Below are positions 1 to 64,000 of a stretch of 64,000 nt of DNA, piece after piece. Source of the stretch: Ashinkailepas kermadecensis (Eukaryota > Arthropoda > Thecostraca > Neolepadidae); NCBI GenBank assembly GCA_034440615.1, contig JAOTOM010004875.1, forward strand, positions 224,501 to 288,500, given 5' to 3'. The notes below the pieces were generated by a model, which saw only the letters and a program-made list of their open reading frames with translations, searched no databases and was not told the DNA's origin. The first letter of the stretch is position 1. The number at the start of each line of letters is the position of its first letter. The position numbers and the translations under genes were made by a program.

Positions 1-835
1 ACCAAAAAAAAGTACCTTTCAGTTTTGTAACATGGCATGCAAACTAATGTTTCAAAGCTAAGTAGATATGGAAGAAATATATCCCTTTGGAGAAAATATA
101 TCCCTAAAATATAATTTGAAATAACTCAACACAATATATTTTCTTGCAATTTTCTAAATTAAACTTGACTTAATGCAACCTAACATGACCTATTTTTAAA
201 TATAAATAATTTCCAATAAAAAAATGGTTTTGAAGATTTTTGAACTGAAGATCTCCAACTGAAAAGAGCTAACTGAACAAAACATAACCCATTTGTTTGC
301 TTTATGGAGGTGAGGTGTGTAAAATTTGTTCTATGAATGCTTTAAGGCAGAATAATGCTTCTGTATTTGCAGGTATGCCAGTCTCCCAGTTCCCCAGTTT
401 ATAGAAAAGTAGTGCTATCAGATAGACAAGGCAAGTATTAGGGACTGGGAAGTGTACCTTAAGTAGTATTTAAATACTTTGGATAGCCACTATATCTATT
501 GGCAGTGCCTCACCTGAGTAGAGCTGGGAGGTATTTTTGTATGTTATTTTCGTACAAATGATGCTTTCATCCACCGGAAAATAGCAAAGTTGAAAAATTG
601 GAAACAAATATGCATTGATGACTTGTAATTATAGTGAAAATTGAAGTTCGTGTTTATATCCTAGCTTCAAAACAGCTTTATCACCAGTCCACAAAGGCAT
701 GCCTCTGGCAAATATTGCCATATATTGTACTTTCGTTTCATAACAAGTGCAGGGAATGCGGCCTTTTTGGAGTTGTCAGGATTTGTTTTCTGCCTCACCT
801 CATTTGGGTGCCTTGGACCACCCCTGGTCCTGGGC
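1..835. other. AT-rich non-coding DNA, probably CCT2 intron 1 or upstream
   Basis: No supported gene. Positions 180-330 resemble stretches at 56690-56800 and 57180-57240: each has Cs and As of the type CTAACCCATTTGTTTG followed by a TATGGAGG-like word and GTGTGTAAAA. This is therefore one copy of a dispersed, AT-rich repeat. An 82-codon open frame at 634-882 has no recognisable features and runs into the minisatellite. Confidence 0.5.
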
Positions 836-2212
836 ATGATGCTACTGATTACCCCTTGGTGAGCTGGGTGAGATGCTACTGACCACCCCTCGGTGAGCTG
901 GGTGAGATGCTACTGACCACCCCTCGGTGAGCCATGTATGATGCTACTGACCACCCCTCGGTGAGCTGGGTGAGATGCTACTGACCACCCCTCGGTGAGC
1001 CATGTATGATGCTACTGATCACCCCTCGGTGAGCTGGGTGAGATGCTACTGACCACCCCTCGGTGAGCCATGTATGATGCTACTGATCACCCCTCGGTGA
1101 GCCATGTATGATGCTACTGACCACCCCTCAGTGAGCCTGGGTGTGATGCTACTCCCCCTCCCCCCCCCAATGAGTCCGGGTGTGATGCTACTGACTACCC
1201 CTCAGTGAGCCTGGGTGTGATGCTACTCCCCCTCCCCCCAATGAGTCCGGGTGTGATGCTACTGACTACCCCTCAGTGAGCCTGGGTGTGATGCTACTAC
1301 CCCCCCCAATGAGTCCGGGTGTGATGCTACTGATCACCTCTCAGTGAGCCTGGGTGTGATGCTACTGACTACCCCTCAGTGAGCCTGGGTGTGATGCTAC
1401 TCCCCCTCCCCCCCAATGAGTCCGGGTGTGATGCTACTGACCACCCCTCAGTGAGCCTGGGTGTGATGCTACTCCCCCCCCCCCCAATGAGTCCGGGTGT
1501 GATGCTACTGACTACCCCTCAGTGAGCCTGGGTGTGATGCTACTCCCCTCCCCCCAATGAGTCCGGGTGTGATGCTACTGACTACCCCTCAGTGAGCCTG
1601 GGTGTGATGCTACTCCCCCCCCCCCAATGAGTCCGGGTGTGATGCTACTGACTACCCCTCAGTGAGCCTGGGTGTGATGCTACTGACTACCCCTCAGTGA
1701 GCCTGGGTGTGATGCTCCCCTCCCCCCCAATGAGTCCGGGTGTGATGCTACTGACCACCCCTCAGTGAGCCTGGGTGTGATGCTACTCCCCCTCCCCCCA
1801 ATGAGTCCGGGTGTGATGCTACTGACTACCCCTCAGTGAGCCTGGGTGTGATGCTACTCCCCCCCCCCCCAATGAGTCCGGGTGTGATGCTACTGACTAC
1901 CCCTCAGTGAGCCTGGGTGTGATGCTACTCCCCCCCCCCCAATGAGTCCGGGTGTGATGCTACTGACTACCCCTCAGTGAGCCTGGGTGTGATGCTACTC
2001 CCCCCCCAATGAGTCCGGGTGTGATGCTACTGACTACCCCTCAGTGAGCCTGGGTGTGATGCTACTACCCCCCCCAATGAGTCCGGGTGTGATGCTACTG
2101 ACTCACCCCTCAGTGAGCCTGGGTGTGATGCTACTACCCCCCCCAATGAGTCCGGGTGTGATGCTACTGACCACCTCTCAGTGAGCCTGGGTGTGATGCT
2201 ACTGACTACCAG
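836..2212 (+). repeat. Minisatellite upstream of CCT2 exon 2 (34/35-bp units, higher-order dimers)
   Basis: About 40 tandem units. The left block (836-1130) is a 34-bp unit, GATGCTACTGACCACCCCTC followed by GGTGAGCTGGGTGA or a GCCATGTAT variant. From 1130 on, an A unit ending CTCAGTGAGCCTGGGTGT alternates with a B unit holding a C-run of varying length and CAATGAGTCCGGGTGT, a dimeric higher-order repeat of about 70 bp. Most A units contain a splice-donor-like CTCGGTGAGC. A minus-strand open frame here is only the repeat in translation. Confidence 0.9.
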
Positions 2213-2284
2213 TGACATGTTTCAGATACCACGATACTCAGTGTGTCATGTTGCTAATGATTGGCATCTGTGCCTGCATTCCAG

Positions 2285-2453
2285 TCGTCGCTGAACCCGG
2301 TGCAGGTGTTGCGCGGCGGCGCTGAAGAGGAAAAGGCGGAAATCGCCCGACTCTCCAGCTTCGTGGGCGCCATCGCTATCGGAGACCTGGTCAAGTCGAC
2401 TCTGGGCCCCAAGGGCATGGACAAAATACTCGTCTCAGTTGGCAGAAGTGAAG
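2285..2453 (+). CDS. CCT2: CCT2 exon 2 (N-terminal equatorial domain)
   Basis: The exon starts in phase 0 after ttccag with SSLNPVQVL and ends after SVGRSE plus one base at GTAGGT. It encodes the conserved first nucleotide-binding loop ([10 protein letters not shown]). The reading frame stays open for 24 nt upstream of the acceptor but has no ATG, so the start codon must come from another exon. Confidence 0.93.
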
Positions 2454-4831
2454 GTAGGTCGTGATACAGAATGTCGGCCACAAAATGTTTCCACATTGAT
2501 TGGACAGTGACTGATCTCCCGGTCGGATAACGACTATGGTCTCCCATTGGGATAGCAGCTTTGGTCTTTTGATGGGGTGCCAACTCGTGATCTCTCAATG
2601 GTCAGTCACATTGGGTCGAAGCCATGCTGCTGGCTTTGAAACATTTGCTTTCGCGACCAATCGGCGTGAGAGATTGGCGACGCTACATGGCTCAACGGTC
2701 AACGTGTCGTAAAACCAATAACCAACCAACCAACCTTTGCCTTGGCACTCCATGAGCTGAATCTAAGGCCAACTGTGTTGAATAGTTCTGAGCCGAGGCC
2801 GGAGCCGAAGCTACCTATTTGAAGATGCTACTAATATTAACCCAAAGCTTCTCTTGTGAGCTACTGGGGAAGTGGAACAAGTAAAAAAGCATGCACAATT
2901 ATGTGGCCATATTTTTTTTATTTTTGCATAGTGAGTTTGCTGCTAGGATGGTATTGAAATGGAGGGAGGGGAGGTCTGTAATGAGAGTGAATGGGGCCCA
3001 GCTTGTTAATTAATCCATTGTTTATGCTTGTTTGGACAACTTTTTCCAGAAGCATTTTCTGAAGAAAAATCTTCAGATATGGAAAGCTGTACGTTATCAC
3101 GGAGTTATCCGACATGCTCCTCTGCACTGAAAGTCTACTGGTCTACCCCTGTACAGTTCAGCTACACTGAAAGTTTGATGGGACGTTACTGTTGTAGTAA
3201 GTCCTTCCGCAGAATTCCAGCGCAAGATTCCCTCTGACGGCTCTGTATTTAAAATGCTGAGCAGGTATCCCTGATAATATGTCGCCACATGAAATTTCTA
3301 TGCGAGCATCTCTTGTAATGTGCCCCCACGCGGAATTTCTGCGCAAGTTTCCGCCGCAGTCTGTCGCCAATAGGAATTTCTGTGCAAGCATCTCCCACAA
3401 CATGCCACCACACAGAACTTCTGCACAAGTATCCCCTGTGATACGTCACCACTCGGAATTTCTGCGCGATAATCCGCTGCAGAGTAGCTGCAGAGCTATG
3501 TGTGTGGCCCAGTGGTCAAACGACCTAACCCGCCACCGGGCGGCAGCGATGCCTGAGTCTTGGATCCACGCCCCTCGCCAAACTATTCTCGGTAAGCACA
3601 CCAACTTGGACAAGCATTGCTTTGGTGATAATATGCCATGGAAATATAACAAATATAATTACAAATACAAATACAACAGTAAATCTGTACATATGTACAA
3701 AGATTATATATATGTATATATATATATATATATATGTGTGTGTGGGTGTAAAGAGGAAAATATATATAAAGGCACAAGCACATTTAGCTTTAGCAAGTTT
3801 TCGGTCTATGTTTTCAGTTGATTGTATTCTTTTCTTTGTTTTGTTAGATAGTTGGTAAATTAGTTCACCAAATGACATGTATAGTTGTATTCGGTTATTG
3901 ACACTTCAGATTCAAACATTAATCCATTTTCAAAAATCACCACTCTGCACAATGCAAATCAATATCTTCTTCATGTGAAATTTGACAGGCTAAAGCATAT
4001 TTTAGTAAGCAATGGTTACACAAAAATACAGGTTGATGGCAAAATCAAGAAACACATGGACACGAACACCAACCAGACATTTACAGACGAACAAGCACCA
4101 TCCACATCTACTATCGAAATTGCATCAACTCTGCTTGTAAGTTGGATGAGAGTCTACAGGGCATTATACCGAACATCACATGCACCAACAACAAATATTA
4201 GCTGAAATTCGTCATTTACTATAAAACGATGAAAAGCTGTAATCTGTGACGAAAAACAATCTTCAGGCCAGGAAAGAAAACTTGAAGCACACCAATGTAA
4301 TTTAGGAATTTTCATGCCCATATGAAGACTGCAAGGCTTCGTACAGTAAGCTACATTGGTGCCATCACAACCTCCCTTTCAAGAAGACTAACATTGCACC
4401 TCAGAAAAGGAGCACGAAAAGAACACATGACACACTGCCACCAAACACCACCAACACGAGAACACCTCATGAACAACACCACCCTCATCACGTCATGCCC
4501 GGACCGAGCACTTCATTTGGTGCTCGAGTATTTGTACATACGTGAACACACCAGAAATGAACAAACAAGTCAACACACACAAACGTCACGTTGTCACTCT
4601 GGACTAACGCATGAACAAAAAGGGCGAATGGGGGAGGCAAAAATACTTGAATCCGAAACGCCAATAACCGAATACAGCTATGCATGTCACTTGGTGCAAT
4701 AATCTACCAAGTATCTAAAGAAACAGAAAAACAATGCAAAACGAAGAAAACGATGTGCTCAATTGAAAACCTAGACTGAAAACTTGCTAAAGCTAAATGC
4801 ACTCTTCTGATTAACAGTCAATGTGCATAAG

Positions 4832-4891
<60 letters not shown>

Positions 4892-5553
4892 TTCATATAT
4901 TCATTTATTTATTTATTTGTATATCAAACCTATCCATGTCTTCTATTGTGCACAATCCTGTAGACATGCTGATGATATTCTCGACGTGCTTGTTCCGATA
5001 TTTGTTCTGTTATGTCCGTTCCGCCGGGGTAGACTCGGGCCTACACGTCATAGTCAACAACTGGGTCTCTTAATCCCGCCGCACCTCTCGACCCCATGTG
5101 TCCCTGTAGGTCGTCCCATGCCATCCCATCCCGAACTGGTGTGGTCTGGTATTGTCGCTCGCTGACTGCCGGCTCGATGATGCCTCGCGCGGCCACAGGA
5201 AGAGTGGAGGTGACAAATGACGGTGCCACTATCCTGAAGAACATCGGCGTCGACAACCCGGCGGCCAAGGTGTTGGTGAACATGTCGATCGTGCAAGACG
5301 CCGAGGTGGGCGACGGCACCACCTCGGTCACAGTCCTCGCCGCCGAGCTGCTCAAGGAGGCCGAGAAGCTGGTTTCCATGAAGTTGCACCCTCAAAATAT
5401 CATCGCTGGCTGGCGTAAGGCCACAGACGTGGCGCGTGCCGCGCTGGCCGCCTCCACCAAAAACCACGGGTGAGTGTCCCCCACTATCCCCCACCAACAA
5501 GCATAGACCAGTCTCTCTATCTATATTTGTATCTATCTATATACAGTTCTATA

Positions 5554-5629
<76 letters not shown>

Positions 5630-5865
5630 TGAGGATGGATGATGAAAACAAACAAATTATGTGGAGAGATGACTTTAATGTAAACGTTTCGACCTCAATA
5701 GGTCTTCATCAGTACAAAACATAGAGCACAACTGTCTATCAGTTGTGCTCTATGTTTTGTACTGATGAAGACCTATTGAGATCGAAACGTTTACATAAAA
5801 GTCATCTCCACATAATTTGTTTGTTTTCATCATCCATCCTCACTCATACTTGTCTATGGATAACT

Positions 5866-5942
<77 letters not shown>

Positions 5943-8900
5943 AGATAGATAGATAGATAGATAGCTATCTATTTATCCCTCTTTCTGTCCAGGGTGTCAT
6001 GATATGAAAATGATTAGAAGGGTGATAGAGGGTGATCAGGATGGGTGATATCACCCACTTTAAGAGGGTGATAACATATTCTGCTGTGTTGCTCAAGGAA
6101 ATAATTTATTGAGGGATGGTTGTGGTCTGAATTGTTCGGAATTTACTCTGGTGAGGATTTAGCATTGGAGGGGCACATATCCCCACATGCAAAATGACAC
6201 CACTGCCTGTGTCGCTGTGCCAGTGAGACCATGGCCCATTGTGACCCACAGGGCGAACCCTGAGCAATTCCGGCTAGACCTGTTGAACATAGCCCGCACC
6301 ACACTCGGCTCCAAGATCCTGGCGCAGCACAAGGACTTTTTCGCCACGCTGGCCGTCGACGCCGTGCTGCGACTCAAAGGCTCCGGCAACCTGAAGGCCA
6401 TCCAGGTGCTCAAGGTCAAGGGCAAGACGCTGCGCGACTCGTTCCTCGACGAGGGTAAGTTCCGTGCGCAACCGAGATCGAGATAGGGCCCGTCGGCAAA
6501 GACAAACAACGTGTGTTGATCTTGGCACTGAGGCGACTTGCGCGACGCGTTGTCAGCCGGCCGTCGTGAACGTTCGTCCGTGAGCCTGTCCGGTCACGTG
6601 GCCGTGCGGCGACGGAGCAGTCGGTCGCAGTGCGTTCAGTACGGCGGTGTGGCGGGCGTGTGTTGTCCGGCGTCACGGTGATGGCTTGTGACGAGATGGC
6701 TGCGCGACGGCTGTCGACAGGCTTCATCCTGGACAAGAAAGTGGGCGTACACCAACCGAAGCGGATGGAAAACGCGCGCATTCTTATCGCCAACACGCCC
6801 ATGGACACGGACAAGATCAAGGTGTTCGGCTCGCGCGTCAAGGCCGACTCGACGGCGCGTGTCGCCGAGCTGGAGATGGCCGAAAAGGAGAAGATGAAGG
6901 AGAAGGTGGAGAAGATCACCAAACATGGCATCAACGTGTTTATCAACAGGTGGGTCTCCGATGATTGTCCCGTGGTTGTCGGGGTAAGATGCTCGTCTCG
7001 CAATCGAAAGATTGTGGGTTCGAATCTCACCTGTCGCTACTCTTCGCCCGCGACCAATCGGCGTGAGAGATTGGCGACGCTATATGACTCAACGGTCGAC
7101 GTGTCGTGAAACCAACAACCAACGAACCGTGGTTGTCGGATTGTCTGGGTGTGGGTGGCGGTTTGATTTTATTCACGAGGTTTAATACTGTTCATAAGTT
7201 TGTGTTGTGAAAACTGCGTTTGAGCGACTTCGGCCCTACCGTTTCCAATGCAATGCCATGAATATTCCTGATGCAAAGCTATGTTATCGTTAGGCCGGCT
7301 CGCTGGCCGTTGTGTTAACCTCAGCGTTGGATTTGTGCTTTGTAGTCCTTGATATGGACAAAAAAAATGTATGCATGATGAACTATTGAGATATTTTTCC
7401 TCATTGGGCACAATTACATCTTACATACTTCTGACCGGTTCAAATCCATATCGGTAATAATCACAGCATTTCTTAGTTCAGTTGTACCTTTTTGCACAAC
7501 TGTTTGTGGGCATAGAGGCGTAGGTTGTAACGAATGCACACGGGACTTCCGCTTTTCTTCCTTTGGACCGTAGCACCGTGAATAATAGTCGATTTCAAAT
7601 ATAATAAGACCATATCTTTTGATCTCGCAGACAAAAGACAACATGGGCACTTCCTTTTCAGGCAACGTTTTCGAATGCTGCTTTTTCTGAGTTCCTGATG
7701 AAAGCTGAATGCTGCTGGTGTTTATGAAGCATTCCTTTTAGGAGATTTCCGGAACTGAAAAATAACGAGTTACAGGGTTCCCGGGCAGCGCAGCGATAGT
7801 TTGCGCGACAAGTGGGCCATCAGTGGGGCTTTGCATGGTCTCGCCTGAAGTTGGAATTATGTACGAGGTCTCACCCTGGGCGAGAGGCCGAATTCGTTAG
7901 TCTTCCCTAAGGACTAGACTAAGATGATCCCTACTCTTCGCCCGCGACCAATCGGCGTGAGAGATTGGCTACGCTATATGGCTCAACGGTCGACGTGTCG
8001 TAAAACCAATAACCAACCAACAGACTAAGATGATAAAAGTATGTATTCTCTTTGGGCGACCGTGGTGATGTTTATTGTATGCAGGTTGTTTTTCTTTGTT
8101 TTAATGTGGACTTATGACCTAGCAAGTGCTCGTAGGAAAAATCATTCACTATATCTGATAGTTAAGGAGGAACTGCACAGCCACATGTGTGCAGTGTAGC
8201 TGCTTCGCCAGTTGTCCGCCAGGTGTAGCACTATAAGAGGTACTTAATAAGGAACTGCACTGTGTGCAGTTCCTCATTAAGTACCTCTTATATAATAAGG
8301 CTCTAATAAGGCTACCTGTGTGCAGATTTCTATGTTTAGTGAAGAGAAAAATGGTGCCTGGCAGCATGCCAACATTTGGAATGCCTTTTCCTACATCAAT
8401 TTGACACATGCGATAATTTGGAGGTGAGGTCATCCACTGCCATCAAGCTAGTCGATGCCAAGTGAGGTCACCTCCAAAAAGTTATTGAGCCAGTCATCAT
8501 GATCTAATGGGTAAGTATATTTCAATGAAACTTTCATCATTTGCTTACTTTTATACTGCCTGTCTACCTGTGTGCAGTCCTGTACACAGGTAGCAGGCTG
8601 TCTGTTGCATGTCCGGTTTCATCGAGGGAGCTCATCTAGCTAGTCTGGAGGTTCTGTGCGGCCGCTCGATTTATTTGACGTTGCTGTCCGTCTACAGACA
8701 ACGGGCGCCAAATGAGCCTGTAGTCGGCCGCGCCCTCAAACCCAAATAATCAGTCAATCAATCCGTCCACAGACAGCTGATCTACAACTACCCGGAGCAG
8801 CTGTTCGCCGACGCCGGTGTGATGGCCATCGAGCACGCCGACTTTGACGGCATTGAGCGACTGGCGCTCGTCACCGGCGGCGAGATCGTCTCCACGTTCG

Positions 8901-11900
8901 ACCACCCTGAACTGGTTGCGCTCGGCCAGTGCAAGCTCATCGAGGAGGTGAGTTGGATCTGGATCGAGGAGGGGGGGGGTTGGATCTGCCGCGGACAGCG
9001 CTGATGCTCGGTGGTAGTCGGTTGCGTTGGAGTCGCGTCCGGTGATTTTATATTATACAAATTGCAACTCGTTCAGGATTGCTTAAGCTTATTACCACCA
9101 AAGCAATCCTTGTCGAAGTCTTGTCGGTGGTGTGTCTACGGAGGTCTGGGGAGGCGCGTGAGCCCGAAATCGCGATGCCAACATCGCTCTCATCCGAGGG
9201 AGTCGGATCATTTTTCCTCGGCCACACACCGTGGTGGATGTGAACGCGGCTGATGCAGACGACATGGTCGGTTTTCAACACAGGTACTGGTGGTAAGAGT
9301 GCTGACACAACAGTGATGTGTATTGCTTGGCAAGCTGGCTTTCTGAGTGACCGTAGCGACGGTCTGCCAACTCGTGTTAGCTATCAGAATATGTCCGGTT
9401 GGTGACTGCGCTGGTTGTTTTTCGTTTACTTCTGCTCAGCCGATCGCCCTACAACGCCCAACTTGTTGCCATATGTCCAACTACGGCTGGTTCCTGTATT
9501 ATACCAGGCTAGCTACATTTATGTGCTTCACTGTTTGCCCCACTGTGCTTAGTTGTTCAGCCCTCCTATTTTCGGCTGGCTATTGTACTATGCTCATGGT
9601 CGCTATATGACCATTGCATTCGATGGACCCTTTAAGCCCAAATAACTAACTTGGACTATACCCAGCTGGCTTTCCCGACAGTTTGCGGCTGTCTGTCCGA
9701 CAGTCTGTCCCACATCCGTAATAACTGGAGGAGGAGGGGGGGGCCGGGGATCCACGGCGCTCCACCTGTCACCGGCGTCGCTGCGCCCCACACCCGGCGC
9801 CACCTGACGCACGCCACCTCGTCAGATATTCGTCGGCGAGGAGAAGATGCTGAAGTTCTCAGGCGTGCCGATGGGCGAGGCGTGCACAGTGGTGCTGCGC
9901 GGCGCCACCCAGCAGATCCTGGACGAGGCGGAGCGCTCGCTGCACGACGCGCTCTGCGTGCTCACCTCCACCGTCAAGGAGACGCGCACTGTGTATGGAG
10001 GAGGTATGTGTTGCTGCTGGGCAGGTGCATGCGGCAGAGGTGCGTGTGTTGTGGTGTTTGTGTCTTGGCAGGGAATGTGTTGGTTGTGGCAGGGAAGATG
10101 TATTGTGACATGAGAGGCATTCCTTTTTCTTAATATGATGGTTTAATATGATTATTTTTTAATAGGCATGTGTTGTTTGAGATTTGAGGTAGGAAAGGCG
10201 GATGTGTCATTTCGCACAAGTTCGGACATTTCAATTCCGTCACAAGTCCTGCACATTCAGGCACAAGTTGACTTTCTGTGATACACTCGCCAAGATGATG
10301 ATATTGCGACTTGAGTGACCACTGAAAGAAAGGGCTGGCGCAAGTTATGGTGTTTTTTTTTCTCAGAAAGTAAAGCAAATCAGTTGCTTATTGGATGCCT
10401 TGAATGATAAATGAAGCATCTCCGTCATAACAAATAAACAAAGGATGCCTGACATCAGTCTGGCGATGAACAAGAGCTTTGGGCAAATTAAATATCGAGG
10501 AAGTGAACTTGGGTGGAAGGTCGAGAGAACCGCCAAACCAGATTCGCAATCAAAGACATCCTACTTAACTTCACTTACATCCTGATGCCGGCCCCGACTG
10601 CCGAGCATGACACCAGCGGCTGGCATGCTGCCATCTGGCCAGTCGTAGTTCGGTGTTACCCTCAACCTGTGTCCCAGCCCGTATTGCGCTTCTTACCAGA
10701 GTAGATGTGTATTTTTATTCGACCATTACAAAGCGTCTTTTGGGGCGCTAATCGAGTGAAGGCGAGTGTCAAAAGCGGGGATGAAGTCTAATTCCTGTGT
10801 ATATCCGTTATCACTCATTAGCACATGGCCTGGAATTTTGATGCAGCCACGTGCCCTCAAACGTTGACATATGTAGAGCTTAAATGATCTTGCATGCGAT
10901 GCATCAACCCAGTTGGATTACCAGACGCGGACAGAAAAGGCGTCTTCTTTTCCTGGGCCTGAACTCGAAGCCATGGGATGCAAACCAAAATATTTGCCTG
11001 TCTGCAGCTCTAGACGGATGGTTAGTGAGGGATGCGGTGCGAGGTCCGCGGTTAGCTGCCCTCGTGCGGCAATGTCGACACGAGTCCGTCTCTTTGAACA
11101 ATGATTGGGAGCAGTTAAATATTGTATATTGTGATGAAAGTTCAAATATATGGGCGCTAAATGACCAATGCAGTCGATGCGCCCTAAAGCCCCAATAACT
11201 AACTAACTAAAGTTAAAATCTAAAATGAGCAGACTAATAATAAATAATGATAATAATAATAATAAAATAAGCAGACAAAATAAATATCTCTCAGTGAGAT
11301 AACTTGAAATGCTACATTGCACTGTGAATCGCTGTTCAAGTTGGAACATACCCTGGAGCGGAAATGCCGACGCGCTCATTTCTTAGAACAAAGACAAAGG
11401 GCATGAAGAATACTGGGATAACCATTCGGAAAACGCCGAACTTAAAAGTTGAAGAAATTGAAACGCGAAGCGCCGTAGCAAAATAGAAAAGTATGGTTGC
11501 ACAAGTGAATGGTGTGATCGGGCCGAGCCGGACTGAGCCGCTCATGACATGACATGATGAACTGTTGTGACGTGTGCATGGAAGTAGAGTCGCTCGGGAC
11601 TCACCATGACTCTTTAAAATGTATTTCGTCGATATCGCCAGGCATGGCATAATGCATTGAGATATGTAATTTCGATGTAAGTAACAGGAAAACAACTAGT
11701 GACCACCTGTTCATGGAAATTATCTGCCAGTGACCACCATGCGATTACCGGTGACCACCTGCCAGTGGCTACCCTGTGGCTACCAGTGACCATCTGCCAG
11801 TGGTCACCATGTGACGACCGGTGACCATCCTGTGACTACCAGTGGCCACCTCCCAGTGGCTACCCTGTGGCTACCAGTGGCAGCCTGCCAGTGGCTACCC

Positions 11901-14272
11901 TGTGACTACCAGTGACCATCTGCCAGTGTCTACCCTGTGGCTATCAGTGACAGCCTGCCAGTGGCTACCCTGTGACTACCAGTGACCACCTGGCAGTGGC
12001 CACCCTGTGGCTACCAGTTATAGCCTGCCAGTGGCTACCCTGTGACGACCAGTGACCATCCTGTGACTACCAGTGACCACCTTGATCATCCAGCCGGTGG
12101 CGACCTTCAGTCATCGGTTCTATGTGACCAAACCGCGCCCCGACAGGTTGCAGTGAGGTGCTGATGGCCGTGGCCGTGCTGGGCGAGGCTATCCGCACTC
12201 CCGGCAAAGAGGCGGTCGCCATGGAGTCGTACGCGCACGCGCTGCTGCAGCTGCCCACCATCATCGCCGACAACGGCGGCTACGACTCGGCTCTGCTCAT
12301 CAGTCAGCTGCGGGCCGGCCACACCCAGGGCGAAAACCAGCTGGGCATCAGTACGTCAGGGGGACAGGATCTGGGCATCAGTGCGTCGGGGTGATGGGGT
12401 CTGGGCATCCGTGCGTCAGGGTCACGGAGTCAGGGCATCAGTACGTCAGGGTCACTGGGTCAGGACATCAGGGTGACGGGATCTAGGCATCAGTGCGTCA
12501 GGGTGACGGGATCTAGGCATCAGTACGTCAGGGTCAGGGCATCAGTGCGTCAGGGTCACGGGATCTAGGCATCAGTGCGTCAGGGTCACGGGATATGGGC
12601 ATCAGTATGTCGAGAGTCACGGGATCAGTACGTCAAGGTCACAGGGTCAGGACACCAGTACATCAGAGTCACGGGATCTGGGTACCAGTACGTGAGAATC
12701 GGAGGGTGCTGGTATCAGTACGCCTGGGTCAGAAGGCCCAAGCATCAGAATGTCGGGCACAGAGGTCGGAGCAATACAACGTCGGGTTATGGGGGGCATC
12801 AGGATGACGGTCATGGCGTGGAGGCATCGGTACGTCCGTGTAGTCTGGGCACAAATTGTCAGGATCGGGGTCCGGGTAGTCTGCGCATCAATGCATCAGG
12901 AAGACGTGCATCAGTGTATGAATGCAGTAGTGTGTATATCTGGGTTGATAGTGTGGTCAATTGTGGGTTTTAACTCGCGTGCCGGAGGGCCTCGCATAAC
13001 GCGCGCCGGATGGGGATTCAACCTTCCCCTCTGAGATCCCATAAACTACTGAGCCAGAAGCATGTTTGCAGGGTATATTGCGGTTCTTGTGAACTCTGTT
13101 CGGGATAGATTGTGTGACCCAAGGCGTCGAATTGAGGCGACGTCGCAATCAAGGCGTCTAGTGAGGTAGAATTCGACTACCACACCTCTCCACCACCAGC
13201 GACGAAACCTTTGTGACCTTGGACGCTCGGTAACCAGCGGTTGGCCGCCGGCCGGTCAGTCAACTCTGCACCCCTGCAGTTTCTATGTTTACCAACGGAT
13301 TTCGGTTTGTTTACGGGGTCGCGGCAGCTTAGTTGGTAGAACGTCGTCCTCTCGATCGCGAGATTGTGGGTTCGAATCTCACAACCGACGGCATTTACCG
13401 AGTCCGCCCGCGACCAATCGGCGTGAGAGGTTGGCGACGCTATGTAACCTAGCGGTTGAATGCGTCGTAAAAGAACCCAAGGTTCTTCTTCGGTTTGTTT
13501 ACATTGAATGCGTTCAAAATCAGTTCTTAACAAAGTCACACGGTTTCATTACAATATCCTCGCCCGTTTATGAGATATCGTCGAAAACCAGGAAGGATGG
13601 GCAGATTCGCCCCCCCCCCCCCTCTGGTGTGCGTGGTATGACCAACGGTTCAAAGTTGTATTCATTGTTGTATATCCGAAGGCCAAATCGAAAGACTAAT
13701 TCTGACTAATAAAGGCTCCACCGTCAGCAAATGAGGGGGTGGAGCACATGGTATCAGGCGTACACATAATTTGGCGGTGAGGGCAGCCTATATCTAGTTT
13801 GGCCTGTGTATGCATAGCAGTGAAACAGGAAGTTTCACGACCCGTTTTCCGGCAACCTCTGAAATTCTGGCACAGGACTGCCGCAGCACAATTTCACTAT
13901 TTCCACTTGATGGCGTGGCCGATCCACTCTGGCCTCCCACGCCCACATAGACCTGCGCAACCTATATCAGGTCGCGCAAGGCGTGAGACCTCCCTCATGA
14001 CTGAACGCGTCCTTCCACGCGACGAGTTACGACTGTCTGCTCCGACCCGGCCGCACACTCTGTGTATGACGTGCCGTGACCTGGCGCCGTCTCCCGCAGA
14101 CATGCTGACGGGCGAGGTGGGCGATATGGAGGAGCTGGGCATCACCGAGTCGTTCATGGTGAAGCAGCAGATGGTGGCATCGGCGTCGGAGGCGGCCGAG
14201 ATGATCCTGCGCGTGGACGACATCATTAAGGCGGCGCCCCGCGAGCGACAGGACGATCGCGGCCACTGCTAG
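2285..14272 (+). CDS. CCT2: CCT2, T-complex protein 1 subunit beta (spliced, 8 exons seen, 5' end missing)
   Basis: Subunit beta of the eight-subunit cytosolic chaperonin TRiC/CCT, which folds actin, tubulin and other proteins with ATP. Eight + strand exons (2285-2453, 5199-5469, 6252-6454, 6721-6949, 8773-8947, 9826-10003, 12147-12350, 14100-14272) all have AG/GT borders and compatible phases (1,2,1,2,0,1,1, stop). They give 533 residues, almost the full family length of about 535. Group II chaperonin motifs are present: [18 protein letters not shown] near the N-terminus, [23 protein letters not shown] (ATP site), YGGG-CSE across the exon 7/8 join, and the end [13 protein letters not shown]. 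Only the initiator Met and perhaps one or two residues are lacking, so exon 1 is very short and probably lies upstream of the window. Coding sequence is GC-rich and the introns are repeat-rich. No AATAAA is visible in the 700 bp after the stop. Confidence 0.96.
2651..2735 (+). mobile_element. SINE family A, 3' part only (CCT2 intron)
   Basis: Carries the family body CGACCAATCGGCGTGAGAGA followed by TTGGCGACGCTA, the CGTGTCGTAAAACCAATAA end and an ACCA tail repeat. The tRNA-like head is absent or unrecognisable. Confidence 0.8.
3090..3480 (+). repeat. Degenerate minisatellite, about 46-48 bp unit
   Basis: About six to eight diverged units, each with GGAATTTCTGCGCAAG then a CATCTCCC-like stretch and TATGTCGCCAC. 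Open frames on both strands across this block are by-products of the repeat. Confidence 0.7.
3700..4890. mobile_element. Non-autonomous inverted-repeat element bounded by (TA)n
   Basis: Positions 3775-3920 reappear in inverted orientation at about 4660-4805. Both arms hold GCATTTAGCTTTAGCAAGTT and, about 110 bp inward, TGTATTCGGTTATTG, with roughly 80 percent identity by eye. Both outer ends run into (TA)n tracts, at 3706-3735 and 4833-4887. The interior has no recognisable transposase. It fits a MITE or fold-back element that uses TA-rich targets, but the class is not known. Confidence 0.6.
4833..4890. repeat. (TA)n microsatellite
   Basis: About 27 uninterrupted TA dinucleotides followed by TTCA/TTTA-rich sequence. 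It forms the right border of the inverted-repeat element. Confidence 0.95.
5199..5469 (+). CDS. CCT2: CCT2 exon 3 (ATP-binding loop)
   Basis: Acceptor ggccacag, donor GG/GTGAGT. Encodes [18 protein letters not shown] and [20 protein letters not shown], the core of the equatorial ATP site. The motif read as DMSRVQD in the relatives I know is NMSIVQD here, a Asp to Asn and Arg to Ile variant in an otherwise conserved stretch. The introns on both sides carry (TA)n tracts. Confidence 0.94.
5556..5626. repeat. (TA)n microsatellite
   Basis: About 33 TA dinucleotides directly left of the long inverted repeat at 5625-5847, in CCT2 intron 3. Confidence 0.95.
5625..5847. repeat. Long inverted repeat (about 108-bp arms) with hammerhead-like core
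   Basis: Arms 5625-5734 and 5740-5847 are almost perfect inverted copies around a 5-nt centre. Each arm, read outward, has CTGATGA (5762-5768 on +; 5706-5712 on -), a short stem with loop TATTGA, then GAAA (5784-5787 on +; 5687-5690 on -) and CGTTTACA. This resembles the conserved hammerhead ribozyme core known from Penelope-like elements and retrozymes. One extra A before stem II and a very short stem III weaken the match. (TA)n or (CA)n(TA)n tracts flank both sides. Confidence 0.8.
5867..5966. repeat. Compound (CA)n(TA)n(GATA)n microsatellite
   Basis: ACACAC, then about 30 TA units, then TAGA/GATA units. It flanks the right arm of the inverted repeat in CCT2 intron 3. Confidence 0.95.
6252..6454 (+). 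CDS. CCT2: CCT2 exon 4 (intermediate domain)
   Basis: Starts one base into a Gly codon after gacccacag and ends at GAG G/GTAAGT. Encodes [18 protein letters not shown], then the [15 protein letters not shown] helix and DSFLDEG. Phases match exons 3 and 5. Confidence 0.94.
6721..6949 (+). CDS. CCT2: CCT2 exon 5 (apical domain)
   Basis: Starts with [14 protein letters not shown] after gtcgacag and ends FINR at AG/GTGGGT. Encodes [20 protein letters not shown] and the basic/acidic helix [20 protein letters not shown] lies only about 20 bp downstream of its donor. Confidence 0.94.
6970..7139 (+). mobile_element. SINE family A, tRNA-derived, in CCT2 intron 5
   Basis: The tRNA-like head has GGGGTAAGATGCTCGTCTCG and a B-box GGTTCGAATCT. 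Next come the common body CCCGCGACCAATCGGCGTGA and the end GTCGTGAAACCAACAACCAA. A 13-bp duplication CCGTGGTTGTCGG flanks it (6970-6982 and 7127-7139). The left copy overlaps the A-box region, so the insertion is probably 5'-truncated. It sits about 20 bp inside the intron after exon 5. Confidence 0.9.
7929..8021 (+). mobile_element. SINE family A, 5'-truncated, with 13-bp target duplication
   Basis: Starts at the CTACTCTTCGCCCGCGACC part of the body and ends in AATAACCAACCAA. It is flanked by AGACTAAGATGAT at 7916-7928 and 8022-8034, a perfect target-site duplication and evidence of LINE-type target-primed insertion. Confidence 0.93.
8233..8291. repeat. Hairpin with 28-bp arms in CCT2 intron 5
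   Basis: Arms 8233-8260 and 8264-8291 are complementary except for one position, with a 3-nt loop. The core is GGAACTGCAC/GTGCAGTTCC and AGAGGTACTTAAT. A second weaker hairpin, CTACCTGTGT/ACACAGGTAG, lies near 8570-8600. No function can be assigned. Confidence 0.85.
8705..8760 (+). mobile_element. SINE family B tail (diverged)
   Basis: Has GGGCGCCAAATGAGCC, then GCGCCCTCAAACCCAAATAA and a TCAGTCAATCAATC end. The same layout is at 9600-9655, 11150-11213, 17806-17856 and, inverted, 16742-16799. Confidence 0.6.
8773..8947 (+). CDS. CCT2: CCT2 exon 6 (apical domain)
   Basis: Starts after ccacag and encodes [12 protein letters not shown], then [21 protein letters not shown], ending KLIEE in phase 0 at GAG/GTGAGT. 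The last nine exon bases plus the start of the intron are repeated once immediately downstream (8963 onwards), with the donor GT lost to a run of G. Confidence 0.94.
9600..9655 (+). mobile_element. SINE family B tail
   Basis: Has CGCTATATGACCATTGCATT, then CGATGGACCCTTTAAGCCCA and AATAACTAACTT. Related to the copy at 11150-11213. Located in CCT2 intron 6. Confidence 0.6.
9826..10003 (+). CDS. CCT2: CCT2 exon 7
   Basis: Starts after cctcgtcag with [14 protein letters not shown] (a Val-Met-Ile-Gly-Glu segment in other animals) and ends TVYGG plus one base at GTATGT. Encodes [20 protein letters not shown] and [10 protein letters not shown], among the most conserved parts of the family. Confidence 0.94.
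11150..11213 (+). mobile_element. SINE family B tail (best copy)
   Basis: GGGCGCTAAATGACCAATGC, then AGTCGATGCGCCCTAAAGCC and CCAATAACTAACTAACTA. GGGCGC and GCGCCC can pair to close a hairpin. The repeated-tetramer 3' end is like that of family A, suggesting mobilisation by a similar LINE. Confidence 0.7.
11700..12080 (+). repeat. Degenerate minisatellite in CCT2 intron 7 (near acceptor)
   Basis: Repeats built from GTGACCACCTGCCAGTGGCT and ACCCTGTGACTACCA in irregular order, period about 35 bp, ending some 65 bp before exon 8. Each unit contains CTGCCAG, which resembles a 3' splice site. It does not resemble the exon sequence. Confidence 0.85.
12147..12350 (+). CDS. CCT2: CCT2 exon 8
   Basis: Starts after ccgacag, completing [13 protein letters not shown] with the conserved Asp/Glu-bearing GGGCSE loop, and passes through [20 protein letters not shown] and [19 protein letters not shown]. 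It ends QLGI plus one base at CA/GTACGT. The last ten exon bases, 12341-12350, are the start of a 30-bp tandem repeat that runs into the intron. Confidence 0.93.
12341..12720 (+). repeat. 30-bp minisatellite starting inside CCT2 exon 8 and its 5' splice site
   Basis: The unit CTGGGCATCAGTGCGTCAGG followed by GTCACGGGAT is 30 bp. The first unit, 12341-12370, holds the last ten coding bases and the true donor (CA/GTACGT). The second, from 12371, repeats CTGGGCATCA and GTGCGT exactly 30 bp on. About a dozen decaying units follow, most keeping CA/GTRCGT. Open frames here are repeat translation. Confidence 0.92.
13315..13488 (+). mobile_element. SINE family A with a different tRNA-like head
   Basis: Head GCAGCTTAGTTGGTAGAACG with an A-box-like TAGTTGGTAGA and B-box GGTTCGAATCT, then the common body CCCGCGACCAATCGGCGTGA. 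Flanked by a perfect 14-bp duplication TTCGGTTTGTTTAC (13301-13314 and 13489-13502). The head differs from the other copies, so the shared body has been joined to more than one tRNA-type promoter. Confidence 0.9.
14100..14272 (+). CDS. CCT2: CCT2 exon 9 (terminal coding exon)
   Basis: Starts after ctcccgcag, joining to give [20 protein letters not shown], and ends [13 protein letters not shown] with TAG at 14270-14272. The C-terminal [17 protein letters not shown] helix is typical of CCT beta and rules out other CCT subunits. Confidence 0.94.
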
Positions 14273-15790
14273 TGCGCCTTACACCACCACGCGCCTCACA
14301 CCACCACGCGTCTGTGCACTTTGTGATTGACAGTCTCAGCATCTGTTCCGCTTCATTAACGTCTGTGGCCGTCTGCAAGTCCAATAATAACGATGGAGGA
14401 TCGGCTGTTGTTTGACTGGGGCCGAAGGAAGTGGTGGATTTTATGATAAGCATTAGTAAGCCTCGCTTCTGTCTACAATTGTGTAGTGTATGCTTAGTCC
14501 CAAAATGTATGGTGAGCGAAGGTGTCGAGGTAAAAAAAAACTTCGTGCAGATGTGTAAGGGTGGCTTTGTAAGCGTAGAGCAAGGTTGGAATGGAAGACG
14601 AGATGTTGAATGTAAGAAGGCAGATGAAGCGGAATTGATACCGGCAATGGGGAAGAGCGCGATCGCAAGAAATGTCTGTGGGAAGGGCTCGTTCGTGCAA
14701 GTTTCCAGGTCGGTGGAGTAGGGTGCCTGAACTTCGCCCAACGCCTATAACTATTGCGAGGAAAGATGGATCATGCAGAGGTGCAACTGTACCTTTTGGG
14801 GGTTACAAGTATATACCCAATGGGCGCTTATAACCAACCCAGTACATACATAGTTAGACTGCGTGCATTCCAAACATACAGGGGCGTCGCTAGCCTTCGG
14901 CGACAAATACAGCTCATGCGCGCTGCATTTGTCGCCAAAGGTCGTTCAACAATACTACTAAAGAAAGTTTCTGTTGTCTGAAGACACTGGGTCAAAATAC
15001 TAGTATTGGTTTGGAGATCCTATGGCAAGAGTAGTGAAAGAGTGCTGGCTGCGTGGTTGATTATTGGGGTTTCAAGCGCACTGACAAATCATTGAGGTCC
15101 TGAAACTCGGTTTCTGATCAAGTTTAATCTTTCCTAAATTTACTTCCAGTACCCACGGCGTAGGTGTCCAATACAGTGTGCGCCGTAGCGCAGTGAAATC
15201 GGTAGTTATCTCTGAGTAAACCATGCCAAATCGTATTTGATAATTAAATTTAGGTGGTCGTTTGGTCCGAACTGCGCCCCGACCCTGGCCCAAAACATCG
15301 CGTTTAGTGAGCGACATTCACCTCCGCCCATAAAAAGCATCTTCGTTCTGAAGAGAAACTGACGAAATTGAAGAATGTGCTGCTCTGTGAGCAAAACATT
15401 GGGATGAATACACATCCTGTCATTGAACCCATAGGTGGAAAGGATTGAAAATTATTGTTGGAGCCCAATGCATGGAAGCAATAGTTGCTGCCATTTTCAT
15501 TGACGGGGCCCGCCCCGTAAGGCCACATGTTGGGAGCAAGAAGCTGTCGGGACCAAGGCAAGGACAGTGGTGCCCCGGCCTAACAAAACTATAGGAACAT
15601 CTGTCCATGACTGAACCACGAAGCCGGGCAATAATTTGTTTTTGGAGGGACAAATCCCCTTATATATCGACTGAATTACCCACCCAGTGAACTCTGCTTT
15701 CCTTCGTCCCAGTTATCATTTCAGCAGAAAAATATGGATTCTGTAACGATGTCTGCTTTAATTGACAATTATAGGTAGTCTCAAATGAAA
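14273..15790. other. CCT2 3' flank and intergenic DNA
   Basis: The 3' UTR of CCT2 must lie at the start of this stretch, but I see no AATAAA; the closest is CAATAATAA at about 14382. The several 60-170-codon open frames on both strands show no protein-like signature. A GGGGCGTCGC motif at 14881 recurs inverted near 54250. Confidence 0.4.
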
Positions 15791-15802
15791 CTGGGTCCAT
15801 GT

Positions 15803-15965
15803 TGGTTGGTTATTGGTTTTACGACACGTCGACCGTTGTGAGTCATGTAGCGTCGCCAATCTCTCACGCCGATTGGTCGCGGGCGAAGGGTAGCGACAGG
15901 TGAGACTCGAACCCACAACTTTTCGATTGTGAGACGAGCATCTTACCCCTAGACCACTCGTCCCC
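15803..15965 (-). mobile_element. SINE family A, full length, minus strand
   Basis: Reverse complement of the family: body and TAAAACCAATAACCAACC end on the left, tRNA head with B-box GGTTCGAGTCT and A-box-like TGGTCTAGGGG on the right. Flanking duplication CTGGGTCCRTGT at 15791-15802 and 15966-15977 with one mismatch. Confidence 0.92.
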
Positions 15966-16441
15966 CTGGGTCCGTGTAAATCGCTTCGGTTGTTTCAGAC
16001 TGCTAATGCCTCTGTCACATATGATGCTGCCGTCGCACGGTTCTGCGGTTTGCAGATGGGATTTTTACAAATCGTACGGTTTTGCGGGCTGCGGAAGCAG
16101 TGTTCACAAATGTTATGGGGTCCGCACGGCAATCGTAAGTCATGAAATATAAATGCGTGAGGAGACCGCAAGGCGTTAGTTAACAAACCGCGAGGCGCCC
16201 GCCGCAAGCGCGCCGTGAGGCCGCCGCAACAACTTGCGGCGCCCTTGCGGTGTCCCAGGGCTTCACCCACATCATTCGTCTTCTTCTCTCCTGACGGGCC
16301 AGCTCTTCTTCTGACACTACTATAGCTGCTATAATTTCTTCTTGTCGGCGGTGGATCTGCCTCAGTCGTAATCTCAGGTGTGCCAGGCGCAATCTCTGTG
16401 GTAGAATCAACGCCACCCGACGATCTGGCTAGTGTCACACC

Positions 16442-16569
16442 ACGATGGCCTAACGGTAACCGTACAGTTGGTGGCCGCCGTATCATCATCTTTCTGAAGA
16501 GCTATATACCTCTTCAGAAAGATGATCGTACGGCGGCCACCAACTGTACGGTTACCGTTAGGCCATCGT
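16442..16569. repeat. Long palindrome, 60-bp arms, 8-nt spacer
   Basis: Arms 16442-16501 and 16510-16569 match as inverted copies apart from about two positions. They contain GATGGCCTAACGGTAACC, TTGGTGGCCGCCGTA and CATCTTTCTGAAGAG, around the centre CTATATAC. Confidence 0.93.
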
Positions 16570-16741
16570 ACGGCAGCCCTAAAGTTACTGCACGGCTGCC
16601 GTACGATATTTAGAACATCGTACGGCCATCTCACGGAGGCAGCAAGACCACTGTGAGGTGACAGTAAGGAGGCCTCACGGTTGTTGCGGCTGCCGTACGA
16701 CTTTCTAGGCACACCTGACCGGATAAAAACCGTGAGGTGAC

Positions 16742-16799
16742 CTTAGTTAGTTATTAGGGTTTTTGGGCGCATCAACTGCATTGGTTATACAGCGCCCAC
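16742..16799 (-). mobile_element. SINE family B tail, minus strand
   Basis: Inverted copy of the 11150-11213 tail: TTAGTTAGTTATTAGGGTTT then TTGGGCGCATCAACTGCATT and an AGCGCCCA end. Confidence 0.65.
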
Positions 16800-17039
16800 G
16801 TGAGGTAACCTTGAAGTCACCTCACAGCCACCGCACAGTGACCTTTGCGACACATGCGGCGGGGTTGCGGCCTACGGCCTTGCGATTTCAGAAAACAAAT
16901 TTAACGTCAAATTTTTTAAATCGCAAGCCCCTGTGACAAACAAAAATCCTTGGGATCCCTTCACGGCTACTGTATGCTACCGTGCGGCCACCGCACGGTT
17001 ATGGCAATTTTGGGCTTACGGCCGCCGCCAACACGCCAC

Positions 17040-18080
17040 AGGCTATTGTGACCAAGGCATAAGCAACCTTCGCGCTGCGATTTTCAGTATCCTTTACTGA
17101 CAGCCCATCCTGTGAACGTTTCGTCATCGAACAATAGTCATCAGTGATGAACATTGAAAGAGTAGGACAAATATGAATGAACAAATATGAAGTAGGAGAG
17201 TGAACGTTGAAGGAGTGGAACAAATAGGACAAGTACTGGAGTAGTCATGCAAAGCATGCTGCAGGTCATGAGTGATGGTCGCAAGTTTTGCCTGTCCGAC
17301 TGCTCGTTCTCCGCATGGAGGTTGCAGAGACTCCGTTTTCCCACCAGACTTGCTTCTAGGTGGGCGAAGGCTTTGATTGAAATTTGAGCAAATTTGAAGC
17401 TAATTATGTGCATGCAGCATTCATAGGATAAATGTTAATGTTTTCCAAAGATGGGGGAGGGGTGCAAACCGCTCTTCAACCATTTTGATGCTCTTGGTGA
17501 AGTACCACTGCCATTTAGTTCATTTATTTCCATTAAGCTTCACCTACCTAATGTCTCTTTCCAAGTCCTTCAATCTCTCCTTTGAATACTGTAATTATAC
17601 TTGCAATGAAAACAATGCACTACAAGTACACTGCAACAACACCACATATTACTTGCACTGTTGTGCAATCTGACACATGATATAGGTAGAGTTGTGTAAC
17701 ACCATATGCATAACAAAACTGTCTTAATCATATCCAAAATGCATGGCAATGCCTACACTGTAGCCTGCTGCACTTCATGTAGATGTACCAGGTATGCATC
17801 ATTGGGTGCTAAATGATCTACCATGGTCGGTGCACCCTAAAACCCAAATCACTCACCACAGGTGTGCACCATGATGTATTAATTGTGAACAGAATTTGGC
17901 TTTCAAACAACTTCTGGCAAATACAGACATACACACTGCTTATTGTAAATTGGAAAGGTATGGTGTGACATACAAACCTGTGACCATTCTGAAGAACTGA
18001 AGAATCTGAAGAATTATGCATAATATTAGTTTTTATCTGATCATCCCAATCTGAAACATGACTGACAATGACTACAAGGG
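17040..18080. other. Intergenic DNA with a SINE-B-like tail at 17806-17856
   Basis: No gene seen. At 17806 the words GGGTGCTAAATGATCTACCA and GTGCACCCTAAAACCCAAAT match the SINE family B tail. The remainder is AT-rich single-copy-looking sequence that may include the RNF113 3' flank. Confidence 0.4.
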
Positions 18081-18084
18081 ATAA

Positions 18085-18090
18085 TTTATT
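18085..18090 (-). terminator. Candidate poly(A) signal of the RNF113-like gene
   Basis: AATAAA on the minus strand (TTTATT on +), about 100 nt after the stop codon of the RNF113-like gene, a normal spacing. Not proven. Confidence 0.5.
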
Positions 18091-18186
18091 AGCAAGATTC
18101 ATGCAATTCACATGACAGCCAGATATTTCCAACCTTGAACTTCATGCAAACACAAACTGGATGATCTGTTTCCAGTGCAAAGGTGG

Positions 18187-19173
18187 TCACACTTCCTCAT
18201 CCTCATCACTACAGCAGCCCTTCTGTTTAAGATCAGAACCTTTGAGTCTCTCAACAAGTTCTTTTGCAACATTAAACACACCATGTGTTTGAACACCACA
18301 AACAAAACACCGCTTTGATTTCTGGTACTCCTTCAAGGCACATCCCTCACAAAAGTAGTGCTTGCACTTGGTCACTACTGGATTTTTGAAGGACTCCCTG
18401 CAAATGAAGCAGCGGAATGGCAGGTTATCATCATCATCACTTATTTCATAAGATTCATTATCACAGGCACCATATGTTTTGTTGTCCATCTCTCTCTCTA
18501 GCTGCCAGCCAAACTTATAGTCGGTGCGATCATGCATGAAAATGCAAGAGTCACCAAAGCCACAGAAACCAGTTTCTTTAAAGTCCTTGCAGATGTCTGG
18601 AGCATAGTCCCAACGCACAGTAGAACGAAGATTGGATGGAGCACGGATTGGTCCATGCCGTACACTACCACTGCTTGCATTGCCTTGTGGTGTATCACGT
18701 TTTGCAATATATTGGGTGTAATTTGCCTGCCCACGGTACACCTTATCATCTGCCTTGCCCTCCAGCTCTTTATTCACAGCTTGTGCTCGCTCAAAGATGG
18801 CTTGGTCATCACGATCCTTCTCTGTGTCAACTTCAATGGTAGCTGTGGCTCCCATGTCCCCTGGCCCATCAGGGACAGCAGACCGTTTGGACTTGTATGC
18901 TACTCCAACACTGTTTTCATCACCAGAACTGTTGTCAGTGTTATTGCCTTTGTTAAATTCGAACTTTGCATTCCTAGATGTCTGAAACATTAGACTTCCA
19001 GCACCTGTCCTTTTCTCTGCTCTGATGACCTTAGTCTCGCCGTCACTGCTATTTTCTTCTGATACCTGCCGTTTCCTTGCTCTAAATTTTTGTTTTCCTT
19101 TCTTGAACGTGCAGGAACCAGGACCGCTAGCTGACGAATTATGCTCCTCAGACATCACGCTTAATTCCCTCAA
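18187..19173 (-). CDS. RNF113A: RNF113-family E3 ligase / splicing factor (intronless)
   Basis: A 328-residue protein matching RNF113A/Cwc24 over its full length. The family joins the activated spliceosome and carries ubiquitin-ligase activity. Features in order: a basic N-terminus KKGKQKFRARKRQ (about 25-37); VGVAYKSKRSAVPDGPGDMG (about 88-107); DTEKDRDDQAIFERAQ; GNASSGSVRHGPIRAPSNLR; a CCCH zinc finger CKDFKETGFC-GFGDSC-IFMH (about 194-213); and a C3HC4 RING starting CFICRESFKNPVVTKCKHYF (about 251-290). The frame is unbroken in one exon. Start at 19173, but an internal ATG six codons in (MSEEHNSS) is also possible. It is AT-rich at third positions, unlike CCT2 and UBL3. Intron lack fits a retained retrocopy or simple intron loss; its single-exon human namesake is also a retrogene (family knowledge). 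Confidence 0.95.
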   Translation of the reverse strand: MRELSVMSEEHNSSASGPGSCTFKKGKQKFRARKRQVSEENSSDGETKVIRAEKRTGAGSLMFQTSRNAKFEFNKGNNTDNSSGDENSVGVAYKSKRSAVPDGPGDMGATATIEVDTEKDRDDQAIFERAQAVNKELEGKADDKVYRGQANYTQYIAKRDTPQGNASSGSVRHGPIRAPSNLRSTVRWDYAPDICKDFKETGFCGFGDSCIFMHDRTDYKFGWQLEREMDNKTYGACDNESYEISDDDDNLPFRCFICRESFKNPVVTKCKHYFCEGCALKEYQKSKRCFVCGVQTHGVFNVAKELVERLKGSDLKQKGCCSDEDEEV

Positions 19174-19700
19174 ATATGCACTTCACTGGAATCAGCAGGG
19201 TGATATTCTTTCCGTTGTACAACTGCAAGGTGATTTAAATACTTCACTTAAACGCTTTACCCCTTGCCTGCCTAATCAACACAACCACTGCGACTCGAGA
19301 ATCTCCTCCACAGTAATGCCAGTCACCAGTTGACGTTGTACCGATTGGGCCCCACCAATGCGGATAGGCAGCGGGACGTCACGGCGGCGTGAAGGTTTTC
19401 CTTCACAAAGTTATCGTGACGGAGGGACGTCACTTTTGGGGGAAGCCATGCGCCAAAATGAAACGTTTTTTTAGATAAAACCCTCCGTTATTTGAAATCA
19501 TCCCTTTGTTACACAAAACTAGAACCTATTTGAGATTACTTGCTTATAACTATTGTAATTATAAGTATAACTATTGTAATTTGAATACTTCAACGGATAC
19601 TGATGCTTGTAATGTGTGAGAGCAAGCCACATTATCTGAGAAAACCCTCTGAAGCGTGAGACAAGATTCGTAATTAAGCCAAGTTCCCGATTCAGTCATC
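19174..19700. promoter_or_regulatory. Likely 5' flank/promoter of the RNF113-like gene
   Basis: Non-coding stretch between the RNF113-like start and the LINE. No TATA box or other core promoter element could be placed with confidence. It may also hold the LINE 5' end, whose border I cannot see. Confidence 0.3.
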
Positions 19701-19872
19701 AAAATTTCAACATCAATGCAAGTACATGAGAAAACAGCAAAACATACAGAACTATCGCCATGTACACCAGCCGCCGAACAGCCACCAGTCGTAAACGCGC
19801 AGGCACACCACCATCAATCGTTTCGCACCTCTCCACCCCCGTCAACCCCGCCCCCTAGGACAGCCGCCGCAG

Positions 19873-21384
19873 ATGTCTGGGTATCCGGAGGTCCGGACCG
19901 ACCCCGGCCAGCCGAGCCCGGCCGCGGCCGGCGCTAAAGACAACATTGTCGAGCCTTCCCCTGGCCTGGTCCGACCTGCCGAATCGGTCCCGGTCGGACG
20001 TCGGCGACGGCTGAGGAGGCGAGGATGCCGGGGCGGACAACAGGTGAAGAGAAGAGTCAGGCAACGAGCAATAACATCAGCTCAAAGGAGTGCTGCTTTG
20101 CAGACTACTCCCGGCACTGGGGAAGCCCCCCATCGTGTAGAGTGCCGCCCAACTCCCTCAGCTGTACAAAGCACAGCGAGTGCAATGCCACCTCCACGGC
20201 GAACATTCAGCCGGTGTCTCCTGCAGCCTCCGCGATTGACGCTCCGTCAAACGCAGAACGTCGGTAAAGTCCAGCAACAGAGACGTTGTCGTCGACTCAA
20301 AATCGGCCACGGGAATGTCAGCTCGCTGACCAAACACCTAGACGACATCAACCAACTGTTATCGACTGAGCAATTTGACATATTCTGTGCCACCGAGACA
20401 CTGCTCTCCGTAGATATGGACGACAGCACCCTCATCTTACCTGGTTTCAACATCAGGCGGAGGGAAGTGTCGCACGGGCGTGGAGTCGCTATTATCTCCC
20501 GTAATCGCCTCACTGTCGAGCCACTGTGGGTGCCTACACCGAACTCATCTCTAGAGTCACTGTGGATCACTGTGACTGATCTAACAACAGTTGTCATTGG
20601 AGCTGTCTACCGTTCCCCAAATAGTGCAGTGACACCGGCCAATGAGGAGCTACATGATCAGCTGGCTAACGTCTTAAGCCTTGGCAAGCCCATCTTTCTT
20701 CTCGGTGACACCAACTTTGACGTGCTGCAGCCCGACAAACCAGGTGTGCGGGCTTATCTGCGTACGCTTTGCGATCTGTCCCTCAGCCAGCTGATAACCA
20801 ACGTCACACACCCACCACGGCGAGAAGGAGACAGCCCGAGTCTCCTCGATCATCTCATTACAAATCGATCTGACTTGACCACAGAAGTTCGAGTCATTCA
20901 CACAGATTTCAGCGACCACGACGTCATTGCTGCATCTATCACAATTGACAGGCGTCGCCCTCAGCCCACCGTCATTACCATCCGATCGACAAGACGCTTA
21001 GATCAAAATGCTTTGTGCCTAGATCTGCTGTTGGCCGACTGGTCCGCCGTTTATCAAGCGACCACCACCTCGGACAAATGGGACGCATGGATGGCTGCAT
21101 GGCAGCCAATAATCGACCATCACATGCCCCTTCGTCAAATCAAGCTGAAGCACCGGTCGCCGCCTTGGTTGCAGCATGATGACGTTCATACAGCAAGGGC
21201 AGCACTGAAACAGCCGCGCGAGCACAGAGATGCAGCACGAAGCGAAGAAGCCCAGCGGAATTACCGTGAGCACAAGGGCGCACTCCGAACGGCTCAACAT
21301 CACGCATGCGCAGAATACTTTCATACTGCACACCGTGGAAGAACATCCGCAAGTTCATTATTGCCTCCAGCAAGTCAACGATAG
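19873..21384 (+). pseudogene. LINE ORF2, N-terminal part: apurinic-type endonuclease
   Basis: 503 codons open. From about residue 140 there is an exonuclease-endonuclease-phosphatase fold: GHGNVSSL (Asn), CATETLL (catalytic Glu), VIGAVYRSP (Tyr), LLGDTNFD (Asp-Asn) and FSDHDVI (Asp-His). All catalytic positions are kept. The N-terminal 130 residues are low-complexity and may be partly 5' UTR. The frame is lost at about 21340, where the sequence continues in another frame. Confidence 0.85.
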
Positions 21385-23064
21385 AAGAGCCTGGCACAAC
21401 CAATCAACCGCCTGATTGGCATGAACGGCTCAACCGGCATTTTACCGGCGTCGGTGCCGCGGTAGCTGCTGATTTAGCGATGGCGCCGCCCGGAGAGCCC
21501 CTCTGGCCAAGACCCCCACGTGTCTGTAGCGGCGCATTCACACCGTATCCTGTGACGATGCCAGAGCTGTCAAAAGCGTTGCAGCGCATGGGTGGCTCAC
21601 GAGCGTCGGGAGCTGATGGCATCACCATCCAGATGCTCAGGATGACGTTTAGTGTGGTCGGCCCGCACCTGTTAAACATTATCAACTCATGCATCACAAG
21701 CTGTGAACTGCCACCGTCATGGAAAACGGCGATGGTACCCTGCACAAAAGTGGTAATGCAAACGACCCACACAACTACAGGCCAATGTCGATATTGCCAG
21801 TGGTATCTGCGAGCGTGTCGTGTGCACACAACTGATAGACTATCTGACTAGTCATCATCTACTGTGCCCAGAACAGTACGGTTTCCGGCCCGGCCTGTCT
21901 ACCGAGATGGCTCTGCTAGACACGGTCATCCACGCTACCCTCAAAATCGACCAAGGCGAGATCACTCCACTGGTTACAGCTGACACCTCAAAGGCGTTCG
22001 ACAGCGTGGAGCATAGTCGCCTCATGGACAAGCTCGGATGGTACGGCGTCAACTCCGAATGGTTCCGAGCGTGGCTTCAGGGCCGTTCGCAAACAGTGAA
22101 GGGTTCTAGCCCTCTGTCGGTAACACATGGTGTGGTGCAGGGCTCGATCTTGGGCCCGGTTATGTTCCTAATATTCTCCAATGACCTCCCACAACATATC
22201 CCACACGGCAAGATTGTTATGTATGCCGATGATGTCCAGTTCCTCGACTCCGGGAAGCGAAACGAAATCACAGCCATTAGCCAACGATTGAATGAATCAC
22301 TGTCAGTCGCCTTTAACTGGTTCATCCAGAATCGACTAAAAGTCAATCCCTCCAAAACTGAGATGGTTGTTCTCCAATCTTCTAGACATACACCTGTGAA
22401 ATTATCTGTTCATCTGGGCCAGTTATAAATAGTACCCACGAAGTCTGTGAAATTACTTGGCGTGAAAATTGACTCACACCTGTCCTGGGATGTGCATGTA
22501 TCTACTGTTGTGCGTCTGTGTAACTGCATACTCATTGGACTCGCTAGACTGCGTCATAAGTTTTCTCACATTACGAGACGGGTGCTAATTGAGGCACTCG
22601 TATTCCCCCACATAAGATACTGTGTGTCTGTCTGGGGAAGCTGTAGCAGAGCCCAGAAACGACGCATTCAAAAATGCATCAACTTTGGTGCAAGGATTGT
22701 CGCCGGCTTGCACTTTCGGGATCAAGTGTCGCCCACGTTGAAAGAACTAGGATGGCTCAAATTCGAGGATTTCATATCCGAGGCAGATGCTCACTCAGTT
22801 TTCAAAATTATGAACGAGTTCACTGGCCCAGAACTCATTCGCGGTCAACTAAACTGTCGCTCAACTGTGTCGCAACGGAGCACCAGGGCCACGGCTAACG
22901 GTGAACTGCAGGTACCACGATGCCGCACAGAATTCGCGCGCCGCTCCTTCATACCGAGAGCTTGCCGGACGTGGAACAATCTGCCTCCAGATGTGAGGAA
23001 CTCAGGTGGCTACAATGTTTTCAAACGGAGACTTTCGGCCATGCTGCGCATGTCCGGGCTCTAA
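21306..23064 (+). pseudogene. LINE ORF2, reverse transcriptase and C-terminal part (frameshifted)
   Basis: RT continues at 21306-21790 (FTPYPVTMPELSKALQRMGG, SGADGITIQML, LPPSWKTAMV), then shifts frame to 21820-22428 (QYGFRPGLSTEMAL, HGVVQGSILGPVMFLI, and the catalytic MYADDVQFL). An in-frame TAA at 22426-22428 interrupts it. The same frame goes on at 22447-23064 with LGVKIDSHLSWDVHV, the LKELGWLKFEDFI segment and the C-terminus. The active-site YADD is intact. Confidence 0.87.
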
Positions 23065-23519
23065 CCTCCGGCCTCCGGAACATCGCTTACATCAGCACTG
23101 TGATGCCACTCGTTGTTATCGTGTATGCTCGTGATGATGGTTTGTGCTGCACATTAGTGCACTTCTGTGACGGAAACTGAAAAACCCTGCTTGGGAGGTT
23201 CCGAAATACATTACATACATTACAATTGTATCATCAAATATAATCTTGCCTCGTCTCACAGCACCTCTAAAGGAAAAATGGTATGGGTCGAGTAAAGTAT
23301 GGAGGGAGTAACGGGATTCTACTCAATGACGGATCTGGGATTGCGCTAAGGAATGTGGGGATATAACTTGGGAGGCGCCTACAGGTCAGGTCAAGGGGCG
23401 AGGCACATAGCCAGACGAAATCATCAAGGGTGACGATCGTCTCCTTCCCCGGCTTTTCCAAGTGTGTTACATCCATAGGCGTCAGGGACGGGATCACAGG
23501 GTGGGGGCACTAGGGCATG

Positions 23520-24090
23520 TGCCCCCGTGAAAATTGGCCCCCCTCAGACCGCGAAAAGGTGCTCATCCGGGAACGTTTGAGTGCACTCCGTCAAATTTTT
23601 CAGCCAGAGGCATCCCTCTGAGAGAAAAAGATGCCCTTTCAATGTGCTGGAGTGCACCCTGCTCTAAATTTTCAGCCAAAGGCGCCCCTCTGAGAAAACG
23701 GGCCCCTTTTAGTGTGTTGGAATGTATGCTACTCCAACACTGTTTTCATCACCAGAACTGTTGTCAGTGTTATCAACCCTGCTCTAAATTACCCTGCTAC
23801 CCTGCTCTAAATTTTCAGCCAGATGCGCCTCTTGTAAGGAAAAGGCGCCATTTCACTATGCTTGAGTGCACCCCCTATTTTTTTAAAGCCAAAGGTGACC
23901 ACTCTGAGATAAAATTCGATCCTTTAGTGTGCAAAAAGCGCCCCTCCGAAGAAATGGCACCCATCCAGAGACAAAGTGCTCCCAAAACAATTCCAGGATC
24001 CGCCCTTGATAGGCGTAATGCTATATTCAATTGGGGAACATGGTTTCTCTGAGGCCCTCGACTCCTTAGGAAGGGGACACGCTTCCACAA
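23520..24090 (+). repeat. Degenerate tandem repeat, about 70-80 bp unit
   Basis: Four to five diverged units, each with TGGAGTGCACCCTGCTCTAA, then ATTTTCAGCCAAAGGCGCCC and CTCTGAGAAAA. The open frame across it is a repeat translation. One unit is interrupted by the RNF113 fragment at 23723-23773. Confidence 0.7.
23723..23773 (+). repeat. 51-bp perfect duplicate of RNF113 coding sequence
   Basis: Identical on the + strand to 18894-18944, inside the RNF113-like CDS (codons for the SSGDENSVGVAY segment). Homology stops abruptly on both sides (A/T before, C/T after). It is inserted within the degenerate tandem repeat. Confidence 0.95.
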
Positions 24091-24099
24091 TACTCCGAA

Positions 24100-24916
24100 T
24101 TGGCTGAATGTCTGTAGGGGGAGGTGACCTTCTGAGAAGACATAGCCCCCTTAGGTATGCTCAAATGCTCTTCAGGCTCCTCCCCGCTCAGCGGATTTGT
24201 TCTATGAATGGACCCCGAATGGCTCCTCCGAGGAAATGTTCCCCCATATCATTCATGGGTCCGACCATAATATGTCTGTGGTGGAGATGGCCTCGTCGCC
24301 GCCAGTCACGGCGAAGGAAGCTATTATGGGGATGCTCCAGTGGCCGCGGCAGCCACCCGACAGGCCGGATCAGCGGTGGTGGTGGCTGCGCTGTCACAGC
24401 CCTGTGGGTTTTCACCGCGGCGCATCAACATCAGAATGCTCAGAAGTCAGAGTCGAGATATGGCTTACGTTGGCGTGTGATTATTTATTGCGACTGGCTA
24501 CATCCTACACCGCCTCACACCAGCGCGAAGAACCCCTCAAGGCAGTCCTGTGTTAGATGCGGCGTTAGGAGGGACGTGCTATCTCCATATTTTCACCGTG
24601 GAAGAGGTCTCGCACCGACAGCATCGTCACTAAGAGGCCTTTCCGAAAGGGTACAAGAGGCGCGAGTCCCCCACACGTACCCTCTGCATCTCGTCCACCA
24701 AGGCTGTCAGGGTCGTCTCTTGTGCTGCCTGCCCCTCAGTGTCCTCAATATATTTTCCCACCAACTGTGCGGCTGAAGAACGTAGTGTTTGGGCATAGTA
24801 GATGATGGTAAGAATATACCGACTAGTTACATGCATATTAGCTGTCAAATGCAGTTACTATGACTGCTCACATTTTCTGTGCGAGAAACTGATGAAAAGT
24901 TAAACAGTTAGCTTAA
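24100..24916. other. Spacer left of the LTR element
   Basis: No supported gene. Open frames of 75-220 codons at 24108-24776 have no recognisable domain and overlapping alternatives on both strands. Confidence 0.35.
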
Positions 24917-25747
24917 TGTAACGTTGTTAAAGTTAGTATGACCATTCGAGAATCTCTGGAATGTACTGTCTGTGTCACCCACGATAAGGCAACGTGAGGT
25001 ACCAAAACACGAGTATTAGTTATCACAACAAGAACGCCAGGAATGCGGCTCATCCGATCTACCACAGATAAGATCCATGTCCAGCTCGCAATGTTCGATT
25101 GTTAGCCGCCGCGATGAGGTCACTTCACCAGGTTATAACTGATAAGAACTGAGCTCGTCTCGGGGAGTTCGCATACCACAAAGTCAAGGGCGCCACCAGT
25201 CGGGTACCTCTACGAGCCGACGTCGGTTGCCAGGGTGACCACCCGACACCTACAGCTGCAAAACTGCAACCTAAGCGCGGCCGACCAGATGGGGAGTGCA
25301 CGAGAAGCTGACCCCGTGAACCGTGACGTATCACGGCCCAGCAACACCCAGCCAGGGCGATGGCCGCCGCCCCCGGCCAGCCAATCACAGCTCGTCGCAC
25401 ACTGGTTTAGCTCGTCACCTCACCCGGGCAATGAGAGTGTGGGTTACACGCCGATGATGTATCGCCGTAGTGTTATGTTATATATATATATATGTACGCG
25501 AGGAGAAATAAACGGAGAAGCCCCAGGAGACCGAGGGAGAGCCAGTGCGTCTTTGCGATCTCGAGGCGGACTGGCGTTTGCATGTCGCGACCCAAGGTGT
25601 TGGTAACGGAGCACTAAAATTAGTGGCCAGCACTCTTAAGCTTTCGGCCCCGGCGCTATTCGTCGTTGGGAGTTTACAAGCGAGCTGTCCGCTTATTAAT
25701 CCGGGGTATAGCGTACGCGTTGGTCTATTCCTAAGACTACCCACGGC
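24917..25747 (+). repeat. 5' LTR
   Basis: Starts TGTAACGTTGTTAAAG. The homology with the 3' LTR ends at CTACCCACGGC. It contains a TATA tract at about 25479-25493 and AATAAA at 25507-25512, giving promoter and poly(A) signal close together. About a dozen substitutions separate it from the 3' LTR, and the only length difference is 4 bp in the TA tract. Confidence 0.93.
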
Positions 25748-26079
25748 GTGACCAGCGGAGTCTACCTCTGGTGACCTGAAGTCATCACATCCTACGAGGA
25801 CATCACTTCCGACGACGAGTACGCCTATTCTGCAGGACGAGCAAGTCTATACGTCTACGTCAACAACTCCGTAAGCCCGGAAAATCCCAAAAATCCTTCC
25901 AACAATACCTGTGCCAAATTTTGACCGCTGCATAGTATTGGAGTGTTCGTGTGTTCACCGTGTATTGCGCGTGTGAACTGTACGTGGATTAGGAAACTAA
26001 TTAGTCGCACACCTCTTCGCAAAACCAGTGTGAATCGAAATTGATATTTTATTGAGAAATTACATAACATAAAGGCGTC

Positions 26080-26742
26080 ATGACCGAATTATCGCTAGAC
26101 CGTCTCACTGACGGTTTTAATCAAATTAGGATGAAAATGAGGGCTCAAGGTTTAAGCAACAATATTAAACAATATACAGGAGACAGCCATAACAAGTTAG
26201 TGGAGTGGATTAAACAATTGGATCGCATTAGTTTTAGTATGGATAATGAACAGATGATAATTATTTGTTTAAAAACACTTGGTGGACCCGCGGCTGAGTT
26301 TCTCCAACGTATACTATCGCTACAGGCAAACCTAACGTGGGCAGAAATTAAACAAGTAATGAGAGAACGCTATTCTGACCTCTGGGACCAAAAGAACGCA
26401 CAAGAAACCTTGAGAAGGGTAAAGCAGCACCGCTCAGAATCGGTTCAGAATTACTCGGAGCGCATAATTTCACTGGCAAAAGAAGCTTATTCGGATTTTA
26501 ATAGTCCTGCTACCCAGGAAATTTTGATAGATGTGTTCAACAAAGGAGTACAAAGCCATCAGCTAGCAGAAAAATTATATAGACATTCCTTTCAGACCCT
26601 CGAGGAGGCAATACAATTCGCTGTGCATGAACAGCAACTTCTTAAGACATTTTTATTATGTCGGGGATCACTGAAAACAGATAAGGAACCCATGGAAGTT
26701 GATGTGGTACAAAGCGGAAATGAACGATTGGATAGGATATAA
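26080..26742 (+). pseudogene. LTR element gag (capsid-like), truncated by a stop
   Basis: 220 residues from ATG, mostly helical, with the retrotransposon gag pattern: WIKQLDRISFSMDNEQMIII, LGGPAAEFLQRIL, WAEIKQVMRERY and LRRVKQHRSESVQNYSERI. It ends at TAA 26740-26742. The downstream continuation carries a CCHC zinc knuckle near 27005-27060 whose frame is cut by a TGA between its His and last Cys. Confidence 0.85.
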
Positions 26743-27248
26743 AAACTGGTAGTATCCCTAGGGCAGACTGTATCAAAATTGGCAGCTCAAAAATTATCCC
26801 CCCGAAACCACAAACCCAGCCTCAATCAGGACAACGAGTATTCCTCCCATCGTATCCACCATACCCGCGACCACCAAGACCGTACGTTCCCCGACCTAAC
26901 CATGGACCTCCAATGACGCCCCCCCTTTCGGCCCCACGATGTGGAAACCTCGACCGCCAAATCCGCCCGGACCGTCGTTCCAATGGACCCCGGATGGCCG
27001 ACCAATCTGCTGTAAGTGTGCCAAGGTAGGTCATATTGGATGACAGTGTCGTTCTTGCCCGAATCCCCCTAGACAGTCGGAAAACTGAGGCGCTCCATTG
27101 CGAATGACCATCTCAATGGAGCTGACTTTAAGCAAAAAGCGACCCTACAGAGGAAGGAAAGAAAAACATCCGTAGGAAACGAGACCCGAAGAAACAGAAA
27201 TCGAACTACAAAAATGTACAGCATGTTCGTATTAAACCCAATACTCCC

Positions 27249-27590
27249 ATGTGTTGGATCAAAATCGGAAATCAGAAAGTTTATACGCTCGTTGATACTG
27301 GAACAGATATTTCGCTAATCTCAAAGAAACTTTTTGACAAAATCGCAGAAAAACAGACACTCAGATTTTCAGAAGATCAAAAAGATCGTATCCCACTCAT
27401 TTCAGCAAGCGGACATCGTTTGAAAAAATATTGGTGTAGGAACATTTAGAGTCGAGATGAGTAAGTTTAGAAAACCATTCAGCTTTCAAATTGTAGCAGG
27501 TCCGACACAACAATGCATGTTAGGAAATGATTTCTTAACTGAGTTTGGATAAAAATTGGACTTTGAGAAAAAAGCCTTGTGTATTGAAGG
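27249..27590 (+). pseudogene. LTR element aspartic protease remnant
   Basis: VYTLVDTGTDISLISKKLF has the retropepsin DTG catalytic motif. The frame stops at 27447-27449 and continues in another frame (FQIVAGPTQQCMLGNDFL), again with a stop near 27550. Confidence 0.82.
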
Positions 27591-27685
27591 AAATATGATT
27601 CCTCTTCGCCCACAGCGAACGATTAGCGATTAGCGAGTTCCCTGTCAGAATAAAGGGACGCATCTATATCCCGGCCAACACGGTC

Positions 27686-29518
27686 GTGGAGTGTCCAGCG
27701 GCTGTGAACAGGGCACAATTGGTAAATAAAACGTGCTATGTGCGGTCTCTGGATAACATGCCATTAATTTCCGAGGAGCCAGGCTTATTCATAGCCGAGG
27801 TAGTGGCTAAACCAGGTCGCCATAAGCGTCTACCGGTAAGAATTATAAATACGTCCACCAGAGATTTCACAATGTATAATAACCAAGCGATCACCTACGC
27901 TGAGAGGATAGATGACACAGATCTAGAACACTTTGTTGACATGCCACAAGACCTTGACTTAGCCCCGCCGACTATCTCACCCACTGACCCAGTTGAGCAA
28001 GTGCAGCTGGCTCATCTGACAGACGCTGACAAGGACGAACTCGAACAGCTGTTACGAGCCAACGCTGACCTGTTTGCTGCGACTGACGCCGACCTCGGTA
28101 CAACTGACCTCGTTGAGATGGAGATCGAGACTGCCGACCACGCACCCATCCGTCAGCCGCCGTACAAAACACCGTTTAGCCAGCGAAAGTATGTGGAAGA
28201 GCAGATACGTATCATGTTAAAGGCTGGTATAATAGAGGAATCCGACAGTCCGTGGGCCGCACCCATAGTCATAGTGCGAAAAAAGGATGGTACCAATCGA
28301 TTCGCAGTCGACTATCGAAGATTAAATAACGTGACGAAGAAAAACAGTTGTCCCCTTCCACTGATAGAAGATATTCTCGCGTCCTTCGGTGGAGCAAACT
28401 TCTTCTCATCGTTAGATTTAAAATCAGGGTACTGGCAAATCCCAATGGCGGAAAATAGCATACCCAAAACCGCCTTCACGTGTTTCTTGGGCCTATGGAA
28501 CTTTAGGAAAATGCCCTTTGGAATTTGCAACGCTCCGAGTTTCTTTGTACAATTAATGACGAAGGTGCTGTCTGGAATTCAGAATCAATTTGCAACAGCA
28601 TACATCAACGACATAATAATATATTCAAAAACATTTAAGGAACACCTAGCTCATTTGGAGAAAGTCTTTCGTCGCCTGCGAAAAGCATGGTTGAAGTTGA
28701 AACTATCAAAGTGTGAGTTTTTAAAAGAGGAAGTACAATACTTAGGACATGTGGTATCAGCCTCTGGCATCAAACCAAACCCGGAGAAAGTAGAAGCTAT
28801 ACAGCACATGGCAGCACCGACTACCGTGAAAGGAGTCCGCTCATTTATCGGCATGTGTTCTTATTACCGACGATTTATCCATAAATTTAGCCAAATTGCC
28901 ACGCCGCTGATTAACTTAACGAAGAAACATGCCATATTCATTTGGACAGATGATTGCGAAAACGCTTTTACAACATTAAAACAAAAGCTAGCTTCTGCAC
29001 CAGTACTGGCTTACCCAGATGTCACTAAAGACTATAAATTGTATACGGACGCCTCACTGAGAGCGGTGGGAGCGGTATTAGTACAAGAACATAACGGAGA
29101 AGAAAGGGTAATACAATACTTGTCTAAGCAACTTAATGAAACACAACAAAAATGGCCAATTGTGCAATTGGAAGCATACGCGTGTGTTTACGCCGTGCAA
29201 AAATTACGCCAATATTTGCTTGGATCGAAATTCACCATTCTGACCGATCATCGACCACTTACATTTTTAAATCTGTCGGAAATGAAAAATCCCATGCTGC
29301 AGAGATGGGCTATCATGCTTTCAGAGCACAACTGCGAAATTATTTACATTAAAGGACCAAAAAACGTTGTCGCAGATCATCTCAGCCGAATGAGTGAAAT
29401 CGAACAAAAAGTAAACGTTATTGATTCCGACCATGTTCCCATGGGCGACTTCAGGGGTACCGAATTCCGAAAACCGGAGGAAGAGTTAAGCCGAGAAGAG
29501 AAATTCAAGGATTTATAA
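27686..29518 (+). pseudogene. LTR element reverse transcriptase and RNase H (active-site mutant)
   Basis: 610 codons open. RT: IIEESDSPWAAPIVIVRKKD, FAVDYRRLNNVTKKNSCPLP, FFSSLDLKSGYWQIP, FRKMPFGICNAPSFF, then AYINDIIIYSKT. The last is normally Y-x-D-D; here the first catalytic Asp codon is AAC at 28607-28609, giving YIND. RNase H follows: LYTDASLRAVGAVLVQ, LEAYACVYAVQKLRQYL and TDHRPL, with the acidic residues kept. Ends in TAA at 29516-29518, before the connection to integrase. Confidence 0.93.
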
Positions 29519-29599
29519 ATGAAGTGGGAAAATATTGAAAAGCTCCTGAAAACAGACGAGGAAATATAAAAAATTCGGAACATAATAAACGATGAGAAT

Positions 29600-30540
29600 C
29601 ACATGGATTATAAAGATGTAGTCCTACACTATATGGAGTTAGACAAACTCATTTATAAAATTAGCGAAGGACCACGCTGTGGACCCTGGACTACAATTAT
29701 GCGTGCCAAAATGTCTGAGGCAAGCATTACTCAAAGAATTGCATGAAGGCTTCTTTGCCGGACATATGGGATTGACAAAAACGTACGAGAAACTCAAATT
29801 TAGATATTATTGGAATGGTATGTGGCGAGATACAGTAGCATATATAAAAGCCTGCGTACTATGCACAGGGCGACGAGCTAAGGCAGCTCCAGCTCCGATG
29901 CAGGACATGCCTGTGCCACATTACCCGTTTTAAATGATAGGGATTGATACTTGTGGACCATATCCAGAAACGGAAAACGGTAACAGATATGTCATTACCA
30001 TTGTTGATCACTTCTCTTCGTGGCCGGAAAGCTTCTGCATAGCGAGAAAAGACGCTAAAACAGTTGCCAAAATTCTTATGGAGGAAATTATCCCACGACA
30101 CTCTTGCCCACGAATAATCCTGTCCGACCGAGGCACGGAATTTGTAAATGTGGTAATAGAGGAACTAGAAACCTGCCTGAATATACGTCACATCACTACC
30201 AGCCCTTATAGGCCACAAATCAATGGAAAACCCGAAAGGTACCACAGGGTGCAAAACGACATATTGGCAAAATAAATTAACCTGAACCAAAACGACTGGG
30301 ACACCAAAATACCCGCCACCTTAGCTGCCTACCGAACGGCAAACATTGGAAGTTCAGGAACGATATCACCCTTCTTCTCGCTATATGGTCGAGACCCAGT
30401 CCTCCCCCTAGATAATTTGTTACAACCCAAAATTGAATATTACGGAGAAGACTATGTACCAAAAATGCTAGCTAATTTGCATGAAGCCTATAGTCACGTG
30501 AAATCGCATATTGTTGACAGCCATGAACACAATTAAGTTT
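29600..30540 (+). pseudogene. LTR element integrase (interrupted)
   Basis: The zinc-binding part is at 29679-29933 (HEGFFAGHMGLTKTYEKL, CVLCTGRRA). An in-frame TAA at 29931-29933 follows. The DDE core is at 29934-30275: DTCGPYP (first Asp), ILSDRGTEF (second Asp), NGKPERYHR (Glu). Further in-frame TAAs occur at 30273-30275 and near 30533. A frameshift separates this region from the RNase H. Confidence 0.88.
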
Positions 30541-30944
30541 ATTCAGATAGGAAAGCAAAACCACGCAGTTTTAAAATAGGAGACCCAGTTTATTATTATG
30601 ATACCACCGTACAACCTGGCAACTCCCCCAAATTCGCGACACCTTGGAAACCATATTTTATAATAATTAAACATACGAGCGCTGTTAATTACGTTATCCG
30701 AAATCAAGTTACTGGAAAAACTCGCCTGGTACACGTACAAAAACTACGTTTAGCTGACCCTTCTACCGCATGGGAACCCACGAAAGATATAGACGAGCCA
30801 ATAAATCTGAAGTATATCAATAAACGGTCCAAACCCGACCGCACCACTCCCGAACGTATCCAGCCACCAAGGTTAGCTAAACGCGCCAAAGCCGAATCGG
30901 GCCAGGAGCCATGTGGCTACGAGGTCCTGGACACGGACTGACCA
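30541..30944 (+). pseudogene. LTR element integrase C-terminal segment
   Basis: An open frame follows the last integrase stop: KIGDPVYYYDTTV, KFATPWKPYFI and LVHVQKLRLADP, the GPY/F-like C-terminal module of Ty3/gypsy integrases. It ends at a TGA just before the ATG of the next ORF. No chromodomain is attached here, unlike in classical chromoviruses. Confidence 0.7.
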
Positions 30945-31529
30945 ATGGGGTCAGCAGATGATGACATCGAAATGCCGACATGGGCCCCAGACATATCTGG
31001 CACAAGGCCAGAACCGCCGGTCGAGACGGACCGACGGGAAGCTGAATCATCATCCACCCAGCTAGCCCAATCAGGTCAGCCCTCAGGTACCAGTGAGTCT
31101 GAGGATGACTTGCCGCTAGCCGAGTTTGCCCAGCGTATTAAAAAGCGGCAATTGCCCACGTCTAGCGAATCTGAAAATGAAAAGTCGCAGCCACGCGCAA
31201 CGAAATGCACTAAAATTCAGGGTAGTGATTCTGAAGATAATTTACCCTTAGCGGAATTAGCCAGTCGTTTGAGAGAATCAGCAGAGAGCCCACCGAGTGT
31301 TGCGCCAGAAAAACGACCATTAGAATTAACTTCAGATGATGATTGCCCTCCAGAAAAATTGCAAATATATGATGATACGTCATCCACCGAGTATGATACT
31401 GACGTAGAACAAATAGCGGTCAAACCAGATAGAACGAGGGAATTTGCCGCCTTCGTAAAGAACCAGAACGCCATGATGTTGGCACAAATGAAATCGCAGA
31501 TGGAAACGTTTAAGTCGATGTTGGAATAG
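30945..31529 (+). CDS. LTR element accessory ORF X: acidic protein, unknown
   Basis: 194 residues, intact. Starts MGSADDDIEMPTWAPD three bases after the pol stop. It carries the same motif twice: SESEDDLPLAEFAQRIKKR (about 50-68) and SDSEDNLPLAELASRLRES (about 94-112). These read as serine/acidic clusters followed by a short amphipathic helix. The C-terminus (FAAFVKNQNAMMLAQMKSQM) could be a coiled coil. No signal peptide or membrane segment is present, so it is not an envelope-type protein. I do not recognise a family. Confidence 0.7.
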   Translation: MGSADDDIEMPTWAPDISGTRPEPPVETDRREAESSSTQLAQSGQPSGTSESEDDLPLAEFAQRIKKRQLPTSSESENEKSQPRATKCTKIQGSDSEDNLPLAELASRLRESAESPPSVAPEKRPLELTSDDDCPPEKLQIYDDTSSTEYDTDVEQIAVKPDRTREFAAFVKNQNAMMLAQMKSQMETFKSMLE

Positions 31530-31752
31530 ACAATGATGATGTTAAATGTGTACCGATGAGTCACTTCAAGTAGTATGACGTGTTATTACTAGGCTCAGTG
31601 AAGCCACCTTCGGTGACACGGTGACGTCATCTTTAATGGACTGCTATGTACCGGCATGTGGATGTTAATGGGACGCTGAAACGTCACCCCAACGGATGTA
31701 TTGTGTGGTACGCTGTGTACTGTTATAATAACGTGCACAGTGGTCAAAAGTA

Positions 31753-32016
31753 ATGCCTGTCCTATGCTTCCGTACCTCTGAACCGAGTACCACACCTCTG
31801 TACCTGGAAGCAGCGGCTACCTTCAATCCATTCAGTTACCCTCCCGGTGAAGATGAGCTGTCTTCAGCTCATGCGAGCGTCAGACCTGACCACGAGTTCA
31901 ACAGTTCTGCTTACGACAGCAGGCAGCGCGAGGCCCGCCGCGGCGCAGTACGTGGCGCCGGAACCGAGCGCCACCCCGGAATGACTCATGACGTGTGCAT
32001 TCCTGACCTGCAGTAA
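31753..32016 (+). other. Short open frame upstream of the chromodomain ORF
   Basis: 87 codons without recognisable domain, in the same frame as the ATG at 32083 but closed by TAG at 32014-32016. It may be leader sequence rather than a gene. Confidence 0.25.
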
Positions 32017-32082
32017 CCAGTCAGCGGCTGTCGAGGGTCCAGACCATCCCTGCCAGCGCCACCGACACACCCCGCAACAAGC

Positions 32083-32872
32083 ATGGACTTTGAAATATCG
32101 AGAGCTCTCGCTGTCAGGTGGGACTGCAGTGGCGTCGCCGAATATTTGTGTGAATGAATGGCAAGGCTTCCCGCCGTCAGAAGCAACGTGGGAACTCGCA
32201 AAATTCGTCCCGTCAGACATTCTGCTCCGCATAACAGTCGATGGGGAAACGTTCCCCATCAACCGTTTCGGACTACAGGGCCGTCCAGGACCGCGGATAA
32301 CGAAACCCTTCACGTATCAGCATGACGGCATGTGGTGTATGACGTGCCACCACCCCATGGAGCATCACACGAGACCGTCAGCTCGTGAACCGCCGCTGCC
32401 CAGCATCCCCGAGAATGCCGGTGGTGAAACCGCGGACGTCTCCGCCGAGCCCACTGCCGACAACAGCACGGAGGAGACCGCTACAGCTGACGTAAGCAGC
32501 TCTGAGGACGTTACCGTTACTGCTGACGCCGCAGGCACCATCGCCCCCACCGACGCCGTGTGCAAGGCCGGCAACCTTGCCCATCACACGGAAATTGGTG
32601 TGACTGATGAGTCATACCTGGCTGGAGCCTTGCAGGATGCAACCGGAGTAAAGGAGGCTGCAGCGAGTGCAGCGCAGGTGCACGCTACAGCGAGTGCAGC
32701 GGGTGCAGATTCTAACGGACCGTTACCATTACCGATGCTCGCCCAGCTGACCGAGCCTGACGAGCCGGATAGCACCGCCGACTTAATGGAGAAGGTACGA
32801 CGCAGTGTCATGCTGTTTCATAAGTGCATGGAAGGCAGGGCACCTAGCCCAACTGAATTGGAGTTAATTTAA
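32083..32872 (+). pseudogene. LTR element accessory ORF Y: chromodomain protein, frameshifted
   Basis: The ATG at 32083 opens a frame whose first 24 codons (32083-32154) read like the N-terminal half of a chromodomain. It stops at TGA 32155-32157. The C-terminal half follows in another frame: EWQGFPPSEATWE, with the W-x-G-F-P-x-S-x-x-T-W-E signature. At the junction GAAT is tandemly duplicated (32152-32159), a 4-bp insertion that explains the shift. The downstream frame (open from 31988) runs to TAA at 32872. It holds a Cys/His cluster MWCMTCHHPMEHH, an Ala/Thr/Glu-rich low-complexity region and a C-terminal helix. Placement after integrase as a separate ORF is unusual. Confidence 0.75.
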
Positions 32873-33282
32873 GTGAATGCTGCACCGATGGTGACAGACA
32901 ACGGGGCAGTGGTCGCTCGTTGTCTACGGACAGAACAGTAGTTGTGATAACTTAGTGCGTGTCGCGTCGCAAATAACCTTGTGTATTTCGTGTAATGTGT
33001 TTATTTAGGGGATTTCATATAATACGTTTATTTAGGGGATTTTGTGTAACGTGTTTATTTTGGGATTATTGTGTAATATGGTAACTAACATGGACCAGGG
33101 ATGTTGGGAACCCTTGAAATCCCAGTATTTTAACGCATGTAGAAAACGAGTGTAGTCTTATAAAATAAAAAGTGTATGTATCAACGCGTAAAATTACGAT
33201 GTTTTATGGCCGTAATGATCTAGTGTATCGCAGAATTTAATTGGTAAATCCGAAATTCGCGATATTAGACCTAGCGCTGTGG
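32873..33282. other. LTR element 3' untranslated region
   Basis: Contains three copies of a GTGTTTATTTAGGGGATTT-like 25-30-bp repeat (32990-33070). There is no clear polypurine tract next to the 3' LTR; the last bases are CTAGCGCTGTGG. Confidence 0.6.
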
Positions 33283-34109
33283 TGTAACGTTGTTAAAGTT
33301 AGTGTGACCATTCGAGAATCTCTGGAATGTACTGTCTGTGTCACCCGCGATAAGGCCGCGTGAGGTACCAAAACACGAGTATTAGTTATCACAACAAGAA
33401 CGCCAGGAATGCGGCTCATCCGATCTACCACAGATAAGATCCATGTCCAGCTCGCAATGTTCGATTGTTAGCCGCCGCGATGAGGTCACTTCACCAGGTT
33501 ATAACCGATAAGAACTGAGCTCGTGTCGGGGAGTTCGCATACCACAAAGTCAAGGGCACCACCAGTCGGGTACCTCTACGAGCCGACGTCGGTTGCCAGG
33601 GTGACCACCCGACACCTACAGCTGCAAAACTGCAACCTAAGCGCGGCCGACCAGATGGGGAGTGCACGAGAAGCTGACCCCGTGAACCGTGACGTATCAC
33701 GGCCCAGCAACACCCAGCCAGGGCGATGGCCGCCGCCCCCGGCCAGCCAATCACAGCTCGTCGCATACTGGTTTAGCTCGTCACCTCACTCGGCCAATGA
33801 GAGTGTGGGTTACACGCCGATGATGTATCGCCGTAGTGTTATGTTATATATATATGTACGCGAGGAGAAATAAACGGAGAAGCCCCAGGAGACCGAGGGA
33901 GAGCCAGCGCGTCTTTGCGATCTCGAGGCGGACTGGCGTTTGCCTGTCGCGACCCAAGGTGTTGGTAACGGAGCACTAAAATTAGTGGCCAGCACTCTTA
34001 AGCTTTCGGCCCCGGCGCTATTCGTCGTTGGGAGTTTACAAGCGAGCTGTCCGCTTATTAATCCGGGGTATAGCGTACGCGTTGGTCTATTCCTCAGACT
34101 ACCCACGGC
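33283..34109 (+). repeat. 3' LTR
   Basis: Same start TGTAACG and same end CTACCCACGGC as the 5' copy, with a 4-bp shorter TA tract. AATAAA is at 33869-33874. Flanking sequence shows no duplication of the left-hand target. Confidence 0.93.
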
Positions 34110-34408
34110 CAGGGAAAAGTCTACCCTACATTAAGGATTGTGCTATTTATTATATTCACTATATTCACCCAAATTCCAGCTTCTAGGCCACATCGTAGAT
34201 TATACTACCCTGCTGCCACGATTACCCTGACGCAGCACCTTGATATCTTCTGGTGGTGGCTACTTTTCAGCACGTCGAAGCCTTCGTTGATGACCCGCAG
34301 GAAATTGGCTTTCAACACATGATCGTTTTATCGCTCGAGGGTGAGGACGGTAGACGATCTGAGCAGCTGTAAATTTTAGATGAGAGGTGGGGGGGGCGAA
34401 TTCACTTT

Positions 34409-34648
34409 TTAGCATCCATTACCTGAGCGGTCAAGCGGTTGCATGCGATGGGTGCAGTGAAGCGGCTGCGTGAGCATCACCATCACCACGTGGTCTCTGG
34501 CATAGTCGACAGCAGCAAATGTTTTGTGACTGTGGCGTTCGTCTAGTATGAGGATGTGCTTCTTTTCGACACTTGACCTCACCACGCTGATGAAGTGTTC
34601 CAACCAGACCTGGAAGGCGTCCCCGTCCATCCAGCCCGGTAACGTCAT
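34409..34648 (-). pseudogene. DDE_1 (pogo/Tigger-like) transposase fragment, C-terminal part
   Basis: 79 codons: LPGWMDGDAFQVWLEHF, KHILILDERHSHKT (catalytic Asp position; family motif D-N-H-x-S-H, here DERHSH) and LTQPLHCTHRMQPLD. Protein similarity ends just after PLD, near 34440. It starts at exactly the residue where the fragment at 42046-42370 stops. Confidence 0.8.
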
Positions 34649-34919
34649 GTAGGCAAGTATCAGTATGCCTGGCAGTGATAGTCTATATTTTCATCGTTTG
34701 TGCGATTACTGGTTCTAAAATTCGATAGCTTCTCCATTCACCAGTTCTCAAATCCAAGAGCCGTTCTTCAAATTCATCAGCTGTTAATGCTCTTAGACAT
34801 AAAAAGACATAAACGAGCAGTGCAACTATGAGCCACAAGGACACTTCTTGGCTGCACTCTGGACACTGAACCAGTTACCCACCAAATCTGTCAATCAACC
34901 CTCCCTGGAAGACCGAAAA

Positions 34920-35400
34920 GCAAGCCCTCTTTTCTTATAATGTGTGTCTATGCTGTTTTTAAAGATGTTCAGTGTGCTGCTACTGACAATGGTTTCTGGC
35001 AGCTGGTTCCAATATTCTACTACCCTGTTGGTGAAGAAAGACTGTCTTAACCTTGTCCTGCTGTGATTAACTTTAATTTCGAATTGATAACCTCTAATTG
35101 CATCATTACTGTAAATTCAAACATTTCTCTGATGTATCCCTGTTCCTGACCATCAACAAATTTAAAGACCTCGATGAGATCTCCTCTCAGCCTTCTATAT
35201 CTAAGTGAAAACATATTCAATTTCTTCATTCTTTCCTCATATGCCAGGTTGCTTATACCATTAACCATTTTGTGTTGCCCTCTTTTGTTCTCTCTCTGAA
35301 AGCAAACAATCTTTTTCATAACTAGGGCACCAAGCTTGGTCACAGTATTCCAAATGTGGCCTGATATATGCACAGTAAAGCTTCCTGATGACTTCCTCAC
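34920..35400 (-). pseudogene. LINE 3' fragment (RT C-terminus, CR1-like)
   Basis: Minus-strand frames give AYEERMKKLNMFSLRYRRLR followed by GDLIEVFKFVDG, and after a frameshift near 35045 FFTNRVVEYWNQLPETIVS. These are typical of the extreme C-terminus of non-LTR reverse transcriptases. The rest of the element is absent. Confidence 0.8.
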
Positions 35401-35409
35401 TTTTGTATG

Positions 35410-35640
35410 ATACTGCAGGGCGTCGAGGTCGGGGGTGGGGTCGGTGTGGGGGGGGAGGTTGATAGAGGTGTTGGTTAGGTCTGGAAGGGGGAAGTGGGAA
35501 GTTGGTTGGTTGACAGGGGGTGTCTAGTTAAATCTGGGAGGGGAAGTGGGAGGGGGTCATAGGGGTTGTCAGGTCATGTCTTGGTAGGGCAAAAAATGGG
35601 GGGGGTAATAGGAGTCGTTTCGAGGTAGCTGGTTTCGTCT
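35410..35640 (+). repeat. G-rich degenerate tandem repeat
   Basis: Repeats of GGGAAGTGGGAAGTTGGTTG/GGTGTCTAGTTAAATCTGGG type with runs of five to seven G. Several G-quadruplex-forming stretches lie on this strand. Confidence 0.6.
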
Positions 35641-38600
35641 TCTGTCGCTGGTCGCAGTGGTCTGGAGTGGTTGGTCTTGTCGCAGTCGTCTGAGTTTGTT
35701 GGGGTCAGTGTCGTCTTGGAGGCGTTTGTGTTTGTTTTGTATAGGTTACTCCCTCTACGTGGTGGTAACGTCGAACGCGTACTGCGGCGCGCCCTTGAGC
35801 CAGATGTTTCCGCACGGCCGCCGGCCGGCGGCCATATTGGCTACGCTCACGGGGCGCTGGGCGGGTTCTCCGCGATCCGTGCCGATCTCGTTTCCGGTGG
35901 GCCGGCTCCCAGCCGGTGCGGCCCACAGCGAGCGGTGACCCGCGAGTCCACGCTGTAGTATGAGCTGTCATCATATGATATATCATCATTTGTCGTCGTA
36001 TAGTCATCTTGTCGGCGCCCCGTAACTCGTCATCCTGACACAAACTTATATAGCGAGGCCAAGTTTCTCACAATCACCACTTCCATTCGTGAGTGAACCT
36101 AGCTTGGTCGTGGCGCTAGGGAAGGCTAGAGGAACCGCGTGGTTGGAGAGACTTTGTATGCACACATCGGGCCCCAAACAGCCTCCACTGGTCCTTAACT
36201 ACCCTTAGCTAGGTCATGCACACTCACATTCATTCCCTTTCATTCCGAACGTTCGCTCCATTAATGAAAAATGTAAATGTTTGGCCCGCGATTTCTCCCC
36301 CCCCCCCCCAGTGGTATGTGAACATTCAGCAAGTCTTACTTCCCCGGATCGCTGCTTAGGGCTTACTGGCCCAAAGTTAAATGTTAATTACCCGTGCTTA
36401 GGTCCACAATTGTGACCGGCTGACGCGACACTGTTGGTTGGGTATGATAGACTACTATTTCCGTTACTGCCTCCAAGGTTTGATGACACTGGGCTGCGAC
36501 ATTCCGTTAGTTTCTGATGGGTCTTATGTCTGGGCTTGGGTAATAATGGCCGACATACCTACCCTTAAATGAGTCAAAGCCTTGCCAGGACTTGCGTGCT
36601 CGAACTTGCGATCTGCGGGCACCCCCACAGGTGGTCCTGGGCCACAACTCGGTCGGGATGGTCCCCCTATCGTCTTTCTAACCTATCCTGCCCGGGGTCA
36701 TATAGGGAGACTCCAAACCCCTGCCTGTCCTATCCTTGGGGGCTTACGGAACCCCAAACTTCATCTTCCCTGCCTGTGCCAAAATCGAGAGGCCCAGGCC
36801 TACTGGAATAGCTGAGACTGGAAAGGAATACCAACCTGGCCGTTTTTGGCTGTTACCTAAACTGTGCGCACAGATTCATCCCGAACCAAAATTGGGTGCC
36901 GCTGCCTCCGAGCTTACCCATCGACCCCGTCGGGTCTTACCACCCTCGGGATGCCCTTCCGCGCTCTGTGATCACCAGGCCGGAGGGATTTGCGGCCTAG
37001 AATTACTCAAGTTATCCAGCTGCCCTGTGAAATGTCCAGTCTTTCCGGCACGCTTTCCCAGGGGTTCAACCAACAGTGTTTCGTCATTTCCCGTCTTCTA
37101 TGAGCCATCCTCCGTCTCCTCCGAAGAGAAGAGGGTGGAGGCTATTTGTAGCTCACGTTTGGATCCATGGAATTTCTCGCCCGTGGAAGGGCGGCTTGCC
37201 AACCGTCTCCTCGCTAAAATGCGTAAGTTGTCTCATGTTATTCGTCACAGTCGGTTATCGGGTCCGTCCTGTCCTGTCTTGTCGGCTAGCTTTTGCATTA
37301 AGTAACGGACGAACCCGGAATTAATTCCCTGTCAGATCCCTAATCGTACCTGGTACGTTTGCCGACGTAATGGTCAATGCACTGTTCGTTTCTCAACGAC
37401 ATCAACTGAAGGTTTCATTTAGACCTCCGAATGTTTACCCTACCCTCAGCATTCAAGGGCAATACATGTACTGACAGGTACAAAGCCTGATGGCGAGTTT
37501 CCAAGGATTGCACGGTAAACGTTGTTTTTCCCCATCGTGTCTGCTTTGCGATATTTCCCATTACACTAATTAACTTGTACGAATCTGGTCTCTTTAATTT
37601 GCTTTTTATGCCCCTTTAAGGCTTGCCCTTATGTGAATAAATGCCGGTACTGTCACGTCGCGCTGGTCTCTACGTCGGAGGTGTCAGGAAGTTTCGTGAG
37701 CATGGGAGGATGAATGTTCGTGACTCAAAGCTGAGCGAGTATGGAAGTGCTGCACGTCATTTAACGCATGTTTGTCATTTCATTCTTTATAAATGCTTAG
37801 CCTGTGTAACAACCGCTATTTCAGGTTCAGTGCAGATATTTCCTCAGTAGCGACGGTTTAGTGTAATCTGAAAATGTATTTGCTTCTTAGTCATTCTACA
37901 CTTTTCTACTGTTTAGGTTCGCAAACTTGGAAACACGAGCAAAAAGAATACTGTGTGCTGCTTACATACCCATACTTATTCTAAATTACTCGACATGTAG
38001 CATGAACGAATCTTGTGCACTGACTCTTGTAATTGTCATTATACGATATTCTAAGCAATGGAAATTTTCGATGTGCATTCTTGCGAAAGGTAATCCATAG
38101 GTGTCGGATTTTCTTTTCACGATGAAATATTAGGAAGTCAGAGGGGAATCATCTGCATATTTGTACTCACTTCCGCTTCTGCAGTCTATGATGGCGTGAA
38201 GGATATCACCCTTTGCCTATGGCGCAACTGCACCTGCCGGGATCAAGGTTTTTTCCGGGTCAGTTTCAGTTGTGCATCAGGTGAATATAAAATGCGGGAT
38301 CTTGAACTTAATAGGCAAATATTATTTTTCTCGCGGTGCGGTATTGAACCAAACTTCTGATGTTTCCCGCTAATATGCATAGGCAGAATATTTGTTTTAT
38401 GGGTACCCTGCATTCCAATCTTCATAGACCTGGCATTAGAAAACCGATGCAAATATGAATATTGGCATCAACCACCATTTTCATGAGGACGTTCCATCGC
38501 AGAAAAGATGGCGTTGTCTAAAAGCGCCACTGATCATCACCCCTCCAACCTGAGAAACCTGCAGGCTTGTCGCTACGAGGAAGAACTCTTACGGAGCGTG

Positions 38601-39160
38601 ATACCATTGCATCCTTATTTATGGTCTCCATTCTACGAGTTTCTTTAAGCATTAGACCAGCGGGGACCAGCACCGATTGCCGTGATATTCATGTTGAATA
38701 TGCAAATGAAGGACCGTTTACTTGAGGCCTGATGGGCGGAATTGACAAAATTGTTCCACCAGAGGCTATAAATCTGCACAAACATTTTTCTTCAGCATAC
38801 CCGCAAGGACAGTAACCGGACGCTCCTCCGTCGAAAATGTGGGTCAGTAGTGCGAATGCGGTTTACCACTTATGGGATCTAACGTTACGTTCAGTCAAGG
38901 ATGACATCAAGACCCTCATAAACCCGCCGGAACCAAACCCATTGTCTGGTGGAATATGATGCAAATTACAATGTATATGCAGGTAAACACACTAAAATGG
39001 CGGATCTCTGATAAACAAAATGTCCATGTTGTGCGATATTCCCATTCACTGCTGACAATTCGGGTTAACGGTTATGGTCTGTTCCCTCCACAAGGGTTAA
39101 TGGACCCTTGGTTCGGCGGCACCAGCCAAGCTGCCTGTTTGATGGGAAACAGGTGTTTGG
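35640..39160. other. Unassigned region
   Basis: 35740-35960 is a GC-rich island with overlapping open frames on both strands, none recognised; it could be an exon of an unknown gene but has no clear splice pattern. 36560-37320 has a 189-codon open frame without recognisable domain. 37330-39160 is AT-rich and featureless apart from short direct repeats. Confidence 0.3.
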
Positions 39161-39167
39161 CGTTTGA

Positions 39168-41400
<2,233 letters not shown>

Positions 41401-41441
41401 GTCTCTTGCGTACATTCCGACGTCGTCGACTGCCCTGGGAT

Positions 41442-41531
41442 GACTATCCGGCCCGGGGGCCATCGCGGGCCGGATAGTCTGATACGCGGGCACTGTCACG
41501 CGGGCCCTGTCTGATATTACATCAGACAGGG
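41442..41531. repeat. Two adjacent hairpins
   Basis: Hairpin 1 has 14-bp perfect arms, 41442-41455 and 41466-41479 (GACTATCCGGCCCG), with a 10-nt loop. Hairpin 2 has 11-bp perfect arms, 41505-41515 and 41521-41531 (CCCTGTCTGAT), with loop ATTAC. They are separated by 25 bp. Confidence 0.9.
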
Positions 41532-41833
41532 ACGTGGTGGACCGCTATAGGTCGAGAACGCAGTAAAGCGGCTAACTGCGGTTGGTCGATAATACTTCTG
41601 ACCAGCCCTCCTTGCCCCGCACTGCCGATTGGTACCAGGGCGGGTGTTAATGACCTGACACCAAACTGTGTCATGTCGCAATGACAGTCTCGGTCTGCCG
41701 AGCCGGGGCGGAATGCTGACGAAGTCAACATCTCACGGCCGGCCGGCGCCCGTCGCGTCAAGACTGAACGTGCCGGCTGGTGCCGGTCAATTTCCAGGGA
41801 TCCGCTCAGAGCTCGGATCCCAGGATACATGGG

Positions 41834-41992
41834 TGGGGATGAGTGGTCTAGGGGTAAGATGCTCGTCTCACAATCGAAAGATTGTGGGTTCGAGTCTAAC
41901 CTGTCGCGACTCGTCGCCCGCGACCAATCGGCGTGAGGGATTGGCGACGCTATATGCCTCAACGGTCGACGTGTCGTAAAACCAATAACCAA
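41834..41992 (+). mobile_element. SINE family A, full length, with 15-bp target duplication
   Basis: Best full copy. A-box-like TGGTCTAGGGG, B-box GGTTCGAGTCT, body CCCGCGACCAATCGGCGTGA, tail GTAAAACCAATAACCAA. Flanked by CCCAGRATACATGGG at 41819-41833 and 41993-42007 with one mismatch. Confidence 0.94.
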
Positions 41993-42045
41993 CCCAGAAT
42001 ACATGGGAGCCAAATGCATTGAAAATAGAGCGGTCCAAAACTAAC

Positions 42046-42733
42046 TTCGTTACAGCCACAACGCTGACTGAATCCGGTGGCGCTTCGTTCATGAGTGACT
42101 CTGCCACTCCCTGTCGGGGAAAGACGAACATGGGTAGAATGTACTGCCCACTAGTGCTGACATCGCACACCACTGTGACGTTGGTTCCCATCTCGGCGCT
42201 GGTATTTGTCTAACCTCGAGGCGCCCTTTGGCTGCCAGCACTGCGGTGGGCTTCTGTGCAGTTGTTACTCCGGTCTCATCTGCATACCATAAACGAAGTG
42301 GACTGGTCTTACATTTGGCCAGTTCTTCTTTGTGGATCTTGAGAAATCTGTCAACTTGTGGCCGGTTCAATCCGACAACCCGAGAGATGCCTGTAACCTG
42401 TAGCTTACAAATTCACAGGCCGGGATGCCGTCTTAAGAAGCCATGTAGCCAGCCGAGTAAAGCTATTCTTCTTGTCGCCGTTGAACCGGTGGGAAATCCC
42501 CTCTCGGCTAGCCAGCTCGGTAGGCAAGACACTTCACATTTTTGGTTGTTCGTCTGAACGACGCGTTTTTTCCATATCCTTGGTGTATTCCGCAAGTCGC
42601 CGCTCAAACTAGTCGATATCTGGCCTGAAGCGACCAAGTGCCACGGGACCCTGATGACTTCACAGCACCATCTTGACGACGGCGAAGTGTCCTGGCTGGC
42701 ATGCCGTACTTCTTCGACGTAGGTAGAAGGCAT
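42046..42733 (-). pseudogene. DDE_1 (pogo/Tigger-like) transposase fragment, N-terminal and central part
   Basis: Read on minus from 42733. 42413-42733 gives RHASQDTSPSSRWCCEVIRV and, after shifts, NRPQVDRFLKIHKEELAKCK and the first catalytic segment LWYADETGVTTAQKP (Asp-Glu). Then comes VTVVCDVSTSGQYILPMFVF and NEAPPDSVSVVAVT, where similarity ends. It has several frameshifts. Pogo/Tigger/JRK transposases have this order. Confidence 0.78.
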
Positions 42734-42734
42734 T

Positions 42735-44860
42735 CACCATTTTCTATCGCATCGAGCGCCTCTTAGAGTGTGTTGACCCCATAGCAGGCTTGCGCCGTCT
42801 TCCTCTTGTAAGTTCTTCCCATCTTGTGCAAAGAAAACAAAAAAAAGAAGCAGATTACCTTAAATGGAGGACTGGCGGGGACAGAAGATATGATGGAAGA
42901 TGCGGAAGGAAAAGGGATTGAGCGGGTAGGTGACCGATTGTGAGCAGCCATAGTAAAAATACGCTTCCGATTCAATCATCCACTTTAATTTTGATGTATA
43001 GCACATGCATGCATGCCTAACACGGTGAAAAACGTCAATAGGCGTTTTACCCCCGACCATTGGGTGGAATTTTACCCCCAGACACAATACAATATTTAAC
43101 AAAACCTCAATTAATTTCTGGGCAATTGTGGTGCGGAGCACGCGTCTCGTATTACATTGAAACCAGCGGCGTCGCCACGAAATTCTTCCAGGGTGAGCAA
43201 TGTTGGAAGGGGGCCTCCTGCTCCCCGAAAGGGGCCTCCCATTGTTTTAGGCTCTTGGTATGGTTCAAGAATGGGAATCATGATTTCATATTCATGTCTT
43301 GTTTGTTCTTGGCATGGTGCATCATTTACGCAAAACGCGATAGCAATAATTTTTTTTTCGCTTAGAACTGAGCCATGCCAGGGCATAAATAAGGAAATGT
43401 GGATAAATACCTAAGTGTCAAAACAAACCAATGTCTTAATGCTTTATCGACCAGAAGAATCTTCCCGTTGACCTCTAGATTCCAGCGAGCTGGCTGGGCT
43501 GGTGCTGAACATATCTTAAAGATGTGTCCCATTGATCAACCCACTTCTATGTCCACCAAGTCTAACTGAATATAACTAGATTCACCACTACTGGCAGTCA
43601 TTCCCACCAGCTTGATGTCATAAGTAAACTTAAACGATCATTTCTCAGTCCTAGGACGATCATTTCGCGAAGGTGACAACGAGAAGTGGATTGAATTGGT
43701 TTTCTGATCGCCATCTTAGGGATTTATTTATTTTATATAACATTTGGTACTGGCTGTAAGGCACCTGGCACACAAGCTGAACTAATAATTCCTCAGGGAA
43801 TAAATTCACGGCAAGAACAAGCATTGAACAACAGTACATAAATGACAATGCAACAATGCAACAATGGCAATGCCGAAATATTGCAAAACTTTCAAATTCC
43901 ACGCCTTCACGCCCATGGTTTTCGCTGTGCTGCACCGTTTTGTAAATGACGTCGTTGATAAGGTATTGAAGCTGGGAAGCTCTAATCATGCAGGTTGTAA
44001 TCACAGCAGACAATTTTGTAGGAAGAAAATGCATTTATAAACATCATTCCACCCGATTTGTATGGGGTATCGGTGTTGTTTTGTATGTTTGTGAGGGGCA
44101 ATTTGCCCCCTCAATGTTGGCTTTGCCCCATGTTTCTGAAAATTATTAGGAGACCAGTGGGGTACCTATATTTGCGTCAAGGGGGAGGGTGGGAAACGTA
44201 TTTGGCGGGGTCAACCTACCCCATTAAAAAGTCCTCGGATTTGGACCACTATTTTGTCAAAGGGGACCTTTTTAAATTAAATAAATAGTGATCAACTGAA
44301 TTGTCATATTGAGGGACCTAATCTACCACTATCGCTTTTGATTCGTCGTATTTTAACCCTAACTCCCCCACCCTGTTAGAATGTTTTCTTTTGATATCCC
44401 TTGATAAGTCATCTCACATTGCTGAAATTACACTTATGCAAATAACTTTAAAATGTAAAATTTCCAAATTTCAGACATTCCAGTTCATAGCGCCCGGTCG
44501 CCACGACGCCAACGTTCGTGCACATGCACACCCATCTTGCGCATTCGGCGCATTCGCCACACTTCGTGCGATGCTACGGTTTCTGCTAGGCCTGCTACAT
44601 TTTGCTAATTGCTGCCACATGATTGACTTGCGCCATATTTGACGCGATGGAATGCTTCGTATGGACGATCGCTGCGAAAATTCGATTAATTAAATTCTGT
44701 CATTAGTACCCTATTTCCAATATTTTATGGTGGTTAAGAAATGCGGATACCCGCTGAGCCTTGATGCACCTCATATCTTTGATTAAATATGCTCCCAGAT
44801 TGGCTACCGGACCGAGGCCCTGCCTCTGCTCTTTTTTTTACCAATTTCGTCTTTCTTCGT
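42735..44860. other. Unassigned AT-rich region
   Basis: No supported gene. GGGGGCCTCCTGCTCCCC-like words at 43208-43245 and GGGGCAATTTGCCCCCTC at 44096 are short palindromic motifs of a kind common in dispersed invertebrate repeats. A TGAAACCAGCGGCGTCGCC-like word at 43158 recurs inverted near 54250. Confidence 0.3.
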
Positions 44861-44864
44861 CTAC

Positions 44865-45442
44865 GGATGTGTCTTAGGGCTTCAATCCATTTTTGTTAGG
44901 AGCCAAATTTTCGAAACCCCTGCTCGTTTTAGGGTTTGTTGCTTTTTTTGTGTACCGATGATTTTTCTTAGATGTCGGGGCGCTTTCAAAGATCCCGATG
45001 TGTTTATTTAGTGCTCGCTCTTTTTGTTCGTTTTGGGACCATGCTGCTTTTTGCAGCCCCAGCCTCTTATTCAGGCCATTGTGCAGTCGCATGGCCCCTG
45101 TGTGCCTTGAGAGTTTCAGGATTTTTTGTTTAGAGCTCCCGGTATGTTTATTTAAGGCTGCAAAGCATCTTTTAAGGCCCATGTCGCTTTTTGCAAGACT
45201 GCGCATTGGAGGGCCAGTTGCACCTTCCGGCCCCCGTTGTGCTCTTAGGGTTCCGCAGTGTTTATCTGGGACTTCTGACGCACATTTGTGGGGCCCCGAG
45301 TGCAATTTTGGGGCTTCGGTGCGATTTGTCTGGGTCCCAGCGCGACTTATCGCGCCCAGGCGCGTGGTTCCGGGGACCCAACACTAGTTTCCTGGGCTCA
45401 ACGCGATTTTTGTGGATCTCTTCTGAATTTTCTTTAAAGTCC
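44865..45442 (+). repeat. Degenerate tandem array, left part
   Basis: Irregular units of about 35-48 bp with T-runs and GGGGCCCC-like words, for example GTGGGGCCCCGAGTGCAATT, GGGGCTTCGGTGCGATTTG and GGGTCCCAGCGCGACTTATC. It resumes at 51762 beyond the LINE. Confidence 0.75.
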
Positions 45443-45715
45443 ATGGAGTGTCAGTACTATTTGAGCCAGACAAACCTGCCAAAGCTCACTGAACACTCCG
45501 TCGTGCCATTTCTGGCCAGACTGACTGCTGGTACTGCAGTCCATTATTTTTTATTTTCGTAGGGTGACACCCGTCGCTCTTTCCGTATCTTCGTTTCCCA
45601 GTGGGGTGACACCCGTCGCCCCATTTGGTTTTTCATCGACGTACTTTTGTTCCCTGTTATTCTGTGAGTCCTTCGTGTTTATTTAGATTTCGTTAGATAG
45701 GTTTTTTTCCCCGCG

Positions 45716-46870
45716 ATGGGGAAAAACGAAAGAAGGACATCGACCCCAGCTCACCACCGGACTCCGAGACGGAATGTCCACCATTAGCTACACCTGACGA
45801 CCATCGCACGACCCCGGACTCGGCCCCTGATGCTCCCCCACTTGATACAACCATTGATGACCCGCGCCGGACTATCCCTTTGGATGACGTCATGGAAGCC
45901 ATCTGTGCCTCACCGACCCCTGCTCGTCCCAAGACCACGACCTCGTCTCGCAATCAGAACCAGACCATCACTCTTCACTCCGCTGACCATGCTCGAACCA
46001 GACCACGCCCTCTCCACCTGAACCCATCCAAACCATCATCGAACTCCACCTCGACAGTGCTGGCTCTTACATAGTTGTCAAGCCTGTCGAGGAATCCGTT
46101 TCCTTCCGCCGTATTAACGTTTTCTGGCTGACTAAACAACTCCTTCCCATCTGCTCCCTAGCCAATCCCGACATTGAAGCCCCTGCGAACGGAACCTTTG
46201 TCATTAAAACCCAATCCTGAGCCCAAACCAAAGCCCTCCTCCGCACCACCACATTTTGTGGAAAATCCGTCACCATCACTCTCCATTCCAACCGCAACAC
46301 CACCAAGGGCACCGTCTTCGCGCCGGAGCTCCGATTCATGTCTGAGGAAGATATCCATGCGGAGCTCAGGCCGGAGGGGGTGACCCACGTCCGACGCATC
46401 ACTTCCTTTAAAGACGGCCAGAAACGTGATACGAGCCTCCTTGTCATTACCTTCAATTCTACCAATCTTCCCAAGACCCTCCTCGCCGGCTACATCCGAT
46501 ACCAAGTCCGTGTCTTTATTCCCAATCCTCTCCGCTGTTTTAATTGCCAGCGCTTCGGCTATGGCAGCAAAACATGCCGCTAACCAGCCCGCTGCTCCAA
46601 GTGTGGCGAACCACCTCATCCTGACTCCACCTGCTCCAAACCGGCCCACTGCCTCAACTGCAATACACCTGACCACCTGATCACATCACCACTCTGTCCA
46701 GTCTGGCGCAAAGAGAAAGAGGTTTGCGCCGTCAAGGCCACAACCGGGGTATCATACCCCCAGGCCCGACGGTCTGTCGAGGCCACCTCCCCCTCGACCA
46801 AAGCTTACGCCCAGGCTGTCACCGTCGCTCCCTCCACCCCTCGCGGCAACACCACTTCTACTTCTATTCA
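45716..46870 (+). pseudogene. LINE ORF1 (gag-like, CCHC zinc knuckles), frameshifted
   Basis: Pieces in several frames: a Pro/Thr-rich N-terminus, LRPEGVTHVRRITSFKDGQK, then VFIPNPLRCFNCQRFGYGSK followed by TC. The first knuckle C-x2-C-x4-H-x4-C has Tyr in place of His. Further Cys clusters follow (CSKCGEPPHPDSTC, then CLNCNTPDHL). This is the nucleic-acid-binding protein of I/Jockey-type LINEs. Confidence 0.8.
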
Positions 46871-46877
46871 AACTGAC

Positions 46878-47980
46878 ATGATTCCCGGATTAGCTCCACT
46901 AAAAAAACTTGCGCCATTGACCACACCGACACAAACCACCCTGGCTCCCAACACACAAACCACTCCGGCTCCCAATAAGCGGACCACTCCAGGGAGAAGT
47001 GACAGGCCTCGCAGTTATTCGGCTGCGGGACCAAATTCTCGTTCCCCGTCAGCGGGCCGCCGATCGAGCCCTGCGCGTCCAGCGCCGGCCGGCGCCCACG
47101 TGACCAAACCGACTCCCAGCCGGCGGGCATCCCCCGCGGCAGTGACCGGCCGCCGTGACCTTTCCAAGGCCACTGGTCGGCCGGACGGATCGGCTGGGTC
47201 CACCTCGGCCGTCCGCACCCAACCCACATGCCCGCCTGAGCTGCAATCGTGGCTGCGCCATGCACCGAAAGGTGCCGACAAGCATTTATTTTTATCTCTC
47301 ATGTCCGTATTTTTACAGTGGAATTGCCGCAGCTTAATATCGAAATGGGCAGAAATGAAAGTGTTTTTCAGTATTCTCACACCTATTCTCATCGCACTCC
47401 AAGAAACATGGTTTTTGCCTACTGATCCATATAACTTCAATCTTTTTATTTATTCGCTGTATCGTCACGACGAGGTCCGTGGACCACATCGCAGTGGCGG
47501 TACAGCCCTTTACATTAACAATGATTACACACATACACAAATTACACTTAATTCACCATTACAAGCCGTAGCTTGTACTTTACTTTTTCATGGCCGAAAT
47601 ATAGATGTATGCTCACTATACATTCCACCATCTACAGACAACACAAAACATTTTGACACAATTAGAAAACCTCATAACACATTTCAAAAACCCGTTCATT
47701 ATACTTGGCGATTTTAACGCCCATAGTCCAGCGTGGAATAAAAAACATACACAACCAGACACTCGTGGACGCATTATTCAACACATTTTAGACCGACACA
47801 ATTTAGTATTACTTAACACTGGAGAGCCAACTTTTTTTCACCTCGGACACAACACAGAAACTGCAATAGATTTAACAATTTGTTTCCGGCTTTGGCCAAC
47901 GATCTTGATTGGACGGTCGACACCGACATTCGTGATAGTGATCACTATCCAATTAAATTAACACCAACATTTTCAACTGC
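46878..47980 (+). pseudogene. LINE ORF2, endonuclease domain
   Basis: Starts in a Pro/Thr-rich linker, then FLQWNCRSLISKWAEMKVF (Asn), LIALQETWF (catalytic Glu), VCSLYIPP, and after a frameshift near 47660 FIILGDFNAHSPAWN (Asp-Asn), GEPTFFH and RDSDHYPI (Asp-His). The apurinic-type catalytic set is complete. Confidence 0.88.
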
Positions 47981-50000
47981 GGCTGTTAGCACACCCAGTT
48001 TTATCCCGCGCTGGAAAACTTCGAAAGCAGACTGGATCAAGTTTCAAGAACTCTCATATGTACAATACAACCCAGATCTTTCCCCTGTGCAAAACATGAA
48101 CTTAATCACAAATACACTTCTCGAAGCAGCATCTCTGGCAATTCCAATTACAAAACCTTTTACAAAACGAACGCCAGTACCTTGGTGGAGTCCAAAAATA
48201 TCACATGCCATCGCGGTAAGGAAAAGAGCATTTAGGAAATATTTAAGACACCCTGATCAACAAAATTTAATCATTCGTAACCATGAACGAGCTAGGACAC
48301 GCCGCCTCATTCGCGACGCCAGACGTCGTTCGTGGTCAGAATATATAAAACAACTCACTTTTCGAACACCCTTAAGCCAAATCTGGCTATTAATCCGCCG
48401 ACCGTCCGGACGCACCCCATTCAAATCACTCCCGGCCCTCAAAATCCAAAATATCACCATTACAGACCCAAAAGCAATAGTAAACACAATAGCGGACACC
48501 CTGGTTCAAAATAGCTCGGATAACAAATACAGACCTGAATTCTTACAAAATGCACAATACACCTTTCACACCGATTTAGCACAATTCAATTCTAACAACA
48601 CTGAAACATATAATGCTCCATTTCAACTTTCGGAACTGGAGACTGCCATTTCCTCCGCCGGCAATACTTCTGTAGGGCCAGACAATTTACATTATTATTT
48701 TTTTCAGACATTTACCCGACCACACGAAACATTCCATCTTACGAATATTTAATTCATTATGGTCAGGCAATATTTTTCCCGAATCTTGGAAAGAAGCCAC
48801 CATCATTCCAATACCAAAACCCGGCAAAGATCACAGCGACCCCAACAATTTTCGACCCATTGCTCTCACCAGTTGTCTTGGAAAACGTTTTGAACGTATT
48901 ATTATAAAAAGGCTGATCTGGCACCTGGAAACAAATTCTCTTCTATCTCCCTTTCAATGCGGTTTTCGGCGAGGACGCAGCCCCATAGATCACCTTATTC
49001 GAATAGAGACAGACATCCGCCTAGGCTACACAAAATATGAACACACTGTAGCAGTATTTTCAGACATAAGCAAAGCATACGATATGGTTTTCAAACCCAC
49101 ATTACTCTTCAAAATTCAGCAACTCGGCATAAAGGCACATTATTTAGTAGGTTTTTATTATCTGGTTCCCGTCCATTCCATATCAGGTGCCGGTCAGCCA
49201 TCTCCGATCCACATTTTCTTCAGAACGGATTACCACAGGGACGTTGTATTTCACCAGTATTATTTAACATCATCATTAATGATCTTTTCGATGACTGCCT
49301 GCCTGCCAATCTATCATATTCACTATTTGCAGACGATAGTGCGATTTGGTGCTCCGGCAAAAATTATGAACATTGTTTAATTCGATTGCAAAACGCACTT
49401 GACCGAGTACACGAATAGTCCCTAAAGTATGGTTTCTTTTTTCGGCCCCAAAATCTGCAGCACTGATATTTAACAAATCGACACCCTGCCCGAACCCGGA
49501 CACACCGCTTCACCTCGGGTAACAACAGCATACCATTTGTAATTTCATTTAAATTCCATAGGTATTATTTTTGATCGTAGGCTATCCATGTATCAACACA
49601 TCAAGCACGTTCAGACCAAATGTTTTCACCGATTTAAGTTATTTCGCTGTATTACTTCTTCCTCATTCGGAGCTGATCGTCATACGCTTTTACATCTGTA
49701 CAAATCCTTAGTTCTTCCCATCATAGAATATGGGTCGCTAGTCTACGCTGGTGCCAGTACCTCCGCTTTGAAACTTTTGGACACCATACAAAATAAATTT
49801 ATCCGTTTAGCACTTGGTGCAATGACAACTTCTCTCATCAACTCTCTACAAACAGAAGCAGGAATTCCACCATTAGAACTCCGAAGAATGGAACAAACAC
49901 TTAGATATGCCGCAAAAATTCAATTTAAAGAGCACCATCCTGTTACGGCCTCCGTCAGTCAAACAAAATGTAAACAGAAGACAACAAACATAAAGACTAA
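47880..50000 (+). pseudogene. LINE ORF2, reverse transcriptase domain (frameshifted)
   Basis: 47880-48752 holds the pre-RT region (RRSWSEYIKQLTFRTPLSQI, ISSAGNTSVGPDNLHYYFF). The next frame gives IPIPKPGKDHSDPNNFRPIA, FQCGFRRGRSPIDHLIR and AVFSDISKAYD. The catalytic LFADDSAIW is at about 49323-49349 (FADD at 49326-49337). The thumb region is at 49588-50004 (LYKSLVLPIIEYGSLVYAGA). At least four frame changes or stops. Confidence 0.87.
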
Positions 50001-50384
50001 CTAAAGGATAAAGCTATATTTTCGGATTACCGTATGAAGTTCGATGCACGTTTTGACCTGACGAGACAGTCACCAAAGAATTAGACACAATACAACGTGA
50101 AACAAGGTGGTGAGATCAGCAAAATAAAACCGCACGTACCCATTGAAACGCATACAATTGAGCAGTCATTAAATCATTAGGGCGAATTACAATGGATCTC
50201 AATAAATTACAGCTTGTATAATTACATTTTCCCGGTACGGCGGCTTTATATCTATGTGTTGTGGTCAAGCGAAGTCAAGGCCTTTTCACCACTCGATCAC
50301 GTTTGGCACATCGACAGCTTTCAACCCATAATACGATTCTAGTATATCACAAATCTGTGGAGGAAAAAAGAACCAACAACCACC

Positions 50385-50628
50385 AAAACAAAAAAAACAA
50401 AACAAAAAAAAATAAAATAAAAAAGGAAAAAAAAAAAAAAAAAAACCTTTTTGGTAGAAAAAAATGGTTGGGGTAGGAAGGGGGGGGGAAAAAAAAAAAA
50501 AAAAAAAGGTTTTTTTTAAAAAAAAAAAAATTGGCCGGCCCTTTAAAAAACACAAAAAAAAAAAAAAAAAAAAACCCAAAAAAAAAAAAAAAAAAATATA
50601 TACCCCCCCCCAAAAAAAAAACAACAAA
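50385..50628. other. Homopolymer block inside the LINE, possible assembly artefact
   Basis: Long runs of A broken by short G, T, C blocks (runs such as GGGGGGGGG, TTTTTTTT, CCCCCCCCC and a lone GGCCGGCC). It does not resemble the rest of the element and interrupts it between RT and RNase H. Either a rearranged insertion tail or a poor consensus. Confidence 0.6.
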
Positions 50629-50719
50629 AACTTAACGCATCAAAACACTTTCTACACAACTCCAATACAATATTCCACGTATTACTGCTCTTCCTCCACC
50701 AACTACACCATCGTAGCAG

Positions 50720-51310
50720 ATGACTGAACGACATATTTTTTATCTCACCACCACCACTCCAAAATCACACCTTTGTCCAGAATACGTCAAACAAAAATTC
50801 CACCAGTTTCGTTCCCGTTATCGCCACGTTCCTTTTGTTTTCACCGACGGATCTAAAGACGCAAATTACACAGGAAATGCCATTGTTTCCGGTACATACA
50901 CAAAACAACATCGCTTGCCAAACGGGACCTCCATTTTCATCGCCGAATTGCACGCCATTCTCACTGCCCTTCGCTATGTCCGCAACCGTTCAATTTGTCA
51001 CCCCATGCGCCATATCGTCATTTGTTCCGACTCAAATTCTGTTCTTCAATCTCTTTCTTCACTTTCCTTTTCGCACCATTGCCATGTTTCCATTTATGAC
51101 ACACTTGAAACACTTCATCTGATGGGCATGAAGGTCCGTTTCCTGTGGGTGCCCAGTCACTGTGTCATCCCAGGAAACGAGGAAGCAGATCATTTCGCCA
51201 AACAATCATTACAATTACCACACATCACAGAAATCCCACCACATTTTGACGCCATCAAATCAACAATACGACAAAACATTCGGCATTTTTCGGAACCAAC
51301 AATGGACTGA
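50720..51310 (+). pseudogene. LINE ORF2, RNase H domain
   Basis: 196 codons open. PFVFTDGSKDANYTGNAIV (first Asp), FIAELHAILTALRYV (Glu), ICSDSNSVLQSL (Asp) and LWVPSHCVIPGNEEADHFAK (His, Asp). All four acidic positions of RNase H are kept. Frame changes at about 51295 into the C-terminal tail (PSCPSCNTHLTVSHILLHC). Confidence 0.92.
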
Positions 51311-51761
51311 AACTACAAACCACACACAATTACGTCTCATCAAACCTGTCATTGATAACTGGACCACATCATATAAAAAGCAGACAAGAAGAAAAAGTTA
51401 TATCGCGACTCCGCATAGGCCACACTATTTACACTGCTTCGCCTCAACCTTCATGCCCATCATGCAACACTCATCTTACAGTTTCACATATTCTCCTACA
51501 CTGTCAACATTACCATGAACATCGAAAAACACTTACCGAACTACTGTCGTGCACACAACATCCCCTTTTCTTTGCCCACACTATTAGGAGATACACACCC
51601 TTTTCTCATCAATCTTCTTTTCATTTTTTCTCCGAAAAACCAAATTACTTCAGGACTTGTAAATTGACTTTCAAAACATAATATTTTTTATCTCTCTTTC
51701 TATTCACGGCACGAAATGGCCAGAGCAGGCCGAAGTGCCTATCATAATAAAGTCCAAAAAA

Positions 51762-53150
51762 TCTTTAAAGTCCGATTCCCGGCATGATTTTTCGAGCCTC
51801 TGGCGCCATGTTTTGTATCTCACCTTGATTTTTTTCGAGCTCCGGTATGTTTTTCTGGACCGTACGCGATTTGTGAAGGCATCTGATGATTTGTTTGGTG
51901 CTCCAGAGCCATTTTCCTGAGCCGGACAGTTATTTTTGGAATCCCTCCTTATTTTGGAAGGCTCCGGCTTGATTTTTGTGGAGGATACCGATGCGAATTT
52001 TGGTGTCACACTGTGCTTATGTGGGGCCCTAGAGGCAAATTTTTGGGAGCCCCGACGTGAATGCTTGATGCCCAGACTATATTTTTGGGACTACCGATGG
52101 GAATTGTGGGTCCCGAACGCGATATTTGGGGAACCGGTTCGAGTTTGCGGAGGCGCGCTGTACTTAGCTGTGACCCCAACGCGTTCTTGGCGGTTCCTGT
52201 TGCAGATTTTCGGGCCTCGGAGCGAGTTTTCTGGGCCCGCCGTATTTATCGAGTCAGCCCCCTGTGCGAATTCTGGTGGACCGACGCGAATTTGTGTAGC
52301 CCCAGCGCGACTTTTTGGGGCCCCGGCACGATACTTGGGAGCTTATCCCTCTTAGGAGGGAGGGGACATTTGCCCCTTTGATATGCCACTGCGATCACCG
52401 ACGGTTTTTTTCCAGCCGATGGCACTTTTCCGACTGTAAAAGCCCTCCGGGTATTTTTTCCGGACCTATTCTTAATTTGCCGGTGCTGGGGTCGATTCGA
52501 TCGAGTCTCGGTGTGAACTTTTTGGACATCGAGTTCTATCTTTCTAAAGGTCCTTATGTGATATTATTGGGTCCCGGTACGATTCTTCGGTCTCCCGGTG
52601 CGATTTTTTTTCTCTCGATGCCCTGACACGTTTTTTTCGGTGCTCAATGGGTTTTTGGGGGACTGACCCGATTTTTGAGGCCGTAGAGTGACATTCCGGT
52701 TGATAATTTATTTGTTAGGGCAGCTGCAACTTTTGGGGCCTGGCACGACCTTTTGGGCCCCCAGTGTGATTTTCAAGGGCTGCGACGCGACTTTTTTTTA
52801 GTCCAATGCAATCTTTTATGACCCGACGTCATTTGCTTGGATCCCTAGCGGGAGTTTTAGCGACCTCGACACTTTTTGGGCGTCCAACACGTTTTGGAGG
52901 CTTTTGGCGTCATTGGTTGGGACCCAGAGTGATTATCCATGTCCGGATTGTTTGTCGTCGCCCCGGCTTCATTTGTGTCCCAATGAGACTGTTAACGGAA
53001 CGGTACGACCTGTCGTGCCCCTAGCGTGATTTTCATGGTTCGGGCGTTACTTTTTGGTACCCTAGGCTCAGCGTGATTTTCAGGGGCCCCGGCCGGCTCT
53101 TTTTGGGACCATGTCATGATTTAAAGTACTCCGGCACGACTCCTACAATT
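51762..53150 (+). repeat. Degenerate tandem array, right part
   Basis: Continues the array of 44865-45442: units around GCGATTTTTGGGGCCCC with variable spacing (GCCCCAGCGCGACTTTTTGG, GGGTCCCGGTACGATTCTTC). Overlapping open frames here are repeat translation. Confidence 0.75.
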
Positions 53151-54235
53151 TCTTAGGGGCTTCTTGCAAATTATGCGCCTCCGCTCGCGTCTTAGGGGTC
53201 TCGTCCCATTTCCTGGTGTCTCCTGCCACGTTTCTGGATCATCGTTTTCTATCTTGGTGGAACCTTACCCGTTTTGGGGCCTGTTTTTGCGTCTCCGAAA
53301 CCTCATTTCATATCCACTGGCTTTCTCTTCCGTCTCAGGGCCTCCTCTCATTTTCTGGGGCCTCTTTTCCCGTATTTGGGCCTCCTTTGCAATCCTGGGG
53401 CCTCCTTTGCAATCATTGGGCCTCCTTTGCAATCATAGGGGCCTCCTTTGCAATCATGGGGGCCTCCTTTGCAATCACGGGGTCCTCCTTTGCAATCCCG
53501 GGGCCTCCTTTGCAAACCTGGGGGCCTCCTTTGCAATTCTGGGGGCCTCCTTTGCAATCCTGGGACCTCCTTTGCAATCTTTGGGTTCTCCGTGCCAATT
53601 GTCGGCACTTCCTTGATTTCTGGGGCCTCCTATCCTCTCCTAGGTGACTCCTTTTTTTTTCTCAAATTAGGGGCCCCCTCTCACGTCTTGGAGGCCTCAT
53701 CATCTGTGTTTGGAGCCTCATTATCCTCTTAGCTGGGTACTTTTGTATCATTTCCCCAAATCTTCTCTCAAACCTTCCAAAATATGGGCCTCATCTAGCT
53801 GGTCTCAGTGGCCTTCCCTCATTCCTGCCTTCTTACCCATCTTGGGGCTCCCTCTTGCGTCCCGATAAATATCTCCTATCATTTCTTATGTTCTATTGTA
53901 GGGGCCTCCTCTTCCATCTTGGGGGCCTCGTTTTCCAAATTAAGAATATCCTGCCACCAATCGGAAGCCTTCTTGTCTAACCTGGGTGGCTTCCTGCCCG
54001 TCTCGGTGGCATCCTTTTCGTCCTGGGGCCTCCTCACAATCTCTTTCCTACGTCGCTTATTGGGACCTGATTAGATTTCGAGGGATCCTCGTTGCCAGTC
54101 TAGGGGCCTCCTTGACAGCATGATCTTCTGTCTCGTCGGCCTCCTTGCTCACCTTTTTTCCTGTGCATTTCCGGATAGGGGCCTCCTCACATTTCAGTGG
54201 AACAGCGCCCCCCCCAGTCTCACGGCAGAAGGGGC
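53150..54235 (+). repeat. Tandem array of GGGGCCTCCTTTGCAATC units
   Basis: A regular core at 53390-53590 has about ten 20-21-bp units GGGGCCTCCTTTGCAATCNT. Outside it the same words are spaced more widely (GGGGCCTCCTCTTCCATCTT). It looks like a locally re-amplified version of the neighbouring degenerate array. Confidence 0.85.
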
Positions 54236-54660
54236 GACTGCCCCCTCTGCCCCCCCACCCCGGTGGCGACGCCCCTGATTGAAACACCGCTTTTCCCCTC
54301 GTACGAACAAAGCATATGCAACCAACTCATGCTACACATGACAGCGATGTCAAAATCATCGATTCTTATAGTGGCAAAGGCACACACAAATTCCATTTCA
54401 CCGGAAATTAACCAGAGTTACCCGGCACGTTAAGTTCCGCGCAGCGTCATTTCCAGAAGACTTCTGCTCAACAATAAATATAAGAATGTAAAATGTTGCA
54501 TACGTTGGCCGCAACGGGGTGGTGGACGTCTTACCCTAGTATGTGTTTTACCCCACTCTACCCTAAAGAGGTGCAAAATACCGGACAGTGGAAACAATTG
54601 GCAGATAAAAAGGAGTTTTCATATCAGCTCGGCGGGCATGAACAAGACCACAGGGGTTCC

Positions 54661-54765
54661 GCACCCAAAAATTTTGGGTGCGACATTTCTGGCCACCCCG
54701 CTGCTAATTAGCAGCGGGGCAGCTAATTAGGAATGACTGGGCGGGTTAACCCGCCCCGTCATTCC
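54661..54765. repeat. Three consecutive palindromes
   Basis: 54661-54681: GCACCCAAAA-A-TTTTGGGTGC. 54696-54719: a perfect 24-bp palindrome with half CCCCGCTGCTAA. 54730-54765: a 36-bp palindrome with half GGAATGAC-T-GGGCGGGTT and one mismatch. Spacers are 14 and 10 bp, and the second spacer repeats GCTAATTAG from palindrome 2. Confidence 0.95.
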
Positions 54766-55011
54766 GGTCAGATCCTCACACCCCGTATCGGTGGGGAGAT
54801 CATCATAAAACACCTCTAATCTCCAAACTAAACGTCACACGAAAACGAAAAATGTGGCATCGGAACGCAATTAACGAGTAGGTAGGTATGGCCGGAAACC
54901 ACCCCCAAAATTGTTATCCTCTAAAAAGTGACGTCACTAAGGATGTTTATGAGGTCACGATTGACGTTCTATTTTTGTCTCTGGGGAGTTTATTTTGGGG
55001 AATATTTTAAA

Positions 55012-55612
55012 AAACATAATTCATCATTACAACTACCAAACATCACAGAAACTCCACAACGTTTGGACGGTATTAATTCAACAATAAAACAGAGCATTCG
55101 ACATTTTCGGAACCGACAATGGACTGACAACACAAATTACATAGCAATTAGGTACGTCTCATCAAACCTGTCGTCAATAGGTCCCTGGACAACAGCAGCA
55201 GTTGTCGATCTGGACAACAGATCGACACGAAGAGTCATGTCGCGGCTCCGCACAGGATATACCTTCATCACACATCGATTTATTTGTATTGCTTCACTTC
55301 GGCCTCCATGCTCATCAGGCAGCACCCATATTACAGTTACACATCTTCTCTTTCATTGTGAATAATATCATGGCCCTGGATAAGTACTGACCGATTACTG
55401 CCGCGCACACATAATTCCATGTGCATTGTCCACACTGTTGGGAGATGATCACCCAGTTCTCATTATAGGTATTTCTTTTGGGTTTCTACGAAAAACTAAC
55501 CTGTTCAAAGAATTGCAAACTGAATCGTCCAGCAACATATTTTCTTTAGCACCATACTCACGGGACAAAATGGCCTGAGGAAGCCGAAGTGCCACTCCCA
55601 ATAAAACCAACG
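55012..55612 (+). pseudogene. Second copy of the RNase-H LINE, 3' fragment
   Basis: Similar to 51205-51755. It encodes LPNITETPQRLDGINSTIKQ and SIRHFRNRQW, a counterpart of the C-terminal tail of the first copy, and shares the end GAAGCCGAAGTGCCA with AATAAA. Frameshifted and 5'-truncated. Confidence 0.88.
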
Positions 55613-55639
55613 AATAAATAGAAGAATTTGCTGTAGACG

Positions 55640-55735
55640 TGAGCCAACATGCTGCCCGTCCCGGGCCCCGAACCCGGACCCCCAAATCATTAAACCGACC
55701 CGCCACCAATTGCGCCACCAGCATGTGTGACTCTG
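55640..55735 (-). mobile_element. tRNA-like sequence (SINE head or tRNA pseudogene)
   Basis: On minus: CATGCTGGTGGCGCAATTGG then a B-box-like GGGTTCGGGGCCC. A- and B-box spacing fits a Pol III promoter. The arms do not form a convincing complete tRNA. It lies directly after the LINE 3' fragment. Confidence 0.5.
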
Positions 55736-55739
55736 CCGC

Positions 55740-58700
55740 GCTTTAGTTAAATAGTGTCGATTGATATGGCATGGGTCTAAATAACATCATTTTACACAAT
55801 ACATAACACGTTCAAATGAAAGCTTACCACGATTATCGAAATAACATGAAACAAGCTTTCAGATGATGTATAATTTATACATGTCACCAATACTTGCTAT
55901 TCAGGAGTAAGCTCGGAAAGTGCTATTTCTTGCTGTGGGGATAACCGGCTGAACCCAAATCAGCTCCTGGGTGACGTCACCGGCTGCCAATAATATTGGC
56001 AGGGGCCGACCTTGTTGACATGGAACAACATGGAGAAAAAAAAACTTGAGGAGTAAGCTTAGATAGATAGGTAGGTAGGTAGGTACCTACATAGGTGCCT
56101 ACTTGAAGATTGTCTATTTGGATAGGTAGGTACTTGAAGATGGGAGAGTTGGGGTGCTTGCTGTAGAAGAAGTTAACGAATCAATGTGTGTCAAGCAGCA
56201 AAAAATAAACTAAAGGTGAGAGCCTTGATGCGTTTGTGGCATTCATCAGTATTGCTATTGGCCTTAATATGCTGCATTTCAGCAGCCCATGTCCATAGCT
56301 ACACAATCATTTCATGGTAGGTAAGTTTGTGCTTAAGGGTAATTTGTGAACTTCTGGAGTTTCTTTGGTAAATTTGTACTTGAAGGTGTTTTATGAATTC
56401 TTGGAATTATCATTCCAATGCAATATTTATGAATGTGACTAAAATGATAGAACAACTCATTTTCTGTGCAAGTGCTTACTTTTCAGGTTGTCATCAAAAT
56501 ATCACCAAAAAAGGGCTTTGGGTTAGGTAACATAGCATACAAGAATTGTTTAAAAATAAAATTAAAATGCAACATAACCTATCTGACCTGACCTCCCTTT
56601 GGAGGACAAACTTCCAAAGACTAAAATTGGAAACAAAACAATTTATTTTCTGAAGTTTTCAGAACATAAAATCTGACCAAAAGGCTCCTAACCTAATGCA
56701 GCTGCTTTTGAAGAAAAAATTCCAAGTTAAAAACCTAACCTAACCTAACCAAACCTAACCCATTTGTTTGTTTTATGGAGGAAAATGTGTATAAAAACAT
56801 TTCTTGTTACCACATCAAAGCACAATAATACCATTTATTTTTCCAATGCTATGTTTATGAATGTGATGAACATGATGTGGCCACTGATTTCTTCTTCAAA
56901 TGCATGCTTTTCAGTTTGCAGGCAAAATAACACCAAAAAGATGGCTTGAAGTTGGGTAATATAGCATGCAATATGGTGTAAAAGGAAAAATAAACCTAAC
57001 TTAACATAATCTTAGCCTCCCATAAATAAGAAATAAATATTTAGAAATTGAAAAATTGCAATTTTGTGTAAAAAAAATTCCAAATTAGAAAACCTAACCA
57101 AACCTAACCTGTAAAAACTAATTTCAAGCAAATTTCACACAAAGGAAAACATTTTCCCAAATTAGGAAATCATAACCTAATCTAAGCAAATCTAACCCCT
57201 TGGTTTGCTTCATGAAAGTAAAGTGTGTGTAAAACCTGCTGTGAATACCCTAAATCACACCTGGATCTCCAGTGATGATCATGCAGTGTAGTTGTTTCCA
57301 GATGGTCACAAAATAACAAAGGGGTAGCACACAGAGGCCCCTCATTTTTAGCTCACCCCTCATTTTTAGCTTCTACACCAATACACTTAGCATAGCATAT
57401 AAATTGCTGTTTTTTTGTGAATTGGTCTGTGTATATCAAGGATGGATCCAGGAGTATTAATGGGGGCATTTGTCTGGAGGGTGTCTTTCCTCTTCCTCTT
57501 CAATCCCCTGTATTTGCCCTGATTACATGTCCCACAATGTCCATGTATTCTGCTAAGTGTTATATAATTGGGTTTTGGCTTGGTCAGTTTGCATTCAGAA
57601 TGTAGCGGCCCAGGGCCGAGACTTAAGGAAGATCACCAACTCTTATCTGTCAATGTTTTGTACCTGCTCTGCTAGGTGGCTGCTGTGGTCCCTTAGATCA
57701 AAAGTACAGACAGGAGTTTCCTGTCAAGGTTTACATCATGCATGCTACTGACATGATCACCATTATCAAACAACTAGGTTCCATCTAAAAATACTCATTG
57801 ATTGGCATTATCCATATATGATTGCACATTTTTTACATCAATTGGTTTTTGCATTGGCCCTCCACTCTACAAAGAGTTAAGTTTAGTACACAATAAATGC
57901 CCCTTGTTGGTGTTATTTTGCTTGCAAATTGAAAAGTAAGCATTTTCAGATGGGATGAGCAGTCACATCATCTTAATCACATTCATTAACATTGCATTGG
58001 AAAACTTCCAAGAATTAACAAAATGCATTAAAGCAAGAAAATAAATAACAAACAAAAATTGCACCCTATGCAATCTTCTGAATTTAGTACCTATGTCATA
58101 CAATATTATCTCTTTTGCAATGCCAGTTTATATTATAGTTAGTTTGATGCTGATCATTAATATATCCATAAATTATGCATGTGTCAAAGCAATATAAATG
58201 GTACATTTATGAGTATGCTATGGCTGAAAATGGAGTTTCAGGGACTGAAGAGGTATTTTAAGTAACATGATTTTCATTGCAAAATTTGAAATCCTACTGT
58301 TCTGGCTTTGGCATCTCACACCTAACGATGTACCATTATTTTAACAAGTGTTGAGGTTTGTACCAAGAAAAACTAGTTTTTGTCATGTCAACCAGTTTGT
58401 ATTAGTAAGAACTGGTATACATAAGCCAAAGTTGCTGCCATATTTACAACTGTAAGCATATTTTCAGCTCCAATTTGTGTTAATTTATATGCAATATGCA
58501 TGCTGTATGATACAAAGTGCTCTACTAGACATACCAAGGCCAATTGCACTAAAATCACAAGCTATGTATCTGTGTTGTTATTCGTAAATTTGATATTTCA
58601 CCAACATGACAAGCTAACAAAACTACAAAGTTGAAAGTACATTAATGGCAAACTGTTGATTATAGAAGTAAGATGCTACATTTTTGGACAGAGGGATGCC

Positions 58701-58840
58701 AATCTGGTATTCAGTTGGCATGTTCCATCCATTTTCGTGATAAATATATTGCTGCAGTGCCTATTGCATCAGAATGTTACAAGCCATTGTTTGGCTTGTG
58801 TTTTTGTATGGACTGTGTACCGGTGTGAGTAAGGACGCAG
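55740..58840. other. AT-rich intergenic DNA with a dispersed repeat
   Basis: 56440-57240 holds two or three tandem-like copies of a repeat with CCTAACC words, TTTTCAGGTTGTCATCAAAA or TTTTCAGTTTGCAGGCAAAA, and GGTAACATAGCATAC. An inverted copy is at 57880-58030 and a partial copy at 1-330. A GTAG/GATA microsatellite lies at 56059-56095. No gene is seen. Confidence 0.5.
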
Positions 58841-59027
58841 TGTGTGACCTTCAACCCGCGACAGCGCGCCCTGCGAGTGGCCCGCAGTGCAAACATTCGG
58901 AGAGCTGGCCATCAGACCAGCGCCTCAGACGGCGACACGGCGGAGAGCCACGGCTGAGCCGGACGCGCGCGGAGCAGGTGCCACACGGGCCGTCGGCCGC
59001 CGGCCAGGAGCGTCCCCGGCCGCACAC
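58840..59027 (+). promoter_or_regulatory. UBL3 5' UTR / CpG-rich promoter region
   Basis: Composition switches sharply at about 58840 from AT-rich to CpG-dense, just before the UBL3 start codon, as in a CpG-type promoter or 5' UTR. The exact transcription start and any TATA box are not visible. Confidence 0.5.
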
Positions 59028-59072
59028 ATGTCGACCACGGCCGGCCGCAGCAGACAGCCGCCCGCCGACAAG
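59028..59072 (+). CDS. UBL3: UBL3 exon 1 (coding part)
   Basis: Fifteen codons from the first ATG in the CpG-rich block, ending PPADK at AAG/GTGAAG in phase 0. PAD directly before the LRLILVSG strand matches the vertebrate arrangement and supports this start. Confidence 0.85.
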
Positions 59073-62000
59073 GTGAAGTGTGCACGCACCACCCACTCCA
59101 CTCACCACTCGGCCGCTGCCCCCACCCAGCCACACGACCCGGGCGACGGCCGATCTCGTCTGTTGTCTTTCGTCTGGCGTTAATTTTGAGGTGCATTGCT
59201 GGCTCGTTTGTGGTAGGGGATTTCTTTTTTGATCATGTGATATACTGTGCGCTCATTTCCGGCCATGTATTTAGCGGCTTGTACGGCTCTTCCGATATGT
59301 CGTTGCATCCGCACATATGGGGAAGATATCCCAAACGTTGTGTCGGAACATGTCCTGTTAGATGGTGAGTTGGGACTGCCCATTCAGAGGTGTATCGGAT
59401 TGCAGGTCAGCCTGAGACTGATCCTGGTGAGCGGGCGAAGCCGAGACTTCCTGTTCGACGAAAGCGACACGGCCGGCGACATAGCCCAGTTGGTGTTTGA
59501 CACCTGGCCAGAAGGTGGGAGGACGGCGCTGGCGGCAGTCACAAACTGCGCGTGGCCGTGCCGGGGCACAGCCGCCCGTGCGACACTCCCACGCTCTAAT
59601 ATCATGTCAAGCAACTCGTGGGCTGCGCTTATCCTGTCCAATGGGAACAGTGCCTGCAGTCATTGCTCACAATGATGTAACTCAATGAGGGAGCATCAGT
59701 GATTCAAATAGAGAAATCAGTTGATGACAATTTGTATGTCGATTTGTCCTAGCATGACCATCATAGTCTCATTTTGTCGTGACTAAGAAAATTACACGGA
59801 CAAAATACGCGATAAATATTTAGTTTCAGCTATTCAAGGTATTGATTACATAGCCACTATAAGGAGCCATTACAGACGCTGGACGAGCGACGACGAGAGG
59901 CTGTTTATATGGTGGCATTAGCGGCGCTGGGCGAGTAACGACAAGACGCTGGTTATAAGGCGACATTAGCAGCGCTGGACAAGTGACAAGAGGCTGGTTA
60001 TAGGGCGCCATTAGCGGCACTGGACGATATGCGGCAATAGGCGCCATTGGGGCCATTGTGGGCGCTGGACTAGCGAGGACAAGAGGCTGGATATAGGACG
60101 TGATACTGTGCGCTGGACGAGCGAAGACAAGAGGCTGGTTATAGGGTGTTATTGGGGCACTGGACTAGCGGGAATGAGAGGCTTCATTACATAACTTCAT
60201 TCGGGGCGCTGGGTTAGCGAGTGACTGGTTGTAGGGCGCCATTAAGGTCGCTAAACGAGGGAGGACAAGAGGCTGTATATAGGACGTGATTCTGTGCGCT
60301 GGACGAGCGAGGACAAGAGACTTCATTGCATAACTTCATTCGGGGCGCTGGGTTAGCGAGTGACTGGTTGTAGGGCGCCATTAAGGTCGCTAAACGAGCG
60401 GGGACAAGAGGCTGGATATAGGACGTCATACTGTGCGCTGGACTAGCGAGGACAAGATGCTGGATATAGGACGTCATACTGTGCGCTGGACGAGCGAGGA
60501 CAAGGGGCGAACTGAGGTGCTCCATATCACTAGCTTCAGAATCTGTCACCATGCCACTGGCAGAAAACGTGTTAACGTAAGCTTGTGAATCCACCACAGC
60601 TGCACTTTCTGGACAGCTCGTGTAAACATACACGGTGTTCTGTCCAGTGTGCGCGGAAGTGTAGGTGTTCCAGGAATCGTATGTACATCATCCGGAATGC
60701 GATACTGCATTGGTATTTCGTATACATCTGCAATGTCTGCTAGGTAAGTGTTATTTCGATAGAAATACCTCCAGTTTTGGCATCAGCACATTGAAAACCA
60801 GACGAAATTTGCTCTACTCGTGTCCAAATCAGGCTCCTCTATCGAATTGGTTCATGTACTTCAAACTTGAATGCGTCATGCGGAATGTTCTAAATGGCAT
60901 GGGTGGCACGGTGTGTCAATGTCCTTTCCGTCCACCTGCGCTCGGCTCAGCTCATGCCCCATAACCGCCACCTACGCTGGCCAACCGCCGGGCTTCGGGA
61001 CTCGAAAGTCACCTGACATGACAACCACGTGCCCGGATGCCGACTGACGTGACAAGGCAATCTTGCGTGGGTTGCAAGTGTAGCCGCAAAAAAACTATCA
61101 TTTCGATAAACCGTTTTCCTATTCTTTGATTTTGTTTTATGTCGACAAAGATCATGGACACTTCATATGAAATATTACGATTAAGGCTGATGGAAAATCA
61201 AATTTTAGAATTAAGTCTAGTTCTGACTGAGAAAGACAAGCTTTGAAAACTCTGTAATAATTTTGTCAAGGTTTCCAAAACCTGGTGGCCGGCCCGGTTT
61301 TCGTTGTTGCTACGAAGTGTGAACATTTCCGGTGGGTTTATGCACAATAGCATACTCGGCTATATCTCGCCCTCGGTCGTCATGATGCCCATGCATTGCT
61401 TACTACTTCATCAGGTCTTTGTGGGGCGGTTCGATTGGGCCACGCACCACGAAGAGAAACGTGAGGTCCTCACTGTAAATTGCGTCATCAGTGCAGTGCA
61501 TCATTATATGGGCACCATGATGCACTGCAGTCTGCGGCAGTCAGTGTGTCCAAATTACAAGTATCGGGCTGAAAGTGACGCACAACAATAAAAATATTTG
61601 CATCATATGTCGGTACTTTCTCATTTATTTTCATCTCTCACTGGCTGATTCTATATATTGTATATATTTCCTGATATTTGGTATCTAGAGATTTATGATG
61701 CATAAAATGCAGCTGACGTGAATTTCCTTCAATTGCAGGTTTGCATGATGCTGGTATAGACCAAACATGCCTTAAATCATCTAATTTGGTTGTCATGTGC
61801 GCGTATGCATTCGATGCTTGTTGTTTACATCTGTGACAACAAAACTCGAAGAGTCTTATTCAGACATTAGACATCAGATTCCCACCCGACGCCCAACTGA
61901 AGACGAATGTGTTGCACTGGCGTTACCTCCTTGTCGACACTGACCGACTGTCGACAGAGTGGGCGCAGGAGGCGGTCAGTCAGGCGAGCGTGCTGCGCCT

Positions 62001-62122
62001 CATCTACCAGGGCCGCTTCCTGCACAGCAACGTGACGCTGGCGGCGCTGGGTCTGGCGCGCGGCAAGACCACCGTCATGCACTTGGTGCCACGCGAGAGT
62101 CTGCCGGAACCCAACTCACAGG
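59028..62122 (+). CDS. UBL3: UBL3, membrane-anchored ubiquitin-fold protein (3 of 4 exons)
   Basis: UBL3 (MUB family) is a small ubiquitin-like protein prenylated at a C-terminal CAAX box and attached to membranes; in mammals it marks proteins for extracellular vesicles (family knowledge). Exons 59028-59072, 59406-59514 and 61958-62122 join in phases 0, 1 and 1 to give 106 residues. They read MSTTAGRSRQPPADK, then VSLRLILVSGRSRDFLFDES and DTAGDIAQLVFDTWPE, then VLRLIYQGRFLHSNVTLAAL and GKTTVMHLVPRESLPEPNSQ. Vertebrate UBL3 has 117 residues, so only about 10-17, including the CAAX cysteines, are missing and must lie beyond 64000 or unrecognised after 62122. The last donor is part of a minisatellite. 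Confidence 0.94.
59406..59514 (+). CDS. UBL3: UBL3 exon 2
   Basis: After ggattgcag: VSLRLILVSG, first strand of the ubiquitin fold, then FLFDESDTAGDIAQLVFDTW. Donor GAA G/GTGGGA. Confidence 0.94.
59826..60510 (+). repeat. Minisatellite in UBL3 intron 2, about 47-bp unit
   Basis: About fourteen units of GCGCTGGACGAGCGAGGACA then AGAGGCTGGATATAGGACGT and CATACTGT, with higher-order variation (60190-60370 is a duplicated block). Minus-strand open frames (SMTSYIQ repeats) are by-products. Confidence 0.9.
60511..61957. other. Rest of UBL3 intron 2
   Basis: No supported gene. Open frames at 60665-60964 and 61304-61591 show no recognisable domain. Confidence 0.4.
61958..62122 (+). CDS. UBL3: UBL3 exon 3
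   Basis: After ctgtcgacag: EWAQEAVSQASVLRLIYQGR and on to LPEPNSQG, donor CAG G/GTGAGA. The open frame extends 90 nt upstream of the acceptor, but that part has no match in the family. The last 28 exon bases (62095-62122) are the first unit of the intron repeat. Confidence 0.93.
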
Positions 62123-62880
62123 GTGAGAGTCTGACCCGGCCCAGCTCACAGGGTTAGTCGCCCTGGCCCAGCTCACAGGGTTAGAGTCTGCCCTGGCCCA
62201 GCTCACAGGGTGAGAGTCTGCCCCGACCCAGATCACAGGGTGAGAGTCTGCCCTGGCCCACCTCACAGGGTTAGAGTCTGCCCTGGCCCACCTCACAGGG
62301 TTAGGGTCTGCCCTGGCCCGGCTCACATGGTTAGAGTCTGCCGGGCAGACTCTGCCCCCAGTCCAGCTCGCAGGGTTAGAGTCTGTCCCCAGTCCAGCTC
62401 GCAGTTTGAGAGGTTGCCTCCAGCCCAGCTCACAGGTGAGAGTTTTCCCCAGAACAGCTCACAGGTTTGGAGTTTGCCCCGGCCCAGCTCACAAGGTGAG
62501 CGGTCTTCCCCAGCCCAGCTCACAGGGTTAGTTTGTCCTGGCTCAGCTCACAAGGTGAGCGTCTGCCCCCAGTCAAGTTCGCAATTTGAGAGGTTGCCCC
62601 CAGCTCAGCTCACAGGTGAGGGTTTGCCCCAGAGCAGCTCGCAGGGCGAGTGTCGGCCCCGACTCGGCTCATGGGACAAGATTCTCTCCCTCCAGCCCAG
62701 CTCACAGTGTAAGGGTCTGCTCCCGGCCCAGCTCACAGGGTGAGAGTTTGCCCTCAGCGTGGCTCGCAAGGTGAGTGTCTGCCGCCAATTGAGCTCACAG
62801 GGTAAGAGTCTCTCCCCTCCTAGCCCAGCTCATAGCGTAAGAGCCTGCCTCAGTCCAGTTCACGCTGTGAGGATCTGCCC
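62095..62880 (+). repeat. 30-bp minisatellite starting inside UBL3 exon 3 and its 5' splice site
   Basis: The unit GAGAGTCTGCCCTGGCCCAG then CTCACAGGGT is 30 bp. Unit 1 (62095-62124) is the 3' end of the coding exon plus the donor GT; unit 2 is 62125-62154. Some 25 units follow with increasing divergence, most keeping CAGCTCACAGGGTGAG or CAGGGTTAG, that is, the splice donor. Confidence 0.95.
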
Positions 62881-62940
62881 CCCCCCCCCCCCCCCCCCGC
62901 CCACCCCACCCCACCCCACCCCACCCCACCCCACACAGAC
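62878..62940. repeat. C-run and (CCCCA)n microsatellite
   Basis: About 20 C, then about seven CCCCA units, at the far end of the UBL3 donor minisatellite. The minus strand can form G-quadruplexes. Confidence 0.93.
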
Positions 62941-63915
62941 ACCTAAAGACCAGCTCACAGAGTGGCAGTCTATTAGAGGTCAGCTTTTGGCGGAGCTAGA
63001 AAAAGCTACCATGACCACGGAAAAGCTAAGCTACCTCCAATAAGCTAAGAAGCTAAGAAAAAGCTACCATGACCATATGACTACGGAAGTGGAAGACATT
63101 TAAAAAAAATATGTGCTATGTAATTACCAATAGTGCCACATCACCAAACACTTGAGTAAGTGAAGCGAATCGCCTTCCTGTCAACCGGCAAAGCCAATAT
63201 GGAAGGCGTTTTAGTAGTAATGGTGGCTCAGTGACATCTTGTGGTGTTTGGAGTCCTGCTTAACTCACCTAAGTAAAGTAGAAAGCTCCATAAGTTAGAA
63301 ATTGCTGAAGTCGAGATGACATGATGAGTGTCTGTCCACTTGTCCGATCCTACAATGGTGTTAAGTTTGAGCATTGATTCCTTGAATCCACCTGATCTAT
63401 TGTAACCTAGATAACGTATGAACCCTTTGCAGTTATTTTCAACTTTTTTAAGCTAATGCAAATATACTATGCTCATGATATTTGAGAAATATATAAGTTT
63501 GGAATGGCAACTTTGGACGCTGAAGTGCTGAAATTCACGTTTAATCTGCCCTATGAAGCCGTTAAGGTTAGCTATCTTAAAGACCACGACATGGATGGAA
63601 ATAATTTGATAGTCTATCTCCTGCCCCGTTTGGTGCCAAAATCAGTGCGATCCGACCACTGGTTCCCGAGATGTGGTTGGGCACATCCACCAGCACTGAC
63701 GTTATCGCAAGCACGCCGACGGCGACCGGCTTAATGACAAAGTCTAGCATCGGTAGAATCTTGCGGGTGTTGGCTGCAAAACAGCCACTGCTCATATGGT
63801 CTACACCATTCCTATAATTTTGGTGGTCCATCGTTGTTACTGATCAGCTAGGGCAGACGTCTCCAGGTGATATGAGAAAAGTTATGTAAGTAATGCCTGA
63901 TAGGCAAGATATTCC
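62941..63915. other. UBL3 intron or 3' flank, no gene seen
   Basis: A short direct repeat AAAAGCTACCATGACCA occurs at 63000 and 63059. The terminal UBL3 exon with its CAAX cysteines was looked for here and not found. Confidence 0.4.
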
Positions 63916-63919
63916 ATTA

Positions 63920-64000
63920 TGGGGGCAAGTGGTCTAGGGGCAAGTTGCCCGTCTCACAATCAAAAGATTGTGGGTTCGAGTCTCACCTGTCGCTACTCTT
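63920..64000 (+). mobile_element. SINE family A, cut by the window end
   Basis: tRNA-like head AAGTGGTCTAGGGGCAAGTT, B-box GGTTCGAGTCT and the start of the body (CACCTGTCGCTACTCTT). Same family as 41834-41992. Confidence 0.88.

Follow-up and report, generated by a model that had tools for sequence, protein, structure and literature searches.

A minisatellite spanning the exon 3 splice donor of UBL3 in the barnacle Ashinkailepas kermadecensis, probably a by-product of repeat turnover

Where an intron opens with a tandem array whose first unit is the end of the preceding exon, it has to be asked whether the exon or the intron gave rise to the repeat, and whether the copied splice sites serve the gene or are tolerated by it. 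UBL3 of Ashinkailepas kermadecensis raises this question within a stretch of 64,000 nucleotides, referred to here as the window (contig C4378:224501-288500 of a 908 Mb assembly). The 30-bp minisatellite that a sequence-only reading had described at this gene is real; it runs from 62095 to 62880 in 26 units, the first consisting of the last 28 nucleotides of exon 3 and the donor GT. Tandem Repeats Finder (TRF) divides it into two segments, 62095-62342 (30 bp x 8.4, 86% matches) and 62347-62882 (31 bp x 17.4, 65% matches), and wrap-around alignment resolves 26 units and a 12-nt stub, with unit lengths of 27-35 nt except for unit 9, which has 15 nt.

Exon 3 matches Pfam PF13881 (E 1.2e-13) and the ubiquitin-like 3 structures 1wgh (E 3.5e-23) and 2gow (E 6.9e-23) in PDB. 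At 100% identity it occurs once in the assembly; a second UBL3 gene, a paralogue with 82% DNA identity in exon 3, lies on contig C3593. Exon 4, located beyond the window, codes for DDGERSKAGSHRCCAPSCTLS followed by a stop codon. Since the CAGG that ends exon 3 and the AT that begins exon 4 together yield the Asp that P0112 and P0120 also carry there, the true donor is placed at 62122/62123 (Table 1); exon 4 thus fits the first donor, which is presumably the one used. Another array, at 59858-60508, was considered as a boundary array and rejected, as it begins about 340 nt 3' of the exon 2 donor. Directly 3' of the UBL3 stop codon there is a short tandem repeat of about 21 nt (L009, about 765-855).

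Table 1. Features of UBL3 and CCT2 discussed in the text, in window positions unless stated otherwise.
Feature	Position	Strand	Basis or remark
UBL3 exon 2	59406-59514	+	tblastn with P0112; ends read from sequence
UBL3 exon 3, ends CAGG, phase 1	61958-62122	+	Pfam and PDB matches; ends read from sequence; exon 4 sets the donor
True donor GT of UBL3 intron 3 (2557 nt)	62123-62124	+	CAGG + AT of exon 4 = SQ-D
Array unit 1, founder: 28 exon nt + donor GT	62095-62124	+	
Intronic units 2-26 and stub, 20 decoy donors of positive score	62125-62880	+	
Second donor (+30), weak GTTAGT, score 2.2	62153-62154	+	would add GESLTRPSSQ
In-frame TAG reached from any donor past +30	62155-62157	+	
Strongest decoy donor AAG/GTGAGT	62771-62772	+	score 8.3 vs 4.5 for true donor
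UBL3 exon 4	L009:680-744 (= 64680-64744, beyond window)	+	
CCT2 (T-complex protein 1 beta) exon, donor edge founds array	12147-12350	+	ends read from sequence
CCT2 donor-spanning array, 30 bp x 12.5, unit 1 = 10 exon nt + donor	12341-12693	+	

The likeness of exon edge and array is not a matter of chance, as 25 of the 30 positions of unit 1 agree with the consensus derived from units 2-8 and the best match elsewhere in the window, on either strand, reaches 19 of 30. Resemblance to the exon unit also declines with distance from it (Spearman -0.58, p 0.003, n 24, unit 9 excluded). To polarize the differences, the paralogue on C3593 served as outgroup; its exon 3 ends without an array of this kind, and none is present at its matching donor. 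Among the 30 positions compared, five differ only in the paralogue, two only in the exon and three only in the array. Both exon-specific changes fall on codon position 3, where the array keeps the base of the paralogue, and the three array-specific changes fall on codon positions 1 and 2 and alter E to W and N to S, a distribution which indicates that the exon founded the array. The five positions at which the exon unit differs from units 2-8 argue against any recent copying of the exon. These comparisons support the descent of the array from this exon, its copies having apparently drifted without coding constraint.

The position of the intron was compared in 120 UBL3 homologues listed of 460 found. 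Among these, 100 carry PEPxSQ followed by G, 17 carry PEPxSQ followed by D, which is the joint expected here after splicing, and three are without the motif. The tails after PEPxSQ-G were varied in the 40 that were inspected, as is expected of genomic reading frames that cross a donor; mature vertebrate UBL3 has G at this place, so not every G need be read-through, and for the individual homologue read-through is only presumed. No repeat-like pattern was found in the 40 residues after the motif in any of the 117 listed homologues with the motif; these lack the array but indicate the same place for the intron. The position of intron 3 therefore looks old, and the direction from exon to intron proposed in the sequence-only reading, which had also called for a look at the donor in related species, is borne out alike by the paralogue, the old intron position and the gradient with distance.

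The closest known kind of structure is the "mirage" of amphioxus. According to two papers, mirages are minisatellites across exon-intron boundaries, 5' or 3', in Adh3, BflGb6, BflGb9, TnC and PGBD5, which carry copied AG/GT signals and reportedly leave splicing undisturbed; the Adh3 mirage is unstable in length, and two globin haplotypes have six and three units (PMC3087553, PMC3902484). The UBL3 array matches this type in anatomy, its unit crossing the boundary with 28 exon nucleotides and the donor, and in its repeated splice signals. The mirages described there were all found in cephalochordates, whereas the host here is an arthropod, but taxon lies outside the structural definition; furthermore, the present arrays were counted in genomic DNA over 119 sampled boundaries, and splicing and instability were assayed in amphioxus. 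A search of the open-access literature returned no junction-spanning minisatellite from an arthropod, and as far as found there, earlier ones come from individual genes of amphioxus. Tandem genomic duplication that gives rise to new introns likewise copies in tandem a segment with splice-site-like AGGT (PMC3443670). This origin was rejected for UBL3, since homologues that lack the array point to an intron at the same place; the intron was already present and no new one was made.

We consider it probable that a tandem duplication across the exon edge founded a mirage-type minisatellite spanning the junction, most likely as a by-product of repeat turnover and not as a device. A duplication reaching from within exon 3 into intron 3 would have placed the exon edge and its donor inside the intron, and unequal exchange or slippage would later have raised the intronic copies to about 25. 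These would then have drifted free of coding constraint, the exon-side copy being kept intact by selection. Exon definition, starting at the upstream acceptor, would favour the closest donor, so that the spliceosome probably still uses the exon-side one and the decoys would be removed along with the intron. The same process has probably acted at many donors and acceptors of this barnacle. For the UBL3 array, splicing at the first donor is presumed, as are neutrality and instability.

Other boundaries are arrayed as well. The exon 3 acceptor of the UBL3 paralogue lies within a 54-bp x 9.5 array whose unit contains the first nine exon bases, so that two of the ten boundaries of the two UBL3 genes are spanned (the exon 4 acceptor was judged by eye). 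Within the window, one of 13 boundaries of CCT2 is spanned; the exon ends in CTGGGCATCA/GTACGT, and those ten bases with the donor start the array. The window further holds a minisatellite of 35 bp x 39.7 that shows a higher-order unit of 68 bp (829-2210), a run of 177 perfect AT units between a GA and an AG repeat (39171-39862), and frames that by eye resemble reverse transcriptases of non-LTR and LTR retroelements (19795-23064, 26068-31529 and 46221-51310). Elsewhere in the assembly, C223 has two COX1 matches and C1390 a third that contains TAA, which may reflect either a duplicated mitochondrial contig or nuclear copies. The mitochondrial COX1 agrees at 99% over 446 residues with the stalked barnacle Leucolepas longa and at 91-93% with the three barnacle matches that follow; this places the DNA in Neolepadidae, and lamprey or amphioxus as its source was rejected.

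To count such boundaries independently of repeats, exons were picked as Ras-family matches, of which 70 and 20 out of 137 were used. Arrays with conserved exon sequence span 10 of the 119 boundaries, or nine junctions if a pair of paralogous copies is counted once, which suggests repeated origin; arrays that cross splice junctions are common in this barnacle genome. In the main set (70 exons, 86 internal boundaries), automatic junction finding placed 57 junctions among the 86 boundaries, and the edge statistics therefore take the ends of HMM matches as boundaries. Reading by hand of 11 candidate boundaries gave seven clear cases, namely a Rab4-like donor (exon 35/38 residues as in Rab4B), both donor and acceptor of a Rab14-like intron (next exon 41/42 aligned residues as in Rab14) and the acceptors of L058, L060, L061 and L054, the last with an inferred junction and a 73% array. 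The remaining four were set aside: the L056 donor includes about 3-10 exon nucleotides and is no clear case, at the L057 donor the HMM match overshoots, L047 combines a short 2.3-copy repeat and an overshoot, and at the L057 acceptor the array ends at AG with next to no exon. The held-out set (20 exons, 33 boundaries) added three clear spanning arrays, at the L063 donor and the L064 and L069 acceptors; its flanks of about 260 nt mean that long units can be missed. The Rab14-like intron on L050 is arrayed at its donor with 77 bp x 3.1 (991-1247) and at its acceptor with 64 bp x 4.1 (1731-1994).

These numbers bear on a rival reading with no link to splicing, to which we give about even chances. 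Introns of this genome would simply be rich in minisatellites founded by random duplications, those crossing a junction would persist owing to the one junction left intact, and exons would only stop arrays from growing further. Arrays of period at least 7 indeed cover 17% of the loci surveyed, which overlap in part, and their coverage (8.5% over the final 30 exon nt, 18-24% over the initial 60 intron nt and 17-25% deeper) shows no excess near boundaries in these loci; moreover, the exon share of the unit differs widely among the cases read by hand, as it would with random breakpoints. Against this stands the position of the exon-side edges of arrays with a period of at least 10, with 23 in the 10.3 kb within 60 nt of a boundary and 48 in the 92.3 kb beyond, a density ratio of 4.3 (bootstrap over 24 loci 2.7-6.9; binomial p 2.4e-7). 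Likewise, nine arrays reach 8-60 nt into an exon, including those at the L056 and L057 donors, whereas 2000 circular shifts, a null model without exon barriers, gave 2.15 on average and never more than 8. In the held-out set, nine edges lie near boundaries (2.3 per kb) and four at 60-260 nt (0.6 per kb). Far edges are not in excess near boundaries (1 in 5.2 kb vs 57 in 92.3 kb), which is weak as a control, since there is hardly room for a far edge so close to a boundary.

One pair of loci complicates the reading of these arrays as neutral by-products. L064 (contig C4527) and L069 (contig C4113) are paralogous copies of one gene, named Rab23-like by eye, and share a 67-bp acceptor-spanning array that is alike at 237 of 256 positions. 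The array differs far less between the copies than nearby neutral sites do, which may count against a neutral by-product: 13 of 25 fourfold sites differ, and the introns that follow are not alignable, with 110 of 226 columns alike. Beside the array the exons agree at 56/60, a figure that drops to 33/44 at their far end. The region looks like a gene-conversion tract, which is a possible explanation; constraint or shared descent could also lie behind the likeness.

It could also be supposed that the array is an alternative-splicing device, in which the choice of donor tunes the tail or the level of UBL3, donor 2 adding ten residues and later donors yielding truncated or decay-prone messages. Scored with a 5' splice-site matrix, the true donor AGG/GTGAGA reaches 4.5, and besides it 20 GT sites of the array score above 0 and nine at least 4.5; such sites number 0.34 on average, and at most 3, in other 806-nt stretches of the window (n 76). 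The earlier estimate of some two dozen decoy donors comes down to 20 sites with a positive score. In some units AG directly precedes GTGAG, for instance CACAG/GTGAGA at 62436. Recursive splice sites, or ratchet points, serve the stepwise removal of introns; such units resemble them in joining AG to GTGAG, but the UBL3 decoys differ in being predicted donors copied from the exon edge. U1 pairing at the decoy at 62771 is stronger than at the true donor.

The predicted products speak against a device. The ten-residue insertion foreseen for donor 2 is in frame, but the site is weak and it is the only decoy that keeps the frame; donors farther on would include the TAG of unit 3, with a predicted protein lacking the cysteine-rich CTLS tail. 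As this codon stops all isoforms but one, and as arrays at other loci often have units whose length is not divisible by three (77, 64, 44, 62, 67), a device is not indicated, and the repeat is absent from the paralogue donor and was not seen in the 117 homologues. We regard a regulatory role as improbable.

That the array was intronic first and overwrote the exon edge by conversion would explain the bases common to both, but is very improbable, as the exon retains the conserved LPEPNSQ of UBL3, the array-specific changes break this peptide, and at two silent sites the exon is derived and the array is not. An assembly artefact is scarcely credible either, for although tandem arrays are hard to assemble and the copy number may be off, the units differ among themselves, exon 3 is single-copy beside its 82% paralogue, and the same anatomy recurs at unrelated loci.

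Beyond the by-product origin that we favour, it can be speculated, tentatively and with more doubt than confidence, that splice junctions are preferred birth places of minisatellites in this barnacle lineage through mutation tied to transcription or splicing, that thousands of them are arrayed, and that the arrays contribute to the sliding of introns, to new isoforms and to conversion among paralogous genes. If true, the spliceosome must choose its sites by position and exon definition and not by site strength. Such junctions present a natural experiment, in which many near-identical donors or acceptors compete in a row, and offer starting material for modelling how introns slide and exons are born.
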